This document shows positions 1 through 48,334 of a stretch of 48,334 nucleotides of DNA, piece after piece. Within the stretch, counting starts at the first letter, position 1. Every line of letters starts with the position of its first letter. Source of the DNA: Chloroflexi bacterium bin125 (GTDB lineage: Bacteria; Chloroflexota; Dehalococcoidia; Bin125). The translations under genes were made by a program, and so were the position numbers. Below the pieces are notes generated by a model, which was given only the letters and a program-made list of their open reading frames with translations, was not told the origin of the DNA and did no database searches. The stretch spans positions 1 to 48,334 of the forward strand of contig MPNM01000021.1 in NCBI GenBank assembly GCA_002239025.1, read 5' to 3'.

Positions 1-257
1 TCATGGTCGGCCGGTTTGACTTCGACAACGCCACGGTCGGGTTGCTCGTTATCTGAGGTAAAGAACCCAAGGTCGGGCTGTCCGCTGCTCGATTCCTTGT
101 ATTGGACAACGGCGCGCACTTTGGGCGAGAGTTGATCGCCAATGGCGTCGAAGAGGTTGTCGAGGGCGGTGTAGTGGGAAAGCTCCGGGGTGCCGACGCG
201 GTTAACCGCTGAGACCGCGTCCAGATACTGCTTGACGGCTTGCTTGAGCTCTATCAC
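1..257 (-). CDS. partial protein with PD-(D/E)xK-like motif, N-terminal part
   Basis: The minus strand is open from a GTG at 257 to the window edge (about 85 residues), so only the N-terminus is present. A stop lies in frame 15 bases upstream of the GTG, which supports this start. The peptide has a helical start (VIELKQAVKQYLDAVS) and then PDLGFF, about 14 further residues and GVVEVKP. This spacing of PD and ExK is what PD-(D/E)xK nuclease folds show. Similar openings occur in large adenine methylase/restriction (type IIG-like) enzymes, where an acidic nuclease domain precedes the methylase. That assignment is inference; the rest of the gene is outside the window. Confidence 0.55.
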   Translation of the reverse strand, partial: MIELKQAVKQYLDAVSAVNRVGTPELSHYTALDNLFDAIGDQLSPKVRAVVQYKESSSGQPDLGFFTSDNEQPDRGVVEVKPADH

Positions 258-312
258 GCCGGTAATCCGTACCTAACGGGCGACAGTCGCGAGACAACTG
301 TTTAGCGACACA

Positions 313-570
313 CTAACGGGAACCCGCTCCTTGCTCGAAGGTAAGGGGCCAGTTACGAGGATCAAACCGGGGCCAACACAGATCATCTTTCCCAGCCGTG
401 ACAACGGCGATGGGCCGCTGGCTGACGTGCTCCGTCCACAGGAACCGCCACAGCGTGTATCTCGACACGCCATGCCGTTCCGCCGTCTGCTGATGCCCCT
501 GTCGCCGCACACGGACGCGCAGATACTTTCGGATTGCGTCGAGCAGTTCTGGATCACGTGGTCGCTGCAT
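313..570 (-). CDS. small helix-turn-helix protein
   Basis: An 85-residue reading frame starts at the ATG ending at 570 (MQRPRDPELLDAIRKYL). Residues about 20-45 (RRQGHQQTAERHGVSRYTLWRFL) read as a helix-turn-helix, with the QTAERHGVSRYTLWRFL stretch matching the usual helix-turn-recognition helix pattern. The open frame continues upstream to 915, but that part is antisense to the gene at 736-1011 and is unlikely to be translated. The C-terminus (WPLTFEQGAGSR) has no recognisable domain, so the protein may be a truncated member of a longer HTH family. Its target is unknown. It lies next to a gene with a nuclease-like signature. Confidence 0.5.
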   Translation of the reverse strand: MQRPRDPELLDAIRKYLRVRVRRQGHQQTAERHGVSRYTLWRFLWTEHVSQRPIAVVTAGKDDLCWPRFDPRNWPLTFEQGAGSR

Positions 571-735
571 AGGCCCTTGACTCCCGCACACCAGTCGGCG
601 TTGGTGGCGTAGATTCGAGTATGTACTCAGATTCCCGACTTCGACAATGGCGCGGGCGTCTGGTCTCGGGTGTCGCCTGTTATTGAACGCGATACTCTGG
701 CAGCATCCATCCGCCACGCCAGCGAAGACGCCGCA

Positions 736-1011
736 ATGACTCTCACACGACCCGCCGACGAAGTCGCCCGCCTCGGCGACGAAATCTACGAGCGCGACAT
801 TCGTCCCCAGGTTGAGGCCAACCACCACGGCGAGTACGTCGCCATCGACGTCGACAGCGGCTGCTGGGGCCTTGCCACCGATCTGTTGGATGCGCGTATG
901 CGGCTTGACCATCAAGTGTCCGACATTGACGCAGGGAATGTCTGGTGTGTCCGAGTTGGTTTCCGCACGTTACGCAACTTCGGCGGACGGCCATGGAGAA
1001 CCGCCGGATGA
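736..1011 (+). CDS. small conserved hypothetical protein, first gene of protease pair
   Basis: This is a 91-residue protein, with the start chosen at ATG 736 (MTLTRPADEVARLGDEIYERDIRPQV). It is acidic at the N-terminus and contains a GEYVAIDVDSGCWGLATD segment and a basic tail. Its stop overlaps the next gene's start as ATGA at 1008-1011, so the two are translationally coupled. The same pairing with a small retropepsin-like protein is, from general knowledge, common in Chloroflexota and cyanobacteria and is sometimes described as toxin-antitoxin-like. I recognise the general family style but no biochemical function. No cysteine cluster, signal peptide or membrane segment is visible. Confidence 0.6.
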   Translation: MTLTRPADEVARLGDEIYERDIRPQVEANHHGEYVAIDVDSGCWGLATDLLDARMRLDHQVSDIDAGNVWCVRVGFRTLRNFGGRPWRTAG

Positions 1012-1370
1012 TTGTGGGCGCTGTCAATGACCGACTAGAAGCCGTCCTCTCGCTGAAGCTCAGCGGATACGATGGTCGATCGCACGGCGTCGCCGCAGTA
1101 ATCGACACTGGCTACAGCGGATACCTGACGCTGCCTCCAGACCTCATTCAAACACTGGCATTGCCTCGGCTGGGGAGAGGCGCCGCCTCGCTTGCCGATG
1201 GGAGCGAAGTGAGCTTTGACGTGTACCAATCCGTGATCGAATGGTACGGGCAAGATCGCACTATCCAGGTTGACGAAGCAGACACCACACCGCTTGTCGG
1301 CATGGCGATGCTGGAAGGACACGATCTGCACATCAGAGTCACCGAGGGCGGTCGCGTGACCATCGAGTAG
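1008..1370 (+). CDS. clan AA (retropepsin-like) aspartic protease family protein
   Basis: A 120-residue protein starts at ATG 1008, overlapping the stop of the previous gene. ATG 993 in the same frame is an alternative. The key feature is AVIDTGYSGYLTLP, with D33-T-G in the strand-loop position of retroviral-type aspartic proteases, followed by hydrophobic strands and PLVGMAMLEGHDLHIRV, which fits the second half of a single-lobe retropepsin fold. Such proteins act as homodimers. No substrate can be deduced. The family often appears as small bicistronic cassettes, as here. The final ten residues (TEGGRVTIE) are typical of the family. Protease activity has not been shown for most bacterial members. 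Confidence 0.75.
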   Translation: MIVGAVNDRLEAVLSLKLSGYDGRSHGVAAVIDTGYSGYLTLPPDLIQTLALPRLGRGAASLADGSEVSFDVYQSVIEWYGQDRTIQVDEADTTPLVGMAMLEGHDLHIRVTEGGRVTIE

Positions 1371-1461
1371 CAGTAGCCTGAACCCGCTTGACAGCTACCT
1401 ACAACGAGCCGACACCTTGTCTATTGGACTCTCCGCCGCTGACGTCGCCGCCAAGTGGCAG

Positions 1462-4400
1462 GACAACGCCAGGCGCGTGCGGGGGAACCCTTGACGATGG
1501 TGAGGGGCATCTCCATGACTGCGGTCTATCCCCGCGCGTGCGGGGGAACCGGCGTCGACCAGGACCAACTGCAGGAGGACATCGGTCTATCCCCACGCGT
1601 GCGGGGGAACCAAAATTCTTGTAGCTCGCGTAGTCCGCGGGAAGGGTCTATCCCCGCGCGTGCGGGGGAACCCAAGCGGCGGCGTAGTGGGGTCGCTTGG
1701 CCTTGGGTCTATCCCCGCGCGTGCGGGGGAACCACCTGGTTGTCGGCATCGACGACTACAACACCGGGTCTATCCCCGCGCGTGCGGGGGAACCGAGCTC
1801 CGAAGCCGCCATGAGATACGGGACGGCGGTCTATCCCCGCGCGTGCGGGGGAACCGGCGCCGGCGCAGCGCCGGCGTTTGCCAGTTGGGGTCTATCCCCG
1901 CGCGTGCGGGGGAACCTGAGGCTCCAGCGGTGATCGTTCACGGTCATAGGGTCTATCCCCGCGCGTGCGGGGGAACCGGAAGCAGGCCGAACGACCAGTA
2001 CGTCGACGAGGATCTATCCCCGCGCGTGCGGGGGAACCGCCTACGGACTCGGCCGTCTCTCGACCGCCCTGGGTCTATCCCCGCGCGTGCGGGGGAACCG
2101 GCTACTGGAAGCACCTGGACAGATACATCCTGGGTCTATCCCCGCGCGTGCGGGGGAACCCCGGGGTGGAATGAGCTCCCGGTTGGCTCGATGGGTCTAT
2201 CCCCGCGCGTGCGGGGGAACCAGCACGCGAATCAGCTCCGCCTGCACTCGATGCGGTCTATCCCCGCGCGTGCGGGGGAACCCTGAGCTTGTCGAATCGC
2301 CGCGAGAGCCACGACGGTCTATCCCCGCGCGTGCGGGGGAACCACCAGGACGTGGGCGAACTGGTGCTGGAAGGGGGGTCTATCCCCGCGCGTGCGGGGG
2401 AACCATGGACGAACGAGACAGAAACCGGATCGAAGAGGGTCTATCCCCGCGCGTGCGGGGGAACCAACGATGGATAAGACCCGGTCTCGAGCAATTCGGG
2501 TCTATCCCCGCGCGTGCGGGGGAACCCCGGTCGTCAAGCGGACAAAGCGGGCGACGATAGGTCTATCCCCGCGCGTGCGGGGGAACCGGAGCGATCATGC
2601 CTCAGCAAGACACCTTCGCGGGTCTATCCCCGCGCGTGCGGGGGAACCGCTACCGCGAGATCACTCCCAGCGAGGCCATGAGGTCTATCCCCGCGCGTGC
2701 GGGGGAACCGATCTCGACCGCGCACGCCGACAGGTGCAGGCGGGTCTATCCCCGCGCGTGCGGGGGAACCTCGTCGCCGTCGCTGAACTTGTCGTACATC
2801 GTCGGTCTATCCCCGCGCGTGCGGGGGAACCCCCTGGTTAGCCATGATTCACCGCTCCGCTTTCGGTCTATCCCCGCGCGTGCGGGGGAACCAGCGCAAC
2901 GGCGCTACGCATCAGCGCACGCAGCGGTCTATCCCCGCGCGTGCGGGGGAACCGGCATGGTGTGCTCCTTGGATTCGAGGAACAGCGGTCTATCCCCGCG
3001 CGTGCGGGGGAACCCCAGACAAGCGCGATGCTGATCTGAATATCAGGGGTCTATCCCCGCGCGTGCGGGGGAACCTGGCGCTCAGCCGATCCGCGCAACC
3101 TCGGATGGGGTCTATCCCCGCGCGTGCGGGGGAACCCGCCGGCGGCGATCATCTCGCCGTAGGTCATGCGGTCTATCCCCGCGCGTGCGGGGGAACCGGG
3201 ACTGGCGACAGCGACCACTCGCGTAGCTGGGGTCTATCCCCGCGCGTGCGGGGGAACCCCTCGATGTCGGATTGGCTCAGACAGAAAGGACGGTCTATCC
3301 CCGCGCGTGCGGGGGAACCTTGATGATCTTCTGGATCGTCGCGAAACTGAGCGGTCTATCCCCGCGCGTGCGGGGGAACCCTACACGACCACTGGCATCC
3401 AGCGCCTTCAGGTGGTCTATTCCCGCGCGTGCGGGGGAACCGGCTTGGCGGCGGGGCGTCCTCCGTTTCCGTGGGGTCTATCCCCGCGCGTGCGGGGGAA
3501 CCTTGGCGGAAGTCAGAAGCGCGTAATCGAGCAGCGGTCTATCCCCGCGCGTGCGGGGGAACCGTGATGACCGGGCAGATGTGCACGGTGCTGTAGGGTC
3601 TATCCCCGCGCGTGCGGGGGAACCAGCCCGAATGTGAGCGCGTCGACCAGTGTTGACGGTCTATCCCCGCGCGTGCGGGGGAACCGGCGGGAGCGTCGGA
3701 ATCATCGTGCGCAACCGCGGTCTATCCCCGCGCGTGCGGGGGAACCCAGTCGGAGCTATCACCATGCGCACATGACCTGGGTCTATCCCCGCGCGTGCGG
3801 GGGAACCGACGTGACCGTGGCCACCGCCGCGGGCCAGCGGGGTCTATCCCCGCGCGTGCGGGGGAACCCTGGGTAAGTAGCTGGTCGAGCGCGTCGAGGA
3901 AGGTCTATCCCCGCGCGTGCGGGGGAACCAAGCCTACGCCCGCTGCGGAGCGCCGCCCGTCGGGTCTATCCCCGCGCGTGCGGGGGAACCCCACGCTCCA
4001 AACTGCTGCTAAACAACTCTGTCGGTCTATCCCCGCGCGTGCGGGGGAACCCGGTCGTCGCCGATGGCGCGGGTGCATTTGATGGGTCTATCCCCGCGCG
4101 TGCGGGGGAACCGCATCTGCCGGCAGACGTGGGGCCTCGCGGGTCGGTCTATCCCCGCGCGTGCGGGGGAACCGGCAGATGCAGCGCCTGTGGTGCCGTC
4201 GCCACCGGTCTATCCCCGCGCGTGCGGGGGAACCCGCTACGGCCGCATCGTCGACGTCCCTCGACAGGGTCTATCCCCGCGCGTGCGGGGGAACCAGGTT
4301 GGTGAGGTCGATCATGATGAGTCCTTGGGGTCTATCCCCGCGCGTGCGGGGGAACCCGGAACCATCGGTGATAGCCGCCGCCGCCTGTCGGTCTATCCCC

Positions 4401-5149
4401 GCGCGTGCGGGGGAACCCTCCAGCTGCTCCGGGCAGACGCCGAGCACCCCGGTCTATCCCCGCGCGTGCGGGGGAACCGATGTCGTCGGGGCGTACGCGG
4501 GATGGATGGACGGTCTATCCCCGCGCGTGCGGGGGAACCCTGGACCACCGCGCCGGTGAACAGGTCATTGAGGGTCTATCCCCGCGCGTGCGGGGGAACC
4601 AGGGTGAAATCGATCGTGGCGATGCCGGCGAAGGGTCTATCCCCGCGCGTGCGGGGGAACCAACCGCCGCCGCATCCAGACCTCCACCTCCCGGGGTCTA
4701 TCCCCGCGCGTGCGGGGGAACCGCAGTCGGCGTGCATGGGCACGACGTAAGAAACGGTCTATCCCCGCGCGTGCGGGGGAACCATGCAGGTGCGGAGCGA
4801 CTTCGACGGGCATGACGGTCTATCCCCGCGCGTGCGGGGGAACCTGTCCCTCAGGCAACCACCCAGCCTCATTGTGAGGTCTATCCCCGCGCGTGCGGGG
4901 GAACCGGCGTGGGGCAGGCGCTCAAGGTCTCGGCCAAAGGTCTATCCCCGCGCGTGCGGGGGAACCTTGAGCTCCGAGGTGCGGAAGCGGGTCGAGCCCG
5001 GTCTATCCCCGCGCGTGCGGGGGAACCCGCGCCGCCCAGCGCGACGAATACGCCGCCAACGGTCTATCCCCGCGCGTGCGGGGGAACCGATGGGGACCCC
5101 TGTCCTCATTGCGGGACCATGGGTCTATCCCCGCGCGTGCGGGGGAACC
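1462..5149 (-). CRISPR. type I-E CRISPR array, 61 repeats and 60 spacers
   Basis: The repeat (28 bp with its leading G on the plus strand) recurs with an exact 61-bp period. Starts checked at 1524, 2134, 2744, 3354, 3964, 4574 and 5123 all fall on 1524+61n. There are 60 good copies plus a degenerate one at 1462-1489, giving 60 spacers of 33 bp. Read on the minus strand the repeat begins GGTTCCCCC and ends GGGGATAGACC, resembling the Escherichia coli I-E repeat. Transcription is therefore leftward, away from cas2. The leftmost copy has lost the distal half of the repeat, as expected of the oldest, leader-distal end. Variant repeats occur at 1585 (internal G to A), 2012 (first G to A) and 3415 (C to T). 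Confidence 0.98.
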
Positions 5150-5231
5150 CCTTAAGGATCTTGCCTCAAGGGGGCGCCTGACTTCCAGCAATCAGGCTGG
5201 GTTGTGCTTTGATCTGACCAAGCTGGATTGC
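5150..5231 (-). promoter_or_regulatory. CRISPR leader
   Basis: This 82-bp stretch lies between the last perfect repeat (ends 5149) and the stop of cas2 (5232). Repeat orientation, the intact repeat on this side and the degenerate repeat at the far end all place the leader here. It includes the short palindromic run CCTTAAGG at 5150-5157, directly against the first repeat. No convincing -10/-35 pair is visible, and the promoter could lie within cas2. Integration-host-type sites cannot be called by eye. Confidence 0.7.
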
Positions 5232-5540
5232 CTACGAACTGGCGGGCTCCGCGCTACGGTACCGCACCAGGTGGATCCCATCGGCTTCGACGATCTCCTT
5301 TGGCGGCTCACCTAAGATGCGAATCTGCTGCCCACCTGGAGCGCTTGGGTCCCTCCAGGTCATGACGATCGATCCAGTGCCGAGTTGGTAGTACCAACGG
5401 GCGACGACCCCCCAGATGCGATCACGAATCCCTTGAGTCAGGGCTGGCGAGGTGTAAACGCCGGGAGCAATCTCTAACATGACCGAGGTGAGGAATCCGC
5501 GGTAGCGCGCCTCAACATTGACAGTGACGATGACAGTCAC
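5232..5540 (-). CDS. cas2: CRISPR-associated endoribonuclease-fold protein Cas2 (type I-E)
   Basis: A 102-residue protein with a GTG start at 5540 (MTVIVTVNVEARYRGFLTSVMLEIAPGVY). This matches the Cas2e/CT1978 family: an N-terminal strand, then a basic RGFLTSVMLEI helix, then GVYTSPALTQGIRDRIW and a strand with VMTWRDPSAPGGQQIRILG. Cas2 dimers bridge two Cas1 dimers in the spacer-integration complex. The stop is 82 bp from the first repeat. Cas1 lies just upstream (stop at 5566), so the two are co-transcribed. Length is normal for the family. Unlike some I-E systems, no DnaQ-type nuclease is fused here; a free one lies beyond cas3. Confidence 0.95.
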   Translation of the reverse strand: MTVIVTVNVEARYRGFLTSVMLEIAPGVYTSPALTQGIRDRIWGVVARWYYQLGTGSIVMTWRDPSAPGGQQIRILGEPPKEIVEADGIHLVRYRSAEPASS

Positions 5541-5565
5541 GAGGGTTCGCCTTTCCGCTCACTGG

Positions 5566-6456
5566 TCATGGGGCAGGTGTGCTGTCCGGAAACAGTCCCT
5601 TGATTCGCTCGATCATTTTCGGAATCACCCGCTCGCTGCGTAACATCTCGCCTGTCGTGCGACGAGTTAGTCGCTCGATGCTCAGTCTGGGATTGTCGTC
5701 CACCGCCTTGACCGACTTGAAGGCGGCAGGCAGCAAGATTGTGTCGCGGAACAGGTCGGCGATATCGAGCACAAACGCTTCGCCGCTGTGCTCGTGGATG
5801 AAACCGAGCTGCGGAATCGCCCCGATCGCCGTGACTGCGATCGCAGCTGCCGAATTGACGGCGACCGAAGCATGATTGATTGCCTGGTTAGGCAGATCAG
5901 CCGCCAGCGGATTCGAGCGATCGTAACGGCGCCCCTGCCAGTCGATGCCGAATCGCTCGGCGACCAGTCGGTAAGTGCGCTTCATGCGTGCGCCTTCGAT
6001 CCCGCGCAGGGCGGCGAGTTCACGCCTGGGCAGAACTTCACCCAAACGCAGGGCATACATTCGGCGGGCGACTTCGATCCGTTCGCCGTCAGCATCGCTC
6101 CAGGCTCGCATCTGCCGCCGGGCAACCTCGGAAGCGTCGGGACCTAACGGCGGCGCGGTGTAGCAGCGCACTCCGTCCTCCCCGACCGCGATCAGGGCGG
6201 TGCCGTGCCGGGCCATCAGGCGTAGGGCGTCATGGCTCACAGTGGAACCGGGACCGAGCAGGATCATCGAGAGTGATTGGAAGGGGATTCCGTATTCTCC
6301 GGCCTCGAGCGGACTCTGTTCGTCGACATCGGCCTTGCGCAAGAATCGCAGGGTCCCGTCGCGCACCGTCAGTGCGCCGCGGGAGAGCCACAGCAATCCG
6401 TGTCGATCGGCGTGCGGCACTCTCGCCGTTTCCAGCCCCAGTCTGCCCTTCAACAC
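5566..6456 (-). CDS. cas1: CRISPR-associated endonuclease/integrase Cas1 (type I-E)
   Basis: A 296-residue protein close to the usual I-E length. It starts at GTG 6456 (TTG 6453 is also possible), behind a GGAGG at about six bases. The catalytic metal ligands are visible: E154 in LRGIEGARMKRTY, H221 in LGFIHEHSGEAFVLDIADLFRD, and D231/D234 at the same spacing as H208, D218 and D221 of the E. coli enzyme. An N-terminal beta domain (residues 1-90) is followed by the helical catalytic domain. With Cas2 it inserts new spacers at the leader end. A 187-bp gap separates it from cas6e, unusual in this otherwise tightly packed operon. Confidence 0.97.
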   Translation of the reverse strand: MLKGRLGLETARVPHADRHGLLWLSRGALTVRDGTLRFLRKADVDEQSPLEAGEYGIPFQSLSMILLGPGSTVSHDALRLMARHGTALIAVGEDGVRCYTAPPLGPDASEVARRQMRAWSDADGERIEVARRMYALRLGEVLPRRELAALRGIEGARMKRTYRLVAERFGIDWQGRRYDRSNPLAADLPNQAINHASVAVNSAAAIAVTAIGAIPQLGFIHEHSGEAFVLDIADLFRDTILLPAAFKSVKAVDDNPRLSIERLTRRTTGEMLRSERVIPKMIERIKGLFPDSTPAP

Positions 6457-6540
6457 CAGTCACCTCCAAAGACATGCGAGGGCGCGGGCGGCGCAGCGAT
6501 CGCGCTTGTCGCGGGACCGCCGTCGCCGCCCACAGGTCCC

Positions 6541-6570
6541 CCGAATCGATTCGGAATCTTCAGTTGTCAA
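6541..6570 (-). promoter_or_regulatory. possible internal promoter and operator before cas1-cas2
   Basis: The 187-bp gap between cas6e and cas1 contains TTGACA on the minus strand (6570-6565), a perfect -35 match. About 10 bases downstream is a perfect 14-bp palindrome, CCGAATCGATTCGG (6541-6554), which would overlap the -10 element. The -10 itself is weak (GATTCG or similar). The arrangement suggests separately controlled expression of the adaptation genes, but this is inference. Confidence 0.35.
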
Positions 6571-6643
6571 GTACGACGAACCGCGGTTGCTCACGTCCAT
6601 CAGCGCACAATCTAACCGCAGCCTGAGCGGACTGCACCTGTTC

Positions 6644-7393
6644 TTATCGACGCGCCGGACGCAACAGCAGCATTCCGTAGCCGTATGCGCGATGCCGACC
6701 GATCCCACGGGACAGTAGGCCTACGAACGCCTCCGAGTCGGCGACGATCAGAGATCCGCGCATGACTGCATCGGGGCCTTCAACGGGTCGGCTGTTCGGT
6801 TTGTACTGCGACCGTCGGCGCTGAAACGACACCATCCGCGAGTGCTCCGCCTCTAGCCGCGCCCCGCCACGCCGTTCGACCTCCGAAGACAGCCAGTCGA
6901 TATAGACCGCCTCCCTGGTGCGCGGCATCGCGCCGGTAGGATGCCGCATTGCTTCAATCTGGAACGCATCTTGCTCACTCCCGCCGAGCCCTTCGGCGCC
7001 CCGCGAGCGTCGTACAACGGGTCGGATTCGAGTGTCGAATCCAACACGTAGCCCTGAGCGCCAGGCAAACGGCATCGGCTTGCTCCGGATCCCTTCGAGC
7101 GGGATCGCCTGAATCTGAAGCGGATCTGCGCATATGGCTTCCTGCTCTTGAAGTGCAGTAGCACCTGCTTGCCCGTAGCCGTAGAGCACAGCCAGGCCTC
7201 CGCTTCGAGGGGCGATGAGACGAAAGGGTTTCGGGGCCAAGTCACCGAAGCATTCGGTCAACATGGCGTGCATCGCCCGGTCCATGTCATCGATCCGCCG
7301 CGAACCCATCCAGCGCTGCAGCTCGTGCAACCGGATTTCGGCTCGAACCATCTGGAGCGCGTTGGTTTCCCGATCGCCGAGAGAATCAGACAT
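6644..7393 (-). CDS. cas6e: CRISPR pre-crRNA endoribonuclease Cas6e
   Basis: A 249-residue protein, starting at ATG 7393, 11 bases after the cas5e stop. The frame stays open further upstream inside cas5e. It shows the Cas6e signature: an N-terminal strand (MVRAEIRLHELQRW), then DDMDRAMHAMLTECFG, a FRLIAP strand, and the C-terminal glycine-rich loop GLLSRGIGRHRAYGYGMLLLRP that binds RNA. Cas6e cleaves each repeat at the 3-prime base of its hairpin and stays bound to the crRNA in Cascade. The repeat here forms the expected hairpin (CCCCGC and GCGGGG arms). Candidate catalytic residues are the histidines near residues 27-35, but which one acts cannot be fixed by eye. Confidence 0.93.
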   Translation of the reverse strand: MSDSLGDRETNALQMVRAEIRLHELQRWMGSRRIDDMDRAMHAMLTECFGDLAPKPFRLIAPRSGGLAVLYGYGQAGATALQEQEAICADPLQIQAIPLEGIRSKPMPFAWRSGLRVGFDTRIRPVVRRSRGAEGLGGSEQDAFQIEAMRHPTGAMPRTREAVYIDWLSSEVERRGGARLEAEHSRMVSFQRRRSQYKPNSRPVEGPDAVMRGSLIVADSEAFVGLLSRGIGRHRAYGYGMLLLRPARR

Positions 7394-7403
7394 CGTTAGG
7401 CGC

Positions 7404-8168
7404 TCACGCATCCTTGGCGGTTGGAGCTTGCGGGGAGGTGAATTGGGCACGGTCGATAATCCCCTCACAGACCATGCGACCACCGCCGTGCAGACCCGAT
7501 CCGTCCCAATTGCGCTGATCGGTGAGCGCGTAGGTTCGCGTTACGAGTGCGGTGCCTGCCGGCTCGCGCTGTGGCCAGAGCACGGATACGGTCTCGCCAG
7601 CCGACTCGGGATCGAACAGCGGAATGGCCTGGAGGGCGGCGAGCGCCGTGTCAGCGTCGGAGAAGCCTGCAAACATAGCCTCTGACGGAAGACAGGGTTT
7701 GCGGCCAATGAATAGCGGTCTCGCCGGCTCCTGCAGAACGACAGCCACCTGATCAATGTCCGGCGACTCGTCAGCTGGTTCCAACCTGAAGGCGACGGTG
7801 GTCAGCATGTCTGAGAAGTAGTCGCGGTAGCGCAGGTGCGGCGATTCGTATGTGGCTGCACCTCCCGCGCGACCCTCTGGTGTTCCGCGCGTGGTCCAAC
7901 CATTGTCGTTCTTGCCCAACTGCGCCGTCTGGAAGTCCTGGATCGGCGCCCCACCCGCCGGCTCGCGGTCGATACGCACAGCGAACACCAGCCGATCCTG
8001 CAAGCGTTGATGTGACGTTCGTTCAACTCGGCGCCAACCCAGTGCGTTGGCGATCAGCCCTGTGAGCATCGAGGCAGACGGAAAGCGGCGCGTGACGCCG
8101 TAGTTGTCGATGATTTCGCCGCCGAACGACATCAGCGGACTCTCGAGGCGTAGAGCGATGTGGCGCAT
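7404..8168 (-). CDS. cas5: CRISPR-associated Cascade subunit Cas5e
   Basis: A 254-residue protein starting at ATG 8168, four bases after the cas7e stop. The opening MRHIALRLESPLMSFGGEIIDNYGVTRRFPSASMLTGLIANALGWRR is the classic Cas5e RRM-type N-terminus (LxSPLxSFG, then PTxSMLxGLIANALGW). Later QDFQTAQLG and YRDYFSDMLTTVAFRLEP are also family features. Cas5e caps the 5-prime handle of the crRNA in Cascade. It is encoded between cas7e and cas6e in the standard I-E order and is translationally close-packed with both. Confidence 0.95.
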   Translation of the reverse strand: MRHIALRLESPLMSFGGEIIDNYGVTRRFPSASMLTGLIANALGWRRVERTSHQRLQDRLVFAVRIDREPAGGAPIQDFQTAQLGKNDNGWTTRGTPEGRAGGAATYESPHLRYRDYFSDMLTTVAFRLEPADESPDIDQVAVVLQEPARPLFIGRKPCLPSEAMFAGFSDADTALAALQAIPLFDPESAGETVSVLWPQREPAGTALVTRTYALTDQRNWDGSGLHGGGRMVCEGIIDRAQFTSPQAPTAKDA

Positions 8169-8172
8169 CGGT

Positions 8173-9348
8173 TTAGCTCGCGTCGCCGTTGCGAACAACA
8201 CACGCTGCCCAGTCGGCAAGTTCGTCCAGGTTGACCTGCTCAGCGTCGGGAGCTCTGAAGTCATCGACCAACATCCAGCGGCGCAGCTCGTGCGCGCCGT
8301 ACGCGGCGTCAAGCCGGTCGAGGTGCGCGCCCAAGGCGGGGACGGCGTCAGCCAACTGGGGCGCGACCGGATTGCGGAAGGCGTTGGCGAGACTGCGCGG
8401 CTGGCGCGAACCGGCTTCGACCAGCATCAGATCGGCGTAGCTGTACGGCGCGGTTGAGCCGCGCTTGGCTCCGGGCGAGACGGTCGCAATCAGATGAACC
8501 AACCGTTCAACGACATCGGCGGCCAGTTCACGATCGGCATCGATCCAGTCGTTGGCCTCACAGCCCTCAAGATTGGACACGAGCCCAGGTAGATCAACGA
8601 CTACGTAGCCGTAGAACAGCCCGGCCGTCAGTTCAGTGTCGCCGATATGTGCAGCGCCGGCGTCTTCATCGTCCGTTTGCAGGTCGTCAACGACCGAGAA
8701 ATAGTCGCTCTCGCTCTCCTCCTGGTGCACCGTGAAGGCATGAGCGACATGTACGGCAGCCTCAATGTTGGCGGCTGGGTCAGACGTGACCATGCGCCCG
8801 AACAAGGCTCCCTCAATGCCGCCAGGGAGACCGGCCTGCTTGCGAAACGCGCGGAAGTTTTCGCCTTCGCCGGCTCGCACTTGGAAGAGTTGCTTTGCCG
8901 CATCGCCGGCCGCCTTGGCGTCGTCTGGATGCGCATCGAGAATCTCCGCAGCCCTGGCTCGCAGATACTCGACTTCGGGCAACCCCAAGAGCAACGGCTG
9001 ACGACCGCGCTCCGTGGTGCCGCTGTCGCCGTAGACGCCGACATTAAACGCCTCTTCCACCGCCTCGATCACGTCTTCTTCTGCCCGCTCTGCGTCGCGC
9101 AGTGGGTCAATCACCTCACGTTCGACGATGTTGCGCGAGCGGATTGCCAAGCCGTCGCTGGTCGCATCGCGGATCGCAAACTCATCCTCTGCCGTTCTCC
9201 AGTGGCGCTTCAGGCACTGCGAGGAGATGCGTGTTCTGATTGCATTGCCGAACGGCATGCGCTTGGCCAGGCCGCTGTCGTCACGGTTGATCAGCGCGGC
9301 CGGATACGAGTGTAGGCTGTGCACCTGCAAGAATCGGGCGTTGGTCAC
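8173..9348 (-). CDS. cas7: CRISPR-associated Cascade backbone protein Cas7e
   Basis: A 391-residue protein. The opening (MTNARFLQVHSLHSYPAALINRDDSGLAKRMPFGNAIRTRISSQCLKRHWR) is diagnostic of Cas7e/CasC: a QVHxLxSYPxxxxNRDDxGxxKxxxFGxxxRxRISSQxxKR pattern. Six copies of this protein coat the crRNA guide. The C-terminal part (YGAHELRRWMLVDDFRAPDAEQVNLDELADW) and a GLFYGYVVVDLPGL segment also fit. It sits between cse2 (stop 9373, 24 bases upstream) and cas5e. There is no sign of truncation or frameshift. Confidence 0.96.
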   Translation of the reverse strand: MTNARFLQVHSLHSYPAALINRDDSGLAKRMPFGNAIRTRISSQCLKRHWRTAEDEFAIRDATSDGLAIRSRNIVEREVIDPLRDAERAEEDVIEAVEEAFNVGVYGDSGTTERGRQPLLLGLPEVEYLRARAAEILDAHPDDAKAAGDAAKQLFQVRAGEGENFRAFRKQAGLPGGIEGALFGRMVTSDPAANIEAAVHVAHAFTVHQEESESDYFSVVDDLQTDDEDAGAAHIGDTELTAGLFYGYVVVDLPGLVSNLEGCEANDWIDADRELAADVVERLVHLIATVSPGAKRGSTAPYSYADLMLVEAGSRQPRSLANAFRNPVAPQLADAVPALGAHLDRLDAAYGAHELRRWMLVDDFRAPDAEQVNLDELADWAACVVRNGDAS

Positions 9349-9372
9349 GTTCGTCTCCTCGTTTGTAATCCG

Positions 9373-9987
9373 TTATTGGTTGGCCGTCCCGGCAGCTTGT
9401 CGTTCGGCCCGGAATTCTGCGCGGAAGTAGTCTCGGGCGATCCGCTGGCGAGCAGCTTCGGCGCCAGCTTGATCAAAGCCGTCCAGCAGGATCAATCGCA
9501 CCATCTCACGCCAGTCGAACGCGACGCCACTTGCGCCGAGCATCCGGAACATCCGAGCCAGCAGGACCTGCAAGACATCTCCGCGGGCGGCCAAGAGACG
9601 ATTCAGGCGCAATTCGCTGTAGAACCCGGATTCGCGGGAAGATTCGTCGTTGCCGCCAAACAGCGCCGCGCCTACGGATGTGCCCGGATCGTGGGCGCCG
9701 AGTCCTGCCCCATCGTGGGCCGCGGTCGGCGTCATCAGGGCTATCCCATGGATGATCAATGCCCACTTGCGTTCGATCGACGGAGCGCCGAGCAGTTCGT
9801 AGCGAGCCGCCAGCCGCCAGAAGGCGGCAGCCTCCCGGCCGCTGTTCGGCGACATCCGCCGCAGCGCGGCGAGGTCGCCGCGTGGAAAGTCATCGCGAGC
9901 CAGACGCCCGGCAATGCGCACTGCAATTCCACCCCAGCTGCGATCGCTCTTTGTTTGAAGATCTGACGCTTCAGGTGACATCGTCAT
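9373..9987 (-). CDS. cse2: CRISPR-associated Cascade small subunit Cse2 (CasB)
   Basis: A 204-residue protein with ATG at 9987 overlapping the cse1 stop (ATGA), so the two are coupled. It is all-helical in character, with basic helices (DFPRGDLAALRRMSPNSGREAAAFWRL), an ALIIHGIALMTP helix and SELRLNRLLAARGDVLQVLLARMFRML near the end, matching Cse2. Two copies stabilise the displaced DNA strand and the R-loop in Cascade. A larger open frame reaching 10260 is only an upstream extension inside cse1. Confidence 0.93.
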   Translation of the reverse strand: MTMSPEASDLQTKSDRSWGGIAVRIAGRLARDDFPRGDLAALRRMSPNSGREAAAFWRLAARYELLGAPSIERKWALIIHGIALMTPTAAHDGAGLGAHDPGTSVGAALFGGNDESSRESGFYSELRLNRLLAARGDVLQVLLARMFRMLGASGVAFDWREMVRLILLDGFDQAGAEAARQRIARDYFRAEFRAERQAAGTANQ

Positions 9988-11543
9988 CGTTGGTCTCCTG
10001 CAAACAGGAACGGCAGCCCGTTGTTGCCACGCAGTCGCCCCTCGAACAGCGACTCTGCCCGAGTCCGCGCCCGATAGCGGTGAATGGTGCGACAAGGAAG
10101 CGTGTCGCACGCATCTCGCAGCAATTCGCGTGCGCTGTCTACCACGCCGAGCAACCATTCTTCGTGGATCGGTTCGCGCTGCGAGCCGGGCGCTTCGAAC
10201 TCGTCCTGGAGCGCGGCGAAAAAGTCCGCATCGACGATCTCGTCCAACCGTTTCAGCCACGCACGGGCGCGCTCGCGGTCTTCGGGGCTGGCGTTGTCGG
10301 CCTCCCCGTTGCTCAGGAAGGTCTGAACTGCGTGGCTGAGAATGCGTTGAATGATCGCAACTTGGTTGATGCGCTCGCGAGCGATCGCGCCGATATCCTG
10401 AGTTTCAACAGCGCTGCCCAAGGCGCGGGTCGTTGCGCGGCGCAGCGGCACGACCCGCTCGTAGTAGCCCTCAGTCTTGCCTTGACCGCGGACCATCGCC
10501 CTGGCGACGAGGCGCATTGAATCCGTCGAGCGGGACTCGGCTTCGGTCGGGCGCAGCAAGATTGGCTGGTGCCAATCAGCTTGTGTCAGGTATTCGGTCA
10601 CGCGCTTGTACGTGAAGCCGCCGGAGGCGAGCGTTAGCGATTTCCCTTCCTTGACGTTGATCGGCGTCCACGGATCACCTGTCCTGCCATTCAGTTGCTT
10701 CGCCTCGATCCGCGCCGCCTTAGTCGTAGCACGTCTTGCAGAGACTGTGCCGGTGACGCTCACGAGCAAGCGAACACGACGACACACCTCAACGTAGAAC
10801 GGATCGAGTTCGTTGATCCGCAAGGCCTCACTTTTCAGGCTGTTCCATGCAACCGTCCAGATAAGCGCTGTGCCCGTCTCGCTCAGGGGGTAGTCGTCGA
10901 GAATTGCTGTTCTTGCGCCCAGCAGCGCGATGATGTCACGGGCAACATGGCTTCCGATCCCGCCAATCGGCGCTAGAGACAATGCAGGGCGGCTTCCGTG
11001 CCCACCGTTCATCCGAGAAATTCCGTAGTTTCTGCCAGGATTGCCATCCATCGTCTGGAGGGTGACCAACGCGAACAGCCAGTCGTCAACGCCCGCTTCC
11101 CCAGCAACTGAACGCTTCACATCGTGATTCTTCGAAGTGACGAGCATGTCCAACTCGTCCGGCGTGCTGACGGTGCTCTTATATTCCTTGATCAGAGCAG
11201 CCGATGTCGCCGGAGGTTGCATGAACGCTGGTCGAGTGAGGTCGTCAACAACCAGTTGCCACGGCGCATCGTCCTCATACTCCGAAGTTAGCCCTCGAAT
11301 CAGCGACGCCCAGTCGTCCGGTGCGTCGGGCGGCTCGCCAGCCAAGCGCGCATTGTGCATTGCGATTGCGCCCACCTGAACCAGAAACGCATGCCATGCG
11401 TGGCGCTGATGTGGACGCAGCGCCGGAAATGACGCCACTTCGTCCGCCATTAGCGCCGCGTAGACCTCGGGTAGAGACGCCCACACGCGTTCGCCGCGGA
11501 CGGAATCAAATCGAATCAATGACTCAGCAAGTAGATTGAGCAC
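9984..11543 (-). CDS. cse1: CRISPR-associated Cascade large subunit Cse1 (CasA, Cas8e)
   Basis: A 519-residue protein starting at GTG 11543. The segments fit Cse1: an N-terminal SLPEVYAAL, RPHQRHAWHAFLVQVGAIAMH, DDLTRPAFMQPP and the LVTSKNHDVKRS loop (DNA-recognition region), LVTLQTMDGNPGRNYGISRMNGGHGSRP, and a C-terminal four-helix-bundle-like part. Cse1 reads the PAM and recruits Cas3. It is the first Cascade gene, 48 bases downstream of cas3. Its length is typical, and both the mid-protein NYGISRMNGG loop and the C-terminal bundle are intact. Confidence 0.94.
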   Translation of the reverse strand: MLNLLAESLIRFDSVRGERVWASLPEVYAALMADEVASFPALRPHQRHAWHAFLVQVGAIAMHNARLAGEPPDAPDDWASLIRGLTSEYEDDAPWQLVVDDLTRPAFMQPPATSAALIKEYKSTVSTPDELDMLVTSKNHDVKRSVAGEAGVDDWLFALVTLQTMDGNPGRNYGISRMNGGHGSRPALSLAPIGGIGSHVARDIIALLGARTAILDDYPLSETGTALIWTVAWNSLKSEALRINELDPFYVEVCRRVRLLVSVTGTVSARRATTKAARIEAKQLNGRTGDPWTPINVKEGKSLTLASGGFTYKRVTEYLTQADWHQPILLRPTEAESRSTDSMRLVARAMVRGQGKTEGYYERVVPLRRATTRALGSAVETQDIGAIARERINQVAIIQRILSHAVQTFLSNGEADNASPEDRERARAWLKRLDEIVDADFFAALQDEFEAPGSQREPIHEEWLLGVVDSARELLRDACDTLPCRTIHRYRARTRAESLFEGRLRGNNGLPFLFAGDQR

Positions 11544-11591
11544 TAGAGCCGTTCCGGCGAGCTGTCGGCTTGCGTGGTCTGAGCGCGGGGG

Positions 11592-14285
11592 TTACGAGAC
11601 TGGAGTCTCTCTCCGCAAGCCAAAGCGATCGTATCTGAAAGCGCGGTTACCGACACGGAATGTGAAGCCCTCCGCGTCCGGTTCGACTGACATGGAGGCA
11701 GTTTCCCAGGAACCAGCGAGCCAACGCCTAGGGATGGAGATGCGCTCGATCGGATCTGTTCCAAACGGACTCTGCTGCGGAGAATCGAGATCAAACTCGA
11801 TGCCTTCATCGCCTAAGCGTGTTCGAATCCGCTCTTCCACCGAACCAAACAGCACTTCCCGATTGTCGCGGCAGAACGCGGCGTCGCGTCGCACAACGGC
11901 ACTGCGCGCGGTGAGTCCCTCGGCCAGCATTCCGCCCTCCAGCTCGTTCGCGTGCGCGCGCCAGGCCCCGCCCAACTCCGCAACGATGGCTTCCAGCGCC
12001 TCGGGGTGCGTGGCCCGCTCGACCAGTTCTCGGTTCATGCCTGGGATCACCCATTCTGGTTGTTGAAGAATGAGCCGGCGCGTCGCTTCGAGGATGCGAA
12101 GGTCCTCGTAGACGTACTGGCCGAGTCCATTGACGCCCCGCTGCAGCAGAGGAGCGAGATCTTCCGAATCGGGCAGGAGGACGACGCAAACTGGCTCACG
12201 ATGTGCCCTTGGACGGTCGTCTCGCGGATGACGGTGAAGTCTGCCGATCCGTTGCAAGAGCACATCCAACGGACAGAGATCGGTGATCAGCAAATCGGCG
12301 TCAATGTCCAGCGACTGCTCCAGCGTCTGAGTCCCGACCACGATCAGGCCTCGCTCGGGCCGACGCTTGCCCAGCCGAGCCTCGACTTCCCGATCGAGGA
12401 GCGCGCGATCGCCTGTTACGAAGCGACCGTGGTGGAGCGTGACAATCCCACCGCAGTTGAAGAGCAACGTCTCTGCACGACCCAAGGCGGCACCCTCGAC
12501 CGATCGTTGTGTGCGAACGGCGTAATCCACTGTGTTGCGCACGATCAGCACCTTTGCCCCGTCGCGTGCAGCGTCGAGGGCGAGCTTGGCTGCCTGCCCG
12601 AATTGCTCCATCAACGGCAGGGCATCGACCTGGACAGCCTTCTCACGCCCGTTCTCTCCGACGCTCAGCACCTGTTCAGTCGAATCCAACGGAATGCTCA
12701 CGGCCGGGTATGGAGCACGAATCGCTTCTTCCAGCGGCAGATCACTCGCGTCGACAGCAGCTCCGGCCGTCAGCCACCTTCGCCTCGCTGTCGAACCCAG
12801 CGTGGCCGACATCAGCACTGCATATCCGCCCGCGCCGAGGTGAGCCTCTAGCAACGAGCGCAAGATGGCGCCCATGTAGGTATCGGAAGCATGCACCTCG
12901 TCCATGATCAGCAGATTGCGGGCCAGACACGCGGCGCGCATGTGCGAGTGCTTGACTTTGAGCGCCGCCAGCATTGCCTGATCCACGGTTCCGACTGCGA
13001 TCTGCGCGGCCAGATATCTCTTGGACCCCTGTGCTGCCCATCTTCGCCCGTTCATCGCGTCGTCCAGATGTTTGTCCCACCAGACCTCGTAGGGTTGCAG
13101 CGTCTGTCCCCTTTCACCGCTTCCGGGCGCATAACCCGGGACGGCCAGAACCACTTCTGGGCGATGCTCATCAGGAAATGCCGCATCGACGAAACGACGC
13201 ACACGCTGATACAACTGGGTTGCCGCAGAGCGGGTGGGCAGAGCGAAATACAGGCCATCCACCAGATCGGCTTCATACATGCGGATGAACCGCCAGAGCG
13301 CCGCCTCCGTCTTCCCCGAGCCAGTCTCGGACTCAATCACGATTAACCGCTCATCCAATGCCGTCTCGATCGCCGCTTGCCGCTGAATTGCATTGGCTGA
13401 CGCGTCGGCAATGCCGAATAACCCGGCGAATCCGGGCAGAGTGTCTCGCTCACGAATGGCGCGGCGTTGTCCCGAGATGTCCAATCCGATCGCTGAGATC
13501 GCTGCTTGCGCCTGCGCTTGGGCGCTTTCGAAATACCCGTCCGCCGGTCGGTCAATGAGCGGGAACCAGCGTTCGTTCGAGCCGATCCAATCAGCCAGCG
13601 TGCACAGGCCGAGAAACATGTGCTGGAAGACAGGCGCTTGCGGCAATGGGGGCGCGTTCGAATCCCAAGCGGCCGGAAACCAGTCCTTCAGCAGGAGTCC
13701 AATGCGGCGAACGTATTGCTCTGGATCGAGCTGTTCGTAGACGTGCCAGATATCTGGATTGGGTTGGCGGCCGCCGTCAAGCTGCAAGGGCAGTCCGTGA
13801 TGCGAAAGCGCGGCGATCAGCAAATCGCTAACGACTTCACCGCCGCTTGCGTCCCACTGCTCCAGTTCTTGCCATCCCAGGGCGTCGAAGAACCAGGATG
13901 CCGACTCTGGGCGCGCGCCTGTCAACACGGGCACCAGGTCGAGCGTGTGCCCGGCTCGCCGCGGCCGCCGTTGGGGTAGATCTGCCTGCCGCCAGACCTG
14001 TGTTTGGAAACCGACGTTTACTTTCCCGATGTCGTGCAACGCCGCGAACACGCACAGCCTCGAAATCGTGGAACCGTCCAATCCTTCTTGCCCCGCCGTG
14101 CGCGCCAAGCGTCGGCGAATTGTGGGCTGGCGTAGTAGAGCCTCCAGGCAAGCGCCCACGTCGGCGAGATGGTGTTCGAGCAGGTGAATTCGCTCCGGCC
14201 CCTGAGCGCGGTGAGGCAGCGCCTTTGCCCAGAACTGATCCAGATAACGAGGCCGCTCAGCGGCTGTGAACTCATCGTTCGACAC
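11592..14285 (-). CDS. cas3: CRISPR-associated helicase-nuclease Cas3 (HD domain fused to DEVH helicase)
   Basis: An 897-residue protein with a GTG start at 14285 behind GGAG. The HD nuclease half shows H38/H39, AALHDIGK (H84-D85), SHHGLPL (about 161-167) and ADWIGS (231-235). The helicase half shows Walker A ESETGSGKT (318-326), FALPTRSAA (motif Ia), MDEVHASD (462-465) and MSATLG, then a QTLEQSLDIDADLLITDLCPLDVLLQRIGRLHRH block (motifs V-VI). Cas3 unwinds and degrades DNA marked by Cascade. All catalytic motifs look intact, so interference is predicted to work. It is the first gene of the leftward cas operon. Confidence 0.97.
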   Translation of the reverse strand: MSNDEFTAAERPRYLDQFWAKALPHRAQGPERIHLLEHHLADVGACLEALLRQPTIRRRLARTAGQEGLDGSTISRLCVFAALHDIGKVNVGFQTQVWRQADLPQRRPRRAGHTLDLVPVLTGARPESASWFFDALGWQELEQWDASGGEVVSDLLIAALSHHGLPLQLDGGRQPNPDIWHVYEQLDPEQYVRRIGLLLKDWFPAAWDSNAPPLPQAPVFQHMFLGLCTLADWIGSNERWFPLIDRPADGYFESAQAQAQAAISAIGLDISGQRRAIRERDTLPGFAGLFGIADASANAIQRQAAIETALDERLIVIESETGSGKTEAALWRFIRMYEADLVDGLYFALPTRSAATQLYQRVRRFVDAAFPDEHRPEVVLAVPGYAPGSGERGQTLQPYEVWWDKHLDDAMNGRRWAAQGSKRYLAAQIAVGTVDQAMLAALKVKHSHMRAACLARNLLIMDEVHASDTYMGAILRSLLEAHLGAGGYAVLMSATLGSTARRRWLTAGAAVDASDLPLEEAIRAPYPAVSIPLDSTEQVLSVGENGREKAVQVDALPLMEQFGQAAKLALDAARDGAKVLIVRNTVDYAVRTQRSVEGAALGRAETLLFNCGGIVTLHHGRFVTGDRALLDREVEARLGKRRPERGLIVVGTQTLEQSLDIDADLLITDLCPLDVLLQRIGRLHRHPRDDRPRAHREPVCVVLLPDSEDLAPLLQRGVNGLGQYVYEDLRILEATRRLILQQPEWVIPGMNRELVERATHPEALEAIVAELGGAWRAHANELEGGMLAEGLTARSAVVRRDAAFCRDNREVLFGSVEERIRTRLGDEGIEFDLDSPQQSPFGTDPIERISIPRRWLAGSWETASMSVEPDAEGFTFRVGNRAFRYDRFGLRRETPVS

Positions 14286-14377
14286 GGCAGTCGCTCCTCC
14301 ACGCCGCTACGACTCGGCGAAACTAGAGTATTGCTCCCGGCCCCGCGCGTCTGGCCGTGATCACCATTGAGGACAAC

Positions 14378-14911
14378 ATGGAGCAGGCGAGCTTCAGCGC
14401 GATCGATGTCGAGACGGCTAACGCCGATCCCGCGAGCATCTGCCAGATTGGCATCGTGCATGTCCGCAACGGCGAGATTCGTGAGGAGTGGCAGACCCTG
14501 CTGAACCCGGAGACACGATTCCGTACCACCAACATTGCCATTCACGGGATCAGCGAAGAAACAGTCCGCTACAGCCCGCTGCTACCCGAAGTCTATGAAG
14601 GGCTCTCCAGTCAGATTGAGGGTGCCACCCTCGTTAGCCACACGTCATTCGACCGGATCGCACTCGAAGGCGCGATGCGCAAGTATCATCTTCCTCGAGT
14701 CAAGGCTGAATGGCTCGATAGCGCAGTGATTGCACGCCGGACTTGGCCGCAACAGCGGGATAGAGGCGGCTGGTCGCTTGCCGCACTTGCTGCGATGCTA
14801 GAGATCGAGTTTCGGCATCATGTGGCGGTTGAAGACGCTCGGGTAGCGGCGGAAATCGTTCTCCGCGCATGCGAATCCCGAGGCGTGAGTATGGAATACT
14901 GGCTCCGCTAA
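14378..14911 (+). CDS. DEDDh-family 3-prime to 5-prime exonuclease (DnaQ-like)
   Basis: A 177-residue protein; start chosen at ATG 14378 behind TTGAGGA. GTG 14357 is an alternative. All DEDDh residues are visible: D10 and E12 in AIDVETA, D92 in SHTSFDR, and H148 and D153 in HHVAVEDAR. It is a bare exonuclease domain, as in the epsilon proofreading subunit or ExoX/RNase T. It is divergent from cas3, with 92 bases between the starts. DnaQ-type nucleases trim prespacers in several type I-E systems, sometimes fused to Cas2, so a role in spacer acquisition is a reasonable but untested inference. A general repair role is the alternative. Confidence 0.85.
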   Translation: MEQASFSAIDVETANADPASICQIGIVHVRNGEIREEWQTLLNPETRFRTTNIAIHGISEETVRYSPLLPEVYEGLSSQIEGATLVSHTSFDRIALEGAMRKYHLPRVKAEWLDSAVIARRTWPQQRDRGGWSLAALAAMLEIEFRHHVAVEDARVAAEIVLRACESRGVSMEYWLR

Positions 14912-15225
14912 CCCGTCATGTGACGTTCCGCAATATCGGCTGACGACCGCGATAGCCTGTGAATATCCCAGTTGGCGCAGGTCTGCGCATGTTCGGTGCT
15001 GGCCAGGCACGAGCGCGGCGCAGAGTTCCGGTACCCCCGGGAAGCGGCCTGCACCGCTACTTGAGCACTCCCAGAATCCGGCAGGTCGAGTCGACCAAGC
15101 GCCTCGTGTGATGTCGGACGGCTGCTGCTGGAGTTGAGCATGGCGGTCAGCGACTCCTTCGACGTGCGCGAAGAGTAAACTGGCTTCAGAGGGCAGAGCC
15201 ATACAAAAGATGGTCCAGTAGTCAG
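14912..15225. other. 314-bp region without a supported gene
   Basis: Open frames on both strands here lack a good ribosome-binding site or a recognisable motif. A short plus-strand reading (MAVSDSFDVREE, from 15138) ends after 12 codons and may be a remnant. Nothing else is called. Confidence 0.5.
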
Positions 15226-15435
15226 GTGACGGTGCAGCCGGGCGGCAGGGTTAAGTTGGTCTGTCCGGAGTTAGAGGCGGGCCAGCCAGTCGACGTGGTC
15301 GTGCTCCACGAGCCTGCCTTACCGCACCGTTCGGCCTGGCAAATCATCAACGCCGGCCCGCGCGAGCGGCTCTTCAAGACCGCCCAGGAAGTTGACGACT
15401 ACCTCGCCGAAGAACGCGCCTCGTGGGATCGCTGA
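15226..15435 (+). CDS. antitoxin of a type II PIN-toxin pair
   Basis: A 69-residue protein starting at GTG 15226. The C-terminal motif (RLFKTAQEVDDYLAEERASWDR) is the usual end of small antitoxins encoded directly before PIN-domain toxins: LFKTxEEVDxYLxxERxSWDR. The middle (VVVLHEPALPHRSAWQIINAGP) also fits. The stop overlaps the toxin start by 13 bases, typical of translational coupling. Since the toxin gene is interrupted, the antitoxin may now act without a partner or on a truncated product. Confidence 0.75.
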   Translation: MTVQPGGRVKLVCPELEAGQPVDVVVLHEPALPHRSAWQIINAGPRERLFKTAQEVDDYLAEERASWDR

Positions 15436-15701
15436 CGCTGCCTGACAGAGGGAGCATCTATCTGGACAGCTCAGTCGTGATCTACAGCGTCGCGCAGATC
15501 GAACCGTATCTGACGCTGCTGGCCCCGGTCTGGCGACAAGCTGAAGCGGGCAGTTTCACCCTTGTCTGCAGCGAGCTCGTATTGGCAGAGGCGTTAGTCC
15601 AGCCGATTCGAAGAAATCGCCCCAGGACGGAAGCGGCGTTCCGCAACGTCTTCCCTACTCCCGAGGTGCGCCAGATGCCCGCGACACGACAGCTCTGGGA
15701 G

Positions 15702-15730
15702 GACTGCGCCCAACTGCGCGCGGGCACAGG
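15702..15730 (+). repeat. 29-bp direct repeat, left copy
   Basis: Begins GACTGCGCCCAACTG and ends GGGCACAGG. It is identical over all 29 bp to 16175-16203, and the bases outside differ on both sides. It encodes the DCAQLRAGTG overlap of the two toxin halves. Confidence 0.95.
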
Positions 15731-15778
15731 CACCTCGCGCAGCCCGCGCGAGTTGGCCGAGCGCCGGACCGACCGCTG

Positions 15779-16066
15779 ATGCACCGCATTTGGTTCGGGC
15801 TAGCCGCCGTGCTGGTTGTCGTGATGATTGTGGTTGCGGTGACCGAGGGACTGGGCCGCGACACCGATGTGTCCTTTGAGACCATCCTGGAACGCGGCGA
15901 AGCGTGCGTCGATTACGGCGGCCGTGAGCTTACAGTGAAGGTGGGCGAGACGTTTGAGGTCTGGTGCGACAATCCCCCCTACCAGCGCCGGAGCGGGATG
16001 TACGAAGGCATCCGGCCATCGGACTTCGGTGACGGCGATTACTTGATCGGGCGCATCGTCGATTAG
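15779..16066 (+). CDS. small N-terminally anchored membrane protein inside the toxin insertion
   Basis: A 95-residue protein whose ATG overlaps the stop of the interrupted toxin frame (TGATG). Residues 4-24 (IWFGLAAVLVVVMIVVAVTEG) form one membrane segment or uncleaved signal anchor. The rest (DTDVSFETILERGEACVDYGGRELTVKVGETFEVWCDNPPYQRRSGMYEGIRP) is a small extracytoplasmic-looking domain with two cysteines that could pair. The family was not recognised. It lies wholly within the 473-bp block between the direct repeats and so may be cargo. A second short frame, MTHRPRLILVALIAAVALVEVTD at 16090, follows and could be the broken start of another membrane protein. Confidence 0.5.
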   Translation: MHRIWFGLAAVLVVVMIVVAVTEGLGRDTDVSFETILERGEACVDYGGRELTVKVGETFEVWCDNPPYQRRSGMYEGIRPSDFGDGDYLIGRIVD

Positions 16067-16174
16067 CTTGCCCTCACAGGAAGTTCCCATGACACATCGC
16101 CCACGCCTGATACTGGTAGCACTGATTGCGGCCGTCGCCCTGGTCGAGGTGACCGACTAACTCTTGATGATGAC

Positions 16175-16203
16175 GACTGCGCCCAACTGCGCGCGGGCAC
16201 AGG
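16175..16203 (+). repeat. 29-bp direct repeat, right copy
   Basis: A perfect copy of 15702-15730. Repeat start to repeat start is 473 bp. Coding continuity resumes here with the C-terminal half of the PIN toxin. Confidence 0.95.
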
Positions 16204-16265
16204 TCTGAGGATCTCCGACGCGTTGCACGCCGTCACCGCCCTGCAGACTGAGTGCGCTCTCTTCA

Positions 16266-16832
16266 TTACCAACGACGCCGATTTCCGCCGTGTCGAGGAT
16301 TTGCCCACGGTCGTCTTGAACGACCTCGTCGAGGAGGAGAGCCAAGCCTGAACCGCCCGATTGCCTGATTTCCAGCGATCTCTCGTATCAGTCTCTCTTC
16401 CTCATCGCTCTCGCGGTACCGGCGCACGATCCTTCCCAAGTCCTCCACAAGACGACTGGCCCACCTGTGGATTGCCGGATGGGCGTCTCTGTTCCATTCG
16501 AGAGCGGCTTCAAGTCGCGGTTGTTCAATGTCTAGCAATCCCCCGTAGGAGAATCGCACTCCCTGTTCCAGATCATGAATTGACACTAACTCCTCGGAGC
16601 CGCGGCGCCCTTCGACCAGCCAACAAGCTATCGGTGTCAACTTGGTATCCACGTTCGTCCGCTTCGCGATCACCTCGATCCGAACCTCAGGGCGCGCGGC
16701 CTCCTGTTCGACCCGTTGCTCTAGATTGACGACGCCTATCTTCTCGATGATGGTCTGCTCAGCCGCGCAGCTCGTCACAATCCATGCACCGATTGAGATT
16801 CCTTCAGCCGCTTCTGCGAACACCGCCCGCAA
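16266..16832 (-). CDS. hypothetical protein
   Basis: An open frame of 188 codons with a TTG start at 16832 or GTG at 16823, so the start is uncertain. The central part (IEVIAKRTNVDTKLTPIACWLVEGRRGSEELVSIHDLEQGVRF, then EWNRDAHPAIHRWASRLVEDLGRIVRRYRE) looks like real protein, with charged helices near the end. The last 28 or so residues are antisense to the toxin 3-prime end and are arginine-rich and low in complexity. They are probably an accidental extension acquired when this DNA was joined. No family was recognised. Confidence 0.4.
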   Translation of the reverse strand: MRAVFAEAAEGISIGAWIVTSCAAEQTIIEKIGVVNLEQRVEQEAARPEVRIEVIAKRTNVDTKLTPIACWLVEGRRGSEELVSIHDLEQGVRFSYGGLLDIEQPRLEAALEWNRDAHPAIHRWASRLVEDLGRIVRRYRESDEEERLIREIAGNQAIGRFRLGSPPRRGRSRRPWANPRHGGNRRRW

Positions 16833-17062
16833 ACAACTTGATCAGGGAAGAAGCGAGGGTCTGGAATGTCTCGGACGAAGATCCCTGCGCAGAGGTGCTC
16901 CTGTTCGAATGTCAGGGCTTCGACGCTCGTCGTTGCGAGCCGCCTCGGGTCACGCGCTACCAGCGGTCTTGCGCAATCGGTGTCCCGTATGACTCAAGAC
17001 GGCCAATGCGGCTGAGCTCGGTCATGGCGTTCGCCGCGGCGCTTCTCACGCCCGTGCACCAC

Positions 17063-18754
17063 CTAGCCGCTCCCTGAGAACGCGATTCCCGGTTGCCAGT
17101 CGTACACATCCCTCCAGCCAGGACCGAGGGGACCGTGCTGCGCGAGGAGGCGTTGATCTGAAACGAACAACGGCAACTCCACATCAGCACGTTCCATCTG
17201 CTCACGGGCGACGCGCCGGAAGTGGTCCGCCGCCAGTACATCTTCGAACACGACCAGCACCAGCGGGATCTCTCCGTGATCTTCGACCGGCCGCCTCGCG
17301 GCGTAGTAGCGCAGGTAGGGCGCAATCCGTTTCGCCATGGTCGAGGGCCGGATCGCGCGCCGCTCCCACTCGAGGAAGAACGGCTGGTCTTCGCCATTGC
17401 GGTGCAGCACACCGAACGCGTCGGGCTGGATCGAGCGCAAGCGCTCCTCGAAGCGAAAGTAGCGAGACGCGCGCTGCGGCTGATCGAGCTGAGTCACTCG
17501 GCATCTTTGCGCACGGGCTTGCTCGGCCAGGGCGGCGAGGAAGGCGTGCACGGCCTCGGTGTGAGTGAGGTTGCGCAGCAGTTGACGGGTGCGGCGGCCG
17601 CGCAGGTTGCGCCAGTGGAGCGGCCGCTCAGGATCGAGCAGGGTGGAGCTCCAGCGCTTGCGCGCAGCGCCGACCGAGGCGCGATCACGGCGAGCGAGCA
17701 GGGCCAGACCGCGGTCGCTCAAGACAAGTCGGCGTTGGCCTTCGATCCGGTGAGCCTTGAGCAGGTCTTGACGCTCCAGGCCGGCCATGAGCTGGGAGAC
17801 GCGGCGCCGGGCGACGCCGAGCAGCGAGGCCAGGTGATCCGCCCTGATCCATGACCAGTCGCCGACCAGGTCGAGCGTGCGTTTCTCGGTCGGCTTGAGC
17901 CGATCAGCTAACAACCAGTCTGTCGCTGGTCCGTGTCGTCCCACATCCAGCGATCGAGGCAAGATCACCCTCCTGGGAGCCGGTTCAACCGCCCACCACC
18001 CCTGGGGACGGACGTAGCCGAGAACCTCATCGAGGCTGAGCCCGACTGCCGCGGTCGGCCCACGCCAGACTTCCGAATCGCTGTTCGCCCAGGCGGCGTC
18101 GCGCTCCAGGGCGAAGAAACAGATGAACGGCGACCGCCTGAGCATTCGCCGGGCGTGCCGCAGCCGCACCTCATCCGGCGCAAGCACGAGCGCGCCCGAG
18201 TACGAAGGCCCCTCGCGCAGCCGGCGCAAGCGAATCGCGAACGCGGTGCGGTCGGCCGTGCGGCCCCAGCGGACGACGGCCAGGGTGCGTCCGTCGGGGA
18301 GCCCAATAGCCGCATCGGCCGGCTGCGAGCGGTACCAGCGCAGCCGCAGCGGACGCTCCAGATCGGCCAGGGCAGAGGCGAGCCGGTAGATCACCGCGAC
18401 CGAGTCCAGCCGCCCCAGCAGCAATCGCCGCCACCGTTGTGAGACCGGATGCTCGGCCAGGATCTGCTCACGGCTCCGTCCGCTGTTCAGCGCCAGCCGC
18501 TCGATCCCGTCGGCTGTCAGCAGGAACCGGCGGGTCGGGCTGATCAACTCTGAGGCGTGAGCGAGGCCCTCCACTAACCCGTCCCGCTGAAGACCGGCTA
18601 GGCGCTGGTAGACGGCGCGCTCTGACCAGCGCGAAAGCCGGGCCAGTTCGATCCGGTCGGCGAGCGGCAGTTCGGCCACCAGCCTGATCAGGTCGCGCTC
18701 AATCTCCCTCACCCGGCCCTCTCCCGGCTCTGTCGTCTGCCTCTGGCCTCCCAT
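17063..18754 (-). CDS. replication-relaxation family winged-helix protein
   Basis: A 563-residue protein. Residues about 15-75 form a winged helix (LIRLVAELPLADRIELARLSRWSERAVYQRLAGLQRDGLV). A second lies at about 290-355 (KRTLDLVGDWSWIRADHLASLLGVARRRVSQLMAGLERQDLL, then RRLVLSDRGLALLARRD). The C-terminal third has IQPDAFGVLHRNGEDQPFFLEWERRAIRP, the PDA...FFLExxR signature of the Replic_Relax family, which has a restriction-endonuclease-like fold and is found on plasmids and conjugative elements. Its role is probably in replication or mobilisation control. It is divergent from the gene at 18887, with palindromes between them. Having two winged-helix domains makes it longer than most members. 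Confidence 0.7.
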   Translation of the reverse strand: MGGQRQTTEPGEGRVREIERDLIRLVAELPLADRIELARLSRWSERAVYQRLAGLQRDGLVEGLAHASELISPTRRFLLTADGIERLALNSGRSREQILAEHPVSQRWRRLLLGRLDSVAVIYRLASALADLERPLRLRWYRSQPADAAIGLPDGRTLAVVRWGRTADRTAFAIRLRRLREGPSYSGALVLAPDEVRLRHARRMLRRSPFICFFALERDAAWANSDSEVWRGPTAAVGLSLDEVLGYVRPQGWWAVEPAPRRVILPRSLDVGRHGPATDWLLADRLKPTEKRTLDLVGDWSWIRADHLASLLGVARRRVSQLMAGLERQDLLKAHRIEGQRRLVLSDRGLALLARRDRASVGAARKRWSSTLLDPERPLHWRNLRGRRTRQLLRNLTHTEAVHAFLAALAEQARAQRCRVTQLDQPQRASRYFRFEERLRSIQPDAFGVLHRNGEDQPFFLEWERRAIRPSTMAKRIAPYLRYYAARRPVEDHGEIPLVLVVFEDVLAADHFRRVAREQMERADVELPLFVSDQRLLAQHGPLGPGWRDVYDWQPGIAFSGSG

Positions 18755-18819
18755 CGGCGGTGCCAGACGATAGGTTCATCCTATGCGACCGCACGTGCTA
18801 CATTCACTACATTGTCCGC

Positions 18820-19015
18820 CTGTCCGGACAGGGATTGCAGCGCTTTGGAGATCGCACCCGTGAACAGGAATCAGGAGTAATGGGACATGGGACAGGAGGG
18901 GCGGACAGCCAGTGTTTTACCGGGTGAGGAGCGGACAATGGATGCACAGGTAACAGAGGATTCCGCGCCGGCTGGCTGCACGGAGATTGCAGTGTCCGGG
19001 GACTGTCCGGACAGT
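18820..19015. promoter_or_regulatory. paired CTGTCCGGACAG palindromes at divergent promoter
   Basis: CTGTCCGGACAG is a perfect palindrome at 18820-18831, in the 132-bp divergent intergenic region. A 14-bp perfect copy, ACTGTCCGGACAGT, is at 19002-19015, just inside the rightward gene. Half-sites (TGTCCGC, CCGGACAG) recur nearby. This is the pattern of an operator for an autoregulatory winged-helix or HTH protein, and either neighbour is a candidate binder. Confidence 0.5.
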
Positions 19016-19933
19016 GACCGGACAGGCGGGGAGGACGTGGTGGGGGGCGATAGCGGGACAGAGGGTGGGGCGGAAGCGGGGCGCTCGGGTGGGGAGGGGC
19101 ACCTGCGGGGCTTCCTACAGGACCTCCTGGAGCGCGAGGGCCGGGGCCGGACGGCGGAGCGGCTGGGAGTAAGCCAGCGGACCCTGCGGCGGGCCCTGGC
19201 CGCCCCCCAGTTGAGCCCGTTCATGGTCGAGGCCTTGCAGCGCGAACTGCAGGTGGATGCGGAGAAGCGGGCCGAGCCGGAGGAAGAGCAGCCCGTGAGT
19301 CTCAGCGAGCAGCTGCAACAGTTGGAGCGCCGGTTGGCTGAACTGGAGCACATCGCGGGTGATCAGCTGGAGGAGCTCTGGGCGGCGGGCGAGGACCTGC
19401 ACCAGATCCGCGCGGCGTACGCACCCCACCCGGAACGCGGGGCGGTTGGACACGGGCTGCGCGCATTTGACAGCCTGCTGACAGTCGAGCCCCTGCCCGA
19501 CGACGCGGAGGTGTACGGCGAGGCGCTGCCGGTCGTGGCCGAGTGGCGGCGGGCGTTGCGCGCATTGGGGGCGCCGCCCCATACCCTGGCCTGGCTCGAT
19601 TCGACCGAGCGACTGCTACGACTGGAGATCCAGCTGATCGACGACCGCCGGTTGACCCTGCCACCGGCCGATGTCCCCTGGGATGATGTGCGCCGGGAGA
19701 GCGAGCTGCTGCTGCGACAAGACCGACTGCGCAGACTGCGGATAGAGCGCCTGTGGACCGCGCCCCTGCATTGGTTGCTTCGGTTCCTGACCCTGGGGCG
19801 CTGGGGACGGGGCGTGAGCCTGGAACAACAGCTCCAGGGCGAGTTCGAGGCGCGGCGGGACGAGCTGCTCTCGGCGGGTGCGGGGCGTCGGGCCGGCCGA
19901 ATCGGGAACGGCCGCGGGCCACGTGGGGATTGA
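18887..19933 (+). CDS. HTH and coiled-coil protein, divergent partner of the replication-relaxation gene
   Basis: A 348-residue protein starting at ATG 18887 (AGGAG nine bases upstream). ATG 18938, with GAGGAG, is an equally good start. The N-terminus is low-complexity and acidic. Residues about 72-100 (LRGFLQDLLEREGRGRTAERLGVSQRTLRRALAAPQLS) contain a clear HTH (TAERLGVSQRTLRRAL). Residues 120-170 (SLSEQLQQLERRLAELEHIAGDQLEEL) form a coiled coil, followed by a helical region and a basic C-terminal tail. It is probably a DNA-binding regulator or partition-like factor. No enzyme motif was seen. The family was not recognised. Confidence 0.7.
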   Translation: MGQEGRTASVLPGEERTMDAQVTEDSAPAGCTEIAVSGDCPDSDRTGGEDVVGGDSGTEGGAEAGRSGGEGHLRGFLQDLLEREGRGRTAERLGVSQRTLRRALAAPQLSPFMVEALQRELQVDAEKRAEPEEEQPVSLSEQLQQLERRLAELEHIAGDQLEELWAAGEDLHQIRAAYAPHPERGAVGHGLRAFDSLLTVEPLPDDAEVYGEALPVVAEWRRALRALGAPPHTLAWLDSTERLLRLEIQLIDDRRLTLPPADVPWDDVRRESELLLRQDRLRRLRIERLWTAPLHWLLRFLTLGRWGRGVSLEQQLQGEFEARRDELLSAGAGRRAGRIGNGRGPRGD

Positions 19934-20629
19934 CCCGGCAGTTGCCGGGTCCGGGGCCGCCAATCGCACCCTGGCGCACGACATGGTGAGCGTCCACCCA
20001 GCGGCGGCCAACAGACCCCATGTCTCCCAACACGAGCATCGAGCGATCAACGTTTGCTTTCGTCAGATGCGCCTCAGGTCAAGCAGCGTGAGCGGTCGCG
20101 TTGTCGCGGCGTTCGGGCTCGATCAAGGCAGCGGTCGGTGAGTTATGTGTGGCCGGCGTTATCGCTTGATCCGCCCTGGGTCGCCCGCTCAGAGTGCATC
20201 CTGGACGCGGGGCCCAGCGCTGCCGGCTCACGCTCAACGCCTGAGCGGGCGTTTGCCTCAGCGTCCCCAGCCTCCCAGAGACGATGGGGCGTGGTCTCGC
20301 TCGCAACCAAGGGTGCCTGGTCCTGAGGGACAGCGAGCAGGACCTGTTCTGGGTCGTCCTCCCACCCTGGCGTAGCGAAGCCGCAATCACCTCCCGGTTA
20401 CTGCGTTCGCGATCCGCATCTTGACCGTCTGCGGCAACCGACTGTTCGCCGGTGAACGATTGCAGACTCTGACCGCGCGGTACGCGTTGATCACCGGGGC
20501 GGTTGACAGCATCAGCGGCGGGCCCCAGAGTGCAGACTGATGGGGTGCGACGACACTCGGCAGCGCGACTTCGACCACCTCCCCTTGAGCATCGAAGCGT
20601 ATCGCAGCAGGCGCGGAGGGATGGGCGTC
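19934..20629. other. about 700 bp without a supported gene
   Basis: Short frames are present on both strands, but none has a good start plus protein-like composition. The best is a plus-strand frame ending at 20540 (ILTVCGNRLFAGERLQTLTARYALITGAVDSISGG) without an ATG. The segment looks like decayed coding DNA between the regulator and a transposon remnant. Confidence 0.5.
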
Positions 20630-20746
20630 ATGACGAAACTCTACGCCTGGATTGTTGGCGATTCAGACCTGGCCCGCGTTAACCTCACGATCGTCGGCAG
20701 CCTCGCGCTGCTGGTCTGCGTCGGCCTGATCGGCGCGTCCATCTAG
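20630..20746 (+). CDS. 38-residue single-pass membrane peptide
   Basis: ATG 20630 lies behind GGAGGG (20615-20620), with nine bases of spacing. The peptide is MTKLYAWIVGDSDLARV, then NLTIVGSLALLVCVGLIGASI, the second part being one membrane segment at the C-terminus. The frame is open further upstream, but the strong ribosome-binding site supports the short form. It could be a small regulatory membrane protein or a remnant. Nothing else identifies it. Confidence 0.45.
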   Translation: MTKLYAWIVGDSDLARVNLTIVGSLALLVCVGLIGASI

Positions 20747-20830
20747 CCGGGCCACCGGCTGGCAGGCGACCGCTCCCGCTCGACAGCCCGGGATCCGTGC
20801 GAACAGGCGAAGCCGGATCAGCGATAGCGC

Positions 20831-21754
20831 GGCCTGCCGCTCTCGCTCTATACGGACCGCCACGGCGTCTTCCAGGCGCCGCCCGCACGGGAGGGGCAGC
20901 GTCCCCCGACCCAGTTCGCGAGGGCGATGACGGAACTGGGGATCAGCCAGGTCTTCGCCCGCTCACCGCAGGCCAAGGGGCGCGTGGAACGGCTCGCAGG
21001 CTCCTTCCAGGACCGGCTGGCGACCGAGTTGCGCCACGCCGCCGCCGCGACGATCGCCGAGGCCCAGGCCGTGCTGGAACGCTTCTTACCCCGCTTCAAT
21101 GCCCGCTTCAGGGTCGAGGCGGCGCACGCGGAGCCGGCTTACCGCGCGCTCGCACCGGCGCTCGACCTGGCGCTCGACCTGGGCGCGATCCTCGCCTTCC
21201 GCCAGCCGCGCACGGTCGCTCGGAGCCTGCCCCCGGCTTGACCGGGGGACAACACCGTCAAGTATCGCTGGCGGACAGTCCAGCTCTTGCCCGGCCCCGA
21301 GCGGACCAGCTATGCCGGCGCGCGGGTCCAAGTAGCCGAGCGAGCCGACGGCGCCCTCTCGGTCCGTCACCACAGCGAACAGATCGCCACCCGCCTGGCC
21401 CCGCCGCTGGCCAGCACCCTGCGCACGGTCCAGGCCGAACTCGCCAGCCATCCCGACCACGAACGCATCGTCTCCGGCCGCGCCTCCGGCGGCGCGTTGC
21501 CCAGCCAGTTGAGCGGCCAGGCCGCCGATCAGCGGAACAACGGCGCGGCGCCCCAAGCGGCCGCGAATGGACGTGCGCTGCCGCCGCCCACCCCTCGCCA
21601 GCTCGCCCGCCGGAAGGCGATCCAGCGAGCGCGGCGGCAAAGGCTCTCGGTCCAGGCGACCGCTCGCCTGCTCGGGATCTCGTGCGTCACCGTGAGTAAC
21701 TGCGTCCACGCCAACGGCGTGCCTGGACGCAGAACGAGCGCTGCTGCATCCTGA
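20831..21754 (+). pseudogene. ISNCY-type transposase remnant
   Basis: In one frame: GLPLSLYTDRHGVFQAPP, then GISQVFARSPQAKGRVERLAGSFQDRLATELRHA with FLPRFNARF (the DDE integrase-type core end), then VAR, a TGA at 21239-21241, and continuing in the same frame DNTVKYRWRTVQLLPGPERTSYAGARVQV and SVRHHSEQIATRL. This is the catalytic C-terminal half and tail of an ISNCY-family transposase. The N-terminal half (HTH, first catalytic Asp) is missing. The in-frame stop is brought in by a 30-bp palindromic insert (21224-21253). The extreme C-terminus has an HTH-like QATARLLGISCVTVSNCV. Confidence 0.8.
21224..21253 (+). repeat. 30-bp palindromic element, copy A (in transposase remnant)
   Basis: Begins AGCCTGCCCCCGGC, has a short loop and ends GGGGGACAAC. 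The CCCCCGG and CCGGGGG arms can form a hairpin. Copies B (29592-29621) and C (32603-32632) are 30 bp long with the same ends. Here it sits in frame between VAR and DNTVKYRW and introduces a TGA. Confidence 0.8.
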
Positions 21755-21834
21755 CAGGAGCGGCCCGACACTGATAAAGTCGCAGCTCGTCAACAATCAA
21801 CTGGCAGAGTTTTGAGCGATCAATCCAGCATCCC

Positions 21835-22071
21835 ATGTTTCCCTCTGATCGCCCACAACTCCACTCGAATGTCCTGTTGGGCGTTGGCATCGCTCTTGTG
21901 GCCTTCGGCTACCTTGCTTCGTTCAGCATGATTGGCCTGACATCTGTTGCCTTGGTGCCTGTCCCGGTCACTGGGGCAGCGATACTCGTGCGTTCACGCT
22001 GGCGCGTGGGATCTGCGTTGTTCGTGTGGGGTTGTTGGTTCTTCGGCCTCTACGACATTGCGCTCACATGA
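21835..22071 (+). CDS. small two-pass membrane protein
   Basis: A 78-residue protein from ATG 21835. Residues 13-60 contain strongly hydrophobic stretches (VLLGVGIALVAFGYLASFSMIGLTSVALVPVPVTGAAILV) and a last one near the C-terminus (ALFVWGCWFFGLYDIAL), giving two or three membrane segments. No ribosome-binding site is obvious. The gene converges on the leftward gene ending at 22080. No family was recognised. Confidence 0.45.
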   Translation: MFPSDRPQLHSNVLLGVGIALVAFGYLASFSMIGLTSVALVPVPVTGAAILVRSRWRVGSALFVWGCWFFGLYDIALT

Positions 22072-22079
22072 TTGGCGAA

Positions 22080-22931
22080 TCATTCGGACGTGCGCGACAC
22101 CCGGACGGATAGCGAACCTGGCGCCTGTTCCAGTGAGAGTGCGGCGTCAAACACCGTCCCGATCACCCATCCGACCGCGCCGCCTGACCACTCTGGCATC
22201 GACACATCAAGACCCATGTTCGTGCGAACAAGCTGAGGCCAGGGCCAATCGGTGTCGGCTGCATACTCTGCCGCAGCGGTGACTAGTGAACCGAACTGGA
22301 ATGAACCGGTGTTCCTTTGGTGGATGGCGGCAACAACGTCCGCCTCCTTGCCCGCATCCCATTGATCGGCCGCCACGGTCACCAATGCGCGCGGGCGCTC
22401 ACTCGCAGTTCCGATGTTGAACCAGTTGAGTACGGATACCAGGCGGTGCAAGTAGGAGCGCTGCCTGGGTTCGATGTGAATCGCCGTCACTTGAGCCGCT
22501 GCGACCTCAGCCTCTCCGAACCATCGGAGTGAGTCATCCAGGCACTGAATCAGTGGCGGGATTGCCAACACGGGGTCAGTGGGCGGGACGGTTGGGCGGT
22601 TCGGGAAGGGTGCGGGTTCCCCAACCCGCTGGCCACTCAAACGAGGGGACTCCAGTTCGCTCTGGTCAACAATGTCGGCACCCCAACCGACATCGAGTCC
22701 TACCTGAGCGAACCCGATGCGGGGTCCGTCGTCCTCATCGGTCAACTCCGCTTCGTTCATGCCCCAGAGCAAAGGTATTCCCCTAAGTGAGGCGGACGAG
22801 TGGATCGTGGACCAACCCATCAGTTGCGATCGTGCCAAGAAGACGCTGTATAAGTCCTCGTCGAGGACATCAACTGCTCTGTCCTTGTGAATGGACAGGC
22901 GACCAAACGCCTCGACGAAGATTGTGGTCAT
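22080..22931 (-). CDS. hypothetical protein
   Basis: A 283-residue protein starting at ATG 22931 with AAGG five to eight bases upstream. Composition is protein-like, with tryptophan-containing helices (ALIPPLIQCLDDSLRWFGEAEVAAAQ-type and RQRSYLHRLVSVLNWFNIG), a VTVAADQWDAGKEADVVAAIHQ segment and the C-terminal GGAVGWVIGTVFDAALSLEQAPGSLSV. It has no signal peptide, membrane span or metal motif. The pattern of strands and helices suggests a soluble globular protein. I do not recognise it. Its neighbours are transposon remnants, so it may be accessory. Confidence 0.6.
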   Translation of the reverse strand: MTTIFVEAFGRLSIHKDRAVDVLDEDLYSVFLARSQLMGWSTIHSSASLRGIPLLWGMNEAELTDEDDGPRIGFAQVGLDVGWGADIVDQSELESPRLSGQRVGEPAPFPNRPTVPPTDPVLAIPPLIQCLDDSLRWFGEAEVAAAQVTAIHIEPRQRSYLHRLVSVLNWFNIGTASERPRALVTVAADQWDAGKEADVVAAIHQRNTGSFQFGSLVTAAAEYAADTDWPWPQLVRTNMGLDVSMPEWSGGAVGWVIGTVFDAALSLEQAPGSLSVRVSRTSE

Positions 22932-23299
22932 GGCACCTTAGTCCCAGTCGTAAGTACGACAATAGAGTTCATTCTGCTGGATCTTCACGTCGGATGGATC
23001 TCTCTGACCGACCAGATCCACGTCGATGATGCTCCTGTAGGCGATCTTAGAGGCCCATACCTTACAGGACGCCCGGGCAGTCGCCCGCCTGCTCGATCCC
23101 CCACCAGGCGCCCGCAGAGGCCGGGCGGCGCTGCGGCCTGGACAGAACATGATCCACACGTTGGCGTCCCGCCCCGGGCGGCTGCTCGTCGCGCAGGCTC
23201 CGGAGGCACGCTTATGCTGGCTCCATCTGGCAGACGACCCGAGGCCCATCGCTGAGCCCTGCGCAAGGCATGTCCGTCATCACCGAAAGGACTCCGCAC
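22932..23299. other. 368-bp intergenic region
   Basis: The region carries no gene with both a ribosome-binding site and protein-like composition. It ends with the GAAAGGA ribosome-binding site for the gene at 23300. Confidence 0.5.
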
Positions 23300-23815
23300 A
23301 TGGCAGATCTGTTCGACGATCAGCTGCGCGCCGAACTCGACGGCATCCAGACGCAGCTGGAGCGGCTCGCCACCAAGCGCCGGCTGATCGAGGAGTTGCT
23401 GCGCCTCGAGTCCGGTTCTGCTGCTACGCCCGCAACCACGAAACCGCAGGCCAAGCGCCCGGCTCGGCGTCAGGCGCAAGCCCCGAAGCGATCCCGCCTG
23501 CCGCGCGGGCTGATCAGCGCGAAGATCCGCGAGTTCCTGGGCCAGCAGCGCGAGCCGGCGCACGCGACCAAGATCCTGGCCTACCTGGAACAACACGACG
23601 CGGCGCCGCGCTCGGACAAGCCGATGGCGACCCTGCAGTCCAACCTGCAGCGGCTCAAGGAAACGGGCGAGCTGGAAAACACGGGACGCAACCACTGGCG
23701 GCTGCGCCCACCTGAGACTGAGGCGGCCGTACCGGCCCCGACCGTGCCGAGTGATGCCCCACCGGTGATCACCTCGACCACGTCGTTCGGCTCGCGCCCG
23801 AGCATCGGCATCTGA
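23300..23815 (+). CDS. coiled-coil and winged-helix protein
   Basis: A 171-residue protein. ATG 23300 is chosen because GAAAGGA (23285-23291) precedes it, the same ribosome-binding motif that precedes the genes of the 27-36 kb module. Residues 5-35 (FDDQLRAELDGIQTQLERLATKRRLIEELLRLE) form a coiled coil. Residues 38-65 are a basic Ala/Pro/Lys linker. Residues 65-130 are a winged helix (RGLISAKIREFLGQQREPAHATKILAYLEQHDA, then MATLQSNLQRLKETGELENTGRNHWRL). It is likely a DNA-binding regulator or nucleoid-type protein. The shared leader suggests it belongs to the same element as the DNA-processing module. Confidence 0.7.
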   Translation: MADLFDDQLRAELDGIQTQLERLATKRRLIEELLRLESGSAATPATTKPQAKRPARRQAQAPKRSRLPRGLISAKIREFLGQQREPAHATKILAYLEQHDAAPRSDKPMATLQSNLQRLKETGELENTGRNHWRLRPPETEAAVPAPTVPSDAPPVITSTTSFGSRPSIGI

Positions 23816-24065
23816 TCAGGTTCCCAGCGGAGGATGCGCCCGCTTGAGGCGACCGCAGGAGGTCTACAGCAGTCACCCACGCGGCGCGCTGGCCGCAACG
23901 GCCGTGCGTGGTTGCGCCGCGCACGAGGCGCTCCCGGAACCGCTCATCGGTCCGTCGGGAGCGCCAGAGCGAGAGTGCGACCGGACGAGCGGATCATGGT
24001 CGCCGCTGGCGAGGTCCGCGCCGCACCTCCGCAGGTTAGCCAAGGCGAAAGCGGTCCGCTGGCCG

Positions 24066-24269
24066 CTATCCGTCGTCCGGTTCGGCGAGCCGGGCGAGCA
24101 GCCAGAGCTTGCAGCTCTCGCACCAGAACAGGCAGCGTTCGGCCGGGGCTCCGCTGTCGGTCCCGACCACCCGCTGCAGCAAGACGAGGTGGCCGGCGTG
24201 TCCCCAGGCCTGCAGATCGCCTGTCATCCCCTGATCGACGTGCACGAGCGCGTTCCGCTGGACCGGCAT
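24066..24269 (-). CDS. small CxxC protein, AWGHAGH family copy 1
   Basis: A 67-residue form from ATG 24269; the frame is open to 24476. The diagnostic run is LQAWGHAGHLVLLQRVVG, followed 13 residues later by CLFWCESCKLWLLARL. A paralogue at 25571-25825 has LAAWGHAGHEVALVRVV followed by SFWCETCHVSQLALL. The histidines of WGHAGH and the CxxC could bind one zinc ion. The family function is unknown to me. Two copies within 1.6 kb, both leftward, suggest an element-borne duplicated gene. Confidence 0.6.
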   Translation of the reverse strand: MPVQRNALVHVDQGMTGDLQAWGHAGHLVLLQRVVGTDSGAPAERCLFWCESCKLWLLARLAEPDDG

Positions 24270-24485
24270 CTTCGCTGCCGGCCTCTGCCAGGAATCGGTC
24301 TCTCGATCGTTCACACCCATCTGCACCGCTTTCCGGCAACAAGATAACCCCTGGCCAAGATCCAACTCGCACCGGCAATGGGGCGACCGATCCTTCAGCG
24401 ATCCGCTCGGTCCGACTGACGTAGGCGCCTCTCCACGCTGCACATTGCTCCCGTCCAGGTGGCCCACGAGCTTCACGCTCGTTCC

Positions 24486-24740
24486 CTACCGGACCCTCCC
24501 CCTCACCCAGTACCACCAGCTGAGAGCCGCCGCGTCTCTCATGCCAGAACGGCAGCCCAGGGCACCAGACTCGCCGAGCTTTTCGCGCTTGATCCAGTCC
24601 TCGTCATCGATCACCCATACCAGCTCATCGCCCGAGTGCGGGACCTGAGCCTGGACTGACCGCCAGACCAGGATCGCGATCGTTGCGGCCACAAGCAAAC
24701 CCGCCGCGGCGATCCAATTCCACCGCTTCCGGTTGCCCAT
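24486..24740 (-). CDS. small membrane-anchored protein
   Basis: An 84-residue protein from ATG 24740 (MGNRKRWNWIAAAGLLVAATIAILVWRSVQAQ). Basic residues then one membrane span (residues 9-26) place the rest outside. That part (VPHSGDELVWVIDDEDWIKREKLGESGALGCRSGMRDAAALSWWYW) is small and acidic. The longer open frame to 25055 runs through iteron repeats and is rejected as N-terminal sequence. The ribosome-binding site is weak. No family was recognised. Confidence 0.5.
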   Translation of the reverse strand: MGNRKRWNWIAAAGLLVAATIAILVWRSVQAQVPHSGDELVWVIDDEDWIKREKLGESGALGCRSGMRDAAALSWWYWVRGRVR

Positions 24741-24920
24741 CTCGCTCTCTTCAATGCGCCTCCTCATGCACTTCGGTTCTCGCTCGATGCACTGGAGTGT
24801 GTTTGCAGAGGTGCTGCGGAGTAGCGGCTCAGGGGCGGCGACGCCGGCCTCGCCCCCGCTGAGCCATGGCCGAGATCGGCTGCGATGTGATGTCACGGGC
24901 GTGTACAGGAATCGAGGATC

Positions 24921-25057
24921 GATTGCACTGTGCAATCTGGCCTCGGCGACCAGCAAAAGCAGGGGCGAAGCGGGTTGAGTGCAGTGCAATCGACAAATGA
25001 TCTGTGTCCACTGCTGGTTCATGGTTGATTGCACTCGATTGCACTCCGATTGCACTC
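24921..25057. repeat. GATTGCACTC iteron cluster
   Basis: Three direct copies of GATTGCACTC start at 25027, 25037 and 25048, spaced 10 and 11 bp, about one helical turn. An inverted pair forms the perfect palindrome GATTGCACTGTGCAATC at 24921-24937. Another inverted copy (GTGCAATCGA with an extra GAGTGCA) lies at 24977-24993. Phased iterons are typical of replication-initiator or partition-protein binding sites. Confidence 0.75.
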
Positions 25058-25570
25058 GACTTCAATGGGTGACGCACCACGCGAGGAGGCTGAGCGAGTG
25101 ACGGCAGGCGGACAGGCGGACCACGGGAGCAAGCAGTACCCAGGACGACGGGCGAGGGCGGGGCGGCGGGGCTCCCCCTACAGGACCTCGCCCAGACGCA
25201 TGGCGGGTTGCGGACGGCGGAACTGCCTGATGACGACGTGAACAGCACGGACGACTTGCAAGACGACGATGGCGGCGACAAGGGGCCGACGACGAGTTGG
25301 CGCTGCTTTGACAGCTCGGGGAACTCAGGCAGGAGGACGCCTGCGCGAGGAGTTCGCACAGGCGGTCGGTCGGCACGAGGAGCGTCTGGCCCGGCTGGAG
25401 TAGGCCAGGGCAGGCCAAGACCAGGCTGCTTCGACCACGCCCCAACCCACCCCGCCACACCCCAGCTTCCATCCGCAGGTGGTCACGACGGAACCGGGGG
25501 TGGACGAGGAGCGGGTCTACCGGAGGCCATGCCGCTGGTTGCCGGGTGGCGGGAGGTCCGGGTCGATTGC
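25058..25570. other. about 510 bp without a supported gene
   Basis: The region lies between the iterons and the second CxxC gene. It includes GC-rich open frames (one continuing to 26456 on the minus strand), but none with protein-like composition or a ribosome-binding site. Confidence 0.5.
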
Positions 25571-25825
25571 TCAGCGGGCGACCGGTCGCGAGAGCAGCGC
25601 CAGCTGGGAAACGTGACAGGTCTCGCACCAGAACGACCAGCGCAGCACGCGCGGGTCGCCGTAGAACGGGACCACGCGCACCAATGCAACCTCGTGACCC
25701 GCATGTCCCCAGGCGGCCAGTTCGTTGTTCGCCCGCTCCGCGACCAGGGTGAGGTCGCTGGGCGCGTAGCTGTTCTGGGGTTCGACCAGCGCGAGCGCGA
25801 GCTGAACCTGCTGCGGGGTGATCAA
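25571..25825 (-). CDS. small CxxC protein, AWGHAGH family copy 2
   Basis: An 84-residue protein with a TTG start at 25825 supported by GGAGG about nine bases upstream. The N-terminal helix (ITPQQVQLALALVEPQNSYAPSDLTLVAERANNEL) precedes AAWGHAGHEVALVRVVPFYGDPRVLRWSFWCETCHVSQLALL. The WGHAGH and CxxC elements align with the gene at 24066-24269, though the N-termini differ. A possible one-zinc fold is suggested by these ligands. Four 11-bp TACATCGTCGA-type repeats begin 59 bp upstream and may control it. Confidence 0.7.
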   Translation of the reverse strand: MITPQQVQLALALVEPQNSYAPSDLTLVAERANNELAAWGHAGHEVALVRVVPFYGDPRVLRWSFWCETCHVSQLALLSRPVAR

Positions 25826-25883
25826 AACGACTGCCTCCGCTCGGCAGCGTATCGAGATGAGGCGGTCGAGAGTTGCGGCTGGC

Positions 25884-25924
25884 TACATCGTCGATACATC
25901 GTCGATACATCGTTGGTACATCGC
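25884..25924. repeat. 11-bp tandem repeat TACATCGTCGA
   Basis: Units start at 25884, 25895, 25906 (TACATCGTTGG) and a partial one at 25917, with an exact 11-bp period. They sit just upstream of the leftward gene starting at 25825 and just before the first structured repeat, a likely binding array for one protein. Confidence 0.75.
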
Positions 25925-25979
25925 AGCAAGCGATCAGAGCACGGCCTCCTTCATACCGTTGCGTACGTCGTTTCGGGGG

Positions 25980-26271
25980 CGTACTACTGAGGGTGGTTTC
26001 CGGCTTTTGCCAGTTCTTCTCGCCCAGAAAACTGGTGGGTTCGTCTCCAACCCGGGTCCGGCCAGAGGATTGAGCCTCGCTCTCCCGATGGTCCGGCTCA
26101 CCGAGAGACAAGCGCCCCCGCTGCGCGAACTGGTCAAGGGATTGAGCCTGGCTCTCCTGAGACTCGCTCGAAGTGCGGGACCGGTCTCCGGGTCGTCCCG
26201 ACGACTCGTTGACCGCAGAGTGGACGACTGACCGGACTGCCTCCACATGATGTGGCGATGCGCAGTCCGGT
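25980..26271. ncRNA. candidate structured RNA, copy 1
   Basis: About 290 nt, alignable with 26590-26913. Shared landmarks in order: GCGTACTA; a hairpin (CCAGTT-C-TTCT loop AGAA-AACTGG); GGGTTCGTCTCCAACCCG; a GCTCTCCC box at 26079; CCGCTGCG; a second GCTCTCC box at 26151; GTGCGGG; and a final hairpin ACCGGACTGC/GCAGTCCGGT (26231-26271) with inner CCACA/TGTGG. Paired positions of the first hairpin change in a compensatory way between copies. I cannot assign a known RNA family, and the transcribed strand is unknown. Confidence 0.45.
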
Positions 26272-26316
26272 CGCTTCGTGTCCAAACTGCCGCTGAGCAC
26301 CTGCCGATCCGAGCGC

Positions 26317-26336
26317 AATTGCACTCGATTGCACCC
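26317..26336. repeat. second iteron site, two copies
   Basis: AATTGCACTC at 26317-26326 and GATTGCACCC at 26327-26336 are adjacent, exactly 10 bp apart. They match the iterons at 24921-25057 and lie between the two structured repeats. Confidence 0.65.
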
Positions 26337-26589
26337 GGATCGCAGTGCTCCTCGTAGATCGCCAGGGACTATTGACCAATTCGCCACAGTCTTGACCAGC
26401 TCACTCGTGCAGCTCGGCAAGCCCCTCCATCGTGCGCTCTCACTAAGTCGCTGCACTGCCAGCGGGTTTTCCGGAAGTTACCCGGGCTGCTGGGATCCAG
26501 TCTGGCGACATCGGTGTCGCCTTTTGAGCATTAGTACGGCTGGAGCAACTGCTGCCTCGTCTCATGCGCTTGCAATCGCATCGGGCTGA

Positions 26590-26913
26590 GCGTACTAATG
26601 AAGATGGTCTTCAGGCTTTGCCAGCATTTCCATGCCTTGAAACGCTGGAGGGTTTGTCCCCGACCCGTGTCTGGCCCGTGGGATCAGAGGTTTGCTCTCC
26701 CCAGTGCCGGACGCAGTGTGGGAATAGCGCGCATCCGCTGCGTGCAGTGGTCACGGGATACGAGGTTTGCTCTCCCCTGACTGCTCGGAATGCGGGTCAC
26801 GCCTGAGCGATGCGCAATCAGCGCTTCGGCTTGGGAGGACACCAGCACCAGCGCCGGTATCGCGCTTGTTGCTCGTCATTCACCTCCGTGATCGGACTGC
26901 GTGGAGCGCAGCC
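26590..26913. ncRNA. candidate structured RNA, copy 2
   Basis: The diverged copy of 25980-26271. It has GCGTACTA; a hairpin CCAGC-A-TTTC loop GAAA-C-GCTGG; GGGTTTGTCCCCGACCCG; GCTCTCC boxes at 26694 and 26769 (75 apart; 72 apart in copy 1); CCGCTGCG; ATGCGGG; and a final CGGACTGC and GCAGCCCGG hairpin-like region (26893-26913). Base changes preserve pairing rather than any reading frame. It sits about 290 bp upstream of the first gene of the DNA-processing module. Confidence 0.45.
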
Positions 26914-27026
26914 CGGTCTACTCACGTCCGCGCCCGTCGTCCACAGCGGTCTTCCGGCCTGCTCATGACCACCGATCGGGCTCCAGCGTCCTAGATCGCA
27001 CTCCTACTCCGCGTGTCCGGCATCCC

Positions 27027-27136
27027 CGTATCGAGTACGGACCGGCCGACCACGCCCGGAGAGCGTTCTCGATCATCCACCCATTCAGACCATCAACCGC
27101 GACGAACCGCGCCCGGCCTACCCCGTACTCGATACG
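27027..27136. promoter_or_regulatory. 14-bp inverted repeat upstream of DNA-processing module
   Basis: CGTATCGAGTACGG (27027-27040) and its exact reverse complement CCGTACTCGATACG (27123-27136) are separated by 82 bp. The left arm with its neighbouring C is itself a hairpin (CCGTA/TACGG). The pair ends 70 bp before the first gene (27206). It could be an operator pair, a replication or transfer origin site, or a promoter-proximal looped site. Confidence 0.55.
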
Positions 27137-27205
27137 CCGGGCCAGGTCGGATCACCATCCACAAGGTCCCGCCCAAGCACATGGCTCAACTGAAAGGAGC
27201 TCAAG

Positions 27206-27754
27206 ATGAGGGACACGAACGAGACGAACGGAACAAGAACGAGAGGCCGCTACGTCGGTCCCACGGCCGCGCGGATCGCCGAACTGATCGCGCCCCGGCA
27301 GCGGGTGCGCTTTGAGCGCGGCTGGTTCTGGACGGCGGCTGTCTGCCACGAATCGGAACAGGACCTGCTGGCCTTCCGCCAGCGGCCCGACGGCGACGGG
27401 ATCGATGTCCGTTGCAAATCGGCCGGCTGCTCGCGTGAGCGGATCATCCGCCGGCTGGAGACGCTCGGCGGCGAGTCGATCTGGTCGGCGTACCGCGCTG
27501 AGGGCGCAACGGCCTCAGCTTCCCGGGATTCCGCGACCGAGGCCATGCTGACGTCGAACGACGCACGCGGGCGCTCCTGGCCGGTCGTCCTGGCGCCCTT
27601 CGCCATCCTCCTGCTGGCCGCGCCGCTGATCCTGGGATACGAGCTGCAGGTCGTGGCGCTGAACGCATGCGGCCTCGGCTGGGCCGGCTGGCTGGCGCGG
27701 CGGGTCTGGACCGGCCGCCTGGCCTCGGTCGCGCGTGCGGGGCGCCGCCGCTGA
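27206..27754 (+). CDS. zinc-finger-like and C-terminal membrane protein, first gene of module
   Basis: A 182-residue protein from ATG 27206 behind GAAAGGAG. Residues 15-80 (YVGPTAARIAELIAPRQRVRFERGWFWTAAVCHESEQDLLAFRQ, then IDVRCKSAGCSRERIIRRLETL) carry C-H and CxxxxC residues reminiscent of a primase-type CHC2 zinc finger, with a C47 plus H48 and C74/C79 pair, so metal binding is possible. Residues 120-145 (WPVVLAPFAILLLAAPLILGYELQVVAL) and a following hydrophobic stretch make one or two membrane segments. The combination of a DNA-type finger and a membrane tail is unusual. A strong hairpin follows the gene. Confidence 0.6.
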   Translation: MRDTNETNGTRTRGRYVGPTAARIAELIAPRQRVRFERGWFWTAAVCHESEQDLLAFRQRPDGDGIDVRCKSAGCSRERIIRRLETLGGESIWSAYRAEGATASASRDSATEAMLTSNDARGRSWPVVLAPFAILLLAAPLILGYELQVVALNACGLGWAGWLARRVWTGRLASVARAGRRR

Positions 27755-27781
27755 CCGTTCAAGCCCAGCAACGCACCACTC

Positions 27782-27807
27782 AAGGGCCGCCTTCCGGGGC
27801 GGCCCTT
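27782..27807 (+). terminator. intergenic hairpin
   Basis: A perfect 10-bp stem, AAGGGCCGCC/GGCGGCCCTT, with a 6-base loop, followed by CTTCGTTAAG rather than a T run. It could terminate or attenuate transcription between the first and second genes. Confidence 0.7.
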
Positions 27808-27850
27808 CTTCGTTAAGCCGCAGTCGCACGTCGACAGGAAAGGAGACCAC

Positions 27851-28300
27851 ATGACTGCAAACACCACCACCGCGAACGCTCCCCGGCCCACGCTGGAGGA
27901 ACTGGTCGACCGATTGATTGACGCCGTCTTCGGCCTGGATGAACCGGCGCAACCGGTGACATCCCCGGCCCGGGCGATTCACGAGGCGCGACGCCTCAGG
28001 CACACCGGTGAGCACGATGCAGCGCTCGGCGTCTTCGCCGCGCTCGACTTGAGCGGCTCGACCGACGGCGAGCGCCGCTGGGCCTACGCCGAGTTCCTCG
28101 ACCTGGCCCGGCGAACGTTCAGCGAGGAGCAAACACAGGTCTACAGACCTGGCACGGGGCGAGCCGCTGTCCTCGCACCTCGAGACGAAGGGACGCTCGA
28201 AGTCCGAGCTGTGCTGGGCATGCGTTGGCGACCAGGCAAGATCGTTTCGCAGCGCAGCCTCAGGGGGCTCAAGCCGCTAGCCAGGGACGGTGCCTCTTGA
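27851..28300 (+). CDS. hypothetical protein upstream of primase
   Basis: A 149-residue protein from ATG 27851 behind GAAAGGAGACCAC. It is a helical N-terminus (TLEELVDRLIDAVFGLDEPAQ) followed by ARAIHEARRLRHTGEHDAALGVFAALDLSGSTDGERRWAYAEFLDLARRTF, a TPR-like pair of helices, and a basic tail ending at the TGA that overlaps the primase TTG start (TTGA at 28297-28300). The first 100 residues look genuine. The last 50 are less protein-like. Translational coupling suggests a primase partner. No named family. Confidence 0.6.
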   Translation: MTANTTTANAPRPTLEELVDRLIDAVFGLDEPAQPVTSPARAIHEARRLRHTGEHDAALGVFAALDLSGSTDGERRWAYAEFLDLARRTFSEEQTQVYRPGTGRAAVLAPRDEGTLEVRAVLGMRWRPGKIVSQRSLRGLKPLARDGAS

Positions 28301-29358
28301 CGTTGACCAGCACTGTCGACATTCCCGCGCTCAAGGCGCGCCACCCCCTGGGCGACGTGGTCGAGGCGGCCGGCGTCAAGCTGCGCGGACGCGGACGGGT
28401 CCGCCAGGGAGTCTGCCCGTTCCACGAAGAGACGCAAGGCAGCTTCACGGTCTACGCCGACACCCAGCGCTTCTACTGCTTCGGCTGCGGCCTGGGCGGC
28501 GACATGCTCGACTTCGTCCAGCGCACGGACGGGGTCGACCTGCCCGAGGCGATTCGCCGCCTGGAGCGCGCGCCGCCTCTGGGGCCCCAGGCTGCTGCTC
28601 CGGCGACCGCCCAGCCCGCCAGTTCAGCACACCGCCAAGAACCGCCCCCAACAGTCAGGGATCCGGCGCTCTTGACCGCGGCGATGCGCTGCTACCAGCG
28701 CCAGTTACAGCTCAGCCAGGCCGCCCAGGCGTACCTCGCCGGACGCGGCATCGTCCCGCAGGCCGCGCAGCAGCTGGGGCTGGGCTACGCCAGCGGGCAT
28801 GGGCTGCGCGATTGGCTCAGGCAGGCCGGCTTCGACGACCGGCGGATCCTCTCCAGCGGACTCGTTCGGCAGCAGCGGGAGCGCTTCGGCGGCATGGTCG
28901 TCGTCCCCGAGCTGATTGGGGGGCGCGTGCGCTGGCTCGCCGGTCGGTCGATCTGGCCCGAGGTCAGCCCCAGGTTCCAGGCCCTGCCCGGCCCCAAGCC
29001 GGTGCTCGGACTCTCGCGGTTGGACCAACAGGCTCCCTGGATCGTCGTCGCCGAGGGGCTGTTCGACTGGCTCCTACTGACGGCCTGGGGCCTGCCCGCC
29101 TGCGCCGCGCTCGGCGCCCAGGGGATGGACAAGCTGGCTTCCTCCCTACAGGGACGACCTCGCGTCTTCCTCGCCTTCGACGCCGATGAGGCCGGATGCG
29201 CAGCGGCAAACGAGCTAGCCGGACTGCTCGGCGCTCACCGCGCCGCGATCGTGAACCTGCCTCAGGGCGTCTCCGACGTGGGCGAACTGGGCGCTCGCCC
29301 GGACGGCCGCGCCGTCTTCCTCGACCAGCTCAGGCGAGCGGCGCTGGCCGCTCGCTAG
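28297..29358 (+). CDS. DnaG-type DNA primase (CHC2 zinc finger plus TOPRIM)
   Basis: A 353-residue protein; start at TTG 28297, overlapping the previous stop, behind GGGACGG. The CHC2-type zinc finger has C40-P-F-H43 and C61-F-G-C64, with SFTVYADTQRFYCFGCGLGGDMLDFVQ. A central part (AAQAYLAGRGIVPQAAQQLGLGY) is the start of the catalytic core. The TOPRIM domain shows VAEGLFDWLLL (E253) and LAFDADEAG (D295, D297). It is shorter than chromosomal DnaG (about 600 residues) and lacks a helicase-binding C-terminal domain, as plasmid and phage primases do. Its place before Rad52/SSB genes suggests element replication. Confidence 0.88.
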   Translation: MTLTSTVDIPALKARHPLGDVVEAAGVKLRGRGRVRQGVCPFHEETQGSFTVYADTQRFYCFGCGLGGDMLDFVQRTDGVDLPEAIRRLERAPPLGPQAAAPATAQPASSAHRQEPPPTVRDPALLTAAMRCYQRQLQLSQAAQAYLAGRGIVPQAAQQLGLGYASGHGLRDWLRQAGFDDRRILSSGLVRQQRERFGGMVVVPELIGGRVRWLAGRSIWPEVSPRFQALPGPKPVLGLSRLDQQAPWIVVAEGLFDWLLLTAWGLPACAALGAQGMDKLASSLQGRPRVFLAFDADEAGCAAANELAGLLGAHRAAIVNLPQGVSDVGELGARPDGRAVFLDQLRRAALAAR

Positions 29359-29531
29359 CGACGCCGCTCCCAGCGGGACATTTCCTGCTGCCACCCAACA
29401 CCCCCGTCAAACAACGAAACGGAGGGCCCGCCTCTGGCCTCTAACCGACCGTGCCTGCGGCGCGGCGCACGGTTGCCGTCACCGGCAACCGCACCCAACA
29501 ACCACGAACACCACTGAGTAAGGAGCAGGAA
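29359..29531. other. intergenic region before annealase gene
   Basis: This is a 173-bp gap after the primase. It contains a GCGGCGCGG/ACGGTTGCCG palindromic segment around 29455-29490 and ends in AAGGAGCAGGAA before the ATG at 29532. Confidence 0.4.
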
Positions 29532-30446
29532 ATGAGCAGCAGGAACGGCAATGGAACCGCGACGGCGGTTCGCAGGAATGGCAACGGAAACAGCCTGCCC
29601 CCGGCCCGAACGGGGGGCAACGGAGCGCGCCCGCACTCCGCCCCGCAGACGGTCTCCGCGCCGACGGCGCCGGAGGCCCTGCACTGGGACGCGCTGGCAC
29701 CGCGTGTGACCGAAGCCCTGGCGCAACCGCTCGACCCCCAGCTGGTCTCGCGGCGCAAGGGCCGCGGCGGGCGCAAGTTCGACTACATCGAGGGCCACAC
29801 GGCGATCGACCAGGCCAACCGGATCTTCGGCTTCGGCGGCTGGGGCTACGAGCTGGTCGGCGATGTGACCTTGCGCGAGATCGAGTCCACCGACTCGCGC
29901 AGCGGCGAAATCACGCGCTCGGCCGCCTACTCGGCGACTGTCACGGTCAGCGTGCCGGGCGCGCCCTCGCGCACCGACGTCGGCTTCCAGGCGGTCACGG
30001 ACGAGTCGGCCGAGGGCCACGAAACGGCGTTCAAGGGCGCCGTCACCGACGCGCTCAAGCGCGCCCTGCGCAGCTTCGGCGACCGCTTCGGCAACGGCCT
30101 CTATGGCGATCCGCCGACGAGCAGCCGCAGCAGCCGACCTCCTGGACCGGCCCCAGAGTCGCGGCGGCAGCCGCAACCTGAACGCCGCAGCGAGCCGCAA
30201 CCGCGACGCCGGGTCGTTCAGCCGACGCCCGAATCAGCCGGGGTCGACAAGCGCGACGCAGCGAACTTGCGCACCCAGCTGATCGAGTTGAGCGCGCAGC
30301 AGGGCTTCTCTGAGGAGCAGGTCCGCGCCGCCGTCGAGGCCAAGACCGGACGCGCATTGGACGAACTCGGCCCAGACGAGCTCAACCCGCTGATCGCCTC
30401 CGCCGCCGAGAAGCTCGAACAGCGGCTGCGGTCCGAACAAGGCTGA
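29532..30446 (+). CDS. Rad52/22-type single-strand annealing protein
   Basis: A 304-residue protein from ATG 29532 behind AAGGAG. Residues about 50-200 match the Rad52 fold: DPQLVSRRKGRGGRKFDYIEGHTAIDQANRIFGFGGWGYELVGDVTLREIE, then TVTVSVPGAPSRTDVGFQAVTDESAEGHETAFKGAVTDALKRALRSFGDRFGNGLYGD. This is the usual FGYDYIEGxxxIxxANRIFGxxGWxxE and EtAxKGAvTDALKRALRxFGxxFGNxLY pattern. The C-terminal 100 residues form a Pro/Arg linker and an alpha-helical tail. The N-terminal 45 residues are low-complexity and contain the 30-bp palindromic insert (SLPPARTGGN). It anneals complementary single strands in homologous recombination, usually paired with an exonuclease; the next gene encodes a candidate. Confidence 0.9.
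   Translation: MSSRNGNGTATAVRRNGNGNSLPPARTGGNGARPHSAPQTVSAPTAPEALHWDALAPRVTEALAQPLDPQLVSRRKGRGGRKFDYIEGHTAIDQANRIFGFGGWGYELVGDVTLREIESTDSRSGEITRSAAYSATVTVSVPGAPSRTDVGFQAVTDESAEGHETAFKGAVTDALKRALRSFGDRFGNGLYGDPPTSSRSSRPPGPAPESRRQPQPERRSEPQPRRRVVQPTPESAGVDKRDAANLRTQLIELSAQQGFSEEQVRAAVEAKTGRALDELGPDELNPLIASAAEKLEQRLRSEQG
29592..29621 (+). repeat. 30-bp palindromic element, copy B (in annealase gene)
   Basis: Starts AGCCTGCCCCCGGCCCG and ends CGGGGGGCAAC. In the reading frame it adds ten codons, S-L-P-P-A-R-T-G-G-N, in a low-complexity N-terminus. It differs from copy A mainly in the loop. Confidence 0.8.
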
Positions 30447-30564
30447 GCCAGGCGAGCCAGCCAACCAACTGGAGCGCGGCCGCCACTCAGGTGCGCGCCT
30501 GCCCCGGGCACCGACCCGGGGGCCGCGCTCTTCCTCCATACCGGTATCCCGAAAGGAACCAATC

Positions 30565-31629
30565 ATGACCCTCAGCCATCCAACTCAGACCGGCAGCCGT
30601 TCGGCCACCTACGACCGACCGGCGGCGCGGTTCACCGACGACGAGCAGCTCGAAGTCCGCGCCTCGGCCCTGGGCCAATGCCGCCGCGCGCTCTGGTACG
30701 CGGCCACCGAACAGGACGTGACCAACCCAATGTCGGACGAGACCAAGACCGTGCTCGAGGCCGGCCAGGCGCTCGAAGCGGTCGTTGTGCGCGCCATGCA
30801 GCGGCGCTTCTGGACGGTCACCCCGGCCGACCCCGACGCGCCGCTGCAAGTCGAAGTCGAGGCGGGACCGGGTCTGACCGTGACCGGGCATCCCGACGCC
30901 ACCGGCGCGATCGAGCTGTTCGGCGACGAGTCGGTGATCGAGGTCAAGACGCGCGGACCCGAAGCGTTCAAGCGCTGGCAGACCCTGGGCGCCGAACGCA
31001 GCCATCCCGACTCAGTCGCCCAGGCGGCCTGCTACTCGCTCGGTCTCTACGGCGAGTGCCGCGACGTGGTCATCGCCACGCTCGACACCGGCGCGCGCAG
31101 CTGGGACTACGAGGTGATCCCGGCCGAGCGGGTGGAGCGAGCCTGGGACCGCGCCTGCGAGCGGCTCGCCCCGCTCGCCGAGCACTACGAGTTGCACGGC
31201 CCGAATCCGGAGGCGCTGCCAGAACGAGACTTCACCGCATCGGACTGGCAGTGCCAACGCTGCCCCTACCTCAACGTCTGCCAACCCGGCGAGGCGGCAG
31301 AGGCGGTCGATGAGGCCGACGCCGAACCGACCGAGCCGGTCTCGGACGAGGTCGCCCACGACGCGTTGCTCAAGTACGAGCAAATCCAGCAGCAGCTGAA
31401 GTCGCTCGACGCCGACAAGCGCGGAGCGCTCAAGACCCTCCAGCACTGGCTCCAACAGAAAGGAGAAGCCAAAGCCAGGCTGGAGGGCTCGGCCAAGACC
31501 CGCACGGTGGGCATGGTCACGAGCCGCCGCTACGCGGTCGACCACAAGCGGCTCAATGCGCTGCTCGAACCAGAACAGCGCGCCGAGATTGTGACCGAGC
31601 AAACCTCGGAGTACCTCAGAGTCAGCTAG
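30565..31629 (+). CDS. PD-(D/E)xK exonuclease with Cas4/AddB-type Fe-S cysteines
   Basis: A 354-residue protein from ATG 30565 behind GAAAGGAACC. Nuclease residues: GHPDA (H109-D111), VIEVKTR (E126, K128) and QAACY (Q153, Y157), as in RecB/Cas4. C39 (LGQC) plus C230, C233 and C239 (CQRCPYLNVC, CxxCx5C) match the four iron-sulfur ligands of Cas4 and AddB. The C-terminal 100 residues (KYEQIQQQLKSLDADKRGALKTLQHWLQQ and following) form a coiled helical extension not found in Cas4. In this operon it is likely the exonuclease partner of the Rad52-type annealing protein. It is not in the cas operon and is not proposed as Cas4. Confidence 0.85.
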   Translation: MTLSHPTQTGSRSATYDRPAARFTDDEQLEVRASALGQCRRALWYAATEQDVTNPMSDETKTVLEAGQALEAVVVRAMQRRFWTVTPADPDAPLQVEVEAGPGLTVTGHPDATGAIELFGDESVIEVKTRGPEAFKRWQTLGAERSHPDSVAQAACYSLGLYGECRDVVIATLDTGARSWDYEVIPAERVERAWDRACERLAPLAEHYELHGPNPEALPERDFTASDWQCQRCPYLNVCQPGEAAEAVDEADAEPTEPVSDEVAHDALLKYEQIQQQLKSLDADKRGALKTLQHWLQQKGEAKARLEGSAKTRTVGMVTSRRYAVDHKRLNALLEPEQRAEIVTEQTSEYLRVS

Positions 31630-31660
31630 ACGACCTCACTCTCAAGAGGTCACAACCGAG

Positions 31661-31689
31661 GGCCGGTCTCCAACCATCGGAGGCCGGCC
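31661..31689 (+). terminator. intergenic hairpin
   Basis: An 11-bp stem GGCCGGTCTCC/GGAGGCCGGCC (one G-T pair) with a 7-base loop, followed by CGGCTTCGTTT. It precedes the first SSB gene. Confidence 0.7.
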
Positions 31690-31760
31690 CGGCTTCGTTT
31701 CACCCAAACAGGCGCGGAAAGCCCGCGCCGACACATCGCGCTTTGAAAGGAACACGACGA

Positions 31761-32126
31761 ATGTCACGCACGATCAACCGAATCGAACTGTTGGGCCGGG
31801 TCGGGACCGACCCCGAACTGCGCCGGACCAAGCAGGGAACCGCCGTCTGCCGCCTGCGCCTGGCGACCGACCGCCGCAACGGGAACGGTGACGCCCAGAC
31901 CGACTGGCACAACCTCGTGGTCTGGGGCAAGACCGCCGAAGCGGTCGCCGAGTACGTCCGCAAGGGCGACCGGATCTACGTCTCCGGCCGGCTCGGCTAC
32001 GACAGCTGGGAGGACCAGGACGGCCAGCGCCGTCGGACGACCGAGGTTCACGCGAACGAAGTCGTCTTCCTCGACGCCGCGGGCAGCCGACACTCGGACC
32101 ACGGAACGGAGGATGCACCCTTCTAA
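31761..32126 (+). CDS. ssb: single-stranded DNA-binding protein, copy 1
   Basis: A 121-residue protein from ATG 31761 behind GAAAGGA. The OB fold is complete: MSRTINRIELLGRVGTDPELRRTKQGTAVCRLRLATDRR, then TDWHNLVVWGKTAEAVAEYVRKGDRIYVSGRLGYDSWEDQDGQRRRTTEVHANEVVFLD. The C-terminal tail is short and ends EDAPF, resembling the usual DDIPF protein-binding tip. It is shorter than a cellular SSB (about 160-180), as on plasmids. It is followed by a paralogue, SSB2, almost identical through the OB fold. Confidence 0.93.
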   Translation: MSRTINRIELLGRVGTDPELRRTKQGTAVCRLRLATDRRNGNGDAQTDWHNLVVWGKTAEAVAEYVRKGDRIYVSGRLGYDSWEDQDGQRRRTTEVHANEVVFLDAAGSRHSDHGTEDAPF

Positions 32127-32176
32127 CGGACCCCAAACCACTAAGTCACGACGCCCGCCAGACGGGTGCTCAACAG

Positions 32177-32205
32177 GGTCGCCTTCCTCTGAACGGAAGG
32201 CGGCC
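32177..32205 (+). terminator. intergenic hairpin
   Basis: An 11-bp stem GGTCGCCTTCC/GGAAGGCGGCC (one G-T pair) with a 7-base loop, followed by TTGCTCG, between the two SSB genes. Confidence 0.65.
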
Positions 32206-32272
32206 TTGCTCGTATCTCCAGACGGTGCGGCCTGACTGCACCAACAAACGCTCTTTGAAAGGAGCACGACGA

Positions 32273-32671
32273 ATGTCACGCACGATCAACCGAATCGAAC
32301 TGCTGGGCCGGGTCGGGACCGACCCCGAGCTGCGCCAGACCAAGCAGGGAACCGCCGTCTGCCGCCTCAGGCTGGCGACCGACCGCCGCAACGGGTCGGG
32401 CGACGCCCAGACCAACTGGCACAACCTCGTGGTCTGGGGCAAGACCGCCGAGGCCGTCGCCGAGTACGTCCGCAAGGGCGACCGGATCTACGTCTCGGGC
32501 CGGCTCGGCTACGACAGCTGGGAGGACCAGGACGGCCAGCGCCGCCAGACGACCGAGGTTCACGCGAACGAGGTCGTCTTCCTCGACTCTCGCAACAGCA
32601 GTAGCCAGCCCCCGACCCGAGCGGGGGGCAACGGCCGCCGCAACAACCATGACGGGGACCAGCCCTTCTAG
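32273..32671 (+). CDS. ssb: single-stranded DNA-binding protein, copy 2
   Basis: A 132-residue protein from ATG 32273, behind the same leader (CTTTGAAAGGAGCACGACGA) as copy 1. OB-fold residues 1-105 differ from copy 1 at only a few positions (for example LRQTK for LRRTK, GSGDAQTN for GNGDAQTD). The tail is different: it contains the 30-bp palindromic insert (SQPPTRAGGN) and ends GDQPF. The near-identity of leader plus OB fold shows a recent tandem duplication, while the tails have diverged. Separate roles in recombination and replication, or mixed tetramers, are possible. Confidence 0.93.
   Translation: MSRTINRIELLGRVGTDPELRQTKQGTAVCRLRLATDRRNGSGDAQTNWHNLVVWGKTAEAVAEYVRKGDRIYVSGRLGYDSWEDQDGQRRQTTEVHANEVVFLDSRNSSSQPPTRAGGNGRRNNHDGDQPF
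32603..32632 (+). repeat. 30-bp palindromic element, copy C (in SSB2 tail)
   Basis: Starts AGCCAGCCCCCGACCCGAG and ends GGGGGGCAAC. In frame it adds S-Q-P-P-T-R-A-G-G-N to the SSB2 tail. The first SSB copy lacks it, giving a direct insertion/empty-site comparison. Confidence 0.8.
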
Positions 32672-32713
32672 TCCCTCATCACGCCATTTGACGCCTCTCC
32701 AGAGGCGCATCCC

Positions 32714-32748
32714 GGGGCCGCTCTCCGCATTGGTGGGAGAGCGGCCCC
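32714..32748 (+). terminator. intergenic hairpin
   Basis: A perfect 13-bp stem GGGGCCGCTCTCC/GGAGAGCGGCCCC with a 9-base loop, followed by GCTTCGTGCTC, between SSB2 and the RadC-like gene. Confidence 0.75.
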
Positions 32749-32780
32749 GCTTCGTGCTCACCACCAGAAAGGAACTAGAC

Positions 32781-33299
32781 GTGACCACTCTGACCGAATC
32801 CATTCCCGCAACCGACGAGAGGCAGGCGCTGCTCGACGCCCTGCGCCAGAACCTCAACCTCCTGGGCGAACTCGCGATCCGCTACGAGGTCGAGACCAAG
32901 CCCGAGCGACCCCTCGACATGCCCACCATCTACCGGCCCGAGACCGTCGTCGACCTGCTCTCGGACGAGATGTCCCGGCTGGCCCAGGAACAGGTCCGCG
33001 TACTGCTCCTGGACCGCAAGAACCGCGTCGTCGGCCAACGCACGATCTACCAGGGCAACGGCTATGCCGCGCTGGTGCGCCCGGCCGAGGTCTTCCGCCC
33101 GGCGGTGATCGAGGCCGTGCCGCACATCGTCGTGGTTCACAACCACCCCTCCGGCGACCCGGAACCGAGCCGCGAGGACATCCAGCTCACCAAAGACCTG
33201 GTTGAGGTCGGGAACCTGCTCGGGATCGAGCTGCTCGACCACGTCGTGATTGGCTCCGACGGCTGGGTCTCGCTCAAAGGCCAGGGCCTGATCGACTGA
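32781..33299 (+). CDS. RadC-like JAMM/MPN domain protein
   Basis: A 172-residue protein from GTG 32781 behind GAAAGGA. The JAMM metal site is intact: H120-N-H122-P-S-G-D-P-E-P-S130-x2-D133, as in HxHx7Sx2D, preceded by VRVLLLDRKNRVVGQRTIYQGN and EVFRPAVIEAVPHIVVVHNHPSG. It lacks the N-terminal HhH domain of chromosomal RadC, like the forms found on plasmids, phages and ICEs (YeeS/YkfG type). The molecular role is unsettled; the family is usually linked to element DNA metabolism. Confidence 0.88.
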   Translation: MTTLTESIPATDERQALLDALRQNLNLLGELAIRYEVETKPERPLDMPTIYRPETVVDLLSDEMSRLAQEQVRVLLLDRKNRVVGQRTIYQGNGYAALVRPAEVFRPAVIEAVPHIVVVHNHPSGDPEPSREDIQLTKDLVEVGNLLGIELLDHVVIGSDGWVSLKGQGLID

Positions 33300-33338
33300 C
33301 TCCCAACCCCGCTTCGGATTCATTGGAAAGGACGAGCG

Positions 33339-33989
33339 ATGCTCGACACCCCAACCACGCCTCCTTCGGGAGACGACCACGCAACCCAGCTCTACACGAT
33401 TACGGCGGGCGGCTTCTCCGCCACCTGCGACGCGTTCGCCTCCGACCCTGAGCAGAACCAGCTCTGGTTCGTCTCGATGGTTGGCGCTCAGACCTCGCTT
33501 AAGGCGATCTGGGCGGCGCTGCTCAACTCGCCGCCCAGCCCGGCCTTCCTGATCCAGGGCGCCGTGGACGACCTGCATGAGGGCGGCTACGAGCGCTGCC
33601 AGATTCCCGAGCACAGCATCGGCACCTGGAAGACGAAGATCGCGCGGTTGCCGCAAGCCGGCGCCTGGCACGCGATGGTCTACACGCAGATGGCGGAACT
33701 CTCGTTTGAGCGCGACGCCTTCCTGCTGCTGACCCCGGACGCTTCGGAGGCGCCGGCGCTGCATCTGCGCTTCCTCAACCAGCGCACCGAGTTGCCGATC
33801 CACCACAGCTGGGCCGACTGGCTCTGGCAGCAGGGGCTGGAGCACGAAGCGATTCGGCCGCTCAAGTCGGTCGGCCTCAAGGCCTGGTCCTGCTACCACG
33901 ACCCGCAGCAACTCGAGACCGAGCTCTCGGCGGCCGTCAGGTACGGCGCGCTCAAGCTGCCGCGCGAATGGAACGGAGGATCGGTATGA
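33339..33989 (+). CDS. hypothetical protein of the module
   Basis: A 216-residue protein from ATG 33339 behind GAAAGGACGAGCG. Composition is soluble. Segments include ITAGGFSATCDAFASDPEQNQLWFVSMVGAQTSLKAIWAALLNSPPSPAFLI, WHAMVYTQMAELSFERDAFLLLT and LPIHHSWADWLWQQGLEHEAIRPLKSVGLKAWSCY. There is no metal cluster, HTH or membrane segment. Its TGA overlaps the next ATG (ATGA at 33986). Coupling to two tiny acidic proteins and a methyltransferase suggests a module-specific accessory role. I do not recognise it. Confidence 0.7.
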   Translation: MLDTPTTPPSGDDHATQLYTITAGGFSATCDAFASDPEQNQLWFVSMVGAQTSLKAIWAALLNSPPSPAFLIQGAVDDLHEGGYERCQIPEHSIGTWKTKIARLPQAGAWHAMVYTQMAELSFERDAFLLLTPDASEAPALHLRFLNQRTELPIHHSWADWLWQQGLEHEAIRPLKSVGLKAWSCYHDPQQLETELSAAVRYGALKLPREWNGGSV

Positions 33990-34177
33990 GCCACCGCTAT
34001 GTGACCGTCACGGTCGAGACCCGAGCGGGCGAGGACGACATCGCCGGCGAAGAGATCACCGCGATCTACAACTTCGACCTCGAAACGGACGCCGAGCAGA
34101 TCGAGGAGGGCGTCCACGAGGACATCCACGACCACCTGCTCAACCTGCTTGAGCAGTACCGAGAGGAGCACCCATGA
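33986..34177 (+). CDS. small acidic protein 1
   Basis: A 63-residue protein (MSHRYVTVTVETRAGEDDIAGEEITAIYNFDLETDAEQIEEGVHEDIHDHLLNLLEQYREEHP). It is rich in Asp/Glu, and the C-terminal half is likely one amphipathic helix. ATG 33986 overlaps the upstream stop, and its own TGA overlaps the next start (34174). No known domain. The acidity could mimic DNA or neutralise a basic partner, but that is inference. Confidence 0.6.
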   Translation: MSHRYVTVTVETRAGEDDIAGEEITAIYNFDLETDAEQIEEGVHEDIHDHLLNLLEQYREEHP

Positions 34178-34353
34178 CGGAACCCTCGGACGACCAGATC
34201 ATCGTCAGCGTCCGCCTGGGCGCCGACGAGACGGCCCGCTGGTGGCTCCAACCCCCGGAGTCCGGCTGGCAGATCGCGCAGATTGCCGCAGACCTCGAAG
34301 ACCACCTGATCGGCCTCGTTGAGGCCGACAACCGAAAGGAAGACAACGCATGA
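34174..34353 (+). CDS. small acidic protein 2
   Basis: A 59-residue protein whose ATG overlaps the preceding TGA, behind GAGAGGAGCACCC. MTEPSDDQIIVSVRLGADETARWWLQPPESGWQIAQIAADLEDHLIGLVEADNRKEDNA has a strand-then-helix pattern and an acidic tail. Its stop overlaps the methyltransferase start (ATGA at 34350-34353), and its last codons include the GAAAGGA that serves as the methyltransferase ribosome-binding site. Confidence 0.6.
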   Translation: MTEPSDDQIIVSVRLGADETARWWLQPPESGWQIAQIAADLEDHLIGLVEADNRKEDNA

Positions 34354-35378
34354 GACTCGCCGGACAACTGAAGGGCGGCTACTACCCGACGCCGCCGCGC
34401 GTAGTCGACTACATCCGCTCGCTGCTGATGGCGCCGATTCGCTACGGCCGCAACCGAGACGACATCGTCCGCTTGCTGGACCCCTGCTGCGGTCCGGGCG
34501 ACGCCCTGTCGCAGTTGGCGGGTTCGATGAACCGCCACGTCCCGATCGAGACCTACGGGGTGGAGCTGCACACCGAGCGCGCGCAGGAGGCGGCCGAGCG
34601 GCTCGACCACGCGCTCTCCAGCGACCTGTTCCGCTGCTCGATCGCCAACCGCGCGTTCAACCTGCTCTGGCTCAACCCGCCCTACGACCACGACCGGGAA
34701 GACAAGCGGGTCGAGCACGCGTTCCTGACCCATTGTTCGCGCTACCTGGAGCCGGACGGGGTGCTGGTCTACATCATCCCGCGCTCGCAGGTCGCGACCT
34801 CGGCGCGGTTCCTGACCACCAACTACCGACGCGTCCGGGTCTGGGCCTTCCCCGAGCCCGAGCGCGAACAGTTCGACCAGGTGGTCGTGATCGGCGTGCG
34901 TAAGCCGCAGCCGCGGCCGGACGCGCGGGCGATGGCCGACCTGCTCGCGGGCGTGGACGAGCTGGAACCGCTGCGGCACGACCTGCGGCCCGAGTACGAC
35001 GTCGGCATGTCGGCGCCGGGTCCGGTGATGTTCACCACCCGGGTGATCGACTTCTCGAAAGCGGTCGCCGAAGCTCGCAAGCGCGGGCTCTGGACCCAGG
35101 ACGAGATCACGGACGCCTTCTGGCCGCCCACGGACCGCTCGACGCGCCCCTTGATGCCATTGCGCAAGGGGCACCTGGCCATGCTGGTCGCGGCCGGGTT
35201 CCTCGACAACCTCGAACTGGAGACGCCTGAGTCCCGCGTGCTCGTCAAGGGACGCACGACTAAGGAGATGGTCCTGGTCGAGGAAGGCGAGACGCACGAT
35301 GTCTACCGCGAGCAGCTGCAGACCAGCGTGGTCACGCTCGACCTCGACACCGGCCGGATCGAACGGATCGAGGCGTAG
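34350..35378 (+). CDS. adenine-type DNA methyltransferase (DUF6094-like)
   Basis: A 342-residue protein. Motif I is LLDPCCGPGDAL (44-53). Motif IV is LLWLNPPYDHD (106-115). PTPPRVVDYI near the N-terminus is the usual start of this fold, and EPDGVLVYIIPRSQV follows. The NPPY sequence indicates N6-adenine or cytosine-N4 chemistry. It has no separate target recognition domain apart from the C-terminal part (200-342). There is no companion restriction gene beside it, so it may be an orphan methylase protecting or marking the element DNA. The start overlaps the previous stop, giving coupled translation. Confidence 0.85.
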   Translation: MRLAGQLKGGYYPTPPRVVDYIRSLLMAPIRYGRNRDDIVRLLDPCCGPGDALSQLAGSMNRHVPIETYGVELHTERAQEAAERLDHALSSDLFRCSIANRAFNLLWLNPPYDHDREDKRVEHAFLTHCSRYLEPDGVLVYIIPRSQVATSARFLTTNYRRVRVWAFPEPEREQFDQVVVIGVRKPQPRPDARAMADLLAGVDELEPLRHDLRPEYDVGMSAPGPVMFTTRVIDFSKAVAEARKRGLWTQDEITDAFWPPTDRSTRPLMPLRKGHLAMLVAAGFLDNLELETPESRVLVKGRTTKEMVLVEEGETHDVYREQLQTSVVTLDLDTGRIERIEA

Positions 35379-35472
35379 CGGGACCGAACGAACCCAACCT
35401 CACGACCCCTGCGCAGCCGGGCGCGACGCGCACCAGCACCTACACCGCCCACACGAGACAAGGAGACCCACC

Positions 35473-35649
35473 ATGCCCCGACTCAGAGTCCACTACGCCT
35501 GCGACCGCTGCGGGCGCCAGTCATCGGCCGAGTACTTCGACTACCGCTACCACGAGACCGAGGTCGTCCGGGCGCCCTGCGGCGGCTGCGGCTACATGAC
35601 CCAGCACACGCCCCAGGGCGCGGAACGGATCGAGGACGACGACCGCTAA
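35473..35649 (+). CDS. small zinc-ribbon protein 1
   Basis: A 58-residue protein from ATG 35473 behind AAGGAG. MPRLRVHYACDRCGRQSSAEYFDYRYHETEVVRAPCGGCGYMTQHT carries two CxxC knuckles (CDRC and CGGC), enough for one zinc ribbon. It ends in an acidic tail (RIEDDDR). It is possibly a nucleic-acid or protein adapter. A second ribbon protein follows at 35732. Confidence 0.6.
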   Translation: MPRLRVHYACDRCGRQSSAEYFDYRYHETEVVRAPCGGCGYMTQHTPQGAERIEDDDR

Positions 35650-35676
35650 CTGAACGAGCTTCCCACGAACCAAGCG

Positions 35677-35707
35677 AGCGAGCGAGGGATAACGGCCCTC
35701 GCTCGCT
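35677..35707 (+). terminator. intergenic hairpin
   Basis: A perfect 12-bp stem AGCGAGCGAGGG/CCCTCGCTCGCT with a 7-base loop, followed by CTAGTC. Confidence 0.7.
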
Positions 35708-35731
35708 CTAGTCAGACAGGGAGTGACTGAC

Positions 35732-35965
35732 ATGACCCAGACTACCCAGTGCGGCACCTGCCGCGAAAACTACCAGGTCGGCGACCAGAGCCTCACCCCC
35801 CACACTGGCGCGCTGCCCCTCAACCAGTGTTCGACCTGCGCCCGGCGCGAGGCCCGCGGCGTCCGCGAACGCGAGTACCCGATCTTCGACTGGCGGCCAG
35901 ACGACCGGGTCGAGCTGGTCGACTGGCAGCCCAGTGACCTGGTCTGGCTGGCCTCAGGTGCCTGA
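35732..35965 (+). CDS. small zinc-ribbon protein 2
   Basis: A 77-residue protein. ATG 35732 is chosen with GGGAG eight bases upstream; GTG 35723 is an alternative. CGTC (residues 8-11) and CSTC (near residue 35) form two CxxC knuckles. The C-terminal half is tryptophan-rich (EYPIFDWRPDDRVELVDWQPSDLVWLASGA). It ends within the next small gene's start region. The role is unknown. Confidence 0.6.
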   Translation: MTQTTQCGTCRENYQVGDQSLTPHTGALPLNQCSTCARREARGVREREYPIFDWRPDDRVELVDWQPSDLVWLASGA

Positions 35966-36149
35966 GCACACAACATCGCTACCGGACTTCAACGCCTACG
36001 TCACGATCGGCCAGGTGATCACCGCGCTGTTCGAGCTCGAATGGATCGACCTGGACGACTTCGCCGACCGCGACTCCGCCCGCCTCTTGGCCGAGCGGCT
36101 TGACGCCGTCGCACCCGAGCGGCAGCTGACGCTTGCACTCACGGCCTAA
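35958..36149 (+). CDS. small hypothetical protein
   Basis: A 63-residue protein from GTG 35958, overlapping the preceding gene by 8 bases. The frame is open to 35934. The sequence (TIGQVITALFELEWIDLDDFADRDSARLLAERLDAVAPERQLTLALTA) is helical and leucine-rich. No domain was recognised. A short hairpin follows at 36166. Confidence 0.5.
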   Translation: MPEHTTSLPDFNAYVTIGQVITALFELEWIDLDDFADRDSARLLAERLDAVAPERQLTLALTA

Positions 36150-36165
36150 ACCAACACAACCGGCT

Positions 36166-36188
36166 CGACCCGCCGTCTGCGCGGGTCG
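36166..36188 (+). terminator. intergenic hairpin
   Basis: An 8-bp stem CGACCCGC/GCGGGTCG with a 7-base loop, before the small gene at 36209. Confidence 0.5.
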
Positions 36189-36208
36189 CGCTAGAACGGA
36201 ACCCGACC

Positions 36209-36394
36209 ATGAACCTCTGGATCAACGATCGCGGCTGCCACATCTATCTCGACAAGACCGTGCCGATCGACGAGCACGGCAACGAGACCGGTCAGGGCGC
36301 CTTCTCCTGGTGGTGCACCTGCAACCGCAGCCAGGACGACTACGAGAGCCTGCCCGAGTGCGTCCAGGACGCGCGGGCCCACATCGAGGAGTAA
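36209..36394 (+). CDS. small hypothetical protein before helicase
   Basis: A 61-residue protein from ATG 36209, two bases upstream of the helicase GTG. MNLWINDRGCHIYLDKTVPIDEHGNETGQGAFSWWCTCNRSQDDYESLPECVQDARAHIEE has four cysteines (10, 36, 38, 51) that might bind metal. It is probably co-translated with the helicase. Family unknown. Confidence 0.6.
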   Translation: MNLWINDRGCHIYLDKTVPIDEHGNETGQGAFSWWCTCNRSQDDYESLPECVQDARAHIEE

Positions 36395-36396
36395 CC

Positions 36397-38757
36397 GTGA
36401 ACCTCTCAGAGTTCATCGACACCTACCGCGAGGCGATCACCAAGCGGATCGTCCACAGCTACCCACCCCGCTACCGTCCGGCCGCGGACGACCGCCCGAT
36501 GCCCCGACTCAAGCGCCGGCCGATGGGCGCCCAGGAGACCGTGATCCGCGGCGCCGCGCAGAGCCTGTCCGAGCAGCGCGGCACGACCGTCGTCGGCGAG
36601 ATGGGCGTGGGCAAGACGTTCATCGCCATCGCCGCCGCGCAGCTGGCCGGCTTCCGGCGCGTGCTCGTACTCTGCCCGCCCCACCTGGTCGGCAAGTGGA
36701 AACGCGAGATCGAGGACACGATCCCGCTGGTCCGCACCGGGATCGCCGACTCGATCACCGACCTGGAGCAGTTGCGCCGCCAGGAAGGCTCCGGCCCCCA
36801 GTACGTGGTCATGTCGCACTCGCGAGCCAAGCTCGGTCACCGATTTCGTCCCGCCTACTGGACCCGCCGGCTCAAGGATGAGGACGGTAACCCCGTCCGC
36901 GACGAAGAGACCGGCGAGTTCATCATGACCCCGGCTTGCCCCGACTGCACCGCGCAGATCGTGGACGCGGAAGGCGTCCCCGTCCCGCACAAGCAGCTGG
37001 ACAAGAAGCGTCACCAGTGTCCCAAGTGCGGGACGCCCCTGTGGACGGCGGAGGCGCGGCCGGCGCAGACCGTAACGACCGACTACAACGCCGGTCTGAT
37101 GGCGCGCCGCAGGCCCGGACAAGGTCCGCGCAAGTACCCCCTGGCCGACTACGTCAAGCAGCACATGCGCGGCTACTTCGACCTCTTGATCGTGGACGAG
37201 GTGCATGAGCACAAGGGTCGCGGCTCCGCGCAGGGCGTCTCGGCCGGCATCCTGGCCGACGCCTGCGGCAAGTCGCTGGCGCTCTCGGGAACGCTCATGG
37301 GCGGCTACGCCTCGACGCTCTTCCACCTGCTCTACCGGTTCTCGCCGGAGATCCGCTCCGAGTTCGGACGCTCCGACGAGCACAAGTGGGTCGAGCGCTA
37401 CGGCTTCCTCGAGCAGCGCGTGCGCCACGACCGCGACGATGACCCGACCGAGGACGGCTCCATCTCGCGGCGGCGGAACTACCGCAAGCAGGTCAAGGAG
37501 CGGCCGGGCATGGCGCCGGCGGCGCTGTTCCACATCATCGGCCACTCGCTCTTCCTCAGGCTGGCCGATGTCGCTTCGGGCCTGCCCGCCTACGAGGAGC
37601 AGATCCAGGTCGCGAGCATGGACACGGAGGAGGGCCTGCACGGAGTCTCCCAGGCCTCCGCCTACCGGATCCTCGCCACCGACCTCAAGCGGGCCCTGCT
37701 GCAGGCGATCGAACGCGGCTCGGCGCGGCTGCTCTCGACCTACCTGCAGGCGCTGCTGGCCTATCCCGAGGGCTGCACCAGGGGCGAGTCGGTGTTCGAT
37801 CCCGACACGGGCGACCTGATCGTCCAACTGCCGCCGCTCGACGCCGAGCGCGTCTACCCCAAGGAGCAGCAGCTGATCGACCTGGTCGCGCAGGAGCGCC
37901 TGGCCGGACGGCGGGTGCTGGTCTATGCCACCCATACCGGCACGCGCGACATCACCGGCCGCCTGGAGTCGCTGCTCACGCGGCACGGGTTCAAGACGGC
38001 GGTGATGAAAGCCGACCGGGTGGAGCCGAAGCAGCGAGAGGCCTGGGTCGCCAAGCGGGTCAAGGAAGGGATCGATGTCCTCATCTGCCACCCCAGGCTG
38101 GTCCAGACCGGGCTCGACCTGATCGCCTTTGCGACGATCTGCTGGTACGAGACCGACTACTCGGTCTACACCATGCGCCAGGCCTCGCGCCGCAGCTGGC
38201 GAATTGGCCAGACCCAACCGGTCAAGGTCGTGTTCATGGCCTACCGCAACACGCTGCAGGCCGACGCGCTCAAACTGGTCGCGCAGAAGCTGCAGAGTTC
38301 GCTCGCGGTCGAGGGCGACCTGCCCGAGGACGGGCTGGCCGCCTACGGCGACACCGGTGACGACCTGATGATGGCGCTGGCGCGCAAGCTGATCTCGGGC
38401 GAGACCGACTCCGAGCCGGTCGAGGACATCTTCCGCGAAGCGCAGCAGGTCGCCGCAGACGCCGAAGCGCTGCTGGTCGATGATGGATGGGAGCGGCTGG
38501 AGCCACATCAGGACGAGGCCGAGCTCGCGTCGCGCGCTCCTGCCGAGTGCTCAGTGGCCATCGAACTCGTTCCCTGCGGCGGGCATCACGGGTTACCGGA
38601 GACGCAGCAGGAGTTGTTCAGCTGGGCCGAGTTCCTGGCCGACGAGCCGGAGCAGCCGAAACCTCGCGGTCGCAACCTGCGACCCTCGGGTCCCTCGCTG
38701 TTCGATTGGGCGCTGGAACGGGAGCAGGAAGCCGGACTGGTCGCCGCCGGAGGCTGA
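36397..38757 (+). CDS. SNF2-type helicase with inserted zinc ribbon
   Basis: A 786-residue protein; start at GTG 36397, in frame and directly after the small gene. Walker A is GEMGVGKT (67-74), with CPPHLVGKWKREI as motif Ia and VDEVH (266-270) as motif II. Between them, residues 181-211 carry CPDC and CPKC, a zinc ribbon. LALSGTLMGG is motif III. VLICHPRLVQTGLDL and RQASRRSWRIGQTQPVKV are motifs V and VI, the latter typical of SNF2 proteins. The last 130 residues end LFSWAEFLADEPEQPKPRGRNLRPSGPSLFDWALE. It probably remodels DNA-protein complexes during element replication or transfer. A strong terminator follows. Confidence 0.88.
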   Translation: MNLSEFIDTYREAITKRIVHSYPPRYRPAADDRPMPRLKRRPMGAQETVIRGAAQSLSEQRGTTVVGEMGVGKTFIAIAAAQLAGFRRVLVLCPPHLVGKWKREIEDTIPLVRTGIADSITDLEQLRRQEGSGPQYVVMSHSRAKLGHRFRPAYWTRRLKDEDGNPVRDEETGEFIMTPACPDCTAQIVDAEGVPVPHKQLDKKRHQCPKCGTPLWTAEARPAQTVTTDYNAGLMARRRPGQGPRKYPLADYVKQHMRGYFDLLIVDEVHEHKGRGSAQGVSAGILADACGKSLALSGTLMGGYASTLFHLLYRFSPEIRSEFGRSDEHKWVERYGFLEQRVRHDRDDDPTEDGSISRRRNYRKQVKERPGMAPAALFHIIGHSLFLRLADVASGLPAYEEQIQVASMDTEEGLHGVSQASAYRILATDLKRALLQAIERGSARLLSTYLQALLAYPEGCTRGESVFDPDTGDLIVQLPPLDAERVYPKEQQLIDLVAQERLAGRRVLVYATHTGTRDITGRLESLLTRHGFKTAVMKADRVEPKQREAWVAKRVKEGIDVLICHPRLVQTGLDLIAFATICWYETDYSVYTMRQASRRSWRIGQTQPVKVVFMAYRNTLQADALKLVAQKLQSSLAVEGDLPEDGLAAYGDTGDDLMMALARKLISGETDSEPVEDIFREAQQVAADAEALLVDDGWERLEPHQDEAELASRAPAECSVAIELVPCGGHHGLPETQQELFSWAEFLADEPEQPKPRGRNLRPSGPSLFDWALEREQEAGLVAAGG

Positions 38758-38771
38758 AGCCGGACATCAAG

Positions 38772-38803
38772 GGGGAGGCCGCCGCGTATGCGGCGGCCTC
38801 CCC
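38772..38803 (+). terminator. terminator-like hairpin ending DNA-processing module
   Basis: A perfect 14-bp stem GGGGAGGCCGCCGC/GCGGCGGCCTCCCC with a 4-base GTAT loop, 14 bases after the helicase stop. There is no T run. Confidence 0.75.
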
Positions 38804-38872
38804 TGACGCGCCCATGTGGGTTGTTTTCTCCTGTCCGGTCCCACGCCTGAAGCGGCTGTGTCTCCCGGTACG

Positions 38873-39019
38873 TCACAGGGAAATCCGTTCTTTGCCGTCG
38901 ACCGATTCAGGTCGGGTTTCCCATCGTGAGTGCCCGCGATCGATCAGTTTTTCCGCCGTGGCAAGGCCGAAGCCTCGCGACACACTGGTGATGAGCGTGA
39001 CCTGTTTCTCCAGTACCAT
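38873..39019 (-). pseudogene. N-terminal remnant of a short-chain dehydrogenase
   Basis: An ATG at 39019 opens a 48-codon frame: MVLEKQVTLITSVSRGFGLAT, then AEKLIDRGHSR. The TSVSRGFG stretch matches the nucleotide-binding TGxxxGxG loop of short-chain dehydrogenases, with Ser in place of the first Gly. After GH the frame loses similarity and stops at 38873. The rest of the enzyme is absent, so this is a fragment left by rearrangement at the junction between the mobile module and the zinc island. Confidence 0.6.
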
Positions 39020-39100
39020 GGTTGCGCCTCCGCCGTAGATATTGCCCGTCTTCCCAGATGGTGTTACTGAGTTGCAGGTTGGGGCCTAGCAAGAGTTTGC

Positions 39101-40072
39101 TTGGACTGGCTGACGGAGCCCTGGACGTTTGAATTCATGCAGCGCGCGCTGCTCGCAGGCATCGTGGTGTCGGTGGCTGCGGGTATGGTTGGTGTGTTTG
39201 TCGTCTTACGCGGCCTGGCATTCCTGGGCGACGCAGTCGCTCATACGCAGCTCGCGGGTGCGGCGGTGGCGTTGGTGTTGGGCGGCGGCGCTGTTTTAAT
39301 CACACTCGGCGCCGGGATTGCGGCGGTACTAACCGCTCTGGGAGTGGCGCTGCTGACGATTCGGGGTCGACTCAGAGAAGACACTGCAATCGGGATCATG
39401 TTTGCCGGGTTCTTCGCTCTTGGCGTCCTCCTGATCTCCCGGCAGCGGACATTTTCCGTCGATCTCGGTTCGCTGCTAGTCGGTCACATTCTCGGAGCAT
39501 CGTGGACAGACCTGATCGTAATGTCGATCCTCACGGCCGTCGTGTTGGTGGCCGTGTTCTCGTTCCTTCCGGAACTACGATTCATCGCCTACGACCCGGA
39601 AGTGGCAGCCGTCTCTGGTGTGCCGGTGACCTTGATGCAAGTCGGACTGCTGGTCATAATTGCCCTGGCGACAGTGGTCGCGTTCCGACTGGTTGGCGTG
39701 ATCCTGGCAATGGCGATGCTGGTTACTCCGGCTGCAGCCGCCTTGCTAATCTCAAACCGATTGACGAACATGATGCTGTTTGCCGCATTAGTCGGTATCG
39801 TCTCGACCGTTGTGGGCCTGTATGCGTCCTTCAACCTCGATCTCGCAGCCGGGCCGTCAATCGTGCTGACCGCGGTGCTTTCACTGGGAGTGATCTTCTT
39901 CCTCAGCCCAAGAGGGCTGCGCAGCGCGATACGCTCCGATGTATTCGGTATGGCCGATTCGCCAGATGATGTCCCGCTCAAAGCACTTGCTGCCTGGCAG
40001 CGAATTCCAGTTGCCTGCTGGCGAGCATGCCGCCGCGTCGGGGCGTTGCTCATTTTCTGGCGGTCGAGTTGA
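39101..40072 (+). CDS. znuB: metal (zinc/manganese-type) ABC transporter permease
   Basis: A 323-residue protein, start taken at TTG 39101 (LDWLTEPWTFEFMQRALLAGIVV); ATG 39138 is an alternative. This is the ABC-3 permease family: a hydrophobic N-terminus with VVLRGLAFLGDAVAHTQLAG, and eight or nine membrane segments including LLVGHILGASWTDLIV and LVGVILAMAMLVTPAAAALL. The C-terminal end (FFLSPRGLRSAIRSD and following) is longer than usual. It pairs with the ZnuA-type lipoprotein at 40687 for metal import. The ATPase component is not next to it, either upstream or elsewhere in the window. Confidence 0.88.
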   Translation: MDWLTEPWTFEFMQRALLAGIVVSVAAGMVGVFVVLRGLAFLGDAVAHTQLAGAAVALVLGGGAVLITLGAGIAAVLTALGVALLTIRGRLREDTAIGIMFAGFFALGVLLISRQRTFSVDLGSLLVGHILGASWTDLIVMSILTAVVLVAVFSFLPELRFIAYDPEVAAVSGVPVTLMQVGLLVIIALATVVAFRLVGVILAMAMLVTPAAAALLISNRLTNMMLFAALVGIVSTVVGLYASFNLDLAAGPSIVLTAVLSLGVIFFLSPRGLRSAIRSDVFGMADSPDDVPLKALAAWQRIPVACWRACRRVGALLIFWRSS

Positions 40073-40109
40073 GCGTCCTTTGCATCGGCGCTCTGAATAT
40101 GTGCTGCCG

Positions 40110-40655
40110 TTACCAACGCAGATAGTCCATTGCCTCGTGGATTTCGCCCGGGGTGCGGTGTTGTTCTTGCTTGACGAACTTCTCCAGGTCGGGGTACCAA
40201 CGCTTGGCCAGCTCCTTGACGGTCGAGACATCGACGATTCGGTAGCTGAGCCAGTCGACCAACTGGGGCATCTCCAGATAGAGGAAGCGTTTGTCCTGAT
40301 GGACGGAGTTGCCGCAGAGCGGTGCGTTGCCTTTCTCGGTCCACTGCTGTACGAACTCGACGATCTCCGCCTGAGCCTGTTCGATCGACACCTCGGACGT
40401 TTTGACTCGCTTGATCAGGCCGGAACCGTGATGAGTGCGCCGATTCCAGGCATTCATCACGTTGAGCTCTTCTTTGGTACGTTGAACCGCGAAGTCGGGG
40501 CCGTCGGCGATGATGTTGAGGTCACCGTCGGTGATCAAGACGGCGACCTCGATGATCACATCCCGGCCCGGATCGAGCCCCTTCATTTCGAGGTCGATCC
40601 AGACCATGTTGTGCTTGGACTGCGTCGGCTGACAGGCTGAGAGGCGATCTGACAT
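40110..40655 (-). CDS. orn: oligoribonuclease, C-terminally shortened
   Basis: A 181-residue protein from ATG 40655 (MVWIDLEMKGLDP preceded by 16 extra residues). DEDDh residues are present: D and E in WIDLEM, CGNSVHQDKRFL, and HEAMD near the end. Family features are EELNVMNAWNRRTHHGSGLIKRV and YRIVDVSTVKELAKRWYP. It normally continues after HxAxxDI with RESIAELRYYR and more, about 20 residues; here the chain ends MDYLRW. The catalytic His and Asp remain. Oligoribonuclease degrades 2-5 nt RNA fragments. Why it lies in a zinc island, antisense between permease and lipoprotein, is unclear. Confidence 0.8.
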   Translation of the reverse strand: MSDRLSACQPTQSKHNMVWIDLEMKGLDPGRDVIIEVAVLITDGDLNIIADGPDFAVQRTKEELNVMNAWNRRTHHGSGLIKRVKTSEVSIEQAQAEIVEFVQQWTEKGNAPLCGNSVHQDKRFLYLEMPQLVDWLSYRIVDVSTVKELAKRWYPDLEKFVKQEQHRTPGEIHEAMDYLRW

Positions 40656-40686
40656 CGCGTCTCAGCCTAACGGCCTATCGAGTCAG

Positions 40687-41664
40687 CTATTGTTCCGCGA
40701 TGGCCTTCGCGTTGCCGACGAGGATGCCGATGTAGGTCGGGTTGTCATCGGTCGGCTGCGACCAGATGATCCGCCGCTCAACGCGGGTCTCGTCCGCAAT
40801 CGTGTCAAGGATGGCGGAGTCGAATTGCGGCTCGTGAAACACGGTTTGCACGCCTTCGTGCTCGATCAACTCGATCAGTTCGGTGATCGCTTCGGCGCTG
40901 GCCCCCTGCTCCGGTCCCTCGACTACGAATCCGGCGACGACCAACTCGTAGCGGCGCGCGAAGTAACCGAAGGCGTCGTGAAAGGTGAAGAGCAGTCGTT
41001 GGTTGGCAGGTAGATCAGCAAGCAGCGAGCGGACCTCCTCGTCGGCTTCGGCGATCTCAGCGAGATATTGGTCGCGGCGGTCGGCGATCTCCTCGGCGTC
41101 GTCGGGACTCAGATCAATCAGGCGAGCAGCGATGGCCGTGACGGACGCCTGAGCGATATCGGCGTCGAACCAGAAGTGCGGATCTTCGCCGGCGTGGTCG
41201 TGTCCGTGTTCGTCCTCCTGCGCCTGTTGCTCCTCTTGCTGTTGCTCGTGGTGCTCCTCGTCGGAACCGAGCAGGCCTTCAAACGGGTGCAACTCATGCC
41301 CCATCGCTTCGACCGCATCGGCGAGTTCAAGGATGTCTTCCGCGTTCTCTTCGATTGCATCCTCATAGGACGCTTCCAGCCCGGCACCGTTGATCACAAC
41401 GAGGTCAGCCTCGGAAACGGCGCGGATATCGTCCACGCTCAGTTCGAGCGTGTGCGCATCGGCGCCGGCCGGCACCAGCGAACGGACATCCACCAGATCG
41501 CCGCCGACCTGGCGCGCCCAATCTGCGATCACTTGCGTCGACACAACCACCTGGATCGGCGCCTCGTCGGCATCGTCGTTGCCGCAGGCGAGCGAGCTGA
41601 AGGCGGCAAGAGCTACAGACACGAGGAGGACGCCGCCAAGCGCCAACAAACGAATACGGGACAT
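40687..41664 (-). CDS. znuA: zinc-binding ABC transporter lipoprotein (ZnuA-like)
   Basis: A 325-residue protein from ATG 41664, chosen because it gives a clean lipoprotein signal (MSRIRLLALGGVLLVSVALAAFSSLAC). ATG 41733 is upstream. The mature protein has VVVSTQVIADWARQVGGDLVDVRSLVPAGADAHTLELS (first metal His), a His/Asp/Glu/Gln-rich loop (EEHHEQQQEEQQAQEDEHGHDHAGEDPHFWFD, including DPHFW), the LLFTFHDAFGYFARRY third His and a C-terminal HEPQFDS. The His-rich loop is a known zinc-affinity feature. It works with ZnuB; no ATPase gene is present in the window. Confidence 0.88.
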   Translation of the reverse strand: MSRIRLLALGGVLLVSVALAAFSSLACGNDDADEAPIQVVVSTQVIADWARQVGGDLVDVRSLVPAGADAHTLELSVDDIRAVSEADLVVINGAGLEASYEDAIEENAEDILELADAVEAMGHELHPFEGLLGSDEEHHEQQQEEQQAQEDEHGHDHAGEDPHFWFDADIAQASVTAIAARLIDLSPDDAEEIADRRDQYLAEIAEADEEVRSLLADLPANQRLLFTFHDAFGYFARRYELVVAGFVVEGPEQGASAEAITELIELIEHEGVQTVFHEPQFDSAILDTIADETRVERRIIWSQPTDDNPTYIGILVGNAKAIAEQ

Positions 41665-41834
41665 GGAGGAGAACTTCGACCGTCTAGGCGGCTGAAAGCC
41701 GCATGGGCGGATGGCCTGAATGGCAGGACCCATCCGGTGCTCTGCGAAATATCATACAATGCGCAAAGATCGTTCGATACCGACCCCGGACATGGGGTCC
41801 TAGAAGCCGGAATCAAAGCGAAAGCGGGGTAACC
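41665..41834. promoter_or_regulatory. divergent region between znuA and CDF genes
   Basis: 170 bp between the divergent starts. The A/T-rich stretch around 41745-41790 is the likely promoter zone. GACCCCGGACATGGGGTC (41784-41801) is an 8-bp palindrome arm with a small loop, partly like a hairpin. A Zur- or ArsR-type operator was looked for, but none could be called. Confidence 0.3.
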
Positions 41835-42953
41835 GTGAGCAGACGCGACGCCACGCCCCGAGAGACATCGCACGATCACGACTCGCACGACGACCACGAT
41901 GATCACGCCGGTCACGACCACGATGACCATGCCAGCCACGACCACCACGACCATGATGATCATTCAGGGCATGATCATGATGATCATGCCGGCCACGACC
42001 ACGACGATCACTCAGGTCATGACCACCACGACCATGCGCACGACCTGAGAGATCAGAGCCGGCGCACGCTGGTCATCTCGCTCGGCATCATCATCTTCTT
42101 CATGGTCGTTGAGATCATCGGCGGCATCCTGTCCGGCTCGCTGGCGCTGCTAGCCGACGCCGGACACATGGCGACGGATGCGGGCGCCATCGCTCTCGCG
42201 CTCCTGGCCATGTGGATCGCCGACCGTCCCTCCTCGGTCGACCGCACCTTCGGATTCGCCCGAACCGAGATCCTGGCCGCCTTCGTCAATATCCTCACGC
42301 TCTGGTTGATCTCAGGCTGGGTGATCTGGGAAGCAGTGCACCGGATCGGCGGCAACCCGGAGGTCGAAGGCGTGTTGATGACCGTGGTCGGCGTTGTCGG
42401 CCTGCTCGTGAACATCTTCGTCGCCTACATCCTGCACGGCTCTTCGGAGCACAGCCTGAATGTCCAGGGAGCCTTCCTGCATGTCCTTGGCGACTTGCTC
42501 GGATCGGTTGCCGTGATCGTTTCAGGCATCTTCGTGCTGGCATTCGGCTGGGACCTGGCCGACCCGATCGTGAGCATCCTGATCGGCATCTTCATCTTGG
42601 CGCTCTCCTACCGGCCCGCCAAGCAAATCTTCCACATCCTGATCGAAGGGGTGCCGTCGCACATCGATCTCTACGCGCTCTGTCATGACATCGAATCGCT
42701 TGACGGAGTGACGCTTGTGCATGATGTCCACGCCTGGACGATCACCTCCGGCTACGACTCAATCTCGGCGCACATCCTGATCGACGATGAGCATCCGGAC
42801 CGTCAGGGCCTGCTGGACCAGGCGAAGGAAATCGCACGGGATCAGTATCGCCTGAGCCACATCACTTTCCAGGTCGAGACCTCAGTGCAGGGCTGCACGG
42901 AAGACCATCACGTGGGACATCTCGAGGCGACCACGCGGGCAGGAGCGGACTGA
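41835..42953 (+). CDS. cation diffusion facilitator (zinc exporter) with His-rich N-terminus
   Basis: A 372-residue protein from GTG 41835. Residues 12-70 are almost wholly His/Asp with a few Gly, Ala and Ser (HDHDSHDDHDDHAGHDHDDH and similar), a metal sponge. The membrane part has six segments, with the zinc-site pairs LLADAGHMATD and FLHVLGDLLGS (HxxxD). The C-terminal cytoplasmic domain (VTLVHDVHAWTITSGYDSISAHILID) is the usual metallochaperone-like fold. It exports Zn2+ or related ions in exchange for protons. It is divergent from znuA and followed by a Cys/His peptide. Confidence 0.92.
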   Translation: MSRRDATPRETSHDHDSHDDHDDHAGHDHDDHASHDHHDHDDHSGHDHDDHAGHDHDDHSGHDHHDHAHDLRDQSRRTLVISLGIIIFFMVVEIIGGILSGSLALLADAGHMATDAGAIALALLAMWIADRPSSVDRTFGFARTEILAAFVNILTLWLISGWVIWEAVHRIGGNPEVEGVLMTVVGVVGLLVNIFVAYILHGSSEHSLNVQGAFLHVLGDLLGSVAVIVSGIFVLAFGWDLADPIVSILIGIFILALSYRPAKQIFHILIEGVPSHIDLYALCHDIESLDGVTLVHDVHAWTITSGYDSISAHILIDDEHPDRQGLLDQAKEIARDQYRLSHITFQVETSVQGCTEDHHVGHLEATTRAGAD

Positions 42954-43010
42954 GGCTTGGCCCAACCATTGCGTACAGATCGCCAACAGCGGCGATAGAT
43001 AGGAGCACCC

Positions 43011-43199
43011 ATGACGACAGAGACCCACACGCACCAGTACGAGCACAGTGCGCATCACGCGCACAGCACCAGCGAAGTGGCGGAACACGACCACTGCCAG
43101 ACCGAGCACGAGTGCAGCTGTGACCACTCCGAGCACTGCTGCTGCTGCGAGGACTCGAACTGCGCCAGCGGCGACTGCGACTGCCACGGCGCCGACTAG
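43011..43199 (+). CDS. Cys/His-rich metallothionein-like peptide
   Basis: A 62-residue peptide from ATG 43011 behind AGGAG. It has 12 histidines, mostly in the N-terminal half (THTHQYEHSAHHAHS, EHDH), and 10 cysteines, mostly in the C-terminal half (ECSCDHSEHCCCCEDSNC, CDCHG). About a third of the protein is metal-ligand residue. It does not match the standard bacterial SmtA/BmtA pattern, but the content suggests cytoplasmic metal storage. It lies 57 bases after the CDF gene and ahead of a very strong terminator, so it is probably co-transcribed with the exporter. Confidence 0.75.
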   Translation: MTTETHTHQYEHSAHHAHSTSEVAEHDHCQTEHECSCDHSEHCCCCEDSNCASGDCDCHGAD

Positions 43200-43213
43200 T
43201 TGCGAGTCTCACC

Positions 43214-43251
43214 AGAACGCCCATCTCCCCTTGTGGGGAGATGGGCGTTCT
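43214..43251 (+). terminator. strong terminator after zinc-island genes
   Basis: A perfect 17-bp stem AGAACGCCCATCTCCCC/GGGGAGATGGGCGTTCT with a 4-base TTGT loop, followed by TATC. It is palindromic and could work in either direction. Confidence 0.85.
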
Positions 43252-43490
43252 TATCGTCCTGTCCGCAAGGTCTTGAGGACCGCCTGGCCATGATCGGCGG
43301 CCTTGGCGCGTTTCCAGTTTTTCGTCAACACCCAGTTCGTTCCGATGGTGAAGGTAGCGCGGGTCATGCCTATGCTCTCGTGGTCGTAAGACTAGGACGG
43401 TTATGGTGGTTTGCAGAAGACGAAGACGATTCATGACGACCGCAGGCCCTGCGACCCCTCTGGTATTCGATGACCTGATCGCGACGATGA

Positions 43491-43874
43491 TCGCTGGCGC
43501 GCAAGCTGGTCTCGGGCGAAACCGACTCGGAGCCGGTCGAGGAAATCTTCCTCGAAGCCCAGCAGGTCGCCGCCGAGGCCGACGCGCTGCTCGTCGATGA
43601 CGGCTGGCAGCGGCCGGCCGCGGAAGCGGAGACGCTGGTCTCGGCGCTGCCGAGCGACGGGGAAGTTGCGCCAGTGGTCGAACTGGTCCCTTGCGCGAAC
43701 CATCAAGGCCAGGGGGAGCGGCAACAATCCCTGTTCAGCTGGGCCGAGTTCCTGGCCAACCACCCGGAGCAAGCGAAGCCTCGCGGACGCAACCCGCAAC
43801 TCTCAGGACCGTCGCTATTCGACTGGGCCCTGGAGCGCGAGCAGCAGGCCGGACTCGCCGCCGCTGGGGGCTGA
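43491..43874 (+). pseudogene. C-terminal remnant of a second SNF2-type helicase
   Basis: The 127-codon tail opens SLARKLVSGETDSEPVEE, then IFLEAQQVAAEADALLVDDGW, and closes LFSWAEFLANHPEQAKPRGRNPQLSGPSLFDWALEREQQAGLAAAGG. It aligns end to end with residues about 660-786 of the helicase at 36397-38757, but with many substitutions. There is no helicase core. It is thus the relic of a related but distinct element rather than a recent copy of the neighbouring gene. It is followed, like the intact gene, by a GC-rich hairpin. Confidence 0.85.
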
Positions 43875-43888
43875 AGAGTTACGCACGC

Positions 43889-43925
43889 GGAGGAGGTCAT
43901 CGCCCTGACGACGACGGCCTCCTCC
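43889..43925 (+). terminator. terminator-like hairpin after helicase remnant
   Basis: A 10-bp stem GGAGGAGGTC/GGCCTCCTCC (one G-T pair) with a 17-base loop, 15 bases after the stop, in the same position as the hairpin after the intact helicase. Confidence 0.5.
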
Positions 43926-44073
43926 AACTGCGTCTGTGCGGCCTTTCTTGCGTTTAAGCGGAGGCCAGCCGGGTCCGCCCCTCGCATTGCTCCCTCGATC
44001 AGCTCTGTCCGGCAAAGTAGGCCCGTCGCACCTTGAGCACCTCAAGGGCCGGAGGAGCTAGGAGAAGCCGCCG

Positions 44074-44253
44074 GTGGATTCGGGCGTGTGCCTGACGTGG
44101 CTGGCGCGCTGTGGCGGCATCAGCGACACTCCTTTGAAATGGGAATACAGTAGGGACCAGGTGGTGGCTCAGGAGGGAACGGACTCGCCTCTCGGGCGAG
44201 CTGTGGACGAATTGCTAAGTGCCTCAGGTACCAAAGGGGTGTTCGAGCAATGA
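44074..44253 (+). CDS. possible small hypothetical protein
   Basis: A 59-residue frame from GTG 44074 (GGAGAA upstream). Reads DSGVCLTWLARCGGISDTPLKWEYSRDQVVAQEGTDSPLGRAVDELLSASGTKGVFEQ. Composition is protein-like, but there is no known motif. It could be the remnant of a larger gene, as this whole segment has decayed. Low confidence. Confidence 0.3.
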   Translation: MDSGVCLTWLARCGGISDTPLKWEYSRDQVVAQEGTDSPLGRAVDELLSASGTKGVFEQ

Positions 44254-44490
44254 TTCGGCGAGGTCGTGGCGAAAGAAGCGATCGAGCGCACGGGAAAGTG
44301 CCCGATTCCGACCTGCTGCCTACTTGGCGGCTTCTCCAAGCTTCGTCCTTTCATCCTTGCCTCCTACGGTCTCAGGTTGCGCCCACTTCCTTTCAAACAG
44401 GCCCTCTGAACCTGGGGCAATGAACCCTGGGCACGGCTTACACAGCCTTCTTAGCAACGACCCGCAAACGGTGCCATCTACCCTCCGCTC

Positions 44491-44950
44491 AGGCCCACCT
44501 ACGACCACATCGATCGCGGCAAGGACGTCTCAGTCGCCGAATCGGTCGGCCTGGCAAGACCAATCGCACGATCGCGCTCGGGATCGAGGCCGTCCAGCGC
44601 CCCCGCGCGTCGCCTTCGTCCGGGCAGCCTATATCGCCCGCGAACTGGGAGACGAATACACGCTCACCCGCCTGCAACAGCGCTACCTGCGCGTCGCGTT
44701 GCTGATCGTCGACCAACTCGGCTTCGTGCCTTTCGAGCGGGCCGGAGACGAACTGCCCTCCAACCTGTTCGCCGACTGCTCCGAGCGGCGGTCCGCGATC
44801 GTCATCACAAACCTTGCGTTCTCCGAATGGGTCCAGGTCTTCGGCGACGAGAAGCGCACCACCACGCTGTTCGACCGCCTTGGCCACCACGCCCACATCC
44901 TCACCACCTGCGATCAGTCCTATCGGACTTGTGGTCGGACAACATCCTGT
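44491..44950 (+). pseudogene. IS21-type helper ATPase (IstB) remnant
   Basis: Fragments in two frames: GKTNRTIALGIEAVQR (the Walker A region in one frame) and VAFVRAAYIARELGDEYTLTRLQQRYLRVALLIVDQLGFVPFERAGDELPSNLFADCSERRSAIVITNLAFSEWVQVFGDEKRTTTLFDRLGHHAHILTT in another. The order and spacing match the IS21 IstB ATPase. The Walker A glycine loop is damaged and frameshifted relative to the rest, so it is inactive. No IstA was found nearby. Confidence 0.8.
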
Positions 44951-45058
44951 GCAGAGGCGAAGCCAACCACAACCCGACCACTTCCAGCAACCCAAGTGGA
45001 TCACCTCTTCACCGATGTGGTGGATCACTTTCCGAGCGATGATGACTGTCGACGGTGA

Positions 45059-45246
45059 ACGACTCAGATATCGCTTGACAGGCGCAGGGATCGCCTGTTG
45101 CCCCGCCACTTCACCAGCAATGCATCAGTGGATCTCGACCGAAGCTGCCCCACCTCAGTGACATCCTCAGAGATCGAGCGAGAAAGACAACTCGAAAGTT
45201 CTTGATTTCGTGCAGCTTGGTGGCGTGGCCTGGCCGCCATTCAGTC
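45059..45246. other. 188-bp region without a gene
   Basis: It contains a stretch at 45176-45230 (ACAACTCGAAAGTTCTTG and GCTTGGTGGC) that resembles 47573-47630, a weak repeat of about 50 bp. No gene is seen. Confidence 0.35.
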
Positions 45247-45540
45247 TCAGGTACTGTAGCCCTCCACGACGACGACGTTGGACTTCACGGCCCGATGGCG
45301 AAGTTCATCGAGCGCGGTGTATTCGTCCGAATCGAGGAATGCGTTCGCCGCCTCTAAGCTCTCGAACTCCATGATCACCAGACGTTTAGGCGTCCAGTCG
45401 CCCTCGGCCACTTGACTCTGCCCGCCTCGGACGACGAAGCGACCGCCGTTCGCGGCCATCGCCCCTGGGATCCGCTCGACGAACTCCGAGAACGCGTGCT
45501 GATCGATGACCTCTGTGTCAATCACAACGTAGCCGTTCAT
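45247..45540 (-). CDS. DUF1330 family protein
   Basis: A 97-residue protein, start at ATG 45540 (MNGYVVIDTEVIDQHAFSEFVERIPGAMAANGGRFVVRGGQ) behind GGAAAGGA. Further ATGs at 45549 and 45558 are in frame. The dimeric alpha-beta barrel fold is recognisable from FVVRGGxxxVxEGDWTPKRLVIMEFESLEAANAFLDSDEY and LRHRAVKSNVVVVEGY, a DUF1330 signature. The function of this family is unknown; an EthD/antibiotic-monooxygenase-like fold is assumed. It is transcribed leftward, like the permease upstream. Confidence 0.85.
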   Translation of the reverse strand: MNGYVVIDTEVIDQHAFSEFVERIPGAMAANGGRFVVRGGQSQVAEGDWTPKRLVIMEFESLEAANAFLDSDEYTALDELRHRAVKSNVVVVEGYST

Positions 45541-45616
45541 CGCTGCCATCCTTTCCATCGCAAATGTCTCACTGAGCAAGCAGCATGCCGTTCAGAAGAT
45601 ATCGCCTAGCGAGCCG

Positions 45617-47419
45617 TCACGAAGCCGCCTCGACCTCGACCGTGACGATATCGATGCCGTAGTACTTGCGATGCCGCACGCTGCTGGCGTAGAGGCGCAA
45701 CAGACGGAACGAGATATCTCCCACATCAGGCGCCTCGGCTTGCTCGCTGATGTAGGCGATGCGATCTTCGAGGTTCTCCTCGGAGAACAGTGCCAGGAAC
45801 TCCAGCTCGATCGAGCCCGCACCGGGTCGTGCATTGAGTACGACACGCGGGGCAGTATCTGATTCGTGATCTTCGCGCAGCGACATCATCGCCGAGAGCG
45901 TCTCCTCCCCAGCGGCGCAGAGGCGCTCGACTGAGGCATCGTTCCAGCCCATGCCGGAGCCGAGTTCTCGCAGGAAGGTGTCGAGCTCGGGCAGGGCCGT
46001 GAAGTCCAGTGCCGTTTCCAGCCGTCTACGCCGGCCGCCGGTCAGGTCGAGCACGACGGTCAGGAGGACGGCGACGAGCACGCCAACGAGCACGCCGTTG
46101 CCCAACACTCCGGCCCAGGAACCGCCGACCGACTCCAGCAGTCCGGACTGGCTCTGCAGTCCGACGGCGATCGAGAGCGAGATGCCGACGATGAAGGCCC
46201 GCTGGCGGTTGAGGCCCTCGCGCAAGACCGCGCGCATCCCCTCGACGAAGAGCAGGCCCATCACGACCATCAGCAGCGCCCCGCTCACCGGGCGCGGGAT
46301 CGTGAGCAGTAGGGCGACTGCCTTGGGCAGCAACGCGAGCACGATCAGCATCGCGCCCATGACGATGCCCGCACGCCGCGAGGCGACGCCGGTGAAGTTG
46401 AACAGAGAGATTGTCGAGGGGAGGTAAGCAATCGTCGGCGGCGTGCCCGCGAGCCCCGAGAAGAGGACGGCGATGCCGCCAACGTTGAGCGTTCGCTGTA
46501 CGCCGCGAAAGTCGATCGAACGTGGGCTACGGCGGGAGACCTGTTGGATCGCGGCGCCCTCGCTGCTGGAGCGGACGGCGACCACGGCGCTGACTACGAA
46601 GAAGACGAGCAGCAGCGCCCAGAAGTCCTCGTTCAGCACCGATGCAAACCCGGGCCAGCCGGCGACCTCCGGCAGATCGATCCAGGGTGCGTCGACCGCC
46701 GGCTGCAGGTCATAGACACCCAACGGAATGGCGACCACACAGCCGGCCAGGATCGCGATCGGCATCGCCCAGAGGCTCCAGAGCCCTACCCCACGCAACA
46801 TCAGCAACGCGACCACGGCCAAGGCCGCGACGCCGACCGCCGGGCCGGCCAGGTCGGAGACACCGGCGGGCACATCGTTCATCCGCTCGATCGCGATCGG
46901 CATGGCCGAGAGCGCGATCATCATGAAGGCGACGCCGGAGACGACCGGCGTGATCAGCCGCCTGAGTTGGGCCAGCCAGGCGGCCACCGCGAACTGGATC
47001 AGCGAAGCGGCCACGACCAGGCTGGACATCAGCGCCAGGCCGCCTTCATTCACGGCCAGCACGCAGACCGCGAGGAAGGGCACGCCCGAACCCATCAAGA
47101 GGATGTGCCCCGGTCCGAGGCGGCCAAGACGCGATGCATGCAGCGCCGTCGCCAAGCCCGCCACTACGAGCGCACCAACCATGGCCCAGGCGGCGTAGCT
47201 ACCGTCGTCGTTGAAGGCGGCGGAGAAGATCAGGACGAAGGTCACCGTGTTCGAGACGATCAGGACCGCGCCCTGGAACGCCACGTTGACCGTCAAGAGC
47301 GGCGGAGCCGGATCCTCCGGTTCGTAACGAATATGGTCGTTCGCGGCCAATGGTCGTTCCTGAGCAGCGCTGGTTCGATGACATGCACGTGTTGGCGACG
47401 ACATCCGGTGCCGGATCAT
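45617..47419 (-). CDS. NCS2-type nucleobase permease with extra C-terminal domain
   Basis: A 600-residue protein (start ATG 47419, or ATG 47404). Residues about 40-450 carry 10 or more membrane segments, with the xanthine/uracil-permease (NCS2) style: SSLVVAASLIQFAVAAWLAQLRRLITPVVSGVAFMMIALS, FSGLAGTPPTIAYLPSTISLFNFTGVASRR and RPVSGALLMVVMGLLFVEGMR. After a GGRRRRLETALDF linker, residues about 460-600 form a soluble tail (DASVERLCAAGEETLSAMM, IELEFLALFSEENLEDRIAYI, ISFRLLRLYASSVRHRKYYGIDIVTV). It resembles a RsbW-like kinase fold without clear ATP-binding glycines. The substrate was not determined. Confidence 0.8.
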   Translation of the reverse strand: MIRHRMSSPTRACHRTSAAQERPLAANDHIRYEPEDPAPPLLTVNVAFQGAVLIVSNTVTFVLIFSAAFNDDGSYAAWAMVGALVVAGLATALHASRLGRLGPGHILLMGSGVPFLAVCVLAVNEGGLALMSSLVVAASLIQFAVAAWLAQLRRLITPVVSGVAFMMIALSAMPIAIERMNDVPAGVSDLAGPAVGVAALAVVALLMLRGVGLWSLWAMPIAILAGCVVAIPLGVYDLQPAVDAPWIDLPEVAGWPGFASVLNEDFWALLLVFFVVSAVVAVRSSSEGAAIQQVSRRSPRSIDFRGVQRTLNVGGIAVLFSGLAGTPPTIAYLPSTISLFNFTGVASRRAGIVMGAMLIVLALLPKAVALLLTIPRPVSGALLMVVMGLLFVEGMRAVLREGLNRQRAFIVGISLSIAVGLQSQSGLLESVGGSWAGVLGNGVLVGVLVAVLLTVVLDLTGGRRRRLETALDFTALPELDTFLRELGSGMGWNDASVERLCAAGEETLSAMMSLREDHESDTAPRVVLNARPGAGSIELEFLALFSEENLEDRIAYISEQAEAPDVGDISFRLLRLYASSVRHRKYYGIDIVTVEVEAAS

Positions 47420-47684
47420 GCTAGGTCGGGCAGAGCGAGCAGGTCTCTACTCACCCTCGGATTCTGGACAGCAGGGTTCTTGAAGCGGAACAGTCGACGT
47501 TAGCCAACCTGAGGACCAGATAAGCCACTGAGAGCAAGGATCGTCCGCTACTGCAGGTCGCACTGCCTACAGCTTGAGTGAGAACGTCAACTCAAAGGTT
47601 CTTGCCTTTAGGAAGTTTGGTGGGCATAGACAAGTTCTCGGAGTTCATTCATACCGGGGAAGCGCTCAACGACGGGGGCGGCGG
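47420..47684. other. 265-bp intergenic region
   Basis: No gene was found. It contains the second copy (47573-47630) of the weak repeat noted at 45176-45230, with GTCAACTCAAAGGTTCTTG and AGTTTGGTGGGC. The region presumably holds the permease promoter. Confidence 0.4.
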
Positions 47685-48334
47685 TCAGTTCGCGGACGTC
47701 GGCGCTCCATTGGGGGACTGCGGATCGCGGACGATGACCTCGGAGTAGCCGACGAAGGCTGGCTCTTGCGCAAAGCCTCCAGGACATTTGGTTGTGACCT
47801 TAACCCGGACGCGGTCGGCGACAGTCGGGGTGCCCTTGATGAATACGCCGTATTCGCTGTCGTCGCTGAAACTGATAAAGTCCGACAGCGACAACCCGTT
47901 CCACTCGCCTCCGGGATTGACGCTGAACTCGGTTCTTGGATTGTGGCTTAACCTTTTGGTCGTGCCGTCGGCGTATTGCTCTGCCACCGTGCAATTCGGA
48001 GCCGTTTGCGGGGTTGCCACCAACTTGTTCGAAGCAAAGGTGTACGTTTGGCCAACCTCCAGGACGACCCGTAGCAGCATCTCGTCCGCGTCGATCGGCG
48101 TATGGTCGGAAGGCAACACCGGCGCTTCTTTGGCCAGCATCTGGCGCACATGCGTCGTGCGCCCGGATTCTGCTTCGAAGGGCGGCGGCGGTCCTATTTC
48201 GAACTGGTAGCGCTCGGCAAGCTCCACAGCGCGCTGTCTGTCAAAGCCTGGGACATAGCGCTCCCATAGCGCCAGCAGCGTTGCAGTGAAGGCGCCATCA
48301 TGACTCTGCTCGGCGTCGGCAATCGTATGGGCGA
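47685..48334 (-). CDS. hypothetical protein, N-terminus beyond window
   Basis: The frame runs from the stop at 47685 to the right edge without a start. GTG 48227 lies inside it, but reading continues upstream as HTIADAEQSHDGAFTATLLALWERYVPGFDRQRAVELAERYQFEIG. The C-terminal part (EMLLRVVLEVGQTYTFASNKLVATPQTAPNCTVAEQYADGTTKRLSHNPRTEFSVNPGG, then FISFSDDSEYGVFIKGTPTVADRVRVKVTTKCPGGFAQEP) looks like a beta-rich extracellular domain with a few cysteines. The gene is incomplete and I do not recognise it. Confidence 0.65.
   Translation of the reverse strand, partial: AHTIADAEQSHDGAFTATLLALWERYVPGFDRQRAVELAERYQFEIGPPPPFEAESGRTTHVRQMLAKEAPVLPSDHTPIDADEMLLRVVLEVGQTYTFASNKLVATPQTAPNCTVAEQYADGTTKRLSHNPRTEFSVNPGGEWNGLSLSDFISFSDDSEYGVFIKGTPTVADRVRVKVTTKCPGGFAQEPAFVGYSEVIVRDPQSPNGAPTSAN

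Follow-up and report, generated by a model that had tools for sequence, protein, structure and literature searches.

The window analysed here, a stretch of 48,334 nucleotides from a contig of Chloroflexi bacterium bin125 (GenBank MPNM01000021.1), carries two copies of a structured RNA core on its plus strand (copy 1, 25986..26178; copy 2, 26597..26795), which lie ahead of a series of DNA-processing genes on the same strand. The first two of these genes encode c1 (27206..27754, 182 aa), a protein with no Pfam or NCBIfam match, and c3 (27851..28300, 149 aa), for which no Pfam match was found. They are followed by genes for a CHC2 zinc-finger/Toprim primase (28297..29358; PF01807, 2.2e-20), a Rad52-type annealing protein (29532..30446; PF04098, 2.7e-29), a PD-(D/E)XK nuclease-like protein (30565..31629; PF12705), two tandem SSB-like proteins with near-identical N-termini (31761-32671; relatives have one to three), a RadC-like protein (32733..33299; PF04002, 9.3e-38) and, as the last gene of the module, a large helicase (36397..38757; PF00271, PF04851). 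Upstream of the RNA, also on the plus strand, lies the gene of a conserved partner, a helix-turn-helix protein of 331 aa that we call c6 (18938..19933), and divergent from it a gene encoding a Replic_Relax relaxase (17063..18754, minus strand; PF13814, 2.2e-9). A small conserved open reading frame, c10 (25571..25825, minus strand, 84 aa), is divergent to the RNA and was seen in the genus of the window. A further short frame (24486-25022, minus strand) clusters with c16, a family from the type IV secretion system (T4SS) side of related elements; the full T4SS operon is absent from the window, and the element it contains is probably partial. Beside the element lies a type I-E CRISPR-Cas system (1462-5200 and 5232-14285) with genes for Cas3, Cse1, Cse2, Cas7e, Cas5e, Cas6e, Cas1e and likely Cas2, and about 60 repeats at a spacing of 61 nt.

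Copies of this RNA sit on integrative-conjugative elements (ICEs) of Chloroflexota. The genes for a T4SS pilin, VirB4/TraC-like and TraD-like ATPases and a Replic_Relax relaxase point in one direction on these elements, and in the opposite direction follow the RNA, c1, c3, the primase, Rad52, PD-(D/E)XK, SSB and RadC proteins, a methyltransferase and a helicase. The sequence-only reading had placed the structure upstream of a replication/recombination module and taken it to be borne by a mobile element, and the neighbourhood bears out both points.

The two copies noted from the sequence alone are real: they align by blastn (70% over 209 nt, E 7e-15) as well as with MAFFT, and contain all the landmarks that had been listed, i.e., the GCGTACTA box, a CCAG/CTGG hairpin (with TTCT/AGAA in one copy and TTTC/GAAA in the other), GGGTT..ACCC, two GCTCTCC boxes (72 nt apart in one copy and 75 nt in the other), CCGCTGCG and a closing hairpin with CGGACTGC. 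The extent of about 300 nt first ascribed to them needs to be revised, as only some 190-200 nt are well conserved; in both copies this core is followed by a variable stretch and then by a terminal hairpin, P8. The GCGTACTA box is present, yet seems to belong to a promoter instead of the RNA. Within it lies the -10 hexamer of a promoter predicted to comprise, in copy 1 (25959..25987), a -35 element TTGCGT (25959-25964), a 17-nt spacer and a -10 element TACTAC (25982-25987), and in copy 2 (26570..26598), TTGCAA (26570-26575), an equal spacer and TACTAA (26593-26598); transcripts therefore probably start near 25994 and 26604. A strict scan for the sigma-70 consensus found no promoter. In most copies of the family, a box resembling TTGCCA, TTGTCA or TTCCC is found about 27 nt before the core, together with a -10-like hexamer at the core edge, and host rRNA promoters in the genus of the window have comparable -10 boxes (TACTAT, TACGAT, TAAGAT). 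Many copies also display, some 60 nt ahead of the core, a motif like GCAAGCGATC, represented in window copy 1 by AGCAAGCGATCA (25925..25936, plus strand), a candidate regulator-binding site, and degenerate in window copy 2.

The adjacent copies did not arise by local tandem duplication, as each has nearer relatives elsewhere in the genome than its neighbour (79-90% identity for copy 1, 82-84% for copy 2). In a related locus, L033 (13983-8273, minus strand), the order is type 1 RNA, c6, type 2 RNA and operon, the two RNAs being 4.5 kb apart; compared with this layout, the direct adjacency of type 1 and type 2 RNAs in the window points to recombination among related elements. Direct repeats of an iteron-like kind, about 10-11 nt in length (TCGATTGCACT / ATTGCACTCG), are found upstream of copy 1 (24919-25064) and just after it (26318-26337), as well as after related copies in three loci (L003, L033, L045); they may serve as binding sites for a protein or as an origin.

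The case for a conserved structure is based on covariation and not on energy, because single copies fold only slightly better than their shuffled versions (z -1.9 and -1.8). In an alignment of 44 distinct rows, which are related to each other and were fitted to the model, 39 of the 59 proposed pairs show changes on both sides, versus 20.9 in column shuffles, and standard pairs occupy 89.6% of the cells, versus 81.0% in the shuffles and 37-50% when partners are slid; the observed values were reached by no shuffle. Two results are independent of the fitting to the model: both pseudoknots covary even though they are absent from the covariance model, and the helices P2, P3 and PK1 covary already in a plain MAFFT alignment. 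Selection on structure, proposed earlier from compensatory changes between two copies, is thus upheld by such changes across the family. The proposed lack of a shared reading frame is confirmed too, since merely 5% of the indel runs are multiples of three and no frame is open in all copies, which rules out remnants of a coding sequence; the frames called by a simple gene finder over copy 1 lack conservation in frame.

In the predicted fold, the core comprises P2, P3, a branched domain with two GAGC/GCTCTCC hairpins, P5 and two pseudoknots, all given here in plus-strand coordinates of copy 1. P2 (CCAGTTCTT/AGAAAACTGG, 26010..26035; helix 2) is paired in 94% of cells, with two-sided changes in four of nine pairs, and the adjacent P3 (GGGTT-CGTCTCC-AACCC, 26037..26053; helix 3) in 99%, with such changes in all five pairs. 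The P3 loop GTCTC (26043-26047) pairs with GAGAC (26105-26109) to form the pseudoknot PK1 (26043..26109; helix 4, 92% paired, four of five pairs two-sided). Within the span of PK1 lies the first of the twinned small hairpins, P4b (26072..26085), with a nearly invariant GAG/CTC, and further downstream the second one, P6b (26144..26157; helix 12, 95% paired). Between these is P5 (GCGC-CCCCGCT-GCGC, 26112..26126; helix 8, 97% paired), whose outer pair occurs as GC, CG, GU, UA and AU, and whose loop CCGC (26118-26121) forms with GCGG (26175-26178) the pseudoknot PK2 (26118..26178; helix 9, 89% paired), where CG is replaced by UA and AU. An additional helix, P1 (CUGGAG/UUUCAG), is doubtful because the predicted transcript start falls inside it and because it is rich in G-U pairs. 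A boxA-like NusB site was considered for the GCTCTCC boxes and discarded: nothing like it is seen near the 16S gene in the host rRNA leaders.

G-U pairs are more frequent than A-C mismatches, by 215 to 71 overall and by 148 to 70 (about 2:1) when P1 is left out, an excess that favours, though not strictly, an RNA read from the plus strand over single-stranded plus-strand DNA. It thereby bears on the idea that the structure acts as single-stranded DNA, as a transfer origin of the ICE or as a replication origin. The position on an ICE beside a module for primase, SSB and Rad52 would suit such a role, as would the iteron-like ATTGCACTCG repeats found nearby in the genus. Yet, the relaxase and T4SS genes lie beyond c6 (in the window, about 7 kb separate the structure from the relaxase gene, with c6 in between), promoter-like boxes precede the structure, and the conserved fold with its pseudoknots, like the G-U excess, is that of an RNA, so that we consider a DNA origin extremely improbable. 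Of the three roles that the sequence-only reading had offered, an element-borne regulatory RNA is thus the one favoured, whereas a replication RNA and a transfer origin are disfavoured by the divergent relaxase and T4SS genes beyond c6 and by the promoter-like boxes before the structure.

A covariance model, proposed earlier as the way to find homologues, was built from a first alignment of 23 copies (R1) and complemented by a second one (R2); the search found matches in Chloroflexota, the host group, and copies on mobile elements. Copy 1 scores 185.3 bits with R1 and 171.1 with R2, copy 2 159.6 and 150.6 bits. Eight copies were found by DNA search in the source genome, two on the contig of the window, three on another contig (C8) and one on each of three more (C41, C19, C33). 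The family is present in 11 of the 14 other genomes of the genus and, according to R1, in 30 of 393 genomes and 12 of 226 genera of the class Dehalococcoidia; weaker members were detected with R2 in other Chloroflexota. Among the retrieved loci there are 61 covariance-model matches at E<=0.001, the last few of which, below about 30 bits, are likely false positives (L131-L133 and one in L108). The named carrier records are metagenome-assembled genomes titled Dehalococcoidia bacterium, Chloroflexi bacterium or Chloroflexota bacterium. Chance occurrences of the DNA pattern in other phyla gave no covariance-model match, and neither c6 nor the RNA was found in a plasmid collection. As stated earlier, no named RNA family matches: with Rfam release 15, nothing in the window exceeds the gathering threshold, and up to E = 10 the best sub-threshold matches, two in number, are at chance level. 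The existence of a structured RNA family is therefore nearly certain. Neither Pfam, NCBIfam nor Rfam has a family covering the RNA or c6, no such RNA was found in the open-access literature, and both appear to be undescribed.

The gene encoding c6 lies between the T4SS/relaxase side and the RNA, on the same strand as the RNA and upstream of it, in 56 of the 61 copies with enough sequence. Its stop codon is less than 200 nt from the core in 33 copies, and it is absent within reach in the other five; in the genus of the window, other genes intervene and the distance reaches up to kilobases. The pair of c6 and RNA is kept in elements with other downstream genes and in other families of Chloroflexota, and in one locus (L123, 1151-4306) a single contig of genome G281 has two such modules one after the other. 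The AlphaFold model of c6 (pLDDT 86) displays an XRE/Fis-like helix-turn-helix at the N-terminus, then a long coiled coil, and a bundle of helices at the C-terminus. Sequence and fold searches recognised only the helix-turn-helix and the coiled coil; Foldseek retrieved nothing at E <= 0.001, and the top VIA-align rows are middling helical bundles. Because it can be kilobases from the RNA in the genus and is absent near five of 61 copies, c6 may act as a conventional promoter regulator. The tight linkage, this domain composition and the upstream GCAAGCGATC motif, which suits a protein site, would also be consistent with autoregulation, with c6 repressing or activating the operon by binding to the RNA or to promoter DNA and leaving elongation unaffected. 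A DNA site alone would however need no RNA of 200 nt with a double pseudoknot, and the enrichment of terminators described below would be left without explanation; we therefore regard this as very unlikely.

Downstream of the RNA, c1, c3 or the primase gene is found in 47 of the 61 copies, and the promoter-like boxes (the promoter being predicted), core and operon lie on one strand in that order. The RNA is thus likely the leader of the operon. It might also be imagined as a free small RNA, about 300 nt in length with its end at P8, that acts in trans by regulating genes of the element or the host, or is bound by c6. The promoter-like boxes of its own, the free-standing structured domain closed by a terminal hairpin and the presence of up to eight copies per genome would fit such an RNA, but its location ahead of the operon genes and on their strand, kept in most copies, would be needless for action in trans, and makes this scenario distinctly unlikely in our eyes.

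P8 (26230..26272 with a tail to 26281 in copy 1; 26890..26918 in copy 2; both plus strand) is a terminator-like hairpin followed in copy 1 by GCTTCGTGT, and is conserved in the genus with a similar T-tail. Being a terminator-like end of the RNA itself, it fits a free RNA as well as an attenuator or riboswitch-like leader, in which the core would sense a ligand or c6 and decide whether transcription stops at P8, the later hairpins tuning single genes. Several features would suit such a switch: the conservation of P8 with its T-rich tail in the genus, the T-tailed hairpins of other kinds that follow the core in some distant copies, the twinned hairpins, which look like a binding site, and the GGGAC strand, for which the P3 loop and GUUUC at the 5' end are alternative partners. 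The changes in the GGGAC-GUUUC pairing are one-sided only, though, and those in the pseudoknot PK1 two-sided; a hairpin with at least four T follows the core in just 22 of 57 copies; and attenuation does not account for the repeated occurrence of directional terminator-like hairpins along the operon. We thus see an attenuator as possible, if unlikely.

Hairpins of at least 9 bp are present in 140 of 227 operon gaps (62%), compared to 20 of 95 co-directional host gaps (21%) and six of 35 gaps in the T4SS operons that the elements carry themselves (17%), and under a stricter rule that requires hairpin and T-tail, the proportions are 40%, 4% and 0%, respectively; the host control is 400 kb of a related genome, and true gene ends are represented by a limited control of 14 convergent host gaps. 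More T follows the stem than A precedes it (p = 6e-12, a value that, like the other p-values, is too small as the loci are related), so that the signal points along the transcript. It recurs at fixed gaps, a GC-rich hairpin plus T-rich tail being found between c1 and c3 in 26 of 29 cases, nuclease and SSB in 21 of 26, SSB and SSB in 13 of 16 and SSB and RadC in 16 of 23, and terminator-like hairpins occur in distant family members too. In the window, they are seen on the plus strand between c1 and c3 (27784..27814; GGGCCGCCTTCCGGGGCGGCCC followed by TTCTTCGTT), between the nuclease and the first SSB gene (31660..31699) and between the two SSB-like genes (32174..32217). Many of the T-tails are short or interrupted (e.g., TTCTTCGTT).

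We propose that the RNA is a cis-acting leader that, perhaps together with c6, makes RNA polymerase antiterminate, a reading based on the combined analyses to which we give roughly even chances. Transcribed from its own promoter, the RNA would make up the beginning of a long leader for the DNA-processing operon, fold behind the polymerase while nascent and, perhaps with c6, render it resistant to termination. The modified polymerase would then pass the presumed terminators between the genes of the operon, strong hairpins followed by T, at which transcripts begun elsewhere would halt, and the operon would thereby be kept silent while the element is integrated. Our observations comprise the RNA family with its fold and position, its linkage to c6 and the enrichment of directional terminator-like hairpins; transcription, termination at the hairpins, read-through and any role of c6 we infer. 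The wider proposal, that a two-part RNA-protein module composed of the double-pseudoknot leader and c6 drives terminator-studded DNA-processing operons by antitermination across the ICEs of Chloroflexota, silent when integrated, is more tentative, and we hold it as somewhat less probable than not. With about 60 covarying copies across Chloroflexota, a linked protein and predicted target hairpins, the relation between structure and function could be tested by natural variation. Even if the mechanism were another, this would be a structured RNA of Rfam class with two supported pseudoknots. The kind of mechanism, if it holds, is already known; the RNA family and c6 appear to be new.

Other structured RNAs of similar length are known from bacterial mobile elements, such as HEARO, the omega RNA of IscB. 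The present RNA differs from these in that no Rfam match was found, no nuclease gene of that kind was seen next to it, and the partner is a helix-turn-helix protein. RNA-based antiterminators are few in the literature covered (put, EAR, conAn2 and canT) and come from Proteobacteria and Bacillota; it is by the precedents of conAn, canT and put that we propose a similar way of working. The put RNA of phage HK022, two bulged stem-loops that act alone by binding the polymerase (PMC9378689), resembles the present RNA in being a nascent RNA just downstream of a promoter, but it is about 70 nt long, versus a core of about 190 nt with two pseudoknots. Membership in that family was dismissed on length and fold, and a search of HK022 25000-40751 with R2 up to E = 10 gave nothing. 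EAR, in the account of PMC8955417 the structured antiterminating leader of Bacillus exopolysaccharide operons, belongs to a host operon of Bacilli, and up to E = 10 no Rfam match to the window is found except for the two at chance level. canT of Tn916, compared by description, requires no element protein and is placed such that it acts on genes only after excision. A close parallel, as described in PMC8955417, is conAn2, an RNA that together with the protein ConAn1 heads the terminator-rich conjugation operon of pLS20-type conjugative plasmids. Going by that description, the present RNA differs in phylum, in heading a DNA-processing operon and not a T4SS operon, and in its partner, c6, which precedes the RNA and its promoter and consists of a helix-turn-helix and a coiled coil. 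In both systems the RNA precedes the genes of a long operon on a conjugative element, which also encodes a protein partner; the conAn operon has many internal intrinsic terminators, the present one terminator-like hairpins. If our proposal is true, this would suggest that conjugative elements of distant phyla have independently reached RNA leaders as a means to remain silent until needed.
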